Of a stretch of 64,000 nt of DNA, positions 1 through 64,000 are shown piece after piece. Every line of letters starts with the position of its first letter. Within the stretch, counting starts at the first letter, position 1. A program made the position numbers and the translations under genes. Source of the DNA: Trichoderma breve (lineage: Eukaryota; Ascomycota; Sordariomycetes; Hypocreales; Hypocreaceae); contig NC_079234.1 of the NCBI RefSeq assembly GCF_028502605.1, positions 1,364,001 to 1,428,000 of the forward strand, in the 5' to 3' direction. The notes under the pieces are model-generated. The model was not told the origin of the DNA. It ran no database searches and worked only from the letters and a program-made list of their open reading frames with translations.

Positions 1-867
1 GAAGTTGAGAGCAAGAGGCTCGTAAGTTACAAACTCAAGATTCGGGAGCGAGTCCACCATGCAGTTGACATAATGGGTAAAGAAACTGATGTGCATCTGC
101 CGGCGAATAGTGAGATCTGTTATCAATCTTACCACAGGAAGTCGCAACGTTGTTAGACTGGGATGTCTCCGAGGGACATAGAAGGGGTGTAATTCGAATT
201 GCTGGCTTCCCTCATGGTCTGTTAATGTGCGCCTGGCGCTGGGCTCCTTTTCATAAATGGCGTCCAAGGGCTCACTGTCCACCGTGAGATCTACTCCTTT
301 GAGCTCGTCTGGAACAGTGTCTTTCATGGAATGGTCGGGGTCCGCAGCCGAAAATGCTGTTAATTCTAGGGCAATACCCGGTTGGCCTACAATTCTCTCT
401 GGCCATTCCGACAAGATCTGAAAGAGTTGGAATATCGTCGCATTAAAGCGCAAGGCATCCAATTCATGACGGAATTTGACGCCTGTTACACCAGATTGGA
501 CCGATCTCTCAAACCGTAGCCATATATGTTGGACGAAGTGGCATCGAGATCCTGTAATAATGGCTTCTAACTCGCTGAGCCGCTTTATGGACAGCGTCAG
601 ACGCCGGAAGATGTATGGCTCGAAATAGTCATACCACTCTTGGCAGACGGTAGCGTATACCGATGCTCTTGCTTTCCCGCTCTGTATCGAGTCCTCTAGA
701 TGTTCGAAAATTAGTCCTTTCAGTTCTTGTGGCAGGATTCCCCAGGGAGAATGTGAACATGGTTGCCCTTGCCCTTGCTCTTCCTCGGGCTGTTGACTTG
801 GATATGGACCACCTCGACCTCTACCTCGACCTCTACCTCGGCCTCGATTTCGCCCATGGCGTGCCAT
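1..867 (-). CDS. F-box-like protein, 3' end cut by window edge
   Basis: An open frame of 289 codons runs from the ATG at 867 to the left edge without a stop, so the gene is incomplete at its 3' end. The N-terminus is an Arg-Gly repeat (residues about 5-20, RGRGRGRGRGG) followed by a Gln/Glu-rich stretch. It then has a typical fungal F-box-like segment (about residues 45-95: WGILPQELKGLIFEHLEDS, then a C..W..Y....IFRRLTL pattern). F-box proteins of this type are usually substrate adaptors for SCF ubiquitin ligases; that role is inferred from the fold only. The (CTCGAC/CTACCTCGAC) DNA repeat behind the RG tract could vary in length between strains. No partner gene is visible because the gene leaves the window. 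The coding frame is convincing; the specific target is unknown. Confidence 0.72.
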   Translation of the reverse strand, partial: MARHGRNRGRGRGRGRGRGGPYPSQQPEEEQGQGQPCSHSPWGILPQELKGLIFEHLEDSIQSGKARASVYATVCQEWYDYFEPYIFRRLTLSIKRLSELEAIITGSRCHFVQHIWLRFERSVQSGVTGVKFRHELDALRFNATIFQLFQILSEWPERIVGQPGIALELTAFSAADPDHSMKDTVPDELKGVDLTVDSEPLDAIYEKEPSARRTLTDHEGSQQFELHPFYVPRRHPSLTTLRLPVVRLITDLTIRRQMHISFFTHYVNCMVDSLPNLEFVTYEPLALNF

Positions 868-3287
868 ATTCCCTTGTAAAGATATAAGGAGTTCGATGTT
901 TGATCAAAATATGACCCATTCACGCTGCGGCGAAAGATACATGTGAAAGTGACGGAATATGAAGAATTGGCGTGAGTTTCCATGTTGTTGGTCGACATTT
1001 TATACGTGATTCCAAACCTTGATCATTACACGTACATAAGGTACATACACTATAAAAAAGGTACATGTATGAACGAATACTTCTTTGATCACGGTGTCTT
1101 GTGGTAAGCATTGATACCCTCAACAAGGCTGAAAGGGATCGCACGCTCGAATTGAAGCTCGTGCACCTATGTACTTACATATTTTATACCAGTATTTTGC
1201 ACGGATTCAAGCTGACCCAATCTTTGCTCATAAAATACGTTTGTATGATGTAGGAGTAAAGATACTCCCCATATGCATTAGTAAATGTTACTTTAGATGC
1301 AACCTAAGGCACGTCAAAACTTTATTGAAATGTGGGCAAAGATACCACAAGTCTAGTCTCAAGAAAGTAAACAGTTTCTATGTAAGAAAGATTCAAGCAA
1401 AATGTAGTTTCCAGGACTATCTTTGAAGGAGATACTGGGCTTTATACAGAATTTGCCTATTATTGTTTCCATTCGTCTATGTACCTGAGTAGACCATAGT
1501 GGGCGTGCTAAACCAGGAGAATAACTCATTGAATGAACGTTTTCATATCTTCTTGCTCCTTGTGTTTTATGTGTCGATTCTAAATGCTTGATGGCCGTAG
1601 AATAGCAGAAGCTATCTAATATCTCGGTATTTTGATGAGAAATAGAACGATTTTGACATATTTAGCAGGGTTAGGCATTTGAGTGATCAATTTTATAACC
1701 GTCGTGTAAAAGCAGGGCAAAGCCGCTGGGTGCTGCGATGAGAAGAGGTGAACTCGAGCTGATCTGTGCAATTAACACCAATGTAATAGTCACAATTACT
1801 GACCGTACTACTCGATTATGAAACGAACAGTTGCTCTCCGTACATGAATCTATGGTTGTTAGGTATCTGCAAGAGCATGGTTTCAACCCCTCTAAGAATG
1901 GCCTTCAGTCGCTGGTACACCTTTGGCTCTGAGCTATTCAGCTCTATTCCGCGACAGGGATGATGATTTTCTGCCAGTGTCAACACATGTTATATGAAGT
2001 GGCAGAATTCCAAGCGAAATCGGTCTCGTTAGCAAATCGAGACAAAGTCAAAAATTCCAATAGTGCTTTGAAAGGAAACGTCCGAGCTTATTGAGAAGTT
2101 ATATGGATTCCATTATAGTAACGTATATCTGAAAACTGTTCATCAAGTTGTTTAATGGTATAAAGACTAGCCTTCTTGAAATGATGATATGGTGGCTCGA
2201 GTGAGGAGACAGCTTGCTGGGTGTGCATTTGTATTTTGTTCTTAAGAGAACAGAAGTGGTCTTAAAACCAACCACGCTCTCTCTTAGCCGCTAATTTCGC
2301 TAACATAGAGTCATTCGTGTAACACGTCTAGCTATCCGAATAAATGGGGTGGTGCACATTACAAGCGACTTCCAGCCTTGAGGCATCAGTAATAGTTTTC
2401 GTCTCCTCATGACGGCCTTTGAATATGAACTAGTAAATCATTTTGTTTCGGCTAGGACGTCCATGGTTCATGACTGGCCCAACCTGTGGTCTAGGACTTC
2501 TACGAAGTACGGTCGGTAACCGCAATTCCAAATTGCAATGCAAGGTTATTGTGACCTACGAGAGCTGGGCACATTGTATGCGCCTACCGCATCTGCACAA
2601 TTGACAACTCACAGTCTGACTCGTGAGTGCCTAGGTAGTTGTCTGACTACAAAGCACAGTTAACAACCAAACAGCAGTTGCAATGGCTAAATTGATATAG
2701 TTATTCCCTGCTGTTTTCCAATGAGTTGCTCCTATTGATTATGTAGGTTGCATTTTACCTGAGGGGTGCATATGCAGGCGCCAGGGTTTCGCCGCTATTG
2801 GATTTCTACAGCTATCAAATCTGACATGCTTTCATCACATGCTAGTCAGCTTGGAACTAGCAAAGTGGGTGGCAATCCTTACGATATTAATTGTAGAGAG
2901 CTGATAACCAGTTCTAGGTGCCGAGTACCTCGAGTTACTTGCTTCTGTTCCACTCCATGTATCTCATAGTTTTGCCCAGGTACCTTGTTCGGCGCAAATC
3001 AGCACTAGGGGTCTAGATTAACTATTCCATGTAAATTTCCGGCAAATGCTAGCGCAAGACCTTTTGTATCGAGAGCTTACAAGGTGCTTGCCGCTACACC
3101 TTTTACACCCTTTGCACCCTTATACAAGACTGGCGAACAAAAAGTCGGAGTCATATTCGTGAAGAATTTGGCTAGACTGAAAATCGATAGTCTTATTCAG
3201 GGCCTTGATTTTCTTTTGGTATTGATTCGCTTCAGTTTTGCTGAGTCCCGAGGTTCACAACAAGTCGCTCTTTGATCTAATCTCACA
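868..3287. other. Intergenic region, divergent promoter of F-box gene and AGPS
   Basis: About 2.4 kb with no frame that looks like protein and no recognisable repeat family. It separates two divergently transcribed genes. A small pyrimidine-rich direct repeat (ACACCTTT / ACACCCTTT / GCACCCTT, about 3096-3121) lies some 170 nt upstream of the AGPS start. Open frames of up to 85 codons occur but have no domain or codon signal. Confidence 0.5.
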
Positions 3288-5267
3288 ATGAAGCAATGGC
3301 AAGAATACTTTCAGTTTCTGTGGTATCAGTTCACTTCAGGAACCGTTCTGCGGCTCAACAAACACCATGCAAATACTTTAGCTCGTCTATCCTCACTTCG
3401 ATCTCTGAAAGATAGAGAAAATCAGGGCGAAGTCCAACATGAGACACGCATCTATGTTAATCAGAGCACCAAGAAGGAGAGTGAAAGTGATAGGGAAAGT
3501 GATGATGTCTGGGGATTCAAAGACACTTCATATCGTGCCAACCCGGATGGTACAGTGGAGGTGACGGGTTCTCGATATCTTCTTAGCGGTTGTAAGCTAC
3601 CATCGCTTTTACCTTGGGCTAGCGATGTGCTTGGTGTCGATGTACCAAGGCAGCCAATGCTTCAGACTTTGGAAATCCCCATCCCAGAGCCCCAGCATAT
3701 CAATGACGAATTCCTTGATTACCTTCGCCAAGTGGTGCTTCTTCGAGAAGACCAAATCAGCAGCGACGCCAAAAACCGGAGGAGACATGGGCATGGCCAC
3801 ACCCAAGAAGAGATGTATGCCATCAAGTACGGGTCTGGGCTTGCTCGGGTACCTGACCTTGTTGTCTATCCAGAGACTGAATCTCAAGTGATTGGAATTG
3901 TTGAAGCAGCTCGACAGAAGGGAGTCTGTCTTATCCCTTATGGAGGCGGAACAAATGTTAGCGCCGCGTTGAGATGTCCATCCAACCAAGATGGCGAGAA
4001 TCGCATGATTGTCTCCGTTGATACACGACGGATGGACAAAATTATTTGGATTGACCCTGTGAACCGTCTCGCGCAGATCGAAACAGGGGCAGTTGGAAGC
4101 AACATCATGGAAGCACTGGCAGAGAGAGGATTTACCATGGGTCATGAGCCGGATAGCTGCGAGTTTTCGACACTGGGCGGCTGGATTGCGACGAATGCTA
4201 GTGGCATGAAGAAGAATCGATATGGAAATATTGAAGATGTCGTACTCGACATGCGGGTTGTCATGCCCACAGGAGGTGTTATGACCAAAGGCAGCAGCAG
4301 CGTTCATCCTCGGGAATCTACCGGGAGCAATCCTCTACGATACACGTTTGGCTCAGAAGGCTCTCTGGGGATTGTCGTCTCTGCCGTTGTTAAGCTCTTT
4401 CCTCTTCCCGAAGCCACAGAATACGCTGCTGTCCTGTTTCCCACATGGGAGAATGGAGTACAATTCATGTACGAGCTGCGACAATCCAACTGTCAACCTG
4501 CCAGTGTTCGTCTGGTGGACAACGAGCAATTTCGTATGAGTCAAGCACTCAAGCCAGCTCAGCCGTCAGGGTTCATTGCGGGTACTCTTGCTGGGCTCAA
4601 GCGCACGCTGGAGCACATGTACATCCTTCAGATCAAGGGATTTGACCCGCGTGAGATGGTAGCTTGCACCATGGTGTTTGAGGGCAGCAAGTCAGAAACC
4701 AGGATTCAGCAACAAGCCGTTAAACGCCTGGTTAGTAAACACGGAGGTGTTGATGCGGGCGCAGAGAATGGCAGACGGGGCTACCAGATGACATACAATA
4801 TTGCATATATTCGCGATTTCGCGATGCAACATTATATCCTGGCTGAGTCGTTTGAGACCAGTGTCACTTGGTCACACGCCTTGGACCTCTGTGACCGTGT
4901 CAAAGACCGCCTACGACGAGAACATAAGGAGAGAAAGCTTCCTGGAAAACCACTGGTGACTTGCCGAGCAACACAGCTATACGAGACAGGGGTAGCCATC
5001 TATTTCTATTTTGGGTATTATTTTGAGGGCGTCACTGAGCCGGAAATGGTTTATGCTGAGATGGAAGAAGCGGCTAGAGAAGAGGTCCTTCTCGCGGGAG
5101 GCTCGCTATCACATCATCACGGGGTAGGTAAGTTGAGAAACAGGTTTCTGGGGAGTGCTTGGTCGGATGCGGCCTTGGAGTGGCGAGACGACGTGAAGCG
5201 AGCGTTGGACCCGGAGAACGTGTTTGGATGCGGGAATCTGTTAAAGCCTAGGATCACCCACGATTAA
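3288..5267 (+). CDS. AGPS: Alkyldihydroxyacetonephosphate synthase (ether-lipid synthase)
   Basis: A single-exon protein of 659 residues. The family is a flavoenzyme that swaps the acyl chain of acyl-DHAP for a fatty alcohol and so creates the glycerol ether bond. Visible marks are the segment WGFKDTSY (about residue 75-85), the FAD/PCMH-type binding loop PYGGGTNVS (about 216-224), GHEPDSCEFSTLGGWIATNA and GSEGSLG in the FAD domain, and the AGPS-specific active-site run SHHHGVGK near residue 607-615. The C-terminal ALDPENVF motif is shared with related oxidases. Length matches the mature animal enzyme plus an N-terminal extension. I see no canonical PTS2 near the N-terminus and no PTS1 at the C-terminus (ends THD), unlike the peroxisomal animal enzyme. 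It is convergent with the PEDS1-like gene 197 bp away. ATG 3288 is the first in-frame Met after an upstream stop. Confidence 0.93.
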   Translation: MKQWQEYFQFLWYQFTSGTVLRLNKHHANTLARLSSLRSLKDRENQGEVQHETRIYVNQSTKKESESDRESDDVWGFKDTSYRANPDGTVEVTGSRYLLSGCKLPSLLPWASDVLGVDVPRQPMLQTLEIPIPEPQHINDEFLDYLRQVVLLREDQISSDAKNRRRHGHGHTQEEMYAIKYGSGLARVPDLVVYPETESQVIGIVEAARQKGVCLIPYGGGTNVSAALRCPSNQDGENRMIVSVDTRRMDKIIWIDPVNRLAQIETGAVGSNIMEALAERGFTMGHEPDSCEFSTLGGWIATNASGMKKNRYGNIEDVVLDMRVVMPTGGVMTKGSSSVHPRESTGSNPLRYTFGSEGSLGIVVSAVVKLFPLPEATEYAAVLFPTWENGVQFMYELRQSNCQPASVRLVDNEQFRMSQALKPAQPSGFIAGTLAGLKRTLEHMYILQIKGFDPREMVACTMVFEGSKSETRIQQQAVKRLVSKHGGVDAGAENGRRGYQMTYNIAYIRDFAMQHYILAESFETSVTWSHALDLCDRVKDRLRREHKERKLPGKPLVTCRATQLYETGVAIYFYFGYYFEGVTEPEMVYAEMEEAAREEVLLAGGSLSHHHGVGKLRNRFLGSAWSDAALEWRDDVKRALDPENVFGCGNLLKPRITHD

Positions 5268-5464
5268 TCATCTATATTATCTATTTACTAACGCATCACT
5301 ATGTACTATACATATTCAGTTCAATTTTCGATTGTAGAGAGCCATTTGATCAGCGGTTTACTAAACAAATCGAGTCGCTTCAACTACCGCCCCTGGTAAC
5401 ACTGGTAGCCGCCTCAGCACTAACACCGGGAAAGTCCAAATAGAGAAACACTACATGATGTAAG

Positions 5465-6339
5465 CTATTCTGTCAGCAGCTTGTTTTGGTTCTTTTGCGA
5501 CTGTTCGTGAAGAGGCACCGCGCCCGTGATGGCCGTAATTGCCCTTTCGAGACCTTCAAAGAAGCCAATAGCAGTTAATGGGCGGTTCATCCACCCTGTT
5601 GTGATGCAGTAATAACAGTCATGGGGACGTATGTGGTGCAAATGATGGTGTTGCCGCGACATAAGCAGACCAGTATCCTGCAAACCTCTCACTAACATAG
5701 GAGGATTCTCCATGTGAGCCCAGCAGTGGAACTGGTTCGTATATCCGCAGAAGAACGCAAACGAGAGCCAGAAAGTGGCTGCAGACAAGGCCGAGACGCT
5801 GTCTTCCGACCCAAGGGCAGACGATGCTACCCAGAGCGCTGGAATACTGACAATGAAGTTATTCCCATTGAGCTCCAAGAAGCCATGCCGTGTTATAGAC
5901 CGGGGATCGGTGTGGTGATCTCGAAAAGGTCGGATGAAGGCAGGACCGATACCTGGCCAAGTTCCGCTGCCCCAATTATCAGCGCCCCAGTGGACAATTC
6001 CAGACACTACGTCGGCTGCTAGGATGCCCAAAAAAAGAGATATGGCCATGTATACTCGGATGTAAAGGATGGTAGATGAGCTGATGCCGTCGGTTGTATA
6101 ACGGTCGTACATCTTGTTTGCGGTAACAGCAGCCTGACCAAAGAAAAGAGCCACGCCGCAGACTTCCATCACAACAGTGGCCGTTGTGCGATCTTCAGCG
6201 ACATGTTGACTCTCTCTTGCCTGTGTAGCGGTGAACACACGTTGTTGTTAGCATGGCGGGCATTGAAGATTGCTTGAACGGGAGATGGGATACTAGCATT
6301 GATGCTTACATCTTCCGGCTCTGGATTTGTGGTATCCAT
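5465..6339 (-). CDS. PEDS1: Plasmanylethanolamine desaturase-like protein (Kua/TMEM189/CarF family)
   Basis: Two exons, 6310-6339 (ten codons, MDTTNPEPED) and 5465-6220, with an 89-nt GTAAGC...ACACAG intron, give 261 residues. The family is a di-iron membrane desaturase that introduces the vinyl-ether double bond, turning plasmanyl- into plasmenyl-ethanolamine. The conserved histidine motifs are all present: HWGADNWG, FRDHHTD, ITRHGFLELNGNN, HCWAHM, SRQHHHLHHIRPHD, followed by CYYCITTGW. Two to four hydrophobic segments flank them (about residues 25-45, 60-85, 130-165). A good TATA box (6420-6428) lies about 85 nt upstream, which supports the start at 6339. The neighbour across a short convergent gap is AGPS, the enzyme making the ether bond that this enzyme would desaturate. 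Plant FAD4, an acyl desaturase, is a related family, so biochemical specificity is not settled by sequence alone. Confidence 0.9.
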
Positions 6340-7044
6340 GACTGCAGTTGAAGAAACGACTTGTGGTCATTTGAAACTGTCTATGACTGTCCATACATCG
6401 CGACAACATGCATACAAATCTATTTATACTCCATAGCAGCAGTATGAGTATTAAAAAATGACTGCCTACATGTAAAGTAGTTACAGATAGCCCAAATTCG
6501 CTCATCTATTCTTGTACACTGAGCAGACAATAGCTACAGCATGCTACAATTCGGCAGGGATATGCTCCAGGATTGCCTGTATACATACATGTAATTACGT
6601 GTATTCGGGCAACCGGGGTTGTGTACGCTAATAGCCTCTAATGCAGCCTCATGCCAGCCTCTGTAACCGACCTTTAGAGCCGAGAAGCGCACCTGAAAAG
6701 GCTGCATTAGTAACGTAATAGTAAGCTCGGAGGGATTCTGAAGTCCATAGCATGCATCTTCTATTTGGCAAAAGGCGAGGCCTGGTATGACAGTGGGATG
6801 GCCGCATGTATGCTTGGACCTGTAGGAGGCCCCCAACAACTAAATGGGTTAAATGTTTTGAAAGGATGAAGGACTGTTTACAAGGATATACATGCAGTAG
6901 ACATGGGTTTGACTTGAACCTCGTCACTCTTTGTCCTAGGCAATCCCGGATAGAGAGTGCCGTAGCATATTTACTTGACTTTAATTGCCTATCCTCCATC
7001 ATTCATACGTGAGCTATAGGTAGCGACACGTTCGTTGATGTCCA
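6340..7044. other. Divergent promoter between PEDS1-like gene and MFS gene
   Basis: A 705-bp region between two divergent genes. Apart from the TATA box facing the desaturase, I see no motif I can name and no coding potential. A shared promoter would allow co-expression of the two genes. Confidence 0.45.
6420..6428 (-). promoter_or_regulatory. TATA box of the PEDS1-like gene
   Basis: On the minus strand the sequence reads TATAAATAG, a near-perfect TATA element, about 85 nt upstream of the ATG at 6339. Position and quality fit a core promoter. Confidence 0.5.
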
Positions 7045-8841
7045 ATGGATCACACCGCCTCAGACGCATCCTCTCCGTATCCCGTCAAAGATTTCCGTTT
7101 TCGTGTAGTCATTCTGTGTCTCTGCGTCTGCTGCTTTATTGCGTCGCTCGACACCATCATCCTTTCCTCGACCCTGCCAGCCATTGCAGCAAGCCTCCAG
7201 GCTACGACGACGGATGCGTATTGGTGTAGTGCCAGTTTTCTATTCGCTCAGAGTGTGGTCCAACTCATCTACGCTGTCGTTGCTCGAGCTCTTAACCGCC
7301 GAACATGCATGCTAGCTGCTCTTGGATTCTTTGGCTTTGCGAGCATCTTATGCGCAACGGCTCGTAACATACAGTGGCTCATTGCCGCGCGGACAGTGAG
7401 TTGTTTGTATCCTTATATCCTTCTTTATTTTCCATATTCGTGATATGCAGATTGTGGCTCCATGTCTTCTGACTTTCTTCAAAGATACAAGGTGTTGGCA
7501 CTGGTGGAACCAATGCACTTGTCCAACTCATCTTGACGGATATAGCTCCTCTAGCTGAAAGACCCAAATACACGGGACTTGTAACCCTCTTCTCGGCACT
7601 TGGCCTGGTGATCGGAGGCCTTTGCGGCGCTGCAATCGTGCAACATACCACATGGCCATTGTGAGTCTAGAACGATTCTTTTACATGGGTTATGGCTAAT
7701 GATGATACATAGAGTCTTCTGGATCAACCTGCCGATATGCGTCCCCACAATGGTCGGTTTTGCATGGTGCCTTGATGCTCCCCCAAGACAATCATCAGTC
7801 TGGACAGCCATCAAGAAGACAGATTGGGGTGGTGGCATCATAGTAACGGGATCTTTGGCAGGGATTCTTTTCGCTCTCAACAGCGGGAATGCCGTATATC
7901 CTTGGACATCTGGCAGAATTCTGTCACCTTTGATATGCGGCGGCGTCGGTTTACTTGGATTCGTGGCATACGAAAGATTTGTTGCCAAAGAAAATGCCAT
8001 TCTTCCAGGCAGACTCTTCTCCAATGTCACTGCCGTGTCAGCCTACATCATGGCGCTCCTCCATTCGATAATTCTCTGGACTGCAACGTATTACTTCTTC
8101 TTATATGTGAGTAGCAAAACTTCCTATGAGTAATTCTTCGGCTAATTATTTAATTCTGTAATCTAGCTTACCTTTTGTTCTCATTCGTACTTGAGCGCGG
8201 CGATTCTTATGCTTCCAGCCACACTCACATTTCCACCGTCCGCTGCCATTGCAGGCCATATTATTGGCCGTACACTCAAATACCAGCTGGCCAACATAAT
8301 TGGCTTTGCGTTTCTCGTTGGTGGCCTCAGTGGCTTAGCCAATCTTAATGAATTCTCTTCTGTGGGTCTTCAGATTGGCCTCTTGTTCATTGTGGGAACT
8401 GGCTTTGGCATCCCGTTTATTAGCAAAGTATTCATGGCGCAAACAGCCGTCGCAGAAGATGATCAGTATATGGCTACAGCCATCGTATCGACGGTAACGA
8501 GTGTTGGAGAATGCTTCGGAGTGGCCATATCGAGTACCACATTTCAGAACAGATGGGATGCCCTCCTCGAAAAAGAGTTGAAGCAAACTGTCCTCTCAGT
8601 AGTGATCAAGGGGAGTGATGCAGAACGAAGTACTGTCTTGTTTGGGACTCTGGACAAAGAGACGGCAAGTTTCTATCGACACATTGCCATGCAAAGTTTC
8701 CAGACGGTGTGGATCGTAATGGGCTCATTGGCTGGTGTTGCCCTTATTCTATCTCTTTTCATCAGGGATCCTAAGACAAAAGAAGCAACTCCTACAGAGT
8801 CGAGTGTAGAAGCTATAATTCTAGATAAAGAGAAAGCATGA
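7045..8841 (+). CDS. MFS transporter (DHA2-like, about 14 membrane segments)
   Basis: Four exons, 7045-7395, 7485-7660, 7713-8106 and 8167-8841, keep one frame and give 531 residues. The chain is strongly hydrophobic, with the MFS signature region around residues 45-140 (SLDTIILSSTLPAIAASL and, across intron 1, ARTIQGVGTGGTNAL). A central cytoplasmic stretch is followed by a second half ending in the charged tail after FIRDPKTKE. Members of this group export drugs, mycotoxins or metabolites at the plasma membrane or vesicles; the substrate here cannot be read from sequence. It sits inside the ether-lipid cluster, divergent from the desaturase and convergent with the PAQR gene 128 bp downstream. 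The segment around intron 3 (YFFLYLTFCSHSY) is a few residues shorter than usual, so that splice choice is less certain. Confidence 0.85.
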
Positions 8842-8969
8842 ATGCTTTCGTTCTATTTCATTTGGATTAAACTATGATGGTGATTCATCTAAATCTAGCT
8901 CTAGTGCTCTCTCTAATTTCTACTCTCAACCCAACTAACAAAGCTCTATACATATTACATTCTTCTGGA

Positions 8970-9866
8970 CTACACAATCGAGGCTTCAATGCTTGTTCGT
9001 ATGGTACCAATACCCAGCCAGATTGACCACACAGCAAAAACATGAAGGATATTATGGCTACCACCAAAGTAGTCGAAACGACCAGGCCAAACACATTCTG
9101 GAAATTGAGAAGCATAGAGAATGGCGCCCACCACTATCGGTCCATACGGGGTCATCATTGGTCCGTACAGGTTCAAAGTTGCCTGCAGTCCTCTTGTCCA
9201 TAGTAAATGTACCACAGGTATGGCAACGCCCTCGGCAACGAGTCCGATCCACACGGCAATTCGAAGCCAGGAGCTTCCCGTCGCTCGCATAATCGGGAGC
9301 CAGCATGAGGCCACTGCTGCAGTGCCCAGGACTACGGACATGCCCATGTAAATCAACTGGAGATAGGGGGACTCCGCGAAGGCGTTGAATTGCGTTACCA
9401 GGACCGAGGCCAGGGCTAGTGTCGTCACACCCATAAGATCCATAGTTGAGAAACACGACAAGGTGCTGCTGGAAGAGATACAGCGCATTGTGTGCCAGGA
9501 GACACTGCATGCGGTGCAAGCAATGGCCGCCATTAAGTACACATAGTAAACTCCAACAAGGCCTTCCGTGATATAGATATTATTGGGGTTGCTGTATGAC
9601 ACAGCCGGATCGTCATATATGAGAGTCTTGACAAAGTATAGGCAGCCGAGGAGGTGTGACCAGATATTGAAGGATTCATTATGAAGATGGAAAATAGAGC
9701 GTATGCAGTATGTACATGACTCGGTGAAGCGATAGCCGTTGAATATGTGGTCGTTGTGACGCCAAGGTACTGGAAGTTCCGAGATATGGATGAGGTTCGT
9801 TTTGGACTTGCGGGCTGCCGCCAAAGCAAAGCTGATTTGCTGATCCAAAGCCTTCTGCGTCGACAT
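8970..9866 (-). CDS. PAQR family (HlyIII/Izh-like) seven-helix membrane protein
   Basis: A single exon of 298 residues from ATG 9866. The N-terminal block WRHNDHIFNGYRFTESC, then HLHNESFNIWSHLLG, is characteristic of PAQR/Izh proteins. The putative zinc ligands are all visible: the His in SVSWHTMRC, the Asp in STMDLMGV, and the His pair in GGSHNILHVF near the C-terminus. About seven hydrophobic helices follow the cytosolic N-terminus. PAQRs are linked to ceramidase-like hydrolases, and in yeast the Izh members affect lipid and zinc homeostasis. Placed between ether-lipid genes, this one may sense or remodel an ether lipid, which is inference. Longer in-frame starts upstream would need non-ATG codons, so Met at 9866 is preferred. 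Confidence 0.9.
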   Translation of the reverse strand: MSTQKALDQQISFALAAARKSKTNLIHISELPVPWRHNDHIFNGYRFTESCTYCIRSIFHLHNESFNIWSHLLGCLYFVKTLIYDDPAVSYSNPNNIYITEGLVGVYYVYLMAAIACTACSVSWHTMRCISSSSTLSCFSTMDLMGVTTLALASVLVTQFNAFAESPYLQLIYMGMSVVLGTAAVASCWLPIMRATGSSWLRIAVWIGLVAEGVAIPVVHLLWTRGLQATLNLYGPMMTPYGPIVVGAILYASQFPECVWPGRFDYFGGSHNILHVFAVWSIWLGIGTIRTSIEASIV

Positions 9867-11584
9867 GTTTGATGTGAGAGGTGCTCTCCAGGCTATTGTG
9901 AGACAGTACAAAGACCACGATTTAGGTCCTTTTATCCCCCGTTAGAGGCGTTAAAGGCGGTAAACCTGGAATTGATTGCATTATTCGCAGTTTACTGGAT
10001 AGCAAGGGGTAGAAAATTCGTCCAAAGTCTCAAGTCACTCACAAGAGCTGCTGAATCTGTCAGCGAGTACATCAGGGTACATAGACGGACATTGTTGGAA
10101 GTACTCATGCCACCGTCCACAATTAGGGCTGACAAGATATGGGGGACTGATAGGGATGCATCCCTTCATGATACTAGCAGGGCCTTCCTACTTGCCCGCT
10201 AGCTCCCTGCAGAATCTCGGTAAGCTGATGTGGGCGACCGATTCAGCTCCTCGTAATTTACTAGGCACGGCCCGATTCAGGCTATAATATTTCACATTTC
10301 TACTACTACCACAAGCATTGACAACTCTTTACTGGAGTGAACAACTGCATATCAGGCCCAGCCAAGCATCACCGTCTCTTAGATTGTAGAAGCTAAGCTC
10401 TTACATGGCCCTCCTTGACTCAACTAGCGGCATCTGCACTTAGCCTCGTTGTAAGCGGCTAGTTGGTTGGCATAGTTATCATCTGGTCTACATTCGGTAA
10501 TTGCAAAGCTGGGCTTTTGTGCCTTGTCATTCGGTGGAAATCATGGCCACACTTTGTTGATTGGTGCGTGGACACTTGCTGTGCTCTACTATTCTATCAT
10601 CAAATCGGGCTGTATTTATCCCGGTCTGACTCTCAATAGTTGCATGAATGTGGTGGAGTATTACTACCAGATATGCGGTGTGTATTAACCCTCCCGGACA
10701 ATAATACTGGCTCTGTTAATTTGCCAACCATGACTATTGATGATCCCATCGTTAGCAACGGTGCTAGCAGCACTTCTAGATTGCTGCCACACCTTTGCCC
10801 ACAGCCAAGGACTTGGTAGCCCCCACTGCTAGGTTCTCCGCTCTTACACCCGCAACCTTCTCGAGAGTCCTTCTGTTTCGTATTCCTGGCAACCATCATT
10901 TCAGTTCCACTATTTTATTGAATCCCACTTCCAGTGACACCAACAGGCTGATATCTATGGTAGGCTAGTTGAAGTTCATTGGCCCATGTTCTAATAGTGG
11001 TGGGAATACTGTTTACACTACTTGCCTTACCAACAGTTTAGTAACTGCTCATGAACATTAAGTGGGATAAATTCTGCTCTTAAGAAACTACGGTCAATGT
11101 AGGCTTGCAAGGACCAGGAGGGTGAGATTTCAGCTGGAATAGCTTCGTGGCCTTGGCCATAAAGGAGGCTCAATTCTGTGCTGGCGCATGCGCAAGTAAG
11201 ACTCCTCATTTGGCGAGATGCTGCATTAGTTAGCATTTGGAGTCCAAATGGGGAATTTGCAGCTTTGAAGAGACTACATGTAAATGATAGCAAGCTGACT
11301 GATAAACCTGTCTGTGTTTCTTTGATAGAGCCTCTATGCGTACCTTCATGTTTGCGCTGACGAAGTAGTACCTTCACAGAAACCCTTTATCACATCTCGT
11401 TTTCGCACCCCCGCAAGGTTGTTCGCAAAGTTTGGCTGAGGTGTGCACACCCACCCTCTCCTTCAAGTTGGTGCCTGACCTGGTAGTGGCCGGTTTGAAG
11501 ATTTAGAGAAGATCAACAGCAGAGCAACCCCGAGAGGGTTCCTGGAAAGGCAAAGTGTATTCTGATAGAGCATGAACACACGAC
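9867..11584. other. Intergenic region upstream of PAQR and FAR-acyltransferase genes
   Basis: A 1.7-kb divergent intergenic stretch. Frames of 76-116 codons occur on both strands but lack domains and ordinary codon use. I see no repeats or RNA genes in it. Confidence 0.45.
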
Positions 11585-14053
11585 ATGTCTGAAGCTCAAG
11601 CCAATGGGAGGAAAATCTTCCTCACTGGAGTCACAGGCTTCTTAGGCAAAGTGGTCTTAGAAGAACTGATCCGTCGACGCTATGAGTTGAAGATTGAAAA
11701 AGTCACAGTTCTGATCCGTCCTTCTAAGCCATCGACTCATGAGGCTACCACCAAGGAGTCTCATTTTTCATCTCGCTTTCATGACGAGGTCGTTGCATCC
11801 AAATGTTTTACGCAGCTAACTCCTGGATGGACTCGATATGTTGAGCCAGTATACGGAGACTTAGGCCAGGCCCAGTGCGGATTGGACGCTGCCACCTATG
11901 AGAAGATCAGCAGAGAAACGACTCATATCATACACTGCGCGGCTTGCGTACAATTTGATCTCTCACTCAGCAGTTCCCTAGATATTAACTTGCAAGGAAC
12001 GCTCAACATCCTCCGACTTGCTCGAACATGCTCCAGCCTTGAGCGCTTCGTATACACCTCTACTGCATACGTGACACCTCATGGAAAGTATGACCAAATC
12101 CGTGAGGAGCTGGCACCATTGGGCCCCTGGCAAGATGCACAACAGTTACTTGATGCCTTGCACTCTGGATCAGTGACCGAGGAACAACTATTGCAACAGA
12201 CTGGCCACCCCAACACATACACTCTCTCGAAATGCATCACAGAGTATTTTGTCCTGAAAAACCGTGGTGAAATTCCCATAACCATTGTGCGCCCGAGCAT
12301 CATTACTGCAGCTCTGGAGCGCCCATGCCCTGGTTGGTCTGATAGCGCCTCGGCAGTTGTTGGAGTTGTGTTGGGAGTTCAGGATGGCGGAGTATCTGCT
12401 CTTGGAGGCAATCCGACGGCATTTATAGATCTGGTTCCTGTTGATTTTGTCGTCGAATTCATTATCGACGAGATATTTGCGATACACGCTTCGTCAGCAA
12501 CAGTACCAATTGTTCATTGTGTGTCAGGTCTGGAAACTATCACGCCAAAGATCTTTTCTTCAGTTGGTGCCGTGTATTTCCAGCAATCTGAGATGCAATG
12601 GCTCAACTACCGGAGCTCTCCGACGACTCACCTCTACCGATATGTATGGCAGACGATGCCTCTCAAATTGGCCAGGACATTCTGCTGGGCGGGAGGTGAT
12701 CATCGTGCCGTGAGGCAATTGACGCGAGCCACCCAAAACATCGACAAACTTGATCACACATTTGGATACTTTCTCTCAAACTCGTTCAACTTTGCAGCGA
12801 GCCGTCCAACTTTGGCCCAGAGAGCTCCGTACTTTAAACCGGCTGCTTACATGCAGATGATGTTTCGGGGAGCGCAGCAGTTCATGATGCGCCGTACTCG
12901 CGAGCGGAACATGGTATCCACTGAGAAATCAATTGCTGGAGAAGGCGTTAATAATGGCGGTGAAAATGCTCTGAAGCTGTTTCTGACTTCTCGAGCCAGT
13001 GTGATTTTTCGCGTCACTGCAGTTGTTGTCGGGGCGGCTTTGAGCCGAATGTTTCAGAGAGTAACATTTGACCAGCAGTCTTTCTTCGATGCTCTTGAGG
13101 GCTACAATTCGGGATTGTCTGACGAAAAGATCATAATCATGCCCACTCATCGAAGCTACATGGACTTCGTCATTTGTCCTTATCTCTTCTATCAGTTCCC
13201 TGTGCTGGGTGTCAAAATCCCGTCTATCGCTGCCCAAGATCAATTCTCGCGGATACCCATTATAGGATGGCTGCTAAGACGACTCGGCGCTTTCTACGTT
13301 CGGCGCGGTATTGGCCGAGCAGATCCAGAGCTCAATGACCAAATTCGGCAACTGGTCGAACAAGACGAGCACATCCTCTTCTTCCCCGAAGGGCAACGAA
13401 GCCGCTCCAGAGAGTTTCTGCCCCCACGACGAGGTCTTTTGCGATCATTGCAGAGTACGGGCAAATCATTCAAGATTCTACCAGTCTCAATTAGCTATGA
13501 ACGAGTTCCAGAGGAAGGCGCTTTCATTCGAGAGACACAGGAACAAGAGAGACCTCGCATGAGCCTTTTTGCTCTCATCAGGTGGACATACAGCATGATT
13601 CTCGGCCGCGTGAGGCTTGGAAGAGCCCACATCAAGTGCGGGAAGTTGCTAGAACTCAACCCTGAAACCGATGTGCATGCCATCTCACACCAGGTTCTGA
13701 ACGAACTTCAAGAAAATACTGTCTTGACAACATATCACCTCGAATCTTTTGTCAACTACCATCGTCGAGATTGTCGGTGCTCTCCTCCATGTGCTATCAG
13801 CGGCGCAAAGCGACGTTCAGATGCTGTAAACTGGCTACGAAAACAGCTCGAAGAACGAGGGGCAACTGTTCTCGATGGTGCGCTTTCTGTGGATGAGAAT
13901 CACCCCGTATCGCCAGCGCTTGAGACCAGTCTCATGAACCAATGGATCCACTTCTTCGATCGTGACACAGTCGTGATGCCTCCGAGTTCTGCTTTTGCAG
14001 CATCTGATTACAAAGTCTTTGATGTGCCCAAGTGTCAATCGGTCATTGCATAA
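11585..14053 (+). CDS. Fatty acyl-CoA reductase fused to DHAP/glycerol-3-phosphate acyltransferase
   Basis: A single exon of 822 residues with two enzymes in one chain. Residues 1 to about 330 form an extended-SDR fatty acyl-CoA reductase: the NADP-binding motif TGVTGFLGK at 14-22, STAYV at 159-163 and the catalytic YTLSK at 212-216; the reductase C-terminal region follows to about 430. Residues about 500-720 are a GNPAT/PlsB-type acyltransferase with block I HRSYMD (522-527), block II GWLLRRLGAFYVRRG, block III FFPEGQRSRS (near 598) and block IV ILPVSISYERVPEE. A hydrophobic segment precedes the second domain (about 478-495). The two activities would make the fatty alcohol used by AGPS and the acyl-DHAP it acts on. 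As I recall, a similar fusion is known from Dictyostelium, while animals use separate proteins. No PTS1 is seen (ends SVIA). Confidence 0.92.
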   Translation: MSEAQANGRKIFLTGVTGFLGKVVLEELIRRRYELKIEKVTVLIRPSKPSTHEATTKESHFSSRFHDEVVASKCFTQLTPGWTRYVEPVYGDLGQAQCGLDAATYEKISRETTHIIHCAACVQFDLSLSSSLDINLQGTLNILRLARTCSSLERFVYTSTAYVTPHGKYDQIREELAPLGPWQDAQQLLDALHSGSVTEEQLLQQTGHPNTYTLSKCITEYFVLKNRGEIPITIVRPSIITAALERPCPGWSDSASAVVGVVLGVQDGGVSALGGNPTAFIDLVPVDFVVEFIIDEIFAIHASSATVPIVHCVSGLETITPKIFSSVGAVYFQQSEMQWLNYRSSPTTHLYRYVWQTMPLKLARTFCWAGGDHRAVRQLTRATQNIDKLDHTFGYFLSNSFNFAASRPTLAQRAPYFKPAAYMQMMFRGAQQFMMRRTRERNMVSTEKSIAGEGVNNGGENALKLFLTSRASVIFRVTAVVVGAALSRMFQRVTFDQQSFFDALEGYNSGLSDEKIIIMPTHRSYMDFVICPYLFYQFPVLGVKIPSIAAQDQFSRIPIIGWLLRRLGAFYVRRGIGRADPELNDQIRQLVEQDEHILFFPEGQRSRSREFLPPRRGLLRSLQSTGKSFKILPVSISYERVPEEGAFIRETQEQERPRMSLFALIRWTYSMILGRVRLGRAHIKCGKLLELNPETDVHAISHQVLNELQENTVLTTYHLESFVNYHRRDCRCSPPCAISGAKRRSDAVNWLRKQLEERGATVLDGALSVDENHPVSPALETSLMNQWIHFFDRDTVVMPPSSAFAASDYKVFDVPKCQSVIA

Positions 14054-14612
14054 CGGCCATGTCGATAGGCGGCATGACAGAGAAGAAATAATGTTACGGT
14101 TACAATAGGAGTGATTGGAGGAATTGGTTGAGTGTACTGGTCCATATTACTACAGATCTACGTAAATTTTTATGACTATAGACACTGGAAATTACGAAAC
14201 TTTATTCGCAATTTGGCTTAGTTATCTTATGATTATCAGGGGAGTTTGCGGTAAACATGAGTAAGAGAAGAAAAGCTTTCCTCCTCACGTCTTTTTGCCA
14301 TCATCACATCTTCAACATCCTCATGATAAGCCATAGCTCTTCAAACTAGAAAAGAGCAGAAGAACAGACTTTTGACACCCCACTGTATATGTGATTGGCT
14401 GGTGCGTACTCTGTACTAAAGCCTGAACTATTTCCGCTTTTGGTAACCCCGAGGCGACCCGGCGTCTCTGTGGTGGGCTGTCAACAACAGCTAGAATGTA
14501 CCGTGATTCTATTTGAAGCTTGGGAACTTTGGGCAGAGCGGACGATGTTTATACAGCGTTCTTAACAGGCAATCCAGTCACATGTACCAGCGTTGCTAAA
14601 GTCGGCAAGCTT
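14054..14612. other. Intergenic region
   Basis: About 560 bp between two co-oriented genes. No coding signal; the next gene's frame is open from about 14517 but contains no ATG before 14613. Confidence 0.4.
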
Positions 14613-16082
14613 ATGGACTATCAGAAGTTTCCAGACGTTAGCAGCCTGCTTGTCACGGCAGAGAACCCAGCGCGTAATGATACGCTCGGTCTGGATCACG
14701 CACGATGTGTCGCTCTGCACAACCATCTGGTTCACTATGCCTGGACTGCTGAAGGACGCCCGCCCGATGATCTAAATAATAGCAGCAAAACATTCTTTAC
14801 CACCTACGGAGCTGCAGCAGAGGCTATTCGTGAACGACTTGACCCCTCGCTGGCAGCTTTCCTTGACGCTGCCCTGTTGCCTCCCGATGGGTCTGATGGC
14901 CTTGATCCCGCGCCCCTCTCTGTCTTTGTGTCTGAGTTCTGTGAGCCCGACAGTTTCTTTGCTAACGAAACGGCTGATCTGTTCGACGAGCCTGTTGACA
15001 GTCTGGTCTGCCTATATTATCCCAATGTTGGCCAAGGTGGAGGAAGTGGCGGTGGCCTATTCTACCATCAAGGCTACCATCGTGCCGCTGTCTTCATGCA
15101 TATGTGGGATCACGATTATGCCCTGCCTGTTGCGGCACACCAAGAGCTTTGGCACCCTCTCGAAACAGTGCTCTCCAACTGGATCGAGCTGATTCATCTT
15201 GGCAAGACTCAAATCACGCCTTCACCGAGAGACGAGGGGGGCCGGTATGGCAGCGAAAAGATTGGACCGTGGGAATGGCTGCCGTATAGTGAAGCCCAGG
15301 TTGCAGCTTGTTTGGATGCGTGGGAACAGCTGTGTAAGGCCATTGAGGCGCGTAACTCACAAATTACCAGCAGCACCACCTCCGATGCCATGAATCCGGT
15401 GCGGTTGCTCGATCCCGCTGTCTTGGATGCGGCTTCAGTGCCCAACCCTTCTTTTGCCCGCTCCTTTCTCACCCGCGCGCGCCGACCTCTCTTTCGTAAC
15501 ATTGCCCCAGGTCTTGTCCTGCCACCGGCAGACGCAACCGAGTTTATGGCAGCGCAGCCCTTCACTGGATTGCCTCGCGGCCATCATGCCGTACCGCCGG
15601 TATGCCTTTTCCCTGCGGCGAAAGGCGAGCCTAAATTCAACCTGTCGGCATCTTCAAACCCCTTTTGTAATGACTTTCGTGCAACAACTGCCGATTCAGT
15701 CGTTCCATCACAGGTCGGTGCCGGTGTCTACAGTCAGTCGGTTGAGAGGAATGCAGGTCACGACTACGCCGAGGAGGGATTCTGGCTGCTGCTACCATAC
15801 AACTTCGAGAGTAATTGGGATGCAATCGACGGCGCGCGGAAGAGCGACGGTTCGTTAATTGCCAGGGATAGGTTGACTGATCTGTTCCAGCATGGATACA
15901 AGCCCTATGGTGGCGACTACTACCGACCTCAGAGGCTGGAACGTTTGTTTGACTGTTGGCGCAAGCTCATTGAGCAAAACGTCTGGACTGTTGGGCCACA
16001 AGGAGTGCAAGGCAATCTTGACACATTCAAGGAGGCTGGAACAGCCCGTTGGAGAGACTATATTATTACACCTACTTGGTAA
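14613..16082 (+). CDS. Conserved-looking hypothetical protein, 489 residues
   Basis: An uninterrupted, GC3-rich frame of about 490 codons with ordinary fungal codon use, clearly a gene, but I recognise no family. The start chosen is the first ATG in frame (MDYQKFPDV). The frame is open about 95 nt further upstream without an ATG, so a short upstream exon cannot be excluded. The protein is soluble-looking, without signal peptide or membrane helix. It is rich in Trp, His and Asp around residues 150-190 (YYPNVGQGGGSGGG, then MHMWDHDYALP and HQELWHPLE). It lies co-oriented 560 bp after the FAR-acyltransferase gene, so it could be a cluster member, but position is the only argument. Confidence 0.78.
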   Translation: MDYQKFPDVSSLLVTAENPARNDTLGLDHARCVALHNHLVHYAWTAEGRPPDDLNNSSKTFFTTYGAAAEAIRERLDPSLAAFLDAALLPPDGSDGLDPAPLSVFVSEFCEPDSFFANETADLFDEPVDSLVCLYYPNVGQGGGSGGGLFYHQGYHRAAVFMHMWDHDYALPVAAHQELWHPLETVLSNWIELIHLGKTQITPSPRDEGGRYGSEKIGPWEWLPYSEAQVAACLDAWEQLCKAIEARNSQITSSTTSDAMNPVRLLDPAVLDAASVPNPSFARSFLTRARRPLFRNIAPGLVLPPADATEFMAAQPFTGLPRGHHAVPPVCLFPAAKGEPKFNLSASSNPFCNDFRATTADSVVPSQVGAGVYSQSVERNAGHDYAEEGFWLLLPYNFESNWDAIDGARKSDGSLIARDRLTDLFQHGYKPYGGDYYRPQRLERLFDCWRKLIEQNVWTVGPQGVQGNLDTFKEAGTARWRDYIITPTW

Positions 16083-17306
16083 TAACTTTCACATATTGAC
16101 GTTTAGAAAATCTGGCTTTCTACTACTTTCGCTCCCAGAATCTTCCACGATAGATTATATGACAGTTTATAGTTTGCTAGATGTTGCTTCTTGTAAACAG
16201 TGGCCATCTATGGCAATATTCAAGTTGGCACCCTAGTTTCTTAATGATACTCTAAACCCTCTTTCAAAGTGTCTTAAAAGATGCTACGAGCTGAGGTATG
16301 AGTTATTTGGCACAGAACAGCTATGCAAAATAAGTCAGTTTCGATTTCTATATTTTCTCCAGCTATAACACTCCACTGTCTATCACGAAACAAGTCTCAG
16401 TAATGGATGCCAATTTCCCAGGCCTCCCTTCAAGGAGAAAACGGAGAGCCGCAGCGGCTTCTGTGGCTCACTTGGGCTCCTTGATGGACCTATCGAGCGC
16501 TATACCGTACGTGTTAGTGGATGCGTTCTCACCAACTTATTGCTCGGCTCTCGAAGCTTTCAAACTCGAGCCAGCACGGCTGAGCTTGAATGCGTTTATT
16601 TCTGGACAATAAGCCAATGATCATAGTAGGCTAAATAAGTCTTTTTACAACGTATTTTTTTGATCGTATTCATGTATGAGGGTTGATCATGCAGTGCCCT
16701 CACATTTTGCGGCACAGAGCGCTATAATAGCGGCCACACGTGTAAGTGATTATGTCTTAGTCCAGTGTCATTAAAAAATACCCCGCGAACAACGCCTCCC
16801 AACCACGATTCAACAACAACACCAAGGAAGAGAAATTCTAGCAAAGAGCAAAAAAAGAAAAACATACAACAGCCGGTGTTCGCCAGTGGTCACCCACCTG
16901 ACTACTAATCTGCCGGTTAGCGGCTTATCTATGGGGGAGCAGACGGGACCCCGAGTTCTCCGCTACCTATGGTCGTATGTGCTAGAAACACTAATATTTT
17001 AGCTTATATCACAACCTTAGCTGGTCATGCTCTCCCAATATCAGGAACACGCATATCATCGCCGGTGGTCCTTAATTTCCCAAATAAGGAGGCGTCAGTA
17101 GACATGGTAGACGTGGTTAGTGATCTGATCGTGTCGAACGAAGATTCTACCAGCACAGCTTTCCGGCTGTAACCATGGGAGGCGATGGTATTTATCGCAG
17201 TGTCTCCTTGGACTGCCATAACGAACGAATCCCGGTGGATAGATGCATGTATAGAAGTTGAGTGAGTATGATTACATCACCCCGCATCACCCTAGCACGA
17301 TAGACT
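16083..17306. other. Intergenic region carrying a 5S rRNA gene
   Basis: About 1.2 kb between convergent protein genes. It contains one complete 5S rRNA gene (16862-16980) and is otherwise AT-rich. A 69-codon frame at 16403-16612 has no support. Confidence 0.45.
16862..16980 (-). rRNA. 5S ribosomal RNA
   Basis: A 119-nt sequence whose minus strand starts ACATACGACCATAGG and ends GGCTGTTGTATGT, the terminal stem typical of filamentous-ascomycete 5S rRNA. The internal CCCGTCTGCTC and GATTAGTAGTCAGG segments also fit. The + strand carries A-runs just before it (16850-16861), which are T-runs downstream of the RNA and fit a Pol III terminator. It differs from the copy at 34406 at a single base (16958). 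Confidence 0.95.
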
Positions 17307-19573
17307 TCAGGCAAAGATTATCTCCCAGTCAAAGTCTGCCAATATACTGAGCCAATGGATGGAAAGGCGTCCACCTTGGTTCTGGTCCCAAAGCTTCTGC
17401 ACAATCTGTCTCGATCGAGACATGTTCAGAAATGCCAGCTTGTCACTGTGAAGTACCCAAGGATTAGACAACATCCTACAGCTAGTAGGAGTAATACTCA
17501 CATAGCAGTCGCATAAAGCTTGCTAGCTCTCTCTCTGTCACTAACATTCGATTCGCTTGACCCGCCGCGCCCAGTGTGAATATTGTCTGGGTGATTATCA
17601 TTGGATGATGTCGAGCAGATTGACACAGTGAAGATGATCCAATGAGATGATACAAAGCCGGGCAGATTCAAGACCTCCATTGTCTCGAGCAATGAAAGCG
17701 CATTGCGGACCAACAAACGCACAGAAAGAGCGTCGGGTGACAGACAAAGGACAAAACACTTGATTTGTAGAAGGCAGGCTATGCGAAATCCGTCGTGGAA
17801 ATATCGATGACTGGCCATGTCCGGTCGGTCTGATGAAGGCATTAGTACGGTTACAACCGCAATTGGAGTTACAGACGCACCTCGGACGAAATTCTCCAGC
17901 CAAATTCTCTCCTTCTCAAGAGTTGCCTCGAGATTTTCTGCCTTGCTGACAATTTCGGCCAGTTCCTGATCAGTCCATATGGCATTACGTTGAGCCCAGC
18001 TCTGGTTAACCAGTTTCGCGATACGCGGCAGGATGCAGTATAATGGAAGAGCCAATCCAGTCAGAGAGTGTGGGATTCCTCTTTGTGTATTCGCATATGC
18101 CGTCGAGACTTCAGGGTCAATCGCGGGACCCTGGGCGTACAACGAGCAGCCCTAGGTATGATCGATCTCAGCATTGTCCAATCTCATAGGATTATTCTGA
18201 CTCACATAAGAATCATGATATATGACGTTTTCTAAGCTGATATAACTAATCAGTATGTTAACTAGTACAAAGTTAAGACATACAAAGAGAATTTGGTGTT
18301 ACTCAAGCCTTTCGGCGCTTGTGCAAGGGTGAAGATTGCCGCGCACAGCCGCTTCAGCTGCGTGAAGTAACTTTCGAAACCCCAAACATCGCCTCGGCAG
18401 ATCTATGACAAGACGTAAGCATGCATTCTCACGAGAAGGTGAATCCAAGACCTACTTTGTACATGACAAACATGAGTAGCCCAGCGAGGAGAGTGATCGA
18501 CTCTTCTTCAGTGATTTCTTCGACCTTGGGTATATCCTTTAATCTCTGCAGGATAATTGCCGAGCCCTCGACACCAAGTTGTTCACTAATTCGCTCGTAG
18601 CATAGTTGACCCTTGTTGAACATGTGTCTCGATGCTAGAGCTAGGATGCCATAATGCAGAGCTCTTCCAGCAGAATTTCCGATGTTAGCAGAGGCCGTAG
18701 CGTTAAAGGCGTGGAAAGCGTTCGGGAAAAGGGTCTGGTCATATGATAGAAGACTGGCCAGTCGATCGCGGAAGTATTGTAGGATCTGGGCTTGAGTGGT
18801 GCCATCCGGTAATGTGCTGGAGGAGTCGCCTGGCATCGATGAGATTGTATCGCTGGAGTCAGGCACACTCTTAGACATAGTTATTGTAGCGGGCAAGGGA
18901 AGAGATGATGGCCGACGGCCGCTGGAGACAGCTTCACTAGCGTCGTCAGAAAGGAAAGGGGCACAAGTCTCGGCCCAGAGTTGTAAGATGGCCTGCGATG
19001 TCAGTCTCAGCATGATGCGGTTTCTAAGAAGGACCTTGTCACTCACATCGTCGATGGGATTGAACTGAGGAGGGAAGAGATTGCCTCCGAACAAATCTTG
19101 AGGTGCATCATCGGCTCGAGTATGAGACCAGCCTGGATGCAAAGTCGAGGTCGAAATGCTATCAGGGCTGGGCCGGGGAACAGAACATCCTGGATGACTT
19201 GTCTCTCCGGAAGATAATCCCTGCTCTTCAGGTACATCTACTGTTCCGACAAGCGGTGATAAAGTTCGCGCGGTACCGTCCGCAGTCTTGGCGATTCTCT
19301 TCACCGCAGGCCATTCGCATTCCTGAAGAAGCTGTGAGTTGAGTGAGAGACACCAGAATGATAGTATGTGACCCCTACCAGGTTCAGTCTTGTACAGTCT
19401 CCACAGCATGGCCTGGTCATATCACAGCGCTTTCTTCGAGATTTACAAGTCATGCAGCCAGTTCTTGTGCGCGAGACTTTACGCCGCATCCGCTGCTTTC
19501 GGGCACCGCGAGAGCTCGTGGATAGCCCATCTGGACTATCGTCCGCCGTATGAGAGCGCGACTCTGACGCCAT
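17307..19573 (-). CDS. Zn(II)2Cys6 transcription factor
   Basis: Seven exons read right to left: 19379-19573, 19047-19331, 18456-18992, 18284-18402, 18206-18236, 17502-18151, 17307-17445. All join in frame to give 651 residues. The zinc cluster begins at residue 40 (GCMTCKSRRKRC, then CCGDC) and is completed across intron 1 by ECEWP, giving the six cysteines. A Ser/Thr-rich linker follows. The remainder resembles the fungal-specific regulatory domain (for example AILQLWAETCAPFL, YGILALASRHM, LLAGLLMFVMYK). Intron 2 (18993-19046, 54 nt) is a multiple of three without a stop, so an isoform retaining it would be 18 residues longer. The gene lies between the ether-lipid genes and a divergent MFS gene and could regulate either. 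Its targets are not visible. Confidence 0.85.
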
Positions 19574-20289
19574 TGGATCTTGGCTTATGACGGAGTTGCC
19601 AGTAACATGATGGTGATAACTGGTTGGAAGTAAGACTAACACTAGCTGTTGAGCTAGCGAGTTGCTAACGTGTGGCTGGTCCCGATCGAAGAGGAGCCTC
19701 TCTTCCCTAGACCAACCTTCGTAAAGCAAGTGGAGTATCATCAGCCATGTAATCCGCGGCACAGGCGTATACGGCGTATACAGCGTATACAGCGCATCTC
19801 AAATGTTTCTTTCACATATCGCTTTTGTCATGGTAAAAGTCGTCGTTTATATGTTCTGACTTTAGAATCAGCATATCAAATTCAAGCGTCAGCCGCTTCC
19901 AGGATCTTCTAACTTCCATAACTATATATCATCTCTGAAGGGCATTACATCATCAATCTTACTTTAACACTGCCGCTCACTCAACGGGTCTTACTCTCAG
20001 TTGGGAGCCACCCAGATCCAAGAGTGATCGAAATACTATCACGATACCTTGCGTTACTAACGAATAACCTCCACAACCGACGATTGGCTCACGGAGAAGC
20101 CTAGTGGGTGAAGCATAACAATCTTGTCTTGATAAACAAGCTTTGCGCCGCTCGCGTAAACCTCGGAATCTGTCTAGAAGATTGAGTCTTTTCGTTCTTC
20201 TTCAGCTTTGAGGAACATCACACGTACAGATCTAGTCAAGCGAAACCGGCAATGATGGCGGGTGGGATGGTCTAAGTCTTGCCACGGCC
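19574..20289. other. Divergent promoter between Zn2Cys6 factor and MFS gene
   Basis: About 716 bp shared by the regulator and the transporter. Its one clear structure is the tandem GTATAC-containing repeat at 19764-19790. Confidence 0.5.
19764..19790. repeat. Three tandem 9-bp units with GTATAC palindrome
   Basis: The units read GGCGTATAC, GGCGTATAC and AGCGTATAC head to tail, then AGCGC starts a broken fourth. Each contains the self-complementary GTATAC. The block lies about 190 nt upstream of the Zn2Cys6 factor ATG, so it could be a protein-binding array or a simple expansion. Confidence 0.7.
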
Positions 20290-21873
20290 ATGATTTCCAT
20301 ACCTCAGTCTCATTTCGACTGGGATCAAGATACCAGGAACCCGTTTAACTGGACCCAGCGTCGGAAATGGACGACCATCGCCGTGGCATGCTGGGTAACC
20401 TTCATCACCGGCCTCAATGCGACATCCATCACCACGGCCGCCGAAGTCGTTTCTCGCCAGTTCCACCTCCCAGATAATCGGATTGAGGTCAACTTCTTTG
20501 CCGTCGTGGCATGGAATGCCGCTGCCGCATTTGTACCCCTCGTCACGCTTCCGCTTATGGACACGTACGGTACTAGAATTGGATATTTGGTATGACAACT
20601 CATCTAGATACACCACATGTGTTCGACCTCCTTTCTATCAGCTTGATAAGGGTTGTCTTATTGTTCTAACGCGTGATTCAGGCGTGCTATGTGCTCTTCA
20701 CCATCTTCGTCATTCCGCAGGCACTGGCACAGAACTTTGCCACCCTTGTGGTGAGCCGTGTCTTTGCCGGCGCTTTTGGCGGCACGGTGCAAAATGCGGC
20801 CGATGGTATTATAGCCAATGTGTTTCGCCATCACCATGAGCGAGCCTTGCCTTTAACGATTTATATCCTGGCCTTACTCATGGGAGTTACCATGGGACCC
20901 GTGCTCGGCGCTGTTTTTGAGCCTCTGAATTGGCGATGGTGAGTTTGCATCCACAGGCTTCATACGTGGCCGGTTTCTGACTTGATGTGCTAGGATATTC
21001 TGGGTTCAACTCATCATATGTGGAGCGACATTGCCTCTTGTTGCTTTCTGTGCCGAGGAGACACGAGGTTCTGTCATTCAAGCGCAGATCTTGTCAAAGA
21101 CCGGATCTGCTGCCCCGGCCAAATTGTCTGAGGATGAGAATCCTATCAGAATGCTTAAAGAGACCATTACACGCTCTGCCAAACTCTTAGTTGCCGAGCC
21201 AACAATCACCTCGTTTACAATATGGACCTCTTTTGCGTTCGGCCTCGTCTTCATCTCGACTCAGTCGGTCCCTCTCGTGTTCGCTCGGGCATATAGTTGG
21301 GGTTCCTACAGCAGCGGCTTGGCCCAGTCCGCCATCGCCATCGGAGAGATAATTGGCTTTGCGGCCTGCCTCTATCAGAATCACATATATGTGAGAAGCG
21401 CGAGGCATGAAATTCCCGGTGCCGGGGATGGGGAAGACAGTCGGGAGCAGCACGACCCGGTTCCCGAATCCATCTTGTATCTCTCCATTCCAAGCACGGC
21501 GATAGCATTATCTGGCGGCCTGTTCATGTATGGTTGGAGCATCTTCCAGGCCCATTGGGTTGTCACAGCTTTAGCGCTGCTACTTATTGGTTACGCAAGC
21601 ATGGTGATTGTGACGGCTGTCACGATTTACATTACACATTCTTATGCCGGGTTTGCTGCCAGTGCCATTGCCGCCGTTGCATTTGGTGAGAATTTGTTCG
21701 CGGCTTTCTTGCCTTTGGCCACAAAGGCCATGTACGAGGACTTGGGATACCAGTGGGCAAGTAGCTTGCTCGGGTTTGTTGCTTTGACCCTGACGCTTGC
21801 TCCTATCATTTTACTGTGGAAAGGCCGTGCTATCCGAGGGAGAGGTAAAATGGTTCAGAGTTTACCACGCTGA
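20290..21873 (+). CDS. MFS transporter (DHA1-like)
   Basis: Three exons, 20290-20589, 20682-20938 and 20994-21873, give 478 residues in one frame. The N-terminus (DTRNPFNWTQRRKW) is the familiar start of fungal DHA1 polyamine/drug exporters. The first six helices include VVSRVFAGAFGGTVQNAADG and MGVTMGPVLGAVFEPLNWRW, the latter the motif C-like region. A central loop rich in charged residues (about 205-245) precedes six further helices. The substrate is unknown. It is divergent from the Zn2Cys6 factor, a pairing often seen at the edge of metabolic clusters, so it may belong to the upstream cluster or form a regulator-exporter pair of its own. Confidence 0.86.
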
Positions 21874-22117
21874 ATGCGAAGATTTACGGTACCTACAAAA
21901 GAAATACAACTAGAAGGATTAGCAACCTGATAGACGCAAATAATTGATTTCTACAAGAATGAAATTACACTGTCTTGTCATCGAGTCAATACCAATCACG
22001 CTGAGAGAAGAAGACCTGTAGATGATATGGTCTGCTTCTGAGCTGGATAGTATGACTATCATAGATGAGCTTGACAACGCCCCCCGCCGTGACTTAAAAG
22101 AGTTTCTGTACATTCGA

Positions 22118-25100
22118 CTACATGCCGAGCCCATTATATTCTCCCATATTCACATCTGATTGCTTACCGTTGAGTAGCATCGATGCAAAGTTTACAAACG
22201 ACTGTGTGAGTTCCCTTTTTTCATCATCCATGAGTACCTTGGACTGTGCAACCTCCAGTTTATCGCTGATGGCATCTAGCTTCTCCCAGACCTGAATAAA
22301 TCTGCTAGCCGTTACGTTGCCTAGGGTGGAAAAGGCCTGTTTCATGGCATCGTGCTCAGAAATCCTCTTCAAATCGCCATTCGTAATCGCAATGCCTATC
22401 ACAGAATCCATGTTCTGATTGGCAATCCTGAGGGCCATGATGCTGGCCTTGACGCAGTAAATAATCATGGCGGCCAAACCGGCGGCCAGAGCCGTAGCCA
22501 CACTCGAACCAGTCTCGTACTTGAAGTCGGCCACACGACTTGTCACGCCAAATGACTGCGTCTCTGACGAGGTCCTCCCCGCCTGCTCTTTGACGACGTC
22601 GACGCCGGGGAGGACAAAGGAAATTCCGTCCTCGGGTGTCCATTCAAAAACGGTGCCATCAGCACGAGCGGCGCCGATACGAAAGAAACGGCTACGCCAT
22701 GGGCCGCTTGGATAGTCGAGTTCGGTGAACTTCCCTGCATCGGGCGACGAGCAGAACATGATGACTTTTCGTTTGACTGCCACCTCTAGAATCTCGTGAA
22801 CTGGGTGGAAAATAACAGTTAGTAACTATATATTTTAGATACGGCATCCATTTATGAGAGCAACTTACGCTCATCTTTAGTTTCATTCTCTGCCGATGAT
22901 TTCGGCAGCGTCCATGACATAGAAATAATAGTCGCATTTTTTGCGAGCGCTGCTTCGATTGCCTAGAAAAGAGGAGCTCGGTAAATTAGTATTGTAGTGG
23001 CTCTTGGCTACTATTTATAGAGTCAATAAGAGATATTTACCTTCGCTGCGTATTTTCGGTCAATTTGACTTTTGCCTCCACTAACATCATACGTCTTGAG
23101 TCGTATAGGATAAATCTTGGCCATAGGGCATACACGCAGGATCATACTGGCCATGACCGTCCCATGGCCTCTCGCCGAGGAAAATGGCGGCCGTACCTGA
23201 CCATCATGATAATCGAAACTTTTCCCTTCTAGAATTTGGCCAGATAGGGTATTATCCAACCTATCGACGCCGTCGTCGATCAAAGCAACAACAACGTCGC
23301 TTTCAAAGTCATCCTCGGGTCGTGGTAGCTTGTTATGAATGTTATTCCATTGTTCTACTGTATTATTCCAGAAGGACCTCATTTCGCCGGCAAATCTGGA
23401 TGTAGAGTTCAACCATCGATGTGAGTTGAGGCCCTGAACAGAAGTGGATGTTGTGAAATTCGAAACACCTCGAGCCGTGAGCTTGGAGCTACCATCCATA
23501 TCTATGGCTTCAAGTAATACTTCTATTTCGTTGGTTGCCTGAAAAGAATCCTCTTGTCCCACTTTTGGATCTTCATCTCGAGCTCTTCTAAAGTTCTTGT
23601 TGAGTCTCAGTCGAAACTCTTCGACCTTTAGTTTAATCCACTGAGGATCATCAAACATCTAGTCCCTTACATTAGCTAGTTACCTCTCGTTTGGAGTCTG
23701 GGGCCACCTCTATAATGGGTTTCATACTTTGCCAGCCGGCGGAGTCAGAAGATGGACTCTTTCCAATCGAGGCAGCATTGCCAAGCCTTCTGGCTCGCTC
23801 CATGCCCGAAGTACAGCATTATTCCCACTCCATCTGAGTCGTAGCTCTCTCAATTGCCTATCAGGGAGAAGCTCCACATTCTTTGGATCCTCACTTGTCG
23901 GTGCAGCCTTCTCTAAGCTCCTCGCGCTAACTCTGAGGATTGTCTCTGGGTCCAAGTCTGTCTTTTGCCAGTCAAGTGATTCCACAACAAAGCGCTCAAG
24001 GCATTGTTGAATTGACTGGTCTGTATGAATCTTTTCTCCTGGGTCGCCAGAGTCATTGACGGTTACTCTAATGATGTGACGAACCCCCTTCTCATAAAGC
24101 CAGTTAAAGAAGTGCACCATGTCTTTACGGCCAAGATGCTCCTGTTGACCTTTGTCTGCTCCCATCTGCCGGTCCATAAGACGACCCTTGACGGTGACTT
24201 CAACTTGGGGAAAAGTTACGTATTGTAAAACTCTATCAAATTTGAACCCAGATTTGTTGTCTCTGCCAAACTGCTTCTCAAACTCGTTCCACACAACCTT
24301 GGCTGGCAAACGATCGTAATCAAAGCTGATTTGGACATCTAGATTCATTCTAGTTAGCCATCTTACATATGTATCAATTTTCATCCATTGAAACTCACCG
24401 TTCATATTCGCTCCATAAAGGAAACTAAGGACCATCTCGGAGGTTCTAGTTCTCATGTAATGTAACTTCAATTTTAGCAGAATCTCCTTGGAGACCTTTC
24501 GCTTAACATTGAAGTCGCCTTGAATATTGGGTTTACTGGCAACAGGAGGAGCTTCAGCGGCAAGACCACCTTGTTCTAGCTTGCCATCCAATCGACCCGT
24601 GTCTTTTCTTTTGATAGACATATTAGCTAACGACTCGACTGACTTCATCGTCTTCCTCCCATCATCCAAAGTGGATGGCACTGTAAGAATTTGACTCTCT
24701 ATATCGTTCGTCTGAGACTGAGAGTTCCTACTGGCGTCACGGCCAGTAGTTCCTTGGCCTTTTACGAAGTCAATACGGCTCTTTCGTGCGAGCGCTTCTG
24801 CCTCTGCTTTTAACCTCTCAGCCTCCTCTTTCTTTTTTTGCTGTCTCTCCCTTTCGCGGTCGTCTAATTTTGCCTCTTTACTACTATATTCCAACGAGGG
24901 TGCAGCTTCTCTTGCGCTGACTTGCACGCTGATTTGCGCTTTGCTGTCTGCTTTGGGATATTTGTTACTTGCGGGGCGAGCAGTACTGACTGATTGATCA
25001 GGTATTTGATTCGGAGCGCGCTGCTTCTTCCTCGCTCGTTGTCGCCTAATTTCGTTTTGTCTTGAAAATTGAAGTTCCTCATAAACGGAGCGTCCCTCGG

Positions 25101-25854
25101 CGTTTGCTAAGTCGAGAAAGGTTGCCTCGGATGAATTTTTTCGGCGAAGAGCCTCCAAGTCTCGGGCAATAAGCAGAGCTATGATTTCAGCGCCAGCGTC
25201 AGTGCATTGCTTGAACGATGCCGCGTAGTGCATCGGCGTATTATTTTTATCGTCTTGAGCTTCCAAAGCGTCGTCGCTAGCATTCTCTATCAACATTCTA
25301 GCCGTGCTGAGGTTCAAGTTGCCTGAGAAAGCAGCATGAAGAGTTGTTCTTCCGCCCTGCGCGGTCTGTAGGAGCGTTATTTCAAGGTTTTGCCTAGCAG
25401 ACGGTCTAGTTGCATCTGTATTCTTGCTGCTGATGCAGGCAGAGATCATATACTCGGCAAGTTCATACGCGGAGTCTCTAATTGCCATATGTAATGGGTT
25501 GTATCCGTCGTTGTTTTGATGTAGCAGAAGCTTCGGATAATACTCGACTAGTCGCTGAACAAGACATCTCACATGTTCTGATTTCATGTCGTCGCGTTTG
25601 ATCATATCTACTATAGCGTGCAATAGATTTTCTGAGCCATGGCCAGCGGACTGGCCAGCAATGGCGCCGTGTGCAGAAAGAAACTCATCAACGTCGATTT
25701 CTCTGTCGTTTGTTGTTTTTATTGCCTTGACTGCTGCCTTGTATTGTTCCTCGAAACTTTTGACATCTTTGCTGTAGACATAACTGCCCACACCTTGTTC
25801 ATTTTCATTGTCATAGTTGACTGAGTCGTCAGAGTCAGAATCCGAATCCGCCAT
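22118..25854 (-). CDS. Intracellular subtilisin-like protease with ankyrin repeats
   Basis: Four exons, 23728-25854, 23041-23658, 22869-22962 and 22118-22800, give 1,173 residues. If intron 1 (69 nt, GTATGA...ACTAG) is not removed, the chain stops right after the ankyrin part. Residues about 75-280 hold ankyrin repeats (for example DGYNPLHMAIRDSAYELAEY, GGRTTLHAAFSGNL, NNTPMHYAASF). A charged helical segment (about 325-355) and a linker follow. Residues about 830-1060 are a peptidase S8 domain with the complete triad: Asp837 in ALIDDGVD, His874 in ARGHGT, Ser1046 in GSSVATALAAG. No signal peptide is present, so it should act in the cytosol or nucleus. Subtilase domains coupled to repeats occur in fungal NLR-like and allorecognition gene sets. 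The divergent neighbour at 26392 shares its promoter. Confidence 0.85.
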
Positions 25855-26391
25855 ATCAGGTGCTGTAGAATTTATTAAGATGTTGGAACGAACAAATTAA
25901 AACCGTATGTATATCGAGTTGAAAAAAAAAGAACGCATCCAAGATAAATATGTGATGAAAGTGAGAGAGTCTCTAGTATTAGAATGAGGGGGAAAGTTGT
26001 TAGGCGACCAATTACTGGGCACGTAGCAACAACCCCTTCACTCCTATCGTAATCCAAAGTTGACGAAGCACACAGTGTACGGTGTACATGGAGACATGAA
26101 TAAGGCGTGTGACCCATTGAGCTGCTGGAATATTCACGCAATTTGTTATAGCGGGCCGCGTTCCACAGGTGTTTAAAGAATATTGTTCTCCGGCTGGAGG
26201 GCCCTGTATCTTCAAACCCGAAACAGGCAAACGGGCGGGGTTCGGGACAGAGCCTCAAACCGAATCTACATTTAAGGCATCCCTTTCACATTCTTACATC
26301 AAATAGTTTGAGAGTCGGCTGAGGCTTTAATCTTTAACTTTCTCTTGCCACTACCGTTAGTCCTATTATATGATCTCCTACCTTGCTCAAC
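25855..26391. other. Divergent promoter, ankyrin-subtilase gene and 298-residue gene
   Basis: A 537-bp region between two genes transcribed away from each other. I see no repeat or obvious core element. Confidence 0.4.
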
Positions 26392-27288
26392 ATGCTTGAA
26401 ATGGAACAAAACTGTACGCCTGATAATGAAGATGCCATTGAAACCATGGAGTTGGGCATGTATGAGGCTGGGGGAGAAGAAGGAAGCGGTTTCCACATCT
26501 TCAATGTCGCTCCAAACCAGTATCATCGCGCTGAGGTTCTTCAGCGAACAGGTGCCATCGATATTACCTGTAGACTTGAAAAGGTGATCCACGGGGCAAT
26601 GTCAGCAGACAGCGAGCGATACGCAACCCTGGTCGTTCTACAGTGGTTCTTTCAGTCGAGCAATAAGCGCCGCATTTCGGAGGCTTCTATTGAGCTTTTG
26701 TTTGAAGCAGATTCGGGCGATGATAATGATGTTGAAGTTGAGCGGATCTCATTCGACGGTACATACAGCTTGATGCCAACAACACAACAAGAGAGCCTCA
26801 CTATTGGAGGCGATGCTAGCATCGGCATTAGCCAGCTGGCTAGCGTTAGTCTAAGCGGAAAGTGGGAGAAAGTAATCAGTAGGCAAACCTCAGACGCCAT
26901 CACACTGAGCGGCGGGAAACGCGTCGTCAACAACAGGCCACCAAATCGCATCGCAAAATGGATCCTCTCAGAAAACAAATCACAGCCTGCAGGTATCCCG
27001 GCTTCTCTGAAAGTGGCTGTTCTTGTCTCGAGACTGGAGGAAAAGAAATTTACTTGTCGACTAGGATTATCATGCAAGACGGATACAAGGACGGCTGCCG
27101 AGAGCTTCTTTAAGAAAATCCCTAAAGATGACCCAATTTGTTTTCAGCCAGATTTTCATGACAAGGGGACGCGCCCAAACAAGAAAGTGACTTATGGCGA
27201 TGAAACGCTGGGAAGTATAGATCTTAACGAGCTTGGCGATGTGACCTTTAGGCCTGTCATTACGAATGGGGAAAATACGCTACAATAG
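26392..27288 (+). CDS. Hypothetical protein, 298 residues
   Basis: A single-exon gene from ATG 26392 (MLEMEQNC). I do not recognise a family. The composition is soluble and acidic at the N-terminus. The middle is predicted beta-rich (SLTIGGDASIGISQLASVS, alternating hydrophobic residues), followed by a basic segment and a region with RLGLSCKTDTRTAAESF. No signal peptide or membrane helix is seen. It is divergent from the ankyrin-subtilase gene and lies just upstream of the NLR-like gene, so a partner or substrate role is possible, but that rests on position only. Confidence 0.68.
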   Translation: MLEMEQNCTPDNEDAIETMELGMYEAGGEEGSGFHIFNVAPNQYHRAEVLQRTGAIDITCRLEKVIHGAMSADSERYATLVVLQWFFQSSNKRRISEASIELLFEADSGDDNDVEVERISFDGTYSLMPTTQQESLTIGGDASIGISQLASVSLSGKWEKVISRQTSDAITLSGGKRVVNNRPPNRIAKWILSENKSQPAGIPASLKVAVLVSRLEEKKFTCRLGLSCKTDTRTAAESFFKKIPKDDPICFQPDFHDKGTRPNKKVTYGDETLGSIDLNELGDVTFRPVITNGENTLQ

Positions 27289-27645
27289 GGCATATACTGT
27301 ATCTACTTTAGATTTACTCATGCTTAATGTTAGTTAACAGCAGTAGAATAGTGATATTAATACTGGACGAGATCCCAGCAACACTGTTACCTAAAACGGG
27401 TTACATTCTGAAATGGTGAATAAGGCTTCTGTCATCACCCCATGCGCGATTATTACGATTGCTATCTGTACTCCGTGGGCAGTTCCATCAATTAAGACTG
27501 GTTACGCCAAATAAATACATACAAGGATGCGTGTGAGGGGGGAAATGCAGCAACCCCGCAGGCTCCAAATCTCTCTGAAAACTCGCTCTATACAAGCAGA
27601 AGAGGGCCTCATGCAGCATCCTGAAATCGTTCATTGATCGAAGCA
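27289..27645. other. Intergenic region
   Basis: About 360 bp, AT-rich, between two co-oriented genes; nothing recognisable. Confidence 0.4.
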
Positions 27646-30600
27646 ATGACAGAAGAGGCGCCTAGTTCAGGCGAAGATCCAGGTTTAATTATGGAACCAA
27701 ACTTGGCACCTTCCATACAAGAAGTGTCTCAAGAGTTGGAAGCCGACTCTGAAAGGCTGAGAAATGAAGATCAAGCCGACGCCATGGATGCTATAAGTGT
27801 AGAGACAACAACAGATCAGATCTTCAACCCACCGACGGAGCCACAATCCGAGTTGGAGCAACGGAAGCTTGGACTGAGCATTATCCGAAACCTCGGCTGG
27901 TCTGGTTCCAATTATGATGATTATGAGTATGTGTAAATTTTACATATAAGTTGAAGGATTAAGGACTCACTGTGGAACAATAGCGTTATCACGGTTCATG
28001 GCATACGCGATGATTATACAACTGCCTGGATAGACAGAGAAGGCTCATGGTGGATAAAAAACAAACTATTCCATGATCTGTCGGCTAGGCAAATTGATTA
28101 TTCATATGAGATTCATGAAAATTCAGATTTATACGAAACTGATGGCCTGCGACTGCATGCCGAACGGCTTGTGACGGCATACGCGAACGTTCGTAGGGAG
28201 CTCGAAGATGTAGGTTTACGACATTACAAAATTACTCATGTTAGTGGCTCTGACAAGAAAATTGATAGACTGAAAGGGATCGCCCCATAATCTGGGTCTG
28301 CCACGATCTTGGCGGTACAATCGTGAAAGAAGTATTGATAAACCGGCCTTCTACCCAAGCTACTGTTCACTAAGAATTCCAGGCTCTTTCCATGGCGTTG
28401 GCCCGTCCTGATAAGTTTGGAAGAATAGCAATGTTGACCACAACCATTGTGAGTTTAGGAGTCCAGAGTCTTTTTTTCAGTAGTATTTTTCCCCTTATGA
28501 ATAGAGTATGATATTGACCATCTTGAATAGGTGTTTCTCGGCTCTCCTCATCAGTTCCATTCCTTTGGGGACCTTGAGGACCAACTCCTTGCACTTATTC
28601 TGCTTCAAGGCCCTGCTATCAGGACTCAGTTACTTAAAAAGGTCAAGATGCTTGCTAATCAGGTAGAAAGAGCTAACCAGACATTTCTAAGCACCAAATT
28701 ATTCTATCGGGTTACGATTTTCAACATCTTCACTCATAATACCCACGACGTAAAGAACCAACGATCATTTAAGAACAAAGCGGCCCATACAAGCAGCATG
28801 AAGAATAATCAAGAGGTTTTGGACATACCTACGCCGATTACTCCATTCGCCGACTTTGGATACGGTATTGGATACCCCATTGAATCAGCGGGCAGATTTG
28901 TTCTAGATAAAGTGCATCATTTAGACATGGTCAGGGGAGACGGACCAGACGAAAGCTGGGTTACACGAATCCTCAGTATGTTCAACATAGGAGGTTGCCG
29001 TAAGTTCTTCTTTTGAATTATTCAGAATATTTGTGACAAAATTACATTTGCCTTTCTGACAGCATATGCTCAATGCATCAGCCATCAAACTCCATCATCG
29101 GATTCTTACGCTACAAGCATGCCTCCTATCACTTGCTCCTCCGACACGGCAATTCGATGTGTCATATGATCCAATGATGCCTAAAGATGCAACAGTGTGC
29201 TGGATCGTCGAACAAAAGTTGTTTGCAGAGCTCAACAAGACATACAGACGCCCTGAGATAATCCATTTGCATGCAGATGGGAGCCCTCATATTGATATTC
29301 GTGATATCTCTCGACGTCTTTACGCTACTTATGATGACTCTCGAGTCATCACTAGTAATGGGACTCGGACACCTATTAAAAGTGTCATTTACTTTGAGTT
29401 CGATCAGTGGGATTCTAGATACAACAACATTTCGTCCATGCTATTATATTTTATCAACGTTATGTCCTGGCGCTTCTGGCCGTATAACCCTTGGTTAGAG
29501 GACTTGGAAACCCCCGTAAGAGACACCAAATACTGGTCGTTGGAGACCATCTGGCATTTTTTCATTGTTCCTCTTTTTGCCCCCGCGACCTTTAAGCTCA
29601 CGTTCTTCATTGGTTGCTTTGATCAATGCCCTGAAGAGGAGCGCAAGTGGTTTTTGCAACGCATCTTGCTCTTTCAAAGTTATACCGAGCAGAGCGTTAG
29701 CTTCATCCTATCTACCTCTGGGAAAGATGGTTTAGCGACCGAATCGTTATCCGAAGACAGGCGCATCAATATGCATAGATGCCCAGCACTCAACCAGCCA
29801 ACCATCAATAACACGCCGACTGATGAACTTCGGTCTGGTCTATTTGATCTTATATCAAGGCGTCCCGTTTATGAAATCGTCCAGTTGCAGCTAGAGGCGC
29901 TACTTGAACAGTGCAGCGATATGCCATATCTTGGGTTCATTATCCTAAGATGGCTTAGCAATTACCGTCGTGGAACTTCAAAATCTGAGATTGTCCATCT
30001 TGTAAGGCAACTTTCGCCTGTCACTGTGGAAAATACAGTGAGAGTCTTTGTTTCCTCGTTAAGAAATGAAGATCAGTCAATAATGAAAGATATATATAAC
30101 TGGATCAAATACGCAGCGGAACCATGGACGCCAGAGTCATTAAGCGAGGCGCTTACCGTCCATCAGCAACTATCTAAAGAAATAACAGTTGAAGAAGAAC
30201 CATCTATTGATGATGTTCATCCTGAAGATCTCGTTCTCCGTATTGAACAAGTATTTGGTGGAATCATCGTCATCTTGAACCGCGATATCAAGTTCAGCCA
30301 CACGTCATTCTACAATGTTTGCATTGACGGAACGACACAAAAAGACGATGAAGAGAGAGGCAGAATAAATGGCGAGATTGCCACGGCTTGTTTACGATAT
30401 TTTCAACTCAAAGGCACACAGGAGAAGTTAATGCTCTACCCTGGAATCCTCGATGGTGGTCCATGGACCTCCTTGCTTGATGCAACCGCCATTGCTCACC
30501 AGCGAGACAGCATGGCTGAATATGCGGTGCGGTTTTGGCCCCAGCATTATAATTCCAGTGGCAAATTCAAGCCCAAAAATTTAGTACATCACCTGTTTTC

Positions 30601-33600
30601 CGTTCGCGCAGCTCGAGCCGCCTGGGAGGTGCCTTTCTTTTTCTTCTCCAATCCACTCACCCGGATCAACAGAAGCTACGTCTCGTCGCTACCAATATTC
30701 GCTCGGCTAGGCTTTGAAGATCTAATTGATGAGTATTTGGAATGCAACAAGAACGAACATGGGTTCTTCGAGGACTGTTGGTATGCTGTCACAGAGGCAT
30801 CGAGGGTGGGATATAAAACTATCGTTCAGCGATTGCTTGAACAGCTTCCTGTGGATGAAAGCGAGCTCAAAAATTCCTTATTTTGGGCTGCAGCTTACGG
30901 GAGAGATGGCGTGGCAGACATTCTCCTTGAGCATATACCAAATCTCAGTACTTTCCAGTGGCCAGAACATATCTCGTATCAAGCGGCTGCAGCTGGATTA
31001 GACAATATTCTCGCAGCTCTCATACAAGCCGGCCATAACATGAACGAACCTGGTCCTTTGTGGAGTTCACCCCCAGTATTAGCGGCAGCGTGGTGGAATC
31101 AAACTTCCACTGTGGAGTTTCTGGTAGATTCTGATGCCAAGATCGACCTCTCAATATGCGCTGATGACGGCGACAACGCACTAATGGTTGCCTCACAGGT
31201 AGGAGAGCCGCACATGGTCGATACACTTCTTCGAGGAGGTGCGAACGTTCACTACAAAAATACAAGAGGCGTCGGACCAGTCTACAAAGCCACTGCTCAT
31301 GGTAAATATAAGGCGCTGAAGTGCCTTTTGGCGGCCAATGCGGAGTTTGAGAACGACCTGGAGGATGATGCGATAGACATCTACATACGACTGCCCTTGC
31401 TTGACGCAGTAAGTGATGGCAATCTAGAATGCACTCGTTTGCTGCTGGATGAAAGCATTGCCCGTCAAAATGCTCAAACCAGCACAGCCCCAGAAGATGT
31501 GCCTCTCGGTATTAGTTCGAGCAGTCACACACATATTACGTGCATGCTGCTTGAGAATGGTCCAATTCCGCCAAACAATACTCCTAGCACTAAGCAGCTC
31601 CTTCTTGAGGCTATTGAATCGGACAATATCCACCTTGTTTCGCTGCTGATAGAACATGGTGCTTCTGTCGATGCTTTTGAAACACCCTTGACATTGGCGT
31701 CTAAAAACTGCAGCATTGAAATAGTGAGCTTGCTCCTTAAGAACGGGGCCGACATCAATGAGATGACGAAAGACGGATGGACAGAATCACCTTTATTTCG
31801 TGCCATCGAAGCAAACAACGTAGAGGTTGCAATGTTGTTGTTGAAGAAAGATGCCAATCTGAATTGGAGGACAGATTTAGGGTGGGGTATTCTCAACAGC
31901 GCCTACAAGACTCCAGAGGTGATTCCCGAGCTACTCCAAAAAGACCTTGATCGTGATCATCAGTGTATTTATGGAAGTGTTCTCCATATGGCTGCACGTT
32001 GGGGCTACCCAAAGACGATGAAAGTCTTGCTGGAATCGGATCCTAAGCCTAGCCTGGACCTCGTATACGGGGTCGCTGATATCTTTTCGGAAAGCGTGGG
32101 CCCAGAATACATTATTGAAGATGAGCTTGGTCTCACGGCTTTGTTAATCGCTTGTCAGAATTATGAGCCCGAGTGTGTGGAGCTCTTGTTGAAGGCCGGT
32201 GCGGATCCTTACTTCCGTGGTAAAGATGATATCGAGGCTATCGATATACTCATGCGGGTGGGGGATCTCGAAAAAGCTGAACGATGTCTCCGAATGTTCC
32301 TATCTGGACCTTATAAAAGATCGGCAGCGCAAAAGTTGGATAAACAAGGAAATACACTATTGCATAAGATTGAAAAGAAGACGCTCATATCTGTGCTACA
32401 GCTTCTGGTCAAAGCCGGGGTGCCAGTGGACAGTAAGAATCGGGATGGATATACTCCCTTGGCCGTCGCCGTCCATAGGGGTAACGAAGCAGCGGCTAAG
32501 TACCTCATCGAGTGCGGAGCCTCTCGTGCGAGCAGTATCTTGCATTCAGCTTGTATACAAGGTTCCTTGAACCTTGTCAAACTGCTTATACAGGAGGGTG
32601 CTGATCCCGAGGCTACAGAGCCGGAAAATGGCAGGTCACTTCTCTACACGGCACTCCATATAGATGACGAGGCGGCACGCATCCAGATGGTGCGTTATCT
32701 CGTTGATAAAGTCAAGGTTCCGCTTGACCAACCAGGTGGACAATTCAAGTACCCTATCATCCGAGCCGCTCATAGGGCACGTGGACCCGAAAGTGCCGGA
32801 TTCAAGGCGCTCAAATTGCTCATCCGGCGTAAGGCGAGGCTCGATGTGGCCGACGATCAGGGGCGTCGTGCAGTGCACGTTGCAGCAGCGTGTTTATGTA
32901 AAGACGGTCTCTCTGCCCTTGTTCGAGCAGGTGCGGATATCAATGTGCGAGATAAGCTTGGGCGCCTGCCAATTCATTTTGCGGCTTCAGTATGCTTTGA
33001 GGACAACCTTGAATATTTGCTAGGCCGATTCGAAGACATCGACGTCAACGCAACAGACGATGACAATTGGACCCCGTTGATATGGGCAAGTCGGACGGGT
33101 TCCGTTTACAGTGCGGCCCAGTTGCGTGAAAGGGGTGCTGACGTATGGGTCCGAGGTAGAAGGCGAGTTGAAGACTCCAAGCCAGAGGATACGTGGTCGG
33201 CGTTAAAGATGGCTCGTTTCTCTGATAGGAGTTCTCGGTGGTATGAGCATCTCGCGCCCAAGGAAAGTACAAGAACCAACTCAGGTGGTGGTACCGAGGA
33301 ATGGAACGATTCCCTCCACAGAAGTTTGCCGGGGGATCTGAAGGAGATTTTTTGTGAGAGTTGTTTGACGGCAAGTGTTAATGTTGATACGCCTGCAAAG
33401 TCAAGTATGCTAATGACTAGTAGGAAATACGGGGGATTCGCTGGGAATGTCAACAATGCGCTGGTCAAATTTCCTTTTGCTTCAAGTGTTTCGGCCGTCG
33501 TGATGACATCCACGATACAGGTCATTCTTTTGAAGAGATAGGGCCTCTCTATAAACAGACAGTATTGGCGCAGCGCAGAGACTCTGTAGTAGATCCTGGT

Positions 33601-33765
33601 GACTTGGAAACAGACTTGAATTTGGCAGATGGTTCAAGATTGCGAGAGGAGATGGAAGCTGTAGTGGACGGCGAGCTTGACGCAATAGCTCCGGGGAATG
33701 AGGCTTCTAGTGACATAGACTTGGACTATCACAGCGAGGATACGGACTCAAGTTCCGAGTTCTGA
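27646..33765 (+). CDS. NLR-like protein: alpha/beta-hydrolase, STAND-like core, ankyrin repeats, ZZ finger
   Basis: Seven exons, 27646-27926, 27984-28209, 28269-28331, 28383-28448, 28531-28999, 29082-33370 and 33424-33765, close in one frame to 1,911 residues. Residues about 95-300 are a SesB/lipase-like alpha/beta-hydrolase (VITVHGIRDDYTTAW, RQIDYSYEI, IIWVCHDLGGTIVKEALSMA, VFLGSPHQF). The nucleophile elbow reads CHDLGG, with Asp where Ser is usual. Residues about 400-560 resemble the STAND/NACHT-like core of this family (IIHLHADGSPHIDIRDISRRLY, VIYFEFDQWDSRYNNISSML) but lack a GxxxxGK[ST] P-loop. Ankyrin repeats fill about 960-1720. The C-terminus has a ZZ-type zinc finger split by the last intron (CESCLT, then RWECQQC, FCFKCF, H..GH), followed by an acidic tail. 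The last intron is GC-AG. The exon 6 acceptor at 29081 was chosen because it alone restores frame. Confidence 0.85.
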
Positions 33766-34839
33766 AAGCAGCCTTGTTTATTTCGATAGGTACCTAGAGT
33801 CAAAGTAATTGTCAATGGAGCTTCAGGCTTTATTTAATCAGGGCTTAGTATGGTACGAACCCGCCTCTGAGAAGTCAGACATACATCATCAGTATGTGTC
33901 GTTCCTTGTATTATTTTTGAAAGTAAGATTGTTTCGCCAATCTACGTGTATTTTGGCTCGATGCTAAGGCTCCGATAGTGTGATCGTGCAATATCTTACA
34001 CAGCGTAAGTCGGTGTATTCTCTCACGTTGAGAGTGTGTTGTAGCTAGCCCATCCCTATGAACAAAACAGTATGTGACAAGGGGATACTAAAGAGACATA
34101 GAAAATCTCGATAACGCATTTTAAAAGCGGTTGATCACATTAATAATTCTGTACTGCAATTCTTTTGTTGTCTAGGTATGCAAATGGCAAACATTCTGCG
34201 ATGACGCTTGACTTGCAAATTGTTTGCAAACCAGCGGATATAGAAAGTACCTAGGTTATGATTAAAAAGGAAATGTCGGCTAAGGATTTAGCCTATGGCA
34301 ATAAAGTTGCCCACGCTAATTATCAGCCCAGAATCACAAACAGATCACATTAACCAGAGTCACAATTCACCACCTGAAAAATATAACAAAAGCAAAAAGA
34401 AAAAAACATACAACAGCCGGTGTTCGCCAGTGGTCACCCACCTGACTACTAATCTGCCGGTTAGCGGCTTATCTATGGGGGAGCAGACGGGACCCCGAGT
34501 TTTCCGCTACCTATGGTCGTATGTACCTGGAACAACTCAAATCTATCCTATGGAGATATCTAGAATTAGCCACCATGCATCTTCTTGTTACAGTATGAAT
34601 AATGGATGCAGCTGTTTATCTGCCGAAGCCTGCCTAAGCTGTTGCCTAAGCTGTTGCCTGGCTACCTAACCAACCATCGTACAGATATTTCACTTTATCA
34701 CCACTCCGAACATAGAGATATGGTGGCTTGGCGGGCGATATTTTAGGCAGCAAGGCGCATTTTGCTTGATTACTGCCGCTCGTTGTTAAACCGTATTTCT
34801 TAGCATAATAATGTTCAGAATTATCGCACTCAAGAGTCG
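33766..34839. other. Intergenic region carrying a 5S rRNA gene
   Basis: About 1.07 kb with one 5S rRNA gene (34406-34524). A short direct repeat (GTTGCCTAAGCT twice, near 34638-34664) lies downstream of it on the + strand. Otherwise nothing recognisable. Confidence 0.45.
34406..34524 (-). rRNA. 5S ribosomal RNA
   Basis: 119 nt, identical to the copy at 16862-16980 except for one base. On the minus strand it starts ACATACGACCATAGG and ends GGCTGTTGTATGT. The A-rich run before it on the + strand (34394-34405) gives T-runs downstream of the RNA, as for a Pol III terminator. Confidence 0.95.
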
Positions 34840-36916
34840 ATGAATTTCACTTGGTCAGTCATGGCTATGATATCTGATGACGACGCATTTCAGTATACTT
34901 CTTCCCTCAGAGGCAGGCGAATTCGTCTACTCTTCATTCAACCACCTTACTCAGGTGATCGCTCTTCCCTCTTACAAGTGAATCTTGTAGAAGAGCCTCT
35001 TGACGCAACTGATTTCGATGCGCTGTCTTATGTGTGGGGGAAATGTTCTCAGAAATTTCGAATAAGATGCAACGACAAAAATATCGATATCGGTCAAAAT
35101 CTATACGAGGCACTGATCGAAGCTCGTAGTCGAGGTGTCTCTCGTGGACTCTGGGCAGATGCGATCTGCATTAATCAGGCTGATGAGGCTGAGAAGAATG
35201 AACAAGTTCAACTTATGAGCAGTATATACAGCGCCGCAGCTCACACAATTATTTGGCTTGGTGCCGGGCTGTATGATGATGAACAAGGCATCCATCTGGC
35301 TCAATTTATTCATGCCAAATGTCATAGTGATGATCCATGGCCAATGGACGACACTTACAGTAATGCTGATTTCGATTGTAGAGCCCGAGGTGTTCCTACT
35401 CTTCGTAACGGCTCGGACATTAATCCTTCGTGGAAGGCCCTCTTTCATATTCTCAATTATCCCTGGTTCAGTCGCGTATGGGTTATACAGGAACTTGTTT
35501 TGTCGTCCAATCCCTTGATATGGAGAGGTAGCAGGACCATCGATACTCACGCTCTCATTTGGATGGCTTATCATGTTGGTTCAAAGCGGGATATCCAAAC
35601 GTGCTTCGCCACCATACATGGCTTCGGTAATTTTTATGCCTCGAGTATCGTCCATTTTTTCTACAACGTCCGCATGAAACAGATATGCCAGAAACCTCCC
35701 ATTTGGACTAATTTGCTCAATTCGATGGGTATGCAGGCAACAGATCCCCGCGATCGGTTTTTTGCAATTGCTGGCATTTCAGCTCACCTTCCAACCAACT
35801 TTGTAGATTACTCTAGAACACTAGAGCAGGTAGCATCTCAAGTTGGTTTAATTACTTTTATGGGTGGCCAGGACTTCCCCGCTTCTATATATTTCGACGT
35901 ATTGGCCGATTACCCTTCCATACATCTCCGTATTCAACATAGTCAAATACCCTCTTGGGTTCCCGACTTCTTTTCGGATCAGATTAGGGGAGTTCCTCTC
36001 AGTCGTTATTATTCCACAAAGGTAATTCGGAAACAGCAGATTGGGTTTCCGAACGCCGAATTGCGACTTACCATCGAAGAACCCGATGGATCATTAAAGC
36101 AGTCGGTATCTCCCAGATTCCCGTGCCTTTATCACAAGGTATGCCTCCCATCATCTGAAAGATGTATAGACTGGTATTTTTATGTATTGAAATAGAGTAT
36201 TTCTAAACTGAGATTAGGTCAAAGAAGCACATGTTAGATCCATTATATTTGACAAAATCAAAGATATAATGCCCCTGACCGATTTGATAAAGAATGAGAA
36301 GTCTCACCAGAGAGAACTTGATAGATACTCTACCGAATCCCTTTACCAACAATTCGACGGCGCGTACCAGCTTTCAAGAAGAGTCATCTCCTTCATTGAT
36401 AAAGCACGACTGCTTGCTGAACCAGAGCTCCGCAACTGCAGCGTAATGTCTGGACAAACGTTTGATGCATTTTGGCGCACTCTACTCTACAACAGGAAAC
36501 AATTTGCCTCAGATAATGAGATAGAGCCCGACAACGGTATAGGCATATCGTTTGGATACTGGTATTTGATGCTCAAGCTGATCTCCACGATACCATCAAA
36601 GCAAGATCCGTGGTCATCCTCATTGCATTCTATGGCTTTGCGGCCTTTGGCGCATCCGTTCAAGAGCATCTTCGACCAAATTTACAGTAATCGCCGATTT
36701 TTCGTGTCAAAGAATGGTAAAATTGGTTGGGCTCCGCCCTATGCTCGTTCTGGTGATTCCTTGGTCGTGTTTCAGGGCAGTCGTATTCCTTTAGCTGCTA
36801 GACTTGTGGGCGAGAACGTCTGGGAATGCGTTGGTGGTTGTTATGTGCATGGCTGTATGGACGGAGAAATTTGGAAAGCCACGAAATCGGACTGGGACTT
36901 TTTAAAATTTATATAA
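34840..36916 (+). CDS. HET-domain protein
   Basis: Two exons, 34840-36138 and 36218-36916, joined over a 79-nt intron (GTATGC...GATTAG) give 665 residues. The HET domain (about residues 55-215) shows its three conserved blocks: FDALSYVWG, then LWADAICINQADEAEKNEQV with IYSAAAHTIIWLG, and finally WFSRVWVIQELVLS. The C-terminal part has the usual weakly conserved tail and ends with a segment on GDSLVVFQGSRIP and LVGE, seen at the end of many HET proteins. HET proteins act in heterokaryon incompatibility and programmed cell death, but most family members are uncharacterised. It follows the NLR-like gene, separated by a 5S gene. An alternative start at the second or third Met (MAMISDDD) would remove only a few residues. 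Confidence 0.88.
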
Positions 36917-37660
36917 GCCATTCGACAGTCTTCAAACATACATCGAATTTAAGCTTAACAAGCATGTGCCATGTAAGCTGTGTATTTTGATAATCTGGAT
37001 CACTATAAGTAACTCATTCTACATTATACTATAATTACTAGCTAGAAAGCTATAATTTCTATGTATTGGATTTATTAGAACAGCGTAAGTCTACTGTTGT
37101 GGTAAGAACCGTTCTATCTCAATGTACGACTTTTTAGGGATGAAGTACTTAGTCTGACACTTGGAGATATATATACGGATAGACGGCTGTATGATCAACG
37201 GCTATAGCAAACGGACATTGTTGTTACCAGATGAAATGTCCAAAGCGAGATGGCCTATGGTTCTACAAGTGTGGCAATTGTGGCCGACAGTTATAAAGAA
37301 AAACTTCGAATGTTCCAGTCCTGACAAGCTCGGAAATTGCCATTGCCTACGTATCAAGCGTGGGCTTGGCATGCCATCCGTTTGCTGGCTATCGCAGCCG
37401 TTGTTCCCAAGATTTGATATAAAAGATCCTCAAGGCTGAAGAGATGAACGCCCTGAATAAAATCCAACGTTTATCACCGCATTTTATGAAGCCCATATGG
37501 TATCGTAGTCGGGTTGCTTCTAGCGGCTCTATAAATTTAACAGTCTGCATCTTATTGCCTGCTATAACTTCTGCGAAATGCGTGTATGGTATTTAAACCT
37601 TGACTTTATAACAGAAGTCACTTTGATATAGTAGCGTCCCAAGCCACAAAATATGGATTT

Positions 37661-37680
37661 CACCACCACCACCACCACCA
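37661..37680. repeat. (CAC)n microsatellite
   Basis: Twenty bases of uninterrupted CAC/CCA repeat in non-coding DNA. Confidence 0.8.
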
Positions 37681-38044
37681 ATCCCACAGGGCTTCCATTC
37701 CTCGTGACCCGCTATGTACTGTGAGACGTCATAGCTACCGTCTGAAATAGGTCACTGGGGCTACACCAGATGCCCGGCCGAGGTCCCTCCGTCCGCCTTG
37801 CCATCCCGCAAATAACAAGATGTAGAGCAATCAGAAAATAGATGGCCCAACATCGACACCCAAATTTTAGAGGTGTATTAAAACGGTGGCAGTGTTGGCT
37901 CCGCTTTAGTTGTGGGTGGAGGACTAAACGGTGGCGAGCGTCTTAGCGCGGCGGTTGCCCAATCACCAAAAACGGAACTATAAGACCAAATTTGGACTCT
38001 TGGAATGCAAAAATTAGAAAGCATCAAACTCAAGAAAAGAGCTT

Positions 38045-38083
38045 GACGGGACCCCGAGTTTTCCGCTACCTATGGTCGTATGT
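38045..38083 (-). pseudogene. Truncated 5S rRNA copy
   Basis: Thirty-nine bases match the first 39 nt of the 5S genes exactly as in the copy at 34406 (minus strand: ACATACGACCATAGG... to GGTCCCGTC). The rest of the RNA gene is absent. The internal promoter region is therefore lost, so it should be silent. Confidence 0.85.
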
Positions 38084-39254
38084 GCTAGACAAACTGAGGA
38101 GAAGATTTATATAGAATTGAGTTACATACGAAGGAGAGTATGTGAAATAAGACGAAATGCGTGTGCCATAAACATCCGTAAATAAGCTAGGGGTAGATCG
38201 AGTCGATCAGACAGTGACAAGAGTAAAGCACCTGAATGGCACTAGAAGTGTGCTCCATACACGGATATTGCGGGTAACATCCCTTGTCTTTTCACCGTCA
38301 GCGCATAACATTGAACATACATCACGCCTTATCACGAGAACTCGCACTGGGCCTTTGAACCAATACGGCAAGAAATGAATAATGTGAAATGGTACAGTAG
38401 ATAGACCACGAAGTATATATCGATTGGCGACAAATGCTGCATAGATTTGCTTCATCAACAAACTTACTCAGCCATTGTCCTGACTGCGTACTCGTATTGT
38501 GGCATTGGCCAGCCTCAACCAAACCTCAGCGTCGTTTTAACAGCTACATAGTCTGTTCCATGACACCAAGCGGTGTAACGCTAATTCGAAGGCAACGCAT
38601 ACCGGTGAGCATCAATGGAGGTGGTTAACGGCAAGGGAAAGAAGCTATACGAGATAGCCCACCATGTATCCACTGTACTAGAACAAGACTCCCTCTGTAT
38701 ATTGTTACACACAATGCCTGACTATGGAGAACTTTCCTCTTTTTAATGGGGCTTTCAAGCATCTAGACGGAGCTGGACGGAGACTCGCAGAGGAGGTGAC
38801 GCAGAAGGAATGAAGCATACATGTAACTATAACTACCTACCTTACCTTGTGGCTGTTAGACTGGCTTATATGCAAGGAAACGCCATGTCGCTTAACAACG
38901 GTCTCATAGCCCTCGGGAAAAGGACAAGTGCATCCATTCACCTTGAGTATTACGGATCAGGTACAATTCGCGAGCTTCCCATTTTACAGCCACCGGTACA
39001 AAGCTTCAATCAGCAACTCTCTGTAGTTGGTCAAACGAATCTTGCCGCCCCAAAAATCCATGCGAAGACGCTTACATGCAGTCTGACAGTGAACTGATGG
39101 CCTCCATGAATGATACCTTCCACTTTTAGACAAATCTCCTGAAAATCAACCTCAATTTCTAATCTGACATGGCACCTGAAAATATTATAATACAATTGTT
39201 TCGCCCGTTCAGAAAATTTCGCACGCAAGAACACAAAGCATCACCAGAGTCAAG

Positions 39255-40455
39255 ATGCCGTCCTTCAATTCGGGTCTACTTTCACTCTTAATCTTTGCCC
39301 TTCCCAAGGCTGCCAATGCCGTCAATGATGTCGATGCCGGCTTTGATGCCTACGCAGCGTCCCAGGTGATGGTCGACAAATCCTCTCATTCCTGGGAATG
39401 GGGCACAGCCGCTGAAGCTCTTTTAGAGCTGTATAACCCTGAGCTATCTGTCTTTGGATCCAATCCTTTCCCCAATGGCAAAGTTCCCCAGGCCGACCCT
39501 AGCACCACCGCCCTTGCATATGCAAAGCAGTTCATAAACCGCAATTCGCAGACACTTGTCAATGATACTGCGGTCGGCGATCCGGCATCGCTGGGTGTTT
39601 CAGCGATTCTTCTTGGCCAGTCGGACAGTGTCTACATCGGCGCGGCCAACCGCGAGTCTGACTTTCTTCTCAATGTTGCCCCGCGATGGAGTAACGGTGC
39701 GATTTCCCATCGACCGGATGTTGCCGAGCTGTGGGCTGACAATATGGCCATGTCTTTCCCATTCTGTACGTCGTTTCATCTTGTTATTTGAACATATAGA
39801 AGGCACAACTAATATGATTCGTCTATTTCCAGTGGCTTATCTTGCCGTTCAGCATAACGACACTTCATTGATGTCTCTTACGGTCCAACAGTGCGGCCTG
39901 CAACGCGCTGTTCTGAAGGGCAGTAGTCTCAGCTGGCAACACATCATCGGTCCCCAATCCCAAGACACGGGCCTTTGGTCAACAAGCAACGGTTGGGCCG
40001 GTTATGGCATGGTGCGAGTGCTGCACACACTCCAGAAGTGGAGTGGTTCAGCCTCGATGACTTCACAAGCCAGTCAACTCAAGGGGTGGATCAAAGAGAT
40101 TCTGGACGGCGCGATCCAATCGAGCTTAGACGGCGGTTTATTGCGCAATTACCTTAACGATTCCAGTTGGTTTGGCGAAATTTCCGGAACCGCAGTCTTG
40201 AGTGCTGTGGCATATCGAATGGCCGTTAATGACCCTAATATGTTTCCGCAGTCCTACATCACCTGGGCCGACTCAAATAGAAAGTCTCTAGCACAGAAGC
40301 AGAACAGCGGTGGCCTCTTCTCGCCGGCTGTTAACCCATATAACTGGCATGATAGAGCTAAGTATACTGCTGGATCACCTGAGGGCCAGGCATTCGCCGT
40401 TTATCTGTACACAGCATATAGAGACTGCGTCAACGCCGGAATTTGTCAAGCATGA
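39255..40455 (+). CDS. Secreted GH105/GH88-like glycoside hydrolase
   Basis: Two exons, 39255-39765 and 39833-40455, give 377 residues. The N-terminus is a signal peptide (hydrophobic SGLLSLLIFALPKAANA, likely cleaved near residue 22). The rest fits the six-hairpin (alpha/alpha)6 fold of unsaturated rhamnogalacturonyl/glucuronyl hydrolases: HSWEWGTAAEALLELYNPEL, RPDVAELWADNMAMSFPF running over the intron into LAYLAV, then GLWSTSNGWAGYGMVRVL, and LNDSSWFGEISGTAVLSAVAYRM near the C-terminus. It would act outside the cell on pectin-derived or similar uronate oligomers. The family name is by pattern recognition; GH105 and GH88 are hard to tell apart without alignment. Neighbours do not suggest a pathway. 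Confidence 0.82.
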
Positions 40456-40822
40456 ACCGCAGCTGCGGCTACTTGAACAATTGCCTTGGGCCAATTGACA
40501 TTTTGTCTATAATTATACCTAGCTACTGTATATATTCTTTTGGAGTACTCGCTAGCTCTGAACCAAATAAAGTTGCATCTGAAGACTAAAACAGCTCAGC
40601 AAAGGTCATGCCCGACCTCGGCGTTATTGGCCGCAAGTTACAAAGACGTATGTCCAACTCATTTATTCGCTCTATTTATCATCTCTATCTGTCCTCTCTT
40701 CACCACAATCTCCCTCATATATGCTTGTGCATAGCCAGCAGGGTCAGTTGACCACCCGCCGTTGAAGGAAGTATGCCCAGCCTTACACTATTGATGCACA
40801 GACAACAAAAGATATAAGCACC
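40456..40822. other. Intergenic region between convergent genes
   Basis: About 370 bp of shared 3' flank; nothing else seen. Confidence 0.4.
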
Positions 40823-41131
40823 TTATTTGTCGGACACCTTGTAATAACGCGACCAGACGCTCTTTTCTTGATCAATCTTGGCGAACAGTTCGGCAGCGCC
40901 GGGTATCTTTTTGGAGTTTTCGATTGACTCGTCTGCTGCTGCCATATCGCGCCAAATGAAATAGTCAACCCAACGATTATCGGGCTCAGCATAAAAGATC
41001 TCTCGAGAAACAAATCCTTCCGTTTTAGAGGAGTTGATTCCGATCTGCTTCATAGTCTCAAGCTGCTCCTTATAATCGATGCCATCCTTGAAATAGACGA
41101 CAATGATCTCATGAGCCTGTTTGTTCGCCAT
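40823..41131 (-). CDS. Small dimeric alpha/beta-barrel (ABM-like) protein
   Basis: A single exon of 102 residues with a clear ATG. The pattern EIIVVYFKDGIDYKEQLETMKQIG, then SREIFYAEPDNRWVDYFIWRDMAAAD and a final WSRYYKV, fits the ferredoxin-like dimeric alpha/beta-barrel fold of antibiotic-biosynthesis-monooxygenase-like proteins. Such proteins bind or convert small aromatic or heme-like ligands, or have no known activity. No signal peptide is present. The assignment is to the fold rather than to a reaction. Confidence 0.68.
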   Translation of the reverse strand: MANKQAHEIIVVYFKDGIDYKEQLETMKQIGINSSKTEGFVSREIFYAEPDNRWVDYFIWRDMAAADESIENSKKIPGAAELFAKIDQEKSVWSRYYKVSDK

Positions 41132-42109
41132 TGCTGTCTTTGCTGCCGATTTAGGACGGTTGTATGGATTGTCGTACAGTTGAAACTTTTACTGTAAAAA
41201 TCAGTTAGCATTCAATAGCACTTATCGAGCGACTATGGACTCACTTCTTTTTGTTCTCTTATTAGTTGAAGAGTAATCTGGATGTGTTCTTGGTGCAAGA
41301 GATTCCACAGGGAGAATTTATCCCCTCTATAAATGATTTCTACAGATAGGGAGCTGATATTTTACCAAAATGATACACAGACAGCGGCTAAGGCAAAATG
41401 GCGTCACCGAGCAAACAGGACGCTGCGATCAAGAGTGGCGACATATTGGAACCTAAGCTCTCGAGAGTTAACATTCGTTCTTGGTAATAGATAAAGAATG
41501 GATTATTTAGTAATCCAGCAATTCGATAGGCTGACAATAAAACAAGCCAACAGGCATGACGCGTCAGATAATCAGCAAATCTCAATAATAATGTGAATAG
41601 AATGTGCAGTGATACTCTCTTTGGAACCTTTTTAACCTAATACAAATCGCACTAGGGTCAGTATCAGATGTGGCTACTGGGTAAATGCGTAGATAGATAT
41701 TCATTAGTTGCTAAATAGAGGAGTAAGCCATCCTTCGTCATCGGACCAGAACAGTGACTAGAGGTAGAACCCATTTTCAATGAGGTTATGGTTTGCTTCG
41801 TATGTTCCCCGCTATATCAGCTTCTCATTGAAATATGGATAAGCCATTGCTACCCACTCTACATCTGAATCAGACTCCACCAAGTAACAAAAGTCCTTTT
41901 CATCTTTTCATCATTGAAAGTTCCTTTCTATTCTGCCCTACTCCACATTGATTTCTTCCTGTTCACTATAAAAGGGAATATCCTTTCTGCTCTTACCTAC
42001 ACAAGTATATCATCCTTCAATAGCTGTCTTTCCGGCTTCACATTCTTTCAAATTATATGAAAGAGTGCCTCGTGTACCCTTCTTCACACTTGGGTTTCTT
42101 ACCTTTTCA
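41132..42109. other. Divergent promoter region
   Basis: About 980 bp between the ABM-like gene and the GFA gene. It includes a TATA box at 41967-41974 and CT-rich runs just upstream of the GFA start; no gene is seen. Confidence 0.45.
41967..41974 (+). promoter_or_regulatory. TATA box upstream of the GFA-domain gene
   Basis: TATAAAAG about 135 nt before the ATG at 42110, followed by a pyrimidine-rich leader, a common fungal core-promoter layout. Confidence 0.5.
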
Positions 42110-42793
42110 ATGGCTTCTTGCAGCCGTGTTTCTCGAAGACTCTTTTCCCAAAATGTAACTAGATATTATGTCGTTGGATTTTTGATCGGTGTTCTGACTT
42201 GTTATTTCTCTTTGCAGAGTAGCCGACTACTTCAAATCTCCAGAAACCGATTCAGCTTTGCTTTTACCACCCTTGGAAACAGGAACATGTCTACCGACTC
42301 TCCCAACGGTATTCCTGATTCACCAGCACCTATCTCCCAGACCGAACTTTATGATGGTTCCTGCCATTGCGGCTACTTAAAGTATTCGGCATCCTTTTCT
42401 CTTTCGAAACAGTCATCACATCTTCAGAAATGCAACTGCTCTATTTGCCGTAAAGCAGGCTATGCACTCTTGTCACCTGAGCCAAAGTCTTCATTCAAAA
42501 TTATCTCACCAAAGGCGGGAGTATCAGGCCTTACTGATTACACCTTCCATACCAAATCGATGCATCACTATTTTTGCCCACACTGCGGGGTCCGCGGTTT
42601 TCTCATGGCTTCGTTTCCAAATGGTGGAGAGGAAATTACTGACGTATTTGTTAATGCCGGGACAATCGATGGCAAATCCGACGGCAGTAAAATGGAGGAG
42701 CTCGGCAAATTGAAGGTGAAATATATAAATGGAAAGGCAGAGGCTTGGTCGGACCCTCTCTCAGATACCCCTTATGAAGGGGGACTTGCGTAG
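42110..42793 (+). CDS. GFA/CENP-V-fold zinc protein with N-terminal membrane segment
   Basis: A single exon of 227 residues from ATG 42110. The C-terminal 130 residues form a GFA-type domain with the zinc cysteines GSCHCG, CNCSICRK and FCPHCG. The family includes S-hydroxymethylglutathione synthase-like proteins, but most members have unknown substrates. The first 75 residues add a basic segment and a hydrophobic stretch (VVGFLIGVLTCYFSL), which could be a membrane anchor or a targeting sequence. Most relatives begin close to the domain, at a position like the Met at 42287, so a shorter soluble form from that ATG is possible. The TATA box and leader upstream support transcription from before 42110. 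Confidence 0.8.
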   Translation: MASCSRVSRRLFSQNVTRYYVVGFLIGVLTCYFSLQSSRLLQISRNRFSFAFTTLGNRNMSTDSPNGIPDSPAPISQTELYDGSCHCGYLKYSASFSLSKQSSHLQKCNCSICRKAGYALLSPEPKSSFKIISPKAGVSGLTDYTFHTKSMHHYFCPHCGVRGFLMASFPNGGEEITDVFVNAGTIDGKSDGSKMEELGKLKVKYINGKAEAWSDPLSDTPYEGGLA

Positions 42794-43960
42794 TTGAACA
42801 CCTAGCCTGCATACATATCATTTTTGGTTCGAGAGTAATATCTCTGTACTTTTCTGTGAACTGTCAATGTTTATGTACATAAAAATCACATTCAGATACA
42901 TAGTATTCAGGCACTGAATGCCTTGAACTAATCATTGTGTATACCACTAAACCATGTTTCAATGTGTTTTGAAAGCATTCAAACAGAAAGTACGTACTAC
43001 GTATGAATCCTCTTAAAATCATCGATTTTTCTTTGGCATTGACAAGATGGCGGCGTTCAGGGATCGAGGAAGTTGCTGAAAGCAAGTAATGAATATCCTA
43101 TCTCTTGAATCTCTAGAAACAACAGTCAAGCCTACAAAAATTAATCAAATTCGTCTCTCCCTCCTCCCCAAAGAACTGCATTACTACCTACGCTATACCA
43201 TTAATGAATAAGGTCCGGATTCTGGACGCTGGTGGGTAACCAGAAGCAACCTCCCCCTTCTCTCTCTCACGGTGATATGCAAACAGCCTCAATTACTTAG
43301 TGTCAGTGCTATCATCGTGGCTTACTGCCTATTCTAGACTACTCTAGGCCTCTAGTGCAGCAGAATGGGAGTAAGCCAAATGGCTTATTTCCTAAGAAGG
43401 GACAGAAGCAAAGAATCTACTAAAATACGCGATTCATTTACTCAATACCACTCGGCAAGCTTCAGGTCGGAAAGTCAGAAAAATTGCTCTCCCAGTCTGA
43501 GATATAATATGCAAAAGTCGCACTCATCTTTCGCTTCCTGCGCATGCCAATCAGCTGAACGAAATAGTTGAGGGTTAAAAAAAAAAAAAAAAAGAAGTCA
43601 TAGTGACAGCAAAAGTTGACAATTGGTTCCAAGAGTAGAGTGCCAGAAATTCCACTAAAAAGATGGGCCACTGAAAACAAGCCCATCCACAACTAATAAG
43701 GCTGGGAGCGCCTTGAACCTAGAATTATGTAACTAGTCTACAGTATTACACGTCTTCCTAATGTATTACCAACAAATCCCACTCTGTGTGAACCACTTTA
43801 GTTCCGTACATTCTTACACCAGACATGAACAGTAAACATTCGCGGAGACACCGAACGGCCGATGGGAGGCGTCGCAAACTCTGCCCTAGCTATCAACTCT
43901 GCCAACTTACATTACAATCTACAATCCCGTGGATATAATTTATAAACTCACCTACTACCA
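42794..43960. other. Intergenic region with A17 tract
   Basis: About 1.17 kb with no supported gene. It contains a 17-base adenine run at 43577-43593 preceded by AGGGTT; no target-site duplication or retroelement body is visible around it. Confidence 0.45.
43577..43593. repeat. Homopolymer A17
   Basis: Seventeen consecutive adenines in intergenic DNA. Confidence 0.85.
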
Positions 43961-45234
43961 ATGACCAAGATAAATGAAGCTGGCTATTCTGGAAAGTCAT
44001 CCGGGTTAGAGCTTGTCTTCCAGTCAACCACACCAAAACGCCCACGTGTGGCAAGAAAGCGGCGTCTACTTACTCCTGCGAGACGAGCGCAGAATCGAGC
44101 ATCCCAGGCGAGATACAGTATGCGGTTCTCCTCCCTCGAGAATATCAGCTCATGTGCTCATGAATACTACTAGGACTGAAGCAACGACAACTCAGTGAAG
44201 AAGAATCAGCAAGAACAGAGTCCAAAATTGATGACGAGTCATCCGATGTGGCCGCGCTACTTGACAACCAGCCTAATGCAACAGCCACCTTGATACCGCC
44301 CCAAGAGTTAGATCAACCAAAAGTCACTACTAAATTTAACCATCTCTTATCCCCATCCTTCCGACGTCTTGAGGCACAGAATGATGTTTGGCAGCATGTG
44401 GAAAATACTTCCCTCCAAGCTGAACCCTTTGTTTTACCAAGTACAGGAAGGCCAAATGACAGGACCGGTAACAGTCAGTGGGACTATAATGACACGATAG
44501 TGTCTAGAGAGCTGGAACCTAACACTCCAAACAACTACATCTCCGTGTCGGAGATACAAGATTATTCATCTTCCATACCGTCGAACAGCCATATTCTGAC
44601 CGCGTCAAAGTGTCTAGATCAGACGGGGGTAGATGGAAACCATTGGGCGAGAGAACAGCAATCAATAATCCCACCAACGCCGTTCCTACTGATTAATCAT
44701 ATCCGTTTACGTGATATGACATTCTTAGCAGCCACTCTAGCAATCGCAGCTTCAATCGGCGTTACCTCTGAAGACTATCTTAACGACAGACCCTCTCCCT
44801 TTTACATATTCAGCAACGCCACCTCTGTACAAACCGCAGCGCACTATTTCGAGCAAACTGTGAAGCCGCACCTTCGACCAAGCTTGACTCAACTATCTCA
44901 ACCACATGCTTCATACCTCGATTTGATCATCTTTCCTCATTTTAGGGAGCGTGCGGTCACTTTTGCTACCAACGATCCTTGTATGCTGGATCAGGAGGAA
45001 TTATTTAATGACATGATATCGGGTGGTTTGACCTGCTGGGGGAACGCTGACAACGGCGTTGGCGTCCGAGGTAACGGAGTACCTTGGGATATGAGAAGCT
45101 GGGAGGCAAAACCATGGTTCACGAGGAAATGGTGGTTTTTACTTAAAGAGGATAGCGAGATGCAAGATGCCTCAAATTGGTGGCGGCAAATGCGTGGAGA
45201 AGATATCGATGAGACTCTAAATCTAGGAGGTTGA
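43961..45234 (+). CDS. bZIP transcription factor with DUF3425 domain
   Basis: Two exons, 43961-44117 and 44174-45234, joined over a 56-nt intron in the basic region give 405 residues. The basic region reads RKRRLLTPARRAQNRASQARYR (invariant Asn and Arg present), with the last Arg formed at the splice junction. The leucine zipper behind it is short and weak (LKQRQLSEEE). Residues about 255-395 match the DUF3425 domain common in fungal bZIP factors: FLLINHIRLRDMTFL, DLIIFPHFRERAV, WEAKPWFTRKWWFLL. Such proteins are nuclear regulators, often of stress or secondary metabolism; targets are unknown here. Retention of the intron would truncate the protein just after the basic region. Confidence 0.88.
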
Positions 45235-45326
45235 TACACATTGGTTTAATGTACTAGACACACCAATTATAATGATTGCATCTATCTGACTATATTTAGG
45301 CACAGGTTCTTAGTTCCACCCGATGC

Positions 45327-46181
45327 TTAATCGAAGTCGTCATAATAAGTAACGGTAAACCCGCCGTCAGTGCCCTGGACCACGCGGGCATAAAATTTGC
45401 CCTGGCCTTCACCGCTGCTAAAATCAATTGTAGCGCCGTCTCTAACAACAGAACCATAGTCAACAATCTCGCCTGGAACTTGTTGGCTTTCGGAGACGAA
45501 GAACTTCATCTTTGGGGTAATTTGGACATTCATATTGTTGCGTGGGGCAATCTGTAAGTCCAAGTCAGCAGGTAGTCCACGATTCTGGAATGGCTAGTCA
45601 GCATACCGAACCAACTGGGGCAACTTGTCCGCGGTTGTTGACTTTCGCAAGACCAATAAGATAGGTATTGTTCGGAACCTCAAAGTCGGTACCAGTCTTA
45701 ATCTCATAGGCACCAGGAATGGCACTTGGCTCGATCTCGGTAATCGTGGGGAAGCTTTGAATAATCTTTTTGTCAAAAGTGCCTATTTGGAAAAGTCGTT
45801 AGCCTGTTGATCTTGTTCTATATGGTTAGGACAGTTGTTCCTCACTTCCGGGGACCCCAGTTGTACCAAGACGAGCCAACAGGCTCATGCCACTGGTGAC
45901 TACGACCCCTAGTGCTGGTGCCGTAGGCACGGTGCCAACCCCTGTCAAGTCGCTCATTAGCATTGATGGACATATCTAAAGTAGTTCAGAAGTTTCTTAC
46001 ACGCATAAAAGTCCGCTCCGGTACGGATTTCAAAGTTTCCATGATAAGGAACGAATGAGGTGTACCACACATTCATCCAAGGTTGCTGGCCTCCAGTGAA
46101 TTCCGGAGGGTCCATGAAAACAGCATAGTTGGTGTTCTGGCCGCGTTCGTTCTCTACAGAGATGGTGTAGCTGGTAGACAT
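45327..46181 (-). CDS. Hypothetical beta-rich protein, 225 residues, four exons
   Basis: Exons 46001-46181, 45846-45941, 45607-45782 and 45327-45551 (right to left) join in frame with three short GT-AG introns to 225 residues. I do not recognise the family. The chain has no signal peptide. The motif FEIRTGADFYA near residue 50 recurs as YEIKTGTDFEV near 125, which suggests two related beta-sandwich-like halves. The C-terminus (GKFYARVVQGTDGGFTVTYYDDFD) is also strand-like. A TATA-like element lies about 110 nt upstream (46291-46299). It could be a lectin-like or ligand-binding protein; that is a guess from composition. Confidence 0.72.
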
Positions 46182-48096
46182 ATTGATGGAGGACAGATTG
46201 TGGTCAAAATAATTTCTAAAATGAATAGATCTGCTTGCCTGCATATACGGCGTGCAGAATAGGGAATGGAAACATGAGGGTATGAGACATGTTTATATAA
46301 TAAAATGGGGTGGAAATAATACATGTAGTCTGTTATGCTCGTTTGCCACGCGGCACTACCACGTCGTTACAGGTCAGCTTCTTTCCGATCAAGAATTATT
46401 TTTGTGTTACAAAGGTCAAAACAGGAGAACAAGGTACAGCATACAACGCTCGTGACTATGAGACCATGAAAGCTGAGACCGGGGTCATGCAGCAATGTTT
46501 TGGCGCATCAACAAGAGCCTGGAACTACCTGGGCGACACAAATCTGAAGCCGCTGCATGACACTACTCTATGTAAGTGTCTCACCGGTCAATGGCCCCAA
46601 CCATTGAAAGAGAAGATTTGTCGGGAAGAGGTACCTGCGAGTGTCGTTTGGAGCGATCTAGTTTCCAGGGACAAGGAACGTGCAGCCGGTGAAAGCAATT
46701 GTGCGTAAGGCTCATGCATCTCAGCCGCGTCTCCGCTATAGCCCATAAGAGCAAGATACGTATGTTATTATGAAGCATTGAGCATTAGAAACTCCATTTG
46801 TCACAAATCATTTGAATCTAGATACAGGCTTAGGTTTATGAAAGCCATGTGCTCTACCATTTTTTCCTGTCACATAGAGGTGAGTGGATTGGCTGCTAGT
46901 TAGATGATAGAGGCTTGCCCAAGGATGCATTTCACGCCATTTGCGTAACAGAGGCGGTTCTCTGGAGAGCTGAGTAAATTGTGTTTGTGTTCTTATGCCG
47001 TGCACTTATGCTGTGCAAACGCATCCATTGTATAATTGTCACCTACTCTCAAGAGATCTTACATTATTAAGTACTACGAGGAAGAACAATAGCGTCGATG
47101 GGCGTCATGCTACCCCACCGCAAGATGCACTTCAATCGTGACTGACATTGATGTCAGGGCTGAGGCAAAGACTCTCTCCCATTCGTGGTCTGGAACAGAC
47201 AGGATCTAAGCCTAGGTCCATCACTCGGAGATCTTTGCCGGCTTTGTCATTTGCAGTCTGTTAAAATGACCACGCAGTCGTAAGTGAGGATATTATTGGT
47301 GATTTTGACGAGACAGCATCTGGAGCGGCATCCGCGGTTTGTAAATATACACATCCTTGCATTTTACTCCCTTACATTCCTGGAGCCAGCGATTGCATTG
47401 CACTGGCCATGCAAAAGCGCATGAATTGACCCTGCATTTATACGTGGCATTCAAATTTCGCCGTTCTAATATCCTGCCTGCATTGCCCTTACATCATGTT
47501 GCCAACATAGCCTGACCACTCACTCACACTCCTCGCCCATGCTCTATCTTGATCTGAGACATTGTAGCTGGTCCAACTCACTGACCGGCGGGGTAGACAA
47601 GGTCCATATCTTTCCAGCAAACCCATCAGAAGCTATTAATTTGATTCAGCTTCGAGATGCGCGTACGTGTCCCGATATTATTGGAACTAAGCAAGCCGTG
47701 CCACGTTAAAAGGAAGAAAAAGCCGCCGTCGGATTGCAAAAGGACCAATTAAGTATACACTTACGCATACCAATCACCAGTTCACGCTGAAATTGGAGGC
47801 ATAGCATCTCGTAAAGCATCACATTTGGTTTGGAATAGAATGCTTCGCTATGCAAATACGATGCCAGCGAGTAATACGGCGGCCCGCGTGCAAGAGGTAG
47901 ATGATGTTAACGACAAGCCAAAGACAATAGGCATACTGAGAAATAACATTACGCACGTAAAATAGAAGTCAGTGAGGACAAGAAGGTGGGCATGTGAGTC
48001 TAAGATGACCCAAAACTCATAATGTGAAATAAAGGAAACAGTTTCCGCATGTAGTAAGCTCTGTATATAACGTAGCGATGGTCCATGGCAGAGCCT
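46182..48096. other. Long intergenic region
   Basis: About 1.9 kb. A 132-codon frame at 46310-46708 has no domain or splicing context that supports it. No RNA gene or repeat is recognised. Confidence 0.45.
46291..46299 (-). promoter_or_regulatory. TATA-like box
   Basis: Minus strand TATATAAAC, about 110 nt upstream of the ATG at 46181. Confidence 0.4.
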
Positions 48097-49548
48097 TTAA
48101 GGCACACTCACCTCCTCACGTCGAATATCTACATATTTATCCAACTCCTCGTGATCAATCGGCTTCACCCCATCGAGCAGCATCCACCAGCCTGATCGTG
48201 GCTGGAAAGTGTCAAATACCCCTTTGCTCTCACTGGCAGTTGCTGTCATACCCACAGAACCTGCTATAACGGTTGTGTCATAGTCAAGCATTGTCGACGT
48301 ATCCAGGACTTTGACGGGGACTTCGACCACAGCCTGTGGCACGTCTTTAGCCCTGATGATTGGGAAAACAACGTCATCAATAACGAGTCTCTTCCTGTCT
48401 TCATCTCCTTCTCCGTCGAACGAGAATAATTTTATGTTTTCGTCTGTGTACTGACGAATCATCTTGCCTTCTTTATCCCAGAAGCAGAATGCCGTTATCC
48501 ATCCGGATAGCGTGTCAACTCCTCGTCCTGATGCCTCAGCACCAGCTCTGTGGACTGCCTTCATCCAAAACTCCTTTGTATCTCCGTCGTCTGGTCGATC
48601 AAATGTTTCAATCATTTTTTCCACTACTTTAACGAGTAGTTTGCTCCATTCGGCAGGCTCATCACCGAATGTCGCAAGTTTAGGTAGTTTCCCAAGGAGC
48701 TTTACCCAATCTTCTCTCTCACCTACAAGTGTGACGCTTGGGAATCCACAACCGCATAGTACAATGTACTCAAAATATGCCTTTGTAGTTGCCATCATAA
48801 CCATTGCCGCGACGCTGATATCATTGTCGGTCGTTGTGGAAAAGTCGGGTAACATCCAGCTTTGAAGGTCTGGATCCCGCACATTTTTTTGGATTAAATT
48901 GGTAAAGAGTTTTGCCGCGTATGGTATGTCAAGATTGATCATGGTCTGAGGTGACAAGTCGATGACGAGTTGTTTCTTGCCATCATGTGCAACGAATAAG
49001 CTTCTCAACTCTTCAGCATGTGCATTGATATAAAAGCTGAGCTGGACTGTAATAGCCAACCAGATGTCATCAGGACGGAGGACGAGATGAAGATCTTGCT
49101 GAAACGCTCGGATAATTCCATCAACAAAACCATTCCCATAAGGTACCACGGCTAGCCGGCTGTTTCTATTGATATCCCCGAAGGAGTGATGTAGGACAAC
49201 GCGCGACTCTGGACCCTTTGGCTTGTTTGTCTCCGTTGCTTCTCTCATCCATTCATCATCGCTTGGTATATGTGTCCAACCTTTGGACGCCCTCTGGAGG
49301 AAGTGGGCCGATGAATTGGACATCTCATCTTTGTTAGAACCGACGACCTCAGGGTTCGGTCTCGTCACCACGCTTGCCTTATATACGGGCAGGGGGATGT
49401 CTGGTTCCTGTTCTGGTTCTGGTTCGGTAGATTCAGGAGGGAAATAGCGGAGGAGTAGGTTTTTGGTAAATAGGGGGCTTGCTATTACAGCAATCAAGCC
49501 GCAAAGGAGAGTTAGCCTCCAGCTGAAACGCAGGCTTTCACGATTCAT
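48097..49548 (-). CDS. DUF4419 protein with N-terminal membrane anchor
   Basis: A single exon of 483 residues from ATG 49548. A hydrophobic helix near the N-terminus (about residues 10-28, LTLLCGLIAVIASPLF) after a few basic residues looks like a type II signal anchor. A short Pro/Glu repeat (EPEPEQEP) follows. From about residue 118 the DUF4419 signature is clear: HHSFGDINRNSRLAVVPYGN, then GIIRAFQQDLHLVLRPDDIW and LSFYINAHAEELR. The function of DUF4419 is not known. The last codons overlap a good 5' splice signal (GAG|GTGAGT at about 48107-48112), so a further small 3' exon is possible. The window downstream shows no obvious continuation. Confidence 0.85.
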   Translation of the reverse strand: MNRESLRFSWRLTLLCGLIAVIASPLFTKNLLLRYFPPESTEPEPEQEPDIPLPVYKASVVTRPNPEVVGSNKDEMSNSSAHFLQRASKGWTHIPSDDEWMREATETNKPKGPESRVVLHHSFGDINRNSRLAVVPYGNGFVDGIIRAFQQDLHLVLRPDDIWLAITVQLSFYINAHAEELRSLFVAHDGKKQLVIDLSPQTMINLDIPYAAKLFTNLIQKNVRDPDLQSWMLPDFSTTTDNDISVAAMVMMATTKAYFEYIVLCGCGFPSVTLVGEREDWVKLLGKLPKLATFGDEPAEWSKLLVKVVEKMIETFDRPDDGDTKEFWMKAVHRAGAEASGRGVDTLSGWITAFCFWDKEGKMIRQYTDENIKLFSFDGEGDEDRKRLVIDDVVFPIIRAKDVPQAVVEVPVKVLDTSTMLDYDTTVIAGSVGMTATASESKGVFDTFQPRSGWWMLLDGVKPIDHEELDKYVDIRREEVSVP

Positions 49549-50293
49549 TTTGGTGGAAGTGAGAAGCCAGATGTGATTTTGACAATTTCCTTCAAGCAGA
49601 GAGTCGGGATTCTCTCATTTTAAGGCTGGTGAGAAAGGCCAGATGGCCGACTTCACTGCCGTTCTGTATTCGTGTCAACAACGCGATAGCCTATCTGTCG
49701 GCTTCAAAAATTCCCTGTACCTTGCACGCCAAGCTCACGCATTTGGGGCATATCAACGGATACAAGGATACAGCTCCGAACCAATTGGCATCGTTCATCC
49801 CAAGTTTATTGAACTAGTCTAGGAGAGCTTAAGTGTAACTCTAAATGCTGATGGATGAGACTCCACCGAGTGCAAATTACGGGATGAACTTGTCAAGTTT
49901 TCAGGCCATTTTCCAAGCTACTGTACTAGAATGGCGCTGTGTTTGGACCCTGTATGTGATCAGTAACCTCAGCAATTCAGCTCAGTTTTCGGCTGCTTCG
50001 TTAGGTGTTGCACAGAGAGGAGATATTCAGAGCAGTTTTTGGTGCGTCATCTTGCTAATTTAAGTTTGTAATCTCATAAGATGTAAAAAGCAACTTTTAA
50101 TTGATCTATTAGGCATTCTATTCTTAATCTCGTAAATCTATAGCGTCTCGTGGTATTGTTTCTATAGCTGCACCCTTCTAATACGAGAAATCCCCCCATC
50201 GTATGTTGTAAGACTCCGCTAATTCGACAAGTCACCTTCTCCTGTATTATCATTTGCATGTAAAGAAAAAGTCATGAATCAAGTCCCAGACAT
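49549..50293. other. Intergenic region
   Basis: About 745 bp between two co-oriented minus-strand genes. Small open frames only; nothing supported. Confidence 0.4.
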
Positions 50294-50944
50294 TTAAGCA
50301 CTGGCGGCGATCTGGGCCTTGTGGACAGCGACAACTTCGGCCTCATCCTTGATAGTCTTGATGGCGGCAGGGCGGGCCTCAAGGCGGGCCTTCCAAGCGG
50401 CGAGGTTCTCAAGGTGGGACAGGTCGACACCAGAGCGGGAGTTCCAGAAAGTGCCCCAGACATAAGCGTCGGCAACAGTGAGGTTGTCACCGAACAGGTA
50501 AGGGGTCTTGGCCAGGCGGTCATCAAGGAGCTTGTAGGCCTTCTGGAGCTTGTTGGAGTGGAACTCAACACCCTCAGGGGTCATGAGCTTGCGCATGAGA
50601 GGAATGTGCTTCTGAGCAATCTCAGTGGCCAGCTGAACGAGGAACTGGTCGTACTTGACACGTTCCAGGGTCCCTGCAGCAGGGACCAGACCAGCCTCGG
50701 GCTTCTGATCGGCGAAGTATGAGCAGATGACGACGGTCTCGGAGATGATGTCTTTGGTCTCGTTGTCCAGCTTCAGAGCAGGGACGTAGAGAAGAGGGTT
50801 GACAGCAGCAAAGTCCTCGCCACTGGAAGTGCTCTTGCCGAAGACATCAAAGTGAACAAGCTGGTGCTCAATGCCAAGCTCATTGGCGATCAGCTGAGCG
50901 GCGCGAGAGCAGGTGTCGTCGGCGATGTAGAGAGTAGGAGCCAT
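50294..50944 (-). CDS. Glutathione S-transferase
   Basis: A single exon of 216 residues. The N-terminal thioredoxin-like domain (about 1-82: TLYIADDTCSRAAQLIANEL, then NPLLYVPALKLDN and the SETVVICSYFAD stretch) and the helical C-terminal domain (LFGDNLTVADAYVWGTFW, the N-capping box region) are complete. The Cys-Ser at residues 12-13 sits where beta-class and bacterial-type enzymes have their catalytic Cys. Third-position C/G bias is far stronger than in neighbouring genes, which suggests high expression. A TATATAA box lies about 138 nt upstream. It probably conjugates glutathione to electrophiles in the cytosol; the substrate is unknown. Confidence 0.92.
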   Translation of the reverse strand: MAPTLYIADDTCSRAAQLIANELGIEHQLVHFDVFGKSTSSGEDFAAVNPLLYVPALKLDNETKDIISETVVICSYFADQKPEAGLVPAAGTLERVKYDQFLVQLATEIAQKHIPLMRKLMTPEGVEFHSNKLQKAYKLLDDRLAKTPYLFGDNLTVADAYVWGTFWNSRSGVDLSHLENLAAWKARLEARPAAIKTIKDEAEVVAVHKAQIAASA

Positions 50945-51998
50945 TGCAAGGCTTATAGTTGGTAAGACTTAGAAGAGGCTTGATAGTTGGTTTCTGTTTG
51001 TTTTAAGGTAGTTGAGTTGTTGATTGGATTGAAAGCGATGCAAAATGAATTGAACACTGAGTCCCGGATCAAGCAGGGCACTTATATACTTATTGTTGCC
51101 CATTGTTGAGCACCGAATTGAAAACCGAGTTGAGGTCCAAGTCGCACACCGCAGCTTCGATGTTTCGCCATTACTACCAACATACTTACACCCATTAGAA
51201 AATTGCAAAAGAGCATGGCAACTATTTGCACCTGAAGCGGGGAGCCCGGCCAGTAAAAACACAACAACCAGCGTAGGGCACTGTGCTAGACACGGACGGC
51301 CTTAGGCTGCGGAGCTGTTAGCTGGTACTCAGTAAAGTTGGGAAGAAAATGCGATGGGCCGAGGGGCTTCTTTAGCTGCAATTGTCAGCAGTTCGCCTCA
51401 CAAATGTTTGCGGCGGTTTCACAGTGGATTACTATAGTTGAGGGAATTCCGCAAGCAAAACAGGAGAGGGCAAGAAATTGCATCGAAGCGGCGGGCCCTC
51501 GATTTTATATATTCATGCACTTATAAGGCCTGCCGCCTTGATTATGAATACAAGACATGGCGCAATACATTTTAAATTGGACATCATTAACTGTCGATAA
51601 CTTCACGGGCGAGGATTGGACAACTAGCTGGTAGAGATTGCACACTTCTGCATTGAATGCTACGCTGCTCTGGGGAACCCTTGAACAAATCGTGTTGTTG
51701 TTGTGTTGCAACGAGATTTTAGTGTTACGGTCGCCGAATCACTGCAGGTGGTGTGTCGAAAGCAACCAATAGGCACTTACATGTGAAAAATGACAGCAAG
51801 ATCTGATATCTAGGCACATATACGACAGATGCGAGCCGTTACATTGACAGAAGTGCTTTTAGCATATCTATGGGATAAAACTAACGCTGAGACAGAAAAT
51901 CGCATAAATATTAACAAGATGCCCATGCCAAAAATGTACTCTTAAAATTCCAGTTGACCAGAATCACACCAACATAGCTAGCTCATATCTCCCAGGCA
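50945..51998. other. Intergenic region (GST promoter and downstream flank of Zn2Cys6 gene)
   Basis: About 1.05 kb. The GST TATA box is the only element I can name. Confidence 0.4.
51082..51088 (-). promoter_or_regulatory. TATA box of the GST gene
   Basis: Minus strand TATATAA, about 138 nt before the ATG at 50944; a plausible core element for a strongly expressed gene. Confidence 0.45.
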
Positions 51999-54129
51999 TC
52001 AATTTGTCCGAGTATTCCTGTTCCATCCCTGATGCAGCCTGTTGATATGGCTTGCTGTTGGCCATCCTGTATCTGCCTCAACATCTTGTAAGAGCTGAAC
52101 AACAGCTGTCCGTAATCGTGGCTCCACCAAGCATTGTCCAGCTAGGAAGAGTGGCTGCACTGAGTGTATCCGAGCGGTAGGGCCTGGTCGGCCAGCTGCA
52201 ATCCCGCATATCTTTGTACAATGGTCCTCTATGTCCGTCAATATCTCGCGGTAATAAAGCAGCATCGTCTGGGGGTTTGATTGGTCGGTCGGTTTAGCCA
52301 GGAGTAAAAGGATGCGAGCAAAGTGATAGTATGACAGCGTCGCTGCGGACACTGGTGATGGAAAGAGTATCTCATCAAAGACCGGCTCTACCAGGCCTTG
52401 TGAGAGTGTCAAATGGCTAGAAAGCTTATAGTGAGAATACGGCTCAAATTGTATATCGAGTTGGGCGTGCCACCGATCCAAGGCATTCCAGAGATAGTCC
52501 CAGCTGCTATTCCGGTCCACATCCTTGGTCCCATGATCACGCCGGCTAGGATTAGTGGCAAACTTGTCAATGATTTGAGTTATCAATATAAACAGTTGCA
52601 CCCAGGGTGTCTTGGTCATGAACGGAGGCTCATTGAGACTAAGCCGATCGTCGGAGTCTCCCAGCCCGTTATACGGGATTTCACAATCCAGTATAGATAT
52701 CCTTTTTTGATCATATGAGCTAAGAAGATCGTGGGGCAAGCAGTGCCAGTAGCTGGCCGAAGCCGCAGGGCTGCCGTGAAATTTGAAGGGTGTGAATGGC
52801 GGCTGTGATGTTGAGCCATCGTTGGGGTATCTTACTAGCTGGCTCTTTATCTCCCGGATCCGCCTACAGTCGAGGTTAGATTTGCTGACGTCTTTTCAAT
52901 AATAATCAACTCATGAGGTTCGCCGGTCTTTTTGCAGAGCAAACACCATGAGAAATATCAACAATTGCTGGGGTGGGGCATTGAGAATGATTCTGCTTGC
53001 AGACATAAGGCAGGTACTTACGTGTAAAATTCATCATAATTCGAGTCAATCATTTCATAAACGGTTAAAATAGCATTGCTGGCCACTGCAACGTCCGTCA
53101 AGATCAAACTAGCTTCAGTAGTGTAAAGCGGGGACGAGTCCTGCGAGTGTGTAGCTGCTTGATGGTAGTAGCTGGCAGCTTTGAAGGCCCAGTCAACATT
53201 GCCTGCACTGGGATAAAGCTCCGTCAAAGCCAGGGTGCTCATGGGGCCGCAGTTAGTAGCTCGGAAGCCGCCCAGGTTGCTCAAATGCTTAGCAGCAAGT
53301 GCCGCTATTGCGTATTTGAGCACGGGGTGAGTCCCAACCAGACGAGGGACACAAGTCTGGAAGAAGCATTTGTCTCCGAATATATCTAACCTGATGTTGT
53401 CCATTAGAAAGTTAAATGGCAGTCCGTGGCCAGGATGGAGACATACCATGGAGCCAGATTGTCCGTATAGTGCCGGAGGAGGAAAACAATCTCCTGTTCG
53501 CTCTCAAGCATAAACTCCGAGGCTAAAGCAGCAAGCCCCATCTCAAACTCGCCAGTTGATCCAGAGGATATCAATCCCGGGGATTCCTCAGGGGCGGGTA
53601 AAGGAGCTCCGAAGTGACCAGGCTGCAGGCCAACAACACTCGCTTCGTTGACATGATGATCGCCGAGATCGAAGTCCAATTCGACCTGAAGGGGCATAGA
53701 TGAATCCAAGTTATGTAGGGCATCATCGGATGCTTTGGGGAACTCCAATGGCGAAATATCCAAATGCTCTTGCCTCTGGCTGGTCGACACCGTGTTGGTG
53801 CGGCGGATTTCTATGACAGCGTCTTCATTTGTCTCGGTTATTTTCCCAGTAGATGTCTTTGCATCATGCGCTTTGGCTTCTCGTATAGATTGCCTCTTCT
53901 GTCTCTTGCGAGGCGGCTTGGCCCCATTGTTGATGAACTTCCAGTCCTCTGGGTATCCCGGACACTCATGCTTACTAGACACACACTGCTTGCAGTTGGG
54001 TCTTGTCGCATCACACTGGTGCTGCCAGTTAGGGTCTCCGTAGCAAAGTCAACACCAAGGGAGACGCCGGAAAGCACATACCTTGATGTGTCGCTGCCTG
54101 CATCGTTGACACGCTGATCCGGGGGACAT
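51999..54129 (-). CDS. Zn(II)2Cys6 transcription factor
   Basis: Exons 54082-54129, 53447-54015, 53022-53390 and 51999-52863 (right to left) give 616 residues. The six-cysteine cluster opens in exon 1 (ACQRCRQRHIK) and is completed in exon 2 (CDATRPNCKQCVSSKHEC); the acceptor at 54016 was chosen because it gives exact C-x2-C-x6-C-x6-C-x2-C-x6-C spacing. A basic segment (PPRKRQKRQSIREAK) and an acidic linker follow. The C-terminal two thirds resemble the fungal_trans_2 regulatory domain (NLAPWLDIFGDKCFFQTCVP, KYAIAALAAKHLSN, SAATLSYYHFARILLLLAKP). Intron 3 (52864-53021, 158 nt) is longer than the others, so a small missed exon there is possible. It is a nuclear regulator of unknown target. Confidence 0.85.
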
Positions 54130-54670
54130 TGCCGTTCGCAGTCTACGTTTACTGGTTCATACAGCAGTCAACCAGTGTATGTTATGCCCCTCTCTCAGCT
54201 AACAACAACAGCCGTGCGAAGTGTTGGTGGCGGGCGGTGGAGGATGTTACCCATTGAGGTAACAGCTCAAGCTTTGGCAGAATCAGGAGATGTACGGAGT
54301 GTGGAATGAAGAATTGGCAAGACGTAACACAGCTTTATCCATGTCACATGAGGACAAGAAAGAGAAATGCCCAGATTGAGTTTGATCAAGCTCTTTCACT
54401 CACTCCAAGCTGAGCGGCCCAATGTCGGTAGGATGACGTTGCTGCTTTTGGCTAAAGTGTCCGCGTATGCCGGTTTGGGCAAACCTCCCCAGTCCGGCAT
54501 CTCACGGTTCTTTTGCCTCCACATCACTTTTCGAGGGATGCCTGCTGTTAGGTCATAATAGAGCCTGGCCTGGAAATCCTCCACGCTGCTTGTTACAGCC
54601 TGATTCATGAAGGGGCCTTGAATCCTCACCATCCTATCTGATCCATTTCACTACTTTGAAGCAAAGCGCC
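54130..54670. other. Divergent promoter region
   Basis: About 540 bp between the Zn2Cys6 gene and the PHD gene. No element identified. Confidence 0.4.
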
Positions 54671-55570
54671 ATGGCAGAGTCTACACAGTCTCAAGCCAAA
54701 AGACGGCGGACGTCCACCGCGGAGATCAGTAAATATCCCGTCATCGCCGGGTACAGAATCTCTACCTACGCCGCACCAGGGACTATTTTGACCATGAATG
54801 AGCAGAAAATCATATACCATGCATGGAAGAGTGAGTATTTCATGTTTATTTTTTTTATTATAGAAATATTCTCTTCACTGCGAAAGAACACCAAGGCAGA
54901 ATTCCGCGGTCGCAATCATTCTTTATTTGTAATGTTCGTCCTCGCGACGATTCTGCTTATTTGAAGCCGTTGGGCCTGCGTCTACATCCGCGTCGTAATC
55001 CCAATTATTGGTCACACAGTCGAGAATACTGACAGCTAATACTTCATAGAGAGCGGCTCACCACACAATGCATTGTGCTACACCTGTCGCAAACCAGGCA
55101 GCATGCTAAATTGCCCCACGTGCTGCCGGTCATATCACCAAAATTGTGTTGTGCCGAAGGTATCGGAGCGACAAAAGACTTTCTACTGCGATGCATGTAC
55201 CAAGAGAGGGTGGCATATTCAGCCGCCATCATTTGAAGACAATAAATCGAATCACATTCACGCCAAACCAGCTAATGAGTCTGTTCAAAGACCTGCAGCC
55301 GAACCCGAAGAGCCCAAGCCAAATCTGGAGGCTCGTAGAAGTAGCAGGTTGAAGAAGGATATGGCCAAGCCTGACGATACTGAAAGCTCATCTACGAGGG
55401 TAACGTCAAGAAGGTCATCAGAAGGAGATGCGAGCGCAGGTGGACAGGGTGACGTGATGCACTCTCTCCAGAGCCTCCGAGAAAGGGTGACAATTCTCGA
55501 GAAAGAAAACGAGGCATTGCGCCTCAATTCACGCACGAAAAATCCAAGGAAGCGTGAGCGTACCTCATAG
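54671..55570 (+). CDS. PHD-finger protein with C-terminal coiled coil
   Basis: Two exons, 54671-54830 and 55050-55570, joined over a 219-nt intron give 226 residues. A PHD-type zinc finger occupies about residues 60-105 (CYTCRKPGSMLNCPTC, SYHQNC, FYCDAC). This pattern usually reads histone H3 tails in the nucleus. A basic, Ser-rich linker (SSRLKKDM, STRVTSRRSSE) follows, and the C-terminus has a short heptad-like helix (MHSLQSLRERVTILEKENEALRL) and a basic end. The N-terminus also carries a nuclear-localisation-like run (AKRRRTS). The intron is long for this window and also open in frame for a while, so a retained-intron form would end early. Confidence 0.82.
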
Positions 55571-56274
55571 TGGGCAATTAGGGAGGAGAATCTTTTTCAG
55601 TTAATGCAGCGATTGCTTTTTGTTTGACAGCGAGCTACAATACACAAGTTCATTATACTACTACATAAACGAGTTGAAGTTGTGCCCAAGCCCATGATTT
55701 CACAACTGAATCTTCTCTTCAGTAAAGCCTTGTAAGTAAAGTCATCATTGTATCTACCTCAAAATCACCAGAATCCCAGCAGTTAAGGATAAGTATGTTC
55801 TCCATCCTGCTCAAATGTATTAAGCCGACTATACAAGGCCCCGGTCTGGAATATCTACCTTTCTTGGGAAATCTGTATGAAGAATGACGTCAAGGCAATG
55901 CCTTTTCATAAAACATAGTTCAGAATGCTCTCCCAGTCGCGGATGGCATTTCCCTATTGGGCATAAGACACTTAGGCGAGACACCCCGATAGGCAATCCG
56001 AGGCATGGAATCAAGCTTTCGGAGTAGCTTCAGATGGGAACAATGACCATGTTTGTGAAGAATCTACGTATGAGACGAAACTCCATTAATGTTGTGGAAT
56101 GGGTTTAAGAGATAAGAAAAAAGAGAGCCAAGATGAGAACTATAAAGCAGCCTTGGCTCTCCATCATTATGAAGATACTGTCAGACACCAACTCCAACCA
56201 TCAAACAACACAACTCTAAGCCAACAACTTCAAGCAAATCTTCAAGAAAGTCATACGATTGAAAAGCTATAAAA
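55571..56274. other. Intergenic region
   Basis: About 700 bp between co-oriented genes; nothing recognised beyond the leader of the epoxide hydrolase gene. Confidence 0.4.
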
Positions 56275-57692
56275 ATGGCGTCCTTCGCAAGCCTTCCCGC
56301 CAACAGAAAGTCCACTCCAGCTCCCTTTACTGTGTCAGTTCCGGAGCAACAGCTTAGCGACTTTAAAACTATATTGAAGCTATCCAAGATTGGGCCAAAG
56401 ACATACGAAAATGAATTGACAGATGGCCGATTTGGTATAAGCCGAGACTGGCTAGTTCAAGCCAAAGCAGAATGGGAGAACTGGGACTGGTAAGCTCAAG
56501 CTCATAAACAGCACCCGATGGACAGCTTCGCGGCTGACATATTACATGTAGGCGCAAATGTGAAGACCGCATCAACAGCTTTCCCAACTTCACTCTGCCT
56601 ATCAAGGAGGGCGGGGATGTTTTCGATATCCATTTCGTTGCATTGTTCTCTCAAAAGCCCGATGCAATTCCTCTTCTCTGCCTGCACGGCTGGCCGGGTA
56701 ACTTTTTGGAGTTTTATTCCATTCTGGAGATCTTAGCTCAGCACTACACCCCGGAAACACTTCCGTACCATATTGTTGTTCCTTCTTTGCCAGGCTATGC
56801 TTTCTCCTCGCCCCCACCTCTCACACGAGACTTTCAGCTTCAGAACATTGCGAGTATTATGAACACATTGATGATTGAGTTGGGATTTGGCAATGGCTAT
56901 GCAGTTCAGGGTGGAGATATTGGTAGCAAGGTTTCGCGTGTTATGGCTGCAACTTTTGACACTGTCAAGGCTATCCATAGTAAGTTGAGAGCTTTATCAT
57001 TAAAATACGATACTAACGCCCGATATAGTAAACTTCTGCATCATGCCCGAGCCAGAGGATATCAAGGACGCTCAGATTAGCGATATCGAGAAGGAGGGTC
57101 TGAAGCGAGCCGATACTTTCTTGAACCTCGGCTCTTCATATGCTCTTCAACATGCAACCAAGCCCAGTACAATTGGCCTTGTCCTTGCTTCAAACCCAAT
57201 TGCGCTTCTTGCATGGTACGCGACCCTTCAACAATCCCATTCCAGAATGCAAGACAGCTAATCAATTTATTAGGATTGGTGAAAAGTTTCTTGCTTGGAC
57301 CGATGAGGACCCTCCGCTTGATGAGATTCTTACTTCAGTCACGCTATACTGGTTGACTGAGACATTCCCACGATCCATCTACCCATATCGGCAGGTAAAT
57401 GCAGTCTGTTTTGAAAGTATCATTCTTAAACATATGCTGATTAATTTATTAGCTGTTTACCCCCGGCGTTGTTGGAGCTCACGAGAATCCTGAATGGTAC
57501 ATCAAGAAGCATTTTGGCTACTCCTTCTTCCCGAAGGAGCTTGCACCAATCCCTCAATCTTGGGCTAAGACGACTGGCACTCTTGAGTTCTATCGCCAGC
57601 ATGAAAGCGGTGGTCATTTTGCTGCCATGGAAAAGCCCGAAGTTTTACTTGCTGATGTGGAAGATTTCCTGAAGCAAGTTTGGGGGCAGTGA
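56275..57692 (+). CDS. Epoxide hydrolase (EH N-terminal domain type)
   Basis: Five exons, 56275-56489, 56552-56979, 57029-57215, 57274-57394 and 57453-57692, give 396 residues in one frame. The N-terminal EHN domain (PFTVSVPEQQLSDFKTILKL, GISRDWLVQAKAEWENWDW) precedes the alpha/beta-hydrolase core with the oxyanion-hole motif HGWPG at 117-121, the nucleophile Asp194 in GGDIG, and the catalytic His in GGHFAAMEKPEVL near the C-terminus. The family opens epoxides to diols, using Asp as the nucleophile. Length fits fungal microsomal-type enzymes, but no clear membrane anchor is present. It is followed by an NmrA-like gene 700 bp downstream. Substrates could be fungal metabolites or host-derived epoxides. 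Confidence 0.88.
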
Positions 57693-58397
57693 ATGCGACC
57701 TGGATTGTAGGTGGGGTTCATGGCATTTGCCCTCGGTATAATGCGATTTGGTCTGGGATTTCTCTTGGAAATAGCAGGTAGTTATCTGTTTATGTACGAT
57801 ATAAAAGTTCATTTGGTTTGAATAGACGCGCATATTAGATTGCTAGGGTTAGTTGAAGGAGAGTCACCGATGAAACAAAAGTTCAAACAATTTTCTGTTC
57901 CGCTACGGCCAATACCGAAGCTTTATCCACCAAATACAGTCGACTGCTCCACATGACCGCTGCAATATCGGTCATTTATTAATGATGATGTTTTATCGTG
58001 CCAACTTGAACAAATTTATTCGACCACTGAACGATAGATGCTACGTAGACGGTGTCTCAACCAAACATATTCATGCGCCCATCTGACCTGTTGGTTATAC
58101 AAAAATTACCTTTGACAGTTAGCGCTTTAAGCAGATCTGGCTCCGGGCAAAACTAGGCTACATCAGGCAAATTGCGTATGCTGTGGCATCTACAGATTTG
58201 ATGATTGCTAGCTAATAAGGGTAAGATGAGATGACGTCTCTGCTCAATAAGCCCAGAAATGGCAATTCGAAATGTAGGAGGCTTGCCTATATCTCTTTAT
58301 GTATAAGTAGTTGAAAGTGGCTACCATCAACAATACTCATTCACCTATACAATCCTTTAGCCGCAATTTCGTCTGCTACCTTCTACAGAAGCTCACA
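57693..58397. other. Intergenic region
   Basis: About 705 bp between co-oriented genes; no element or gene recognised. Confidence 0.4.
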
Positions 58398-59480
58398 ATG
58401 GCCTCACAACATGTCTCCAAAACCTTTATTATCGGTGGCACAGGAGTCCAAGGAATCCCTATCGTTAAAGCGCTGGTAAATGACAAGAAGTATCAGGTTC
58501 GGGTTTTAACTCGGGATACTTCATCTCGCCGCGCCAATGAACTTCTCGCTCTAGGCAATGTGGAACTGCTTCAGGGCACTCTCGACAATGAGGAGACTCT
58601 TCGTGACGGCTTCAAGGGCTGCGATGGAGCATTTGTCAACATCGACGGGTTTCACACGGGCGAAAAGGCCGAGATGTACTGGGCCATCCGCACATATGAG
58701 ATTGCTATTGAGGAAGGCGTCAAATTCTTCGTGTACGGCAGCCTCCCCTATGCACTTAAGCTGGGAGGTTATGATTCCAAGTTTAACGCCGGACATATGA
58801 ATGGGAAAGGGAGAATTGGTCAATGGATTCTCTTCCAAAATATCGACAACAAAGATAGAATGGGCGCAAGTCTTTTCACAGTGGCTCCATATATCGACAT
58901 GACCATTGGTGCTCAGACTGTCATGACACCGACCATTGAGAATGGGACTCTCACCTGGCGTGTCCCACTCGGTGCGAGTCGTATGCCGTTGAGCTGCCTC
59001 GAGGATTGTGGCCATTACGTCCGTTGGCAATTCGATAACCCTGAGCGTGCCAACGGTATGGACCTCGTAACTGCGATGGAGCACATCAGTTTCAAAGACT
59101 TGGCTACAGCATTTGAGAATGTCACAGACCATCAAGCACAGTATATAGATATATCATTGGATGAGTACTGGACCACGGGCGCCTTATCAGGAGTTGCACA
59201 CTCACCAGTGGGCGCTGGAGTTGATCCAAAGGATCACAATACGATGACGATGCAACAAAATTTTACTGGATTTTGGAACGTCTTCAAACATGAACTATTC
59301 AAGGTAGACTATGATCTTCTAGATGAAATTTTCCCGGAGAGAGCCAAAAGCGCGGAAGACTGGTTCCGTCAACAAGACAAGGTATTGCAAAGTTCTGGGA
59401 AGGGAGGTCTCTGGGATAGAGTCCAACCCGAGAACATCTGGCCGGTTCTTAAACGAAGTGAAGATGGAGGAAAGAAGTGA
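58398..59480 (+). CDS. NmrA-like NAD(P)-binding protein
   Basis: A single exon of 360 residues from ATG 58398 (MASQHVSK). The N-terminal Rossmann motif GGTGVQGIPIVKAL and the strand patterns VRVLTRD, VELLQGTLDN and FFVYGSLPYA are typical of the NmrA-like atypical SDR group. These proteins bind NAD(P) and often act as redox sensors or regulators rather than enzymes; the classic YxxxK catalytic pair is not seen at the usual position. Frames extending further upstream would need a non-ATG start. Its neighbours are an epoxide hydrolase and a sulfite/organic-acid transporter; a functional link is not evident. Confidence 0.87.
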   Translation: MASQHVSKTFIIGGTGVQGIPIVKALVNDKKYQVRVLTRDTSSRRANELLALGNVELLQGTLDNEETLRDGFKGCDGAFVNIDGFHTGEKAEMYWAIRTYEIAIEEGVKFFVYGSLPYALKLGGYDSKFNAGHMNGKGRIGQWILFQNIDNKDRMGASLFTVAPYIDMTIGAQTVMTPTIENGTLTWRVPLGASRMPLSCLEDCGHYVRWQFDNPERANGMDLVTAMEHISFKDLATAFENVTDHQAQYIDISLDEYWTTGALSGVAHSPVGAGVDPKDHNTMTMQQNFTGFWNVFKHELFKVDYDLLDEIFPERAKSAEDWFRQQDKVLQSSGKGGLWDRVQPENIWPVLKRSEDGGKK

Positions 59481-59596
59481 CGTGTATTTTGTTTTATTAG
59501 GCGAGATAGCTCCATGTCTAAAAGAGTTTAAATAATAACAGGCGATGATACTCAAACGATGTGAGTAGGTGCGCCAGATTCCGCACAACTGACGTC

Positions 59597-61300
59597 TTAC
59601 GCCGCTTCTGTGGCTTGGATCTTTTTCTTCTTCCACTGTTCAAAATCCGGTGCCAGGAAGATTTTGCCATCTACAATTTTCCGGATGGTCCCTATGGCCA
59701 CCATGATCCACAGCAGCGTTACTACGACCGACGCAATCTAGTTTGCAGAGCAATTAGCACCCAATATCGTGATAAAAAAACATTTCGCAACAAGCAATCG
59801 AAACAGCCAAACAATGAGAAATGGTTACAATTGGGAAGTTATAACTTACAGTTCCCAAAACATTGAAGAATCTGGACGGCATTTCTTGTCCAATCCCAAT
59901 AGTTGCACCAGCCCATACACCAAGAGGGAAAGTAAACCCCCACCAACCAATGTTGAAGGGGAATTTACGTCGACTAATGCTGGCCAGAGCAAAGAAGATC
60001 CATGCCAGACCGTTTGCCCACATGATGAAGCCAACAATCCAGCCTATCACGTATAGTATTTCTCCTGAGTGGGTGCCCATCTTGCTAAGAGTGCCAGTTT
60101 TAGGGAAAACTTCTGCTGCGACTTTTCCCAACTGCATGATTGCATATCCGCCTTGACCAAGAGGCGCCACGGGCAAGAACATGGACACAATGGCCTCAGG
60201 GGGTGGCAGATTGTGCATTGAAAGGCGTTGGTAGAAGATCACCAGACAGGTGAGGGACAGAGGCATTGCGGTACCCCAAAGAAAATATGATGTAATGAGT
60301 GTCCATAGAGCATGTTGTTCGTTTTCCAGGACTTCGGCTACAACTGCGCCTATGGCGGACGCAACAATGGGAGCGGCGATAGGCAGAAGCCAAGTTGCAG
60401 AAAGCGTCGCCAACTTGATGTCGTGGGTATGCATACTGCCAATTGCGTTAGTTTTGGAGACTTTCTTTCATGGTTCATAAAAGCTCCATAATAGACGTGG
60501 CTTACATGACAAATGGTATCCAGTAACAAATTATGATCGATATAGCAGCGTCAATCCACCACAACGTCCATGCCTGTTGAACAGAGTTTAGTTAGTGATT
60601 GGGACTTGTCATACTTAGTTACTGTGACTAACCAATGTAACCGTCCAGGGACCCCATGCCGGTACGCAGACAAGAACAATCATTTCAACGATCGTAGAGA
60701 GAGCAATTGGAAATGCTCCCGAGAGGAGAGGTACTGCCGGGTGTCTGATCATGGTCATGAAGAGCCCGGGGTATATCAAGTACCGAAGAGCGGATATAAC
60801 CGTAAAGAGGATAAATAGCGTAAGGTTGAGAACAAAGAAGATGACGGAAATCCAATATAGCCAAGCGCCATTATATGGGAGATTATGAAGAAGAATCGAA
60901 ACAATTCCAGTGCCCATGTTCATTGTAAACCATCTGTAAACCTTTTAGACTCCATCCGCACAGAGTAACACAAACCACGAGGTTCAATCACTACGCGCCC
61001 TTCAAATGACCAGGCCAAGACATGAGGGGGGAGGGAAAAGGGTAATGGGTAGACTTACGCTGGAGTAAACGCGCGAACAACGATCCAAATATTCTTCTCG
61101 CGCTTTTGTAGGGGAGGCGGACTAATGTCCATTTTGTCCATTTCGCTTTGCGGGGCATTAACCGTAGGATTTACGGTCACGTCGTCGGGCGGTGATAATA
61201 GAGTTGTCAAGGAGGCGGTGACGTCTTCTGTGCCGTTCTTTGAATCAGGCAAAATCTTTGTTCCATTAATAGCACATGTTCTCTTCACAGTGCCGTCCAT
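59597..61300 (-). CDS. TDT-family transporter, SSU1-like sulfite or malate efflux protein
   Basis: Exons 61059-61300, 60633-60933, 60506-60573, 59850-60435 and 59597-59737 (right to left) give 445 residues. The signature FTPAWFTMNMGTGIVSILLHNLPY spans intron 1 and marks the voltage-dependent anion channel/tellurite-resistance (TDT) family. The spacing of about ten helices and the region MHTHDIKLATLSATWLLP fit the SSU1 branch of sulfite efflux pumps, though malate carriers are close relatives. The 80-residue N-terminus is polar and cytosolic. Fungal SSU1 proteins sit in the plasma membrane and export sulfite formed during sulfur or cysteine metabolism. The neighbour at 62103 is a divergent Zn2Cys6 factor and could be its regulator, which is inference. 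Confidence 0.86.
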
Positions 61301-62102
61301 GATGGTATCTCTTCCTACATGAAGGAGGGGCCCTCTCGAAGGTAGCAGGAGATTGAGATCAGCAGCGGGACACTATGCCAGAGGGTGTCGAATTTTGTTC
61401 GGCTAAACGCGCAGGTCTCAATACTTATTATATATAAAAACCCGTAAAGCTTTAGAACTGCCTTTTACATCGTTGGTCGCAGCTGGACCAGTAGGGTGCT
61501 GTCCCTGACTAGTGGAACAGGGCTCACCGAATACCCGACCCAGCCCGCTCAACTTACAAACTCAAGAAACTCTGGAATTTGCCGTGATTGTAGACATTTC
61601 GAGGTCCACAGTAGGCCAAGGAAGGCCGTAGTTCGTATAAGAAAGCAGATTATAATAACTAAAAACTGAAAAGAAGAATTGTTGAATCACCGGTTCAAAC
61701 ACCGAGCAGAACAATACCCGGCCCGGCCGCCTCAGCTCCACTGGTGGCTTCGACTACTATGCATGAAGAAATCCACTCCCCAATAAGGATCTCCGGCCAG
61801 AAGCTTGTTCAGTGGACAAAATTCGGCCGCTATTGCCCTTGTATTCCCGCCAGCTTAGCTTGCGGCATCTTCCTTTGCCACCTTAATTAGTCAGTTGTCC
61901 TGTTGCTCGAGAAATTGAACAATACAAAAACATCAAATCCCGCGGTGTTTGAAGAAACACCTGGCGATCCATAGATATGCTGGCATTAACCCCAACCGAG
62001 TCGCGATTAGTTGACAGAAACATTTCGTGATTGGTGTAAAACTGCAGCGTCTTGTTGGAAAGCGAGTTTTGTCTCCTCCACATCAATTATCCTCACCATA
62101 CC
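61301..62102. other. Divergent promoter between SSU1-like gene and Zn2Cys6 gene
   Basis: About 800 bp shared by both genes. It contains several CGG/CCG triplets, including CGGCCCGGCCGCC near 61719-61731, which could be zinc-cluster protein sites; this is not testable by eye. Confidence 0.4.
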
Positions 62103-64000
62103 ATGTCTCAAGTGAAAAGAGTAGTGAAGAAAATGCCAATGCCGCCGACAAAATTGGCATGCCTGCATTGGTACATACCGTTTCCTTTCCTCTCCCAAGA
62201 TTGTTTCTAATAGGCCGCAGTCGCGCATCGAGAACACGTTGTGATGGTGAATTGCCATGCCACAACGTAAGTTGCATAGCAGTACCCGCCACTTTAGCGA
62301 TACTAGTACAACACGGTTCCTAACATTATCTTCTAGTGTGAAATCAGAGATCGGGATTGCTCTTATGTTCCTAGTAAAAGGGGCGGCTCACGGAAAAGGC
62401 GCATTCAGAGAAACCCCATTAACGAACGCGAGACATCGAGGTCTCCTTCAACTCAGCGTCTGTCTTCTCCTCTTGATGTCAACCTTTTTCGATCATAGCT
62501 AATTCCTCTTAACAGTCCTTACTCCTGAGAGTATTAAACACTTTGTTTTCCCAGGTGCCGGCCTAAAACGCCCCGAAGCCATTGGAGAGCAGCAGCAATT
62601 CTATGCGACAAGCGAAACTCTTTCTGTAACAGAATCAATCGACGACCATTGTGCGAGGATATATGACAGCGAGCAGGCAATGTAAGTGAGACTACGTAAT
62701 AGACTCCGATGCTGATTTCACGATTGGTTTGGCTGACGAGGAAAAAAAGTTTGAACGCATACTACATATTTATACATCAGTATTTTCCAATACTCCCTCC
62801 ACCGAAAAGTCGTCCAACTGTCGATTGTCCTATTCAATGGCCACTTTCTGTTACAGAAAAGATAATTCCGCATCAACCGATCTCTCCACTCAGTCTTGCA
62901 CTCTCTGCCGTGCTTGCTCTGATTCCTCTATCACAGGAGACACGCTGTACAGCCGCGGCATGTGTCTCGTTTCGAAAAGCTCTAGCTCAACAATTCGCTC
63001 AGGCGGCTCTTCAATGTATTGACGCAGATTCAGAATATCTCGACTTTATCTCTGATCGCCAGATAGGCTCTATGACCGCAGTTGAGCAACGTTCAATATC
63101 CCGCGAGCCGTTGCATCCACAAACACCAGTTGAGCTAGAGAGCATCCTGGCACTGCTTCTTCTAAGTAACTATGAGCACACAGAGCGCGCCAATTTGCTC
63201 AAGATGACGGCTCGAGCAAGTCAAGCGTTGATCATAGCAAAGAATATGTCCCTTCATCGGATGGGTCTCGAAAATGATGCTTTTTCAGAAGCTAAGAGGA
63301 GAGCTTGGTGGATGACGGTTCGTGATTCCCACTCATGGAGAAATGCCAAATCGTTAACTGGCGAGTAGTATTTCTGTGCTCATCTATGTTCTGTGGTTCG
63401 GCAAAGTGTGAGTGTTGGAAACTATATGTTAGAACTCAATCCGAACTGACTAACATCAATAGGCTTGTTTAAACGTAGATGATGACAGCCATTTCACAAC
63501 TCCATATCCAAAGTTGGAATCCGATCCAGAGGTGAGTTTTTTCATCGGCACTTGTACCTGCGCAAACTAACTCTGGCATCTCAGGCGTGGTTGATCTTCC
63601 TCGAAGCTCTGCGAATCGGCGTTGCGAGTGTCAAGTTCACTACCAGCTATAGCGAACGTCTAAACTCGCACTCGGATATGTCTAGAGTTTTTGAGCAAAT
63701 GAAGATACTCGACAAATGGGTGCTTCAAGTCTCCGCTCGGATTGAAAACTATGTACCTAACTCTAGGTCAATGGAGCTTGATCCTACCTACGAGTCAGTC
63801 ACAGCAGAAGTAATGCGACGACTTGCTCGCATCAGATTATCCAGGTACTTTTGCTTCTAGTTCCACAATTTCCGTGTATATCCCAAAGCTATTAACAATA
63901 CTTCAGCACAAGAATCCGTCTTCATCGATTTCAAGCTTTCTCAGACACGCCACTCTTCACTGAGAATCACTGTGATCTCACAGTCCCAAGTACTCTAAAT
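62103..64000 (+). CDS. Zn(II)2Cys6 transcription factor, 3' end cut by window edge
   Basis: Predicted exons: 62103-62170, 62221-62266, 62337 to about 62457, about 62512-62681, 62750-63317, 63369-63407, 63463-63531, 63585-63844 and 63907 onward. Splicing of exons 1-3 rebuilds a perfect zinc cluster (LACLHCRASRTRC, then DGELPCHNC and EIRDRDC) followed by the basic YVPSKRGGSRKRR linker. The middle homology region starts at LNAYYIFIHQYFPILPPP and continues with SPLSLALSAVLALIP and AKRRAWWMT. The junction between exons 3 and 4 uses a weak GTCTGT donor and is the least certain. The 3' end and stop lie beyond the window. Its divergent neighbour is the SSU1-like transporter. Confidence 0.75.

Follow-up and report, generated by a model that had tools for sequence, protein, structure and literature searches.

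The systems closest to the locus described here are known from animals, Myxococcus xanthus and Dictyostelium. Animals use FAR1, GNPAT, AGPS and PEDS1, which the relevant sections of a review describe as the products of separate genes, with the early enzymes being peroxisomal (PMC9131029). According to the same sections, M. xanthus combines AGPS and a FAR-AT fusion (MXAN_1676-1675) with the aerobic desaturase CarF; AGPS provides a minor route there, alongside ElbD. In Dictyostelium, FARAT, a single protein in which a fatty acyl-CoA reductase (FAR) is followed by an acyltransferase (AT), is described as starting ether-lipid synthesis and as a peroxisomal protein with a C-terminal SKL (PMC7375469, in the part dealing with this protein). 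As for fungi, the distribution section of the review describes plasmalogens as absent apart from some reports, and CarF homologues as very rare (PMC9131029). For laboratory S. cerevisiae, a lipidome free of ether lipids is described (PMC4207751). The literature matches listed include no account of the gene cluster presented here.

We analyzed a window of 64,000 nucleotides from Trichoderma breve (contig NC_079234.1, positions 1,364,001 to 1,428,000). An earlier interpretation of its letters, hereafter the sequence-only reading, had placed genes for AGPS, a PEDS1-like desaturase and a FAR-AT fusion in this window. Open reading frames (ORF) and Pfam domains confirmed all three at the coordinates it gave, in the following layout.

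3288–5267, + strand: AGPS, alkyldihydroxyacetonephosphate synthase (659 aa; single uninterrupted, intron-less ORF)
5465–6339, − strand: PEDS1/TMEM189/CarF-type desaturase (261 aa; exons 6339–6310 and 6220–5465, predicted intron 6309–6221)
about 7039–8841, + strand: MFS transporter, several exons (PF07690 above cut-off at 7039–7443 and below it at 8167–8841; weak TRI12 match at 7612–8133)
8970–9941, − strand: HlyIII/PAQR-family membrane protein (PF03006, E 1.2e-36)
11585–14053, + strand: FAR-AT, fusion of a fatty acyl-CoA reductase and a GNPAT/GPAT-like acyltransferase (822 aa; single intron-less ORF)
14517–16082, + strand: ORF of 521 aa adjoining FAR-AT, without Pfam or NCBIfam match
17498–19798, − strand: Zn2Cys6 transcription factor (Zn_clus 19301–19798, Fungal_trans_2 17498–18151)

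All three genes thus lie inside 10.8 kb. The cluster is interrupted by the MFS transporter and HlyIII/PAQR genes, which sit between the desaturase and FAR-AT genes. The desaturase family has one match in the 38.5-Mb genome. AGPS and FAR-AT each have one full-length match among the best candidates scored, with five others for each showing 26–40% identity over part of the query. Two given single-copy genes would both lie this close to a third (10.8 kb or less) by chance with a probability of about 3e-7. The Zn2Cys6 factor is, by its position, a possible regulator. Contamination was ruled out: the locus is within a 6.2-Mb contig and has relatives in other Trichoderma, and the predicted spliceosomal intron in the desaturase gene, together with the ordinary GC3 of AGPS (0.50) and FAR-AT (0.49), indicates that these are resident genes.

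AGPS scores far over the Pfam cut-offs for FAD_binding_4 (E 8.4e-36) and FAD-oxidase_C (E 1.9e-40), and its best solved relative is guinea-pig AGPS, which it matches over its full length (E 1.6e-157). The sequence-only reading had raised the possibility that FAD/active-site residues were lost. Alignment showed that the active-site R, Y and HHH, which we take to be R419, Y578 and H615–H617, are kept in 15/15 fungal or fungus-grouped AGPS rows. In solved mutant chains, the R is replaced by H (4bc7) and the Y by F (4bca).

The desaturase matches Pfam Lipid_desat (PF10520) with an E-value of 3.4e-57, and all eight histidines are present. The sequence-only reading had given the correct location and family, but its ORF lacked a predicted 10-codon first exon that begins at 6339 and is followed by the intron (GTAAGC...ACACAG). 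The spliced start agrees with that of a relative (P0005). Nine histidines, D100 and F118 are reported as required in PEDS1, and the ninth histidine (mouse H131) as absent from plant FAD4, in the parts of two papers that treat these residues (PMC7149458, PMC9131029). Equivalents of all eleven are present in the Trichoderma protein, and the complement is complete in 13/16 rows compared. The kept H131 equivalent rules out a plant FAD4-type desaturase. The only NCBIfam match is NF045946 (PlasmethDesatCarF), with 210.8 bits (E 2.4e-62), which does not reach the curated cut-off of 500, and we therefore class the protein as PEDS1/CarF-type only and not as an NF045946 equivalog. Its structure model is all-helical (pLDDT 79.7, pTM 0.77).

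FAR-AT consists of an N-terminal reductase (NAD_binding_4, E 1.6e-57) and a C-terminal acyltransferase (Acyltransferase, E 1.5e-22). It displays the motifs TGVTGFLG, YTLSK, HRSYMD and FFPEG, and the catalytic residues of both halves are kept. GNPAT/GPAT-like acyltransferases known as GDPAT have been described in ascomycetes (PMC4207751, in the portion concerning these enzymes), and a candidate for one, L003, is found elsewhere in the Trichoderma genome. L003, the genome's other acyltransferase, was ruled out as the cluster's gene: the cluster acyltransferase is a separate gene, is fused to FAR, lacks a PTS1, and shares only 29% identity with L003 over the matched stretch.

Judging from Pfam domains and matches to relatives, genes for all four committed activities claimed by the sequence-only reading appear to be present. 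We consider it probable that they form a functional bacterial-type ether-lipid set, in which AGPS and FAR-AT were acquired from bacteria and, with a CarF-type desaturase, would make alkyl or plasmenyl phospholipids outside peroxisomes. The FAR half of FAR-AT would convert acyl-CoA to fatty alcohol, the AT half would acylate dihydroxyacetone phosphate (DHAP), and AGPS would replace the acyl group with this alcohol, yielding alkyl-DHAP. Ordinary fungal enzymes would then complete plasmanyl-ethanolamine; those that finish such lipids are a 1-acyl/alkyl-DHAP reductase of the Ayr1 kind, an sn-2 acyltransferase, a phosphatase and an ethanolamine phosphotransferase. The PEDS1-type desaturase would finally add the vinyl-ether bond to give a plasmalogen. 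None of 19 AGPS rows has a C-terminal [SAC][KRH][LM] or a PTS2 pattern in the first 80 residues. The C terminus of FAR-AT (CQSVIA) lacks SKL, and the PTS1 pattern occurs in 0/13 FAR-AT rows. With no recognised peroxisomal signals, the early steps would probably take place at the ER or in the cytosol. The most likely course is that AGPS and FAR-AT entered together from an operon-bearing bacterium, and the desaturase from a CarF-type source. Substrates, product, location, donor and joint transfer are what we infer from these comparisons.

Set beside the described systems, the locus shares features with each. Its likeness to the animal pathway, as far as this is laid out in the review (PMC9131029), extends to the same four activities and to the active-site residues of AGPS and PEDS1. 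In Trichoderma, however, FAR and AT are fused, PTS patterns are missing, and identity, operon structure and FAR-AT grouping (see below) indicate that AGPS and FAR-AT belong to a bacterial-type set. With M. xanthus, the Trichoderma locus shares AGPS and a FAR-AT fusion in the same order and on the same strand, and a CarF-type desaturase in the genome. The differences are that the M. xanthus AGPS and FAR-AT genes adjoin each other (57 bases between the matches) with carF on another contig, whereas in Trichoderma 6.3 kb and three genes separate AGPS from FAR-AT and all three genes are within 10.8 kb, and that the Trichoderma desaturase, unlike CarF, has a predicted intron and a fungal host. Dictyostelium FARAT has the same domain order as the Trichoderma fusion.

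In bacteria, the AGPS-FAR-AT operon occurs in loci from many phyla. AGPS lies directly upstream of FAR-AT on the same strand in 28/30 full bacterial loci, M. xanthus included; in one of the two exceptions (L035), 1.1 kb of upstream sequence has no AGPS match. Trichoderma AGPS is 52–60% identical to nine rows that are bacterial or have no taxon label, compared with 43.5% for guinea pig and 30% for Dictyostelium. In a chosen subset of rows, a split with 99/99 support separates fungal FAR-AT, together with rows P0202, P0203 and P0205, from the remaining 24. When a tree of a chosen part of the best 120 matches plus locus ORFs longer than 640 aa is rooted on four Spirochaete FARs, the fungal FAR-AT group falls inside bacterial diversity (98), a nesting that hinges on the choice of root and on whether the sister lineage P0202/P0203/P0205 is bacterial, which is likely. 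The FAR-AT trees comprise fungi as their only eukaryotes. For AGPS, P0103 and P0118, which are on contigs of sizes identical to those of P0202 and P0203, share a clade of 22 rows with fungal AGPS (SH-aLRT 100; chosen subset), and a tree of paired loci (chosen subset) gives a weak grouping with the P0103/P0202 lineage (80). Long ORFs were trimmed to the last 330, 660 or 930 residues in the desaturase, 22-row-clade AGPS and 99/99 FAR-AT trees, and P0008 and P0010 were left out of one comparison.

These results bear directly on the alternative that the genes are ancestral eukaryotic ether-lipid genes kept by few fungi, their bacterial likeness being due to slow evolution or to eukaryote-to-bacteria transfer. 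AGPS in animals and Dictyostelium, and the FAR-AT fusion in the latter (PMC7375469, same part), are compatible with it, as are approximately unbiased (AU) tests on chosen row subsets. A grouping of Trichoderma AGPS with guinea-pig AGPS was not rejected (p 0.645, or 0.634 with the Chlorociboria group included), and the constrained trees scored slightly better than the unconstrained ones. One AGPS test did reject the grouping (p 0.0037), but we discount it because its row set included rows that are probably bacterial and, for Dictyostelium, a saturated branch. The AGPS tree contained 40 of the best 120 matches and 41/42 locus ORFs, with 13 rows added and 14 removed for the p 0.0037 set, and eukaryotes outside fungi were represented by the guinea-pig chain and Dictyostelium. 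Likewise, fungal desaturases grouped with animal-like ones were not rejected (p 0.154), in a tree from which 26 long or distant rows were removed, to which 13 of the 28 loci L102–L129 were added, and in which one named nematode desaturase stood for animals. Against an ancestral origin are the higher identity of AGPS to the bacterial or taxon-unlabelled rows, the breadth of the operon in bacterial phyla set against the few named fungi among the matches listed, the position of fungal FAR-AT within bacteria under the Spirochaete root, and the missing SKL. We consider this explanation unlikely.

The occurrence of the genes in other fungi bears on two further alternatives. That they travel as a unit is suggested by contigs of identical size, which point to linkage in four other fungi, although this is read from contig size and not from seen gene order. 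All three genes are on such contigs in T. chlorosporum (P0006, P0071 and P0198; 334624) and T. citrinoviride (P0009, P0072 and P0199; 494621), in both of which the FAR-AT model comprises just the acyltransferase half, and two genes in T. barbatum (P0007 and P0195; 531864) and Thozetella (P0015 and P0194; 2039263). Among the matches listed, however, Chlorociboria has AGPS only, Cladobotryum FAR-AT only, and Thozetella no AGPS. That the set, restricted to few named fungi among these matches, makes an exported alkyl- or alkenyl-glycerol secondary metabolite or signal instead of a membrane plasmalogen, with the MFS pump and the Zn2Cys6 factor as members, would fit the way in which MFS genes and this factor flank or interrupt it, as in fungal metabolite clusters. 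Yet none of the window ORFs scanned could be recognised as a PKS, NRPS, P450 or methyltransferase, and PEDS1 enzymes, in the section of PMC7149458 on their substrates, use plasmanyl phospholipids, which makes this quite improbable. Still harder to accept is that the genes are cryptic or decaying, being unexpressed or yielding no ether lipids in Trichoderma. Among the matches listed, the literature gave no Trichoderma ether-lipid report; the acyltransferase half of the Cladobotryum FAR-AT no longer has its His and Glu; and four Trichoderma records hold the acyltransferase half of FAR-AT only. In T. breve, by contrast, the three frames are intact and every catalytic residue checked is kept. Among the matches listed, AGPS and the desaturase are 94–95% identical to their nearest relatives (Trichoderma sp. 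and T. simmonsii), and FAR-AT 94% to a row without taxon label, then 90% to T. aggressivum.

The functional bacterial-type set that we favor can be extended to a fuller scenario, in which an AGPS-FAR-AT operon of bacterial origin and a CarF-type desaturase were acquired by a filamentous ascomycete lineage, which brought them together at a single locus and produces its plasmalogens at a non-peroxisomal site. We put this forward tentatively, at slightly less than an even chance. If true, it would be a cross-domain transfer into a kingdom thought to lack plasmalogens. If the set is active, a multi-gene membrane-lipid pathway would have moved from bacteria to a eukaryote, giving a eukaryotic plasmalogen route without peroxisomes and a way into the role of vinyl-ether lipids in a soil fungus, for which singlet-oxygen resistance, proposed in myxobacteria, is a speculative example. 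With specific genes identified in experimentally tractable fungi, the question of fungal plasmalogens can be put to the test.

Among bacterial genomes, one search covered 21 chosen genomes of the 79 loci. No bacterial locus with all three genes, including a full FAR-AT, was found among the loci examined; a Spirochaetales locus (L044) has AGPS, a FAR matching query residues 5–513 only and CarF, all within 4.5 kb. Among 195 genomes of the M. xanthus phylum, CarF (E≤1e-25) is present in 18/20 genomes with AGPS (E≤1e-100). The two genes are on one contig in 8/18, never less than about 260 kb apart, and on different contigs in 10/18. As they were never seen as neighbors in this phylum, a three-gene donor was not found. 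The desaturase of another genome (G207) is near the fungal desaturases, and this genome has AGPS, with no FAR-AT in the stretch examined at that locus, which reaches the contig end. When 377 genomes were searched with P0103, 43 had a match (E≤1e-150). The best (69%) is that of G423, which matches P0135, labelled 'Myxococcales', at every kept column and falls outside the P0103/P0202 sister clade. CarF is present in 5/6 of the best P0103-matching genomes, and the three loci examined in these (L150–L152) have AGPS with an adjoining FAR-AT.

The T. breve genome comprises 38.5 Mb in nine contigs, and the window lies on contig 3. The three genes that the sequence-only reading had placed here were all confirmed, namely those for AGPS (alkyl-DHAP synthase), a PEDS1/TMEM189/CarF-type desaturase, and FAR-AT, a fusion of fatty acyl-CoA reductase (FAR) and GNPAT/GPAT-like acyltransferase. 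The desaturase ORF as first read lacked a predicted ten-codon first exon, which was found by comparison with a related protein (P0005) and a splice search.

Genes of the cluster and its surroundings
3288-5267, + strand: AGPS, 659 aa, intronless
start 6339, - strand: desaturase, 261 aa in total, predicted intron 6309-6221 (GTAAGC...ACACAG)
between desaturase and FAR-AT: MFS transporter gene and HlyIII/PAQR gene
11585-14053, + strand: FAR-AT, 822 aa, intronless
14517-16082, + strand: 521-aa ORF beside FAR-AT, downstream
beyond the 521-aa ORF: Zn2Cys6 factor and a further MFS gene
23023-23658: subtilase fragment
23722-25896 and 29060-33541: ankyrin proteins
34804-36195: HET-domain protein

The 521-aa ORF displays no Pfam or NCBIfam match. 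As assessed by genome search, the desaturase family has a single Pfam match in T. breve, and AGPS and FAR-AT each have one full-length match and five weaker ones over part of the query (26-40% identity). By calculation, chance would bring two further given single-copy genes within 10.8 kb of a third with a probability of ~3e-7. The best database matches are a Trichoderma sp. protein for the desaturase (94% identity), a T. simmonsii protein for AGPS (95%) and a 94% identical row for FAR-AT, with T. aggressivum at 90%. A second GNPAT/GPAT-like acyltransferase is encoded at C4:3929193-3932750; it is perhaps the fungal GDPAT described in PMC4207751, and could be an additional supplier of acyl-DHAP.

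The active sites are intact. Loss of AGPS FAD or active-site residues, named at the outset as evidence against an ether-lipid cluster, was not seen: the FAD domains are present, and the SHHHG motif and the Arg and Tyr that are changed in mutant chains 4bc7 and 4bca are kept in all 15 fungal or fungus-grouped database rows. PEDS1 needs nine histidines, an Asp and a Phe, according to PMC7149458 and PMC9131029. All eleven are present in the T. breve desaturase. Of 16 rows compared, 13 have the complete set; the alignment has gaps at these residues in P0008 and P0018, and P0016 has Arg in place of H131. Because the protein scores 210.8 against NCBIfam CarF, below the cut-off of 500, we call it PEDS1/CarF-type. 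Its AlphaFold2 model, for which ten sequences were used, is helical throughout (pLDDT 79.7, pTM 0.77). FAR-AT contains the TGxTGFLG, YxxxK, HX4D and EGxR motifs. The FAR residues are kept in 9 of 13 rows, the other four (Trichoderma P0195, P0196, P0198 and P0199) being annotated without the FAR half; three of these start at the same internal Met (MPLK...), and either gene splitting or modelling error would account for them. The acyltransferase His, Asp and Glu are kept in 12 of 13 rows. The exception is P0200 from Cladobotryum mycophilum, with His changed to Tyr, the motif-III Glu to Gln and FAR motifs kept, a fusion that may be reduced to a plain fatty-alcohol maker.

As for substrates, product and regulation, which we infer, FAR-AT would provide fatty alcohol and acyl-DHAP, AGPS would form alkyl-DHAP, resident enzymes would complete plasmanyl-ethanolamine, and the desaturase, with oxygen, would introduce the vinyl ether. 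Neither a PTS1 C terminus ([SAC][KRH][LM]) nor a canonical PTS2 in the first 80 residues was found in 19 AGPS or 13 FAR-AT rows, some perhaps bacterial, whereas Dictyostelium FARAT has a C-terminal SKL and a strictly peroxisomal location (PMC7375469). Judged by these canonical signals, the early ether-lipid steps therefore probably run outside peroxisomes.

Whether the genes travel as a unit was judged from equal contig sizes, since the protein search reports the longest contig per protein. All three proteins share a contig size in T. chlorosporum (334624) and T. citrinoviride (494621), as do two in T. barbatum (531864); the FAR-AT row in these species is the acyltransferase half only. In Thozetella sp. 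PMI_491, the desaturase and one FAR-AT share size 2039263, and another FAR-AT lies on a contig of size 3118128. Sizes thus agree in all four named fungi that appear in at least two of the lists, which is strong but indirect evidence that cluster proteins lie on one contig in each. Some of the matches listed tell against a strict unit: Chlorociboria has AGPS only, Cladobotryum FAR-AT only, and Thozetella no AGPS among the best 120. Such absences are weak, because the AGPS and FAR-AT lists stop at the best 120 of a larger number of matches and 90% clusters conceal member species.

Among the best 120 matches listed per protein, every named AGPS or FAR-AT row from outside the fungi is bacterial (Deltaproteobacteria, Myxococcota, Gemmatimonadota, Pseudomonadota, Sericytochromatia). 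When a FAR-AT alignment was used to scan species genomes of bacteria and archaea, 218 matches were confirmed, of which the best 80 gave 79 loci, from Myxococcales, Gemmatimonadetes, Spirochaetes, Nitrospira, Sericytochromatia, Bacteroidetes, Acidimicrobiia and others. FAR-AT is matched at E<=1e-20 in 60 of the 79, with a same-strand AGPS directly upstream in 40 of the 60. Among these best 80 of 218, the match is full in 30 loci and AGPS lies directly upstream in 28; the exceptions are L040, where a contig end cuts into FAR-AT, and L035, whose 1.1 kb upstream is without an AGPS match. The M. xanthus locus (L031) is the MXAN_1676-1675 pair of PMC9131029. There AGPS directly precedes FAR-AT, whereas in T. 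breve the desaturase, MFS and HlyIII/PAQR genes intervene. Trichoderma AGPS shares 52-60% identity with nine rows (52-59% for the five from named bacteria), 43.5% with guinea pig (579 aligned positions) and 30% with Dictyostelium; guinea-pig AGPS is 43-48% identical to the same nine rows.

In trees whose eukaryotic sampling is fungi only, FAR-AT points to a bacterial source. A careful 34-row tree splits the fungal rows plus P0202, P0203 and P0205 from the other 24, which include the bacterial rows (99/99 bootstrap/SH-aLRT). A quick 84-row tree, with four Spirochaete FARs as the root, places nine fungal or fungus-grouped rows as the sister of P0201-P0203 and P0205 (SH-aLRT 98), and the whole group falls within bacterial diversity. 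AGPS of Trichoderma, Chlorociboria and some further rows forms a clade with P0103, P0118, P0077-P0079, P0090, P0140 and P0093 (98 and 100 in two trees). Since P0103/P0118 match the FAR-AT rows P0202/P0203 in contig size (281864 and 8557), both trees point to one neighbouring lineage, which we take to be bacterial because its genes are paired as in bacteria and lie, without introns, on short records. A smaller paired set gives the FAR-AT grouping again (92) but the AGPS grouping weakly (80, other bacteria inside). Against a bacterial source, AU tests did not reject Trichoderma AGPS constrained to group with guinea pig (p 0.645, or p 0.634 when the Chlorociboria group is included), and the constrained trees have slightly better scores than the unconstrained one. 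One AGPS tree rejection (p 0.0037) is not relied on, as its set contained probably bacterial rows and a saturated Dictyostelium branch. A bacterial source is thus supported for FAR-AT and, from identity and operon structure, likely for AGPS. The desaturase tree places the fungal clade with P0017 and G207, one of the sampled genomes of the M. xanthus phylum (97); a clade of the fungal desaturases with one nematode and three rows that group with it was not rejected (AU p 0.154), and the source may be either bacterial or shared with animal-like desaturases.

CarF also occurs in 9 of 21 selected bacterial genomes that carry the AGPS-FAR-AT operon. At the thresholds used, 105 of 195 genomes of the M. 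xanthus phylum have CarF and 20 AGPS; both occur in 18, on one contig in eight, and in these never closer than ~260 kb. Neither the 79 loci nor these 195 genomes yielded a bacterial source for the whole three-gene cluster, which was possibly assembled within the fungus. Within 4.5 kb, a Spirochaetales locus (L044, 8177-12677) carries AGPS, a FAR and a CarF-type desaturase, the FAR matching query residues 5-513 only; by its predicted proteins, it links three of the four plasmalogen activities.

The proposal of a plasmalogen cluster is thus borne out for gene identities and active sites, supported in part as a reading, and extended to a bacterial type: a variant of a known pathway, in a kingdom where it was not expected, which it probably reached by horizontal transfer. 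Single proteins already carry AGPS or Kua-domain annotations, and some fungal CarF homologues were already known, because PMC9131029 calls them very rare in fungi. PMC4207751 reports other GNPAT-like acyltransferases in ascomycetes and notes the lack of any description of fungal ether glycerolipids. The gene set, its linkage or a bacterial origin in fungi is not described among the literature matches listed, which cover few subscription papers. As far as checked, the combined locus, the shared contigs in other fungi, the bacterial-type anatomy and the missing peroxisomal signals are new.

Two complete, dispersed 5S rRNA genes lie on the same strand, at 16861-16980 (-), just past the cluster, and 34405-34524 (-) (Rfam RF00001, 86.3 and 88.7 bits). 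The stretch 23023-36195 possibly holds self/non-self recognition genes.
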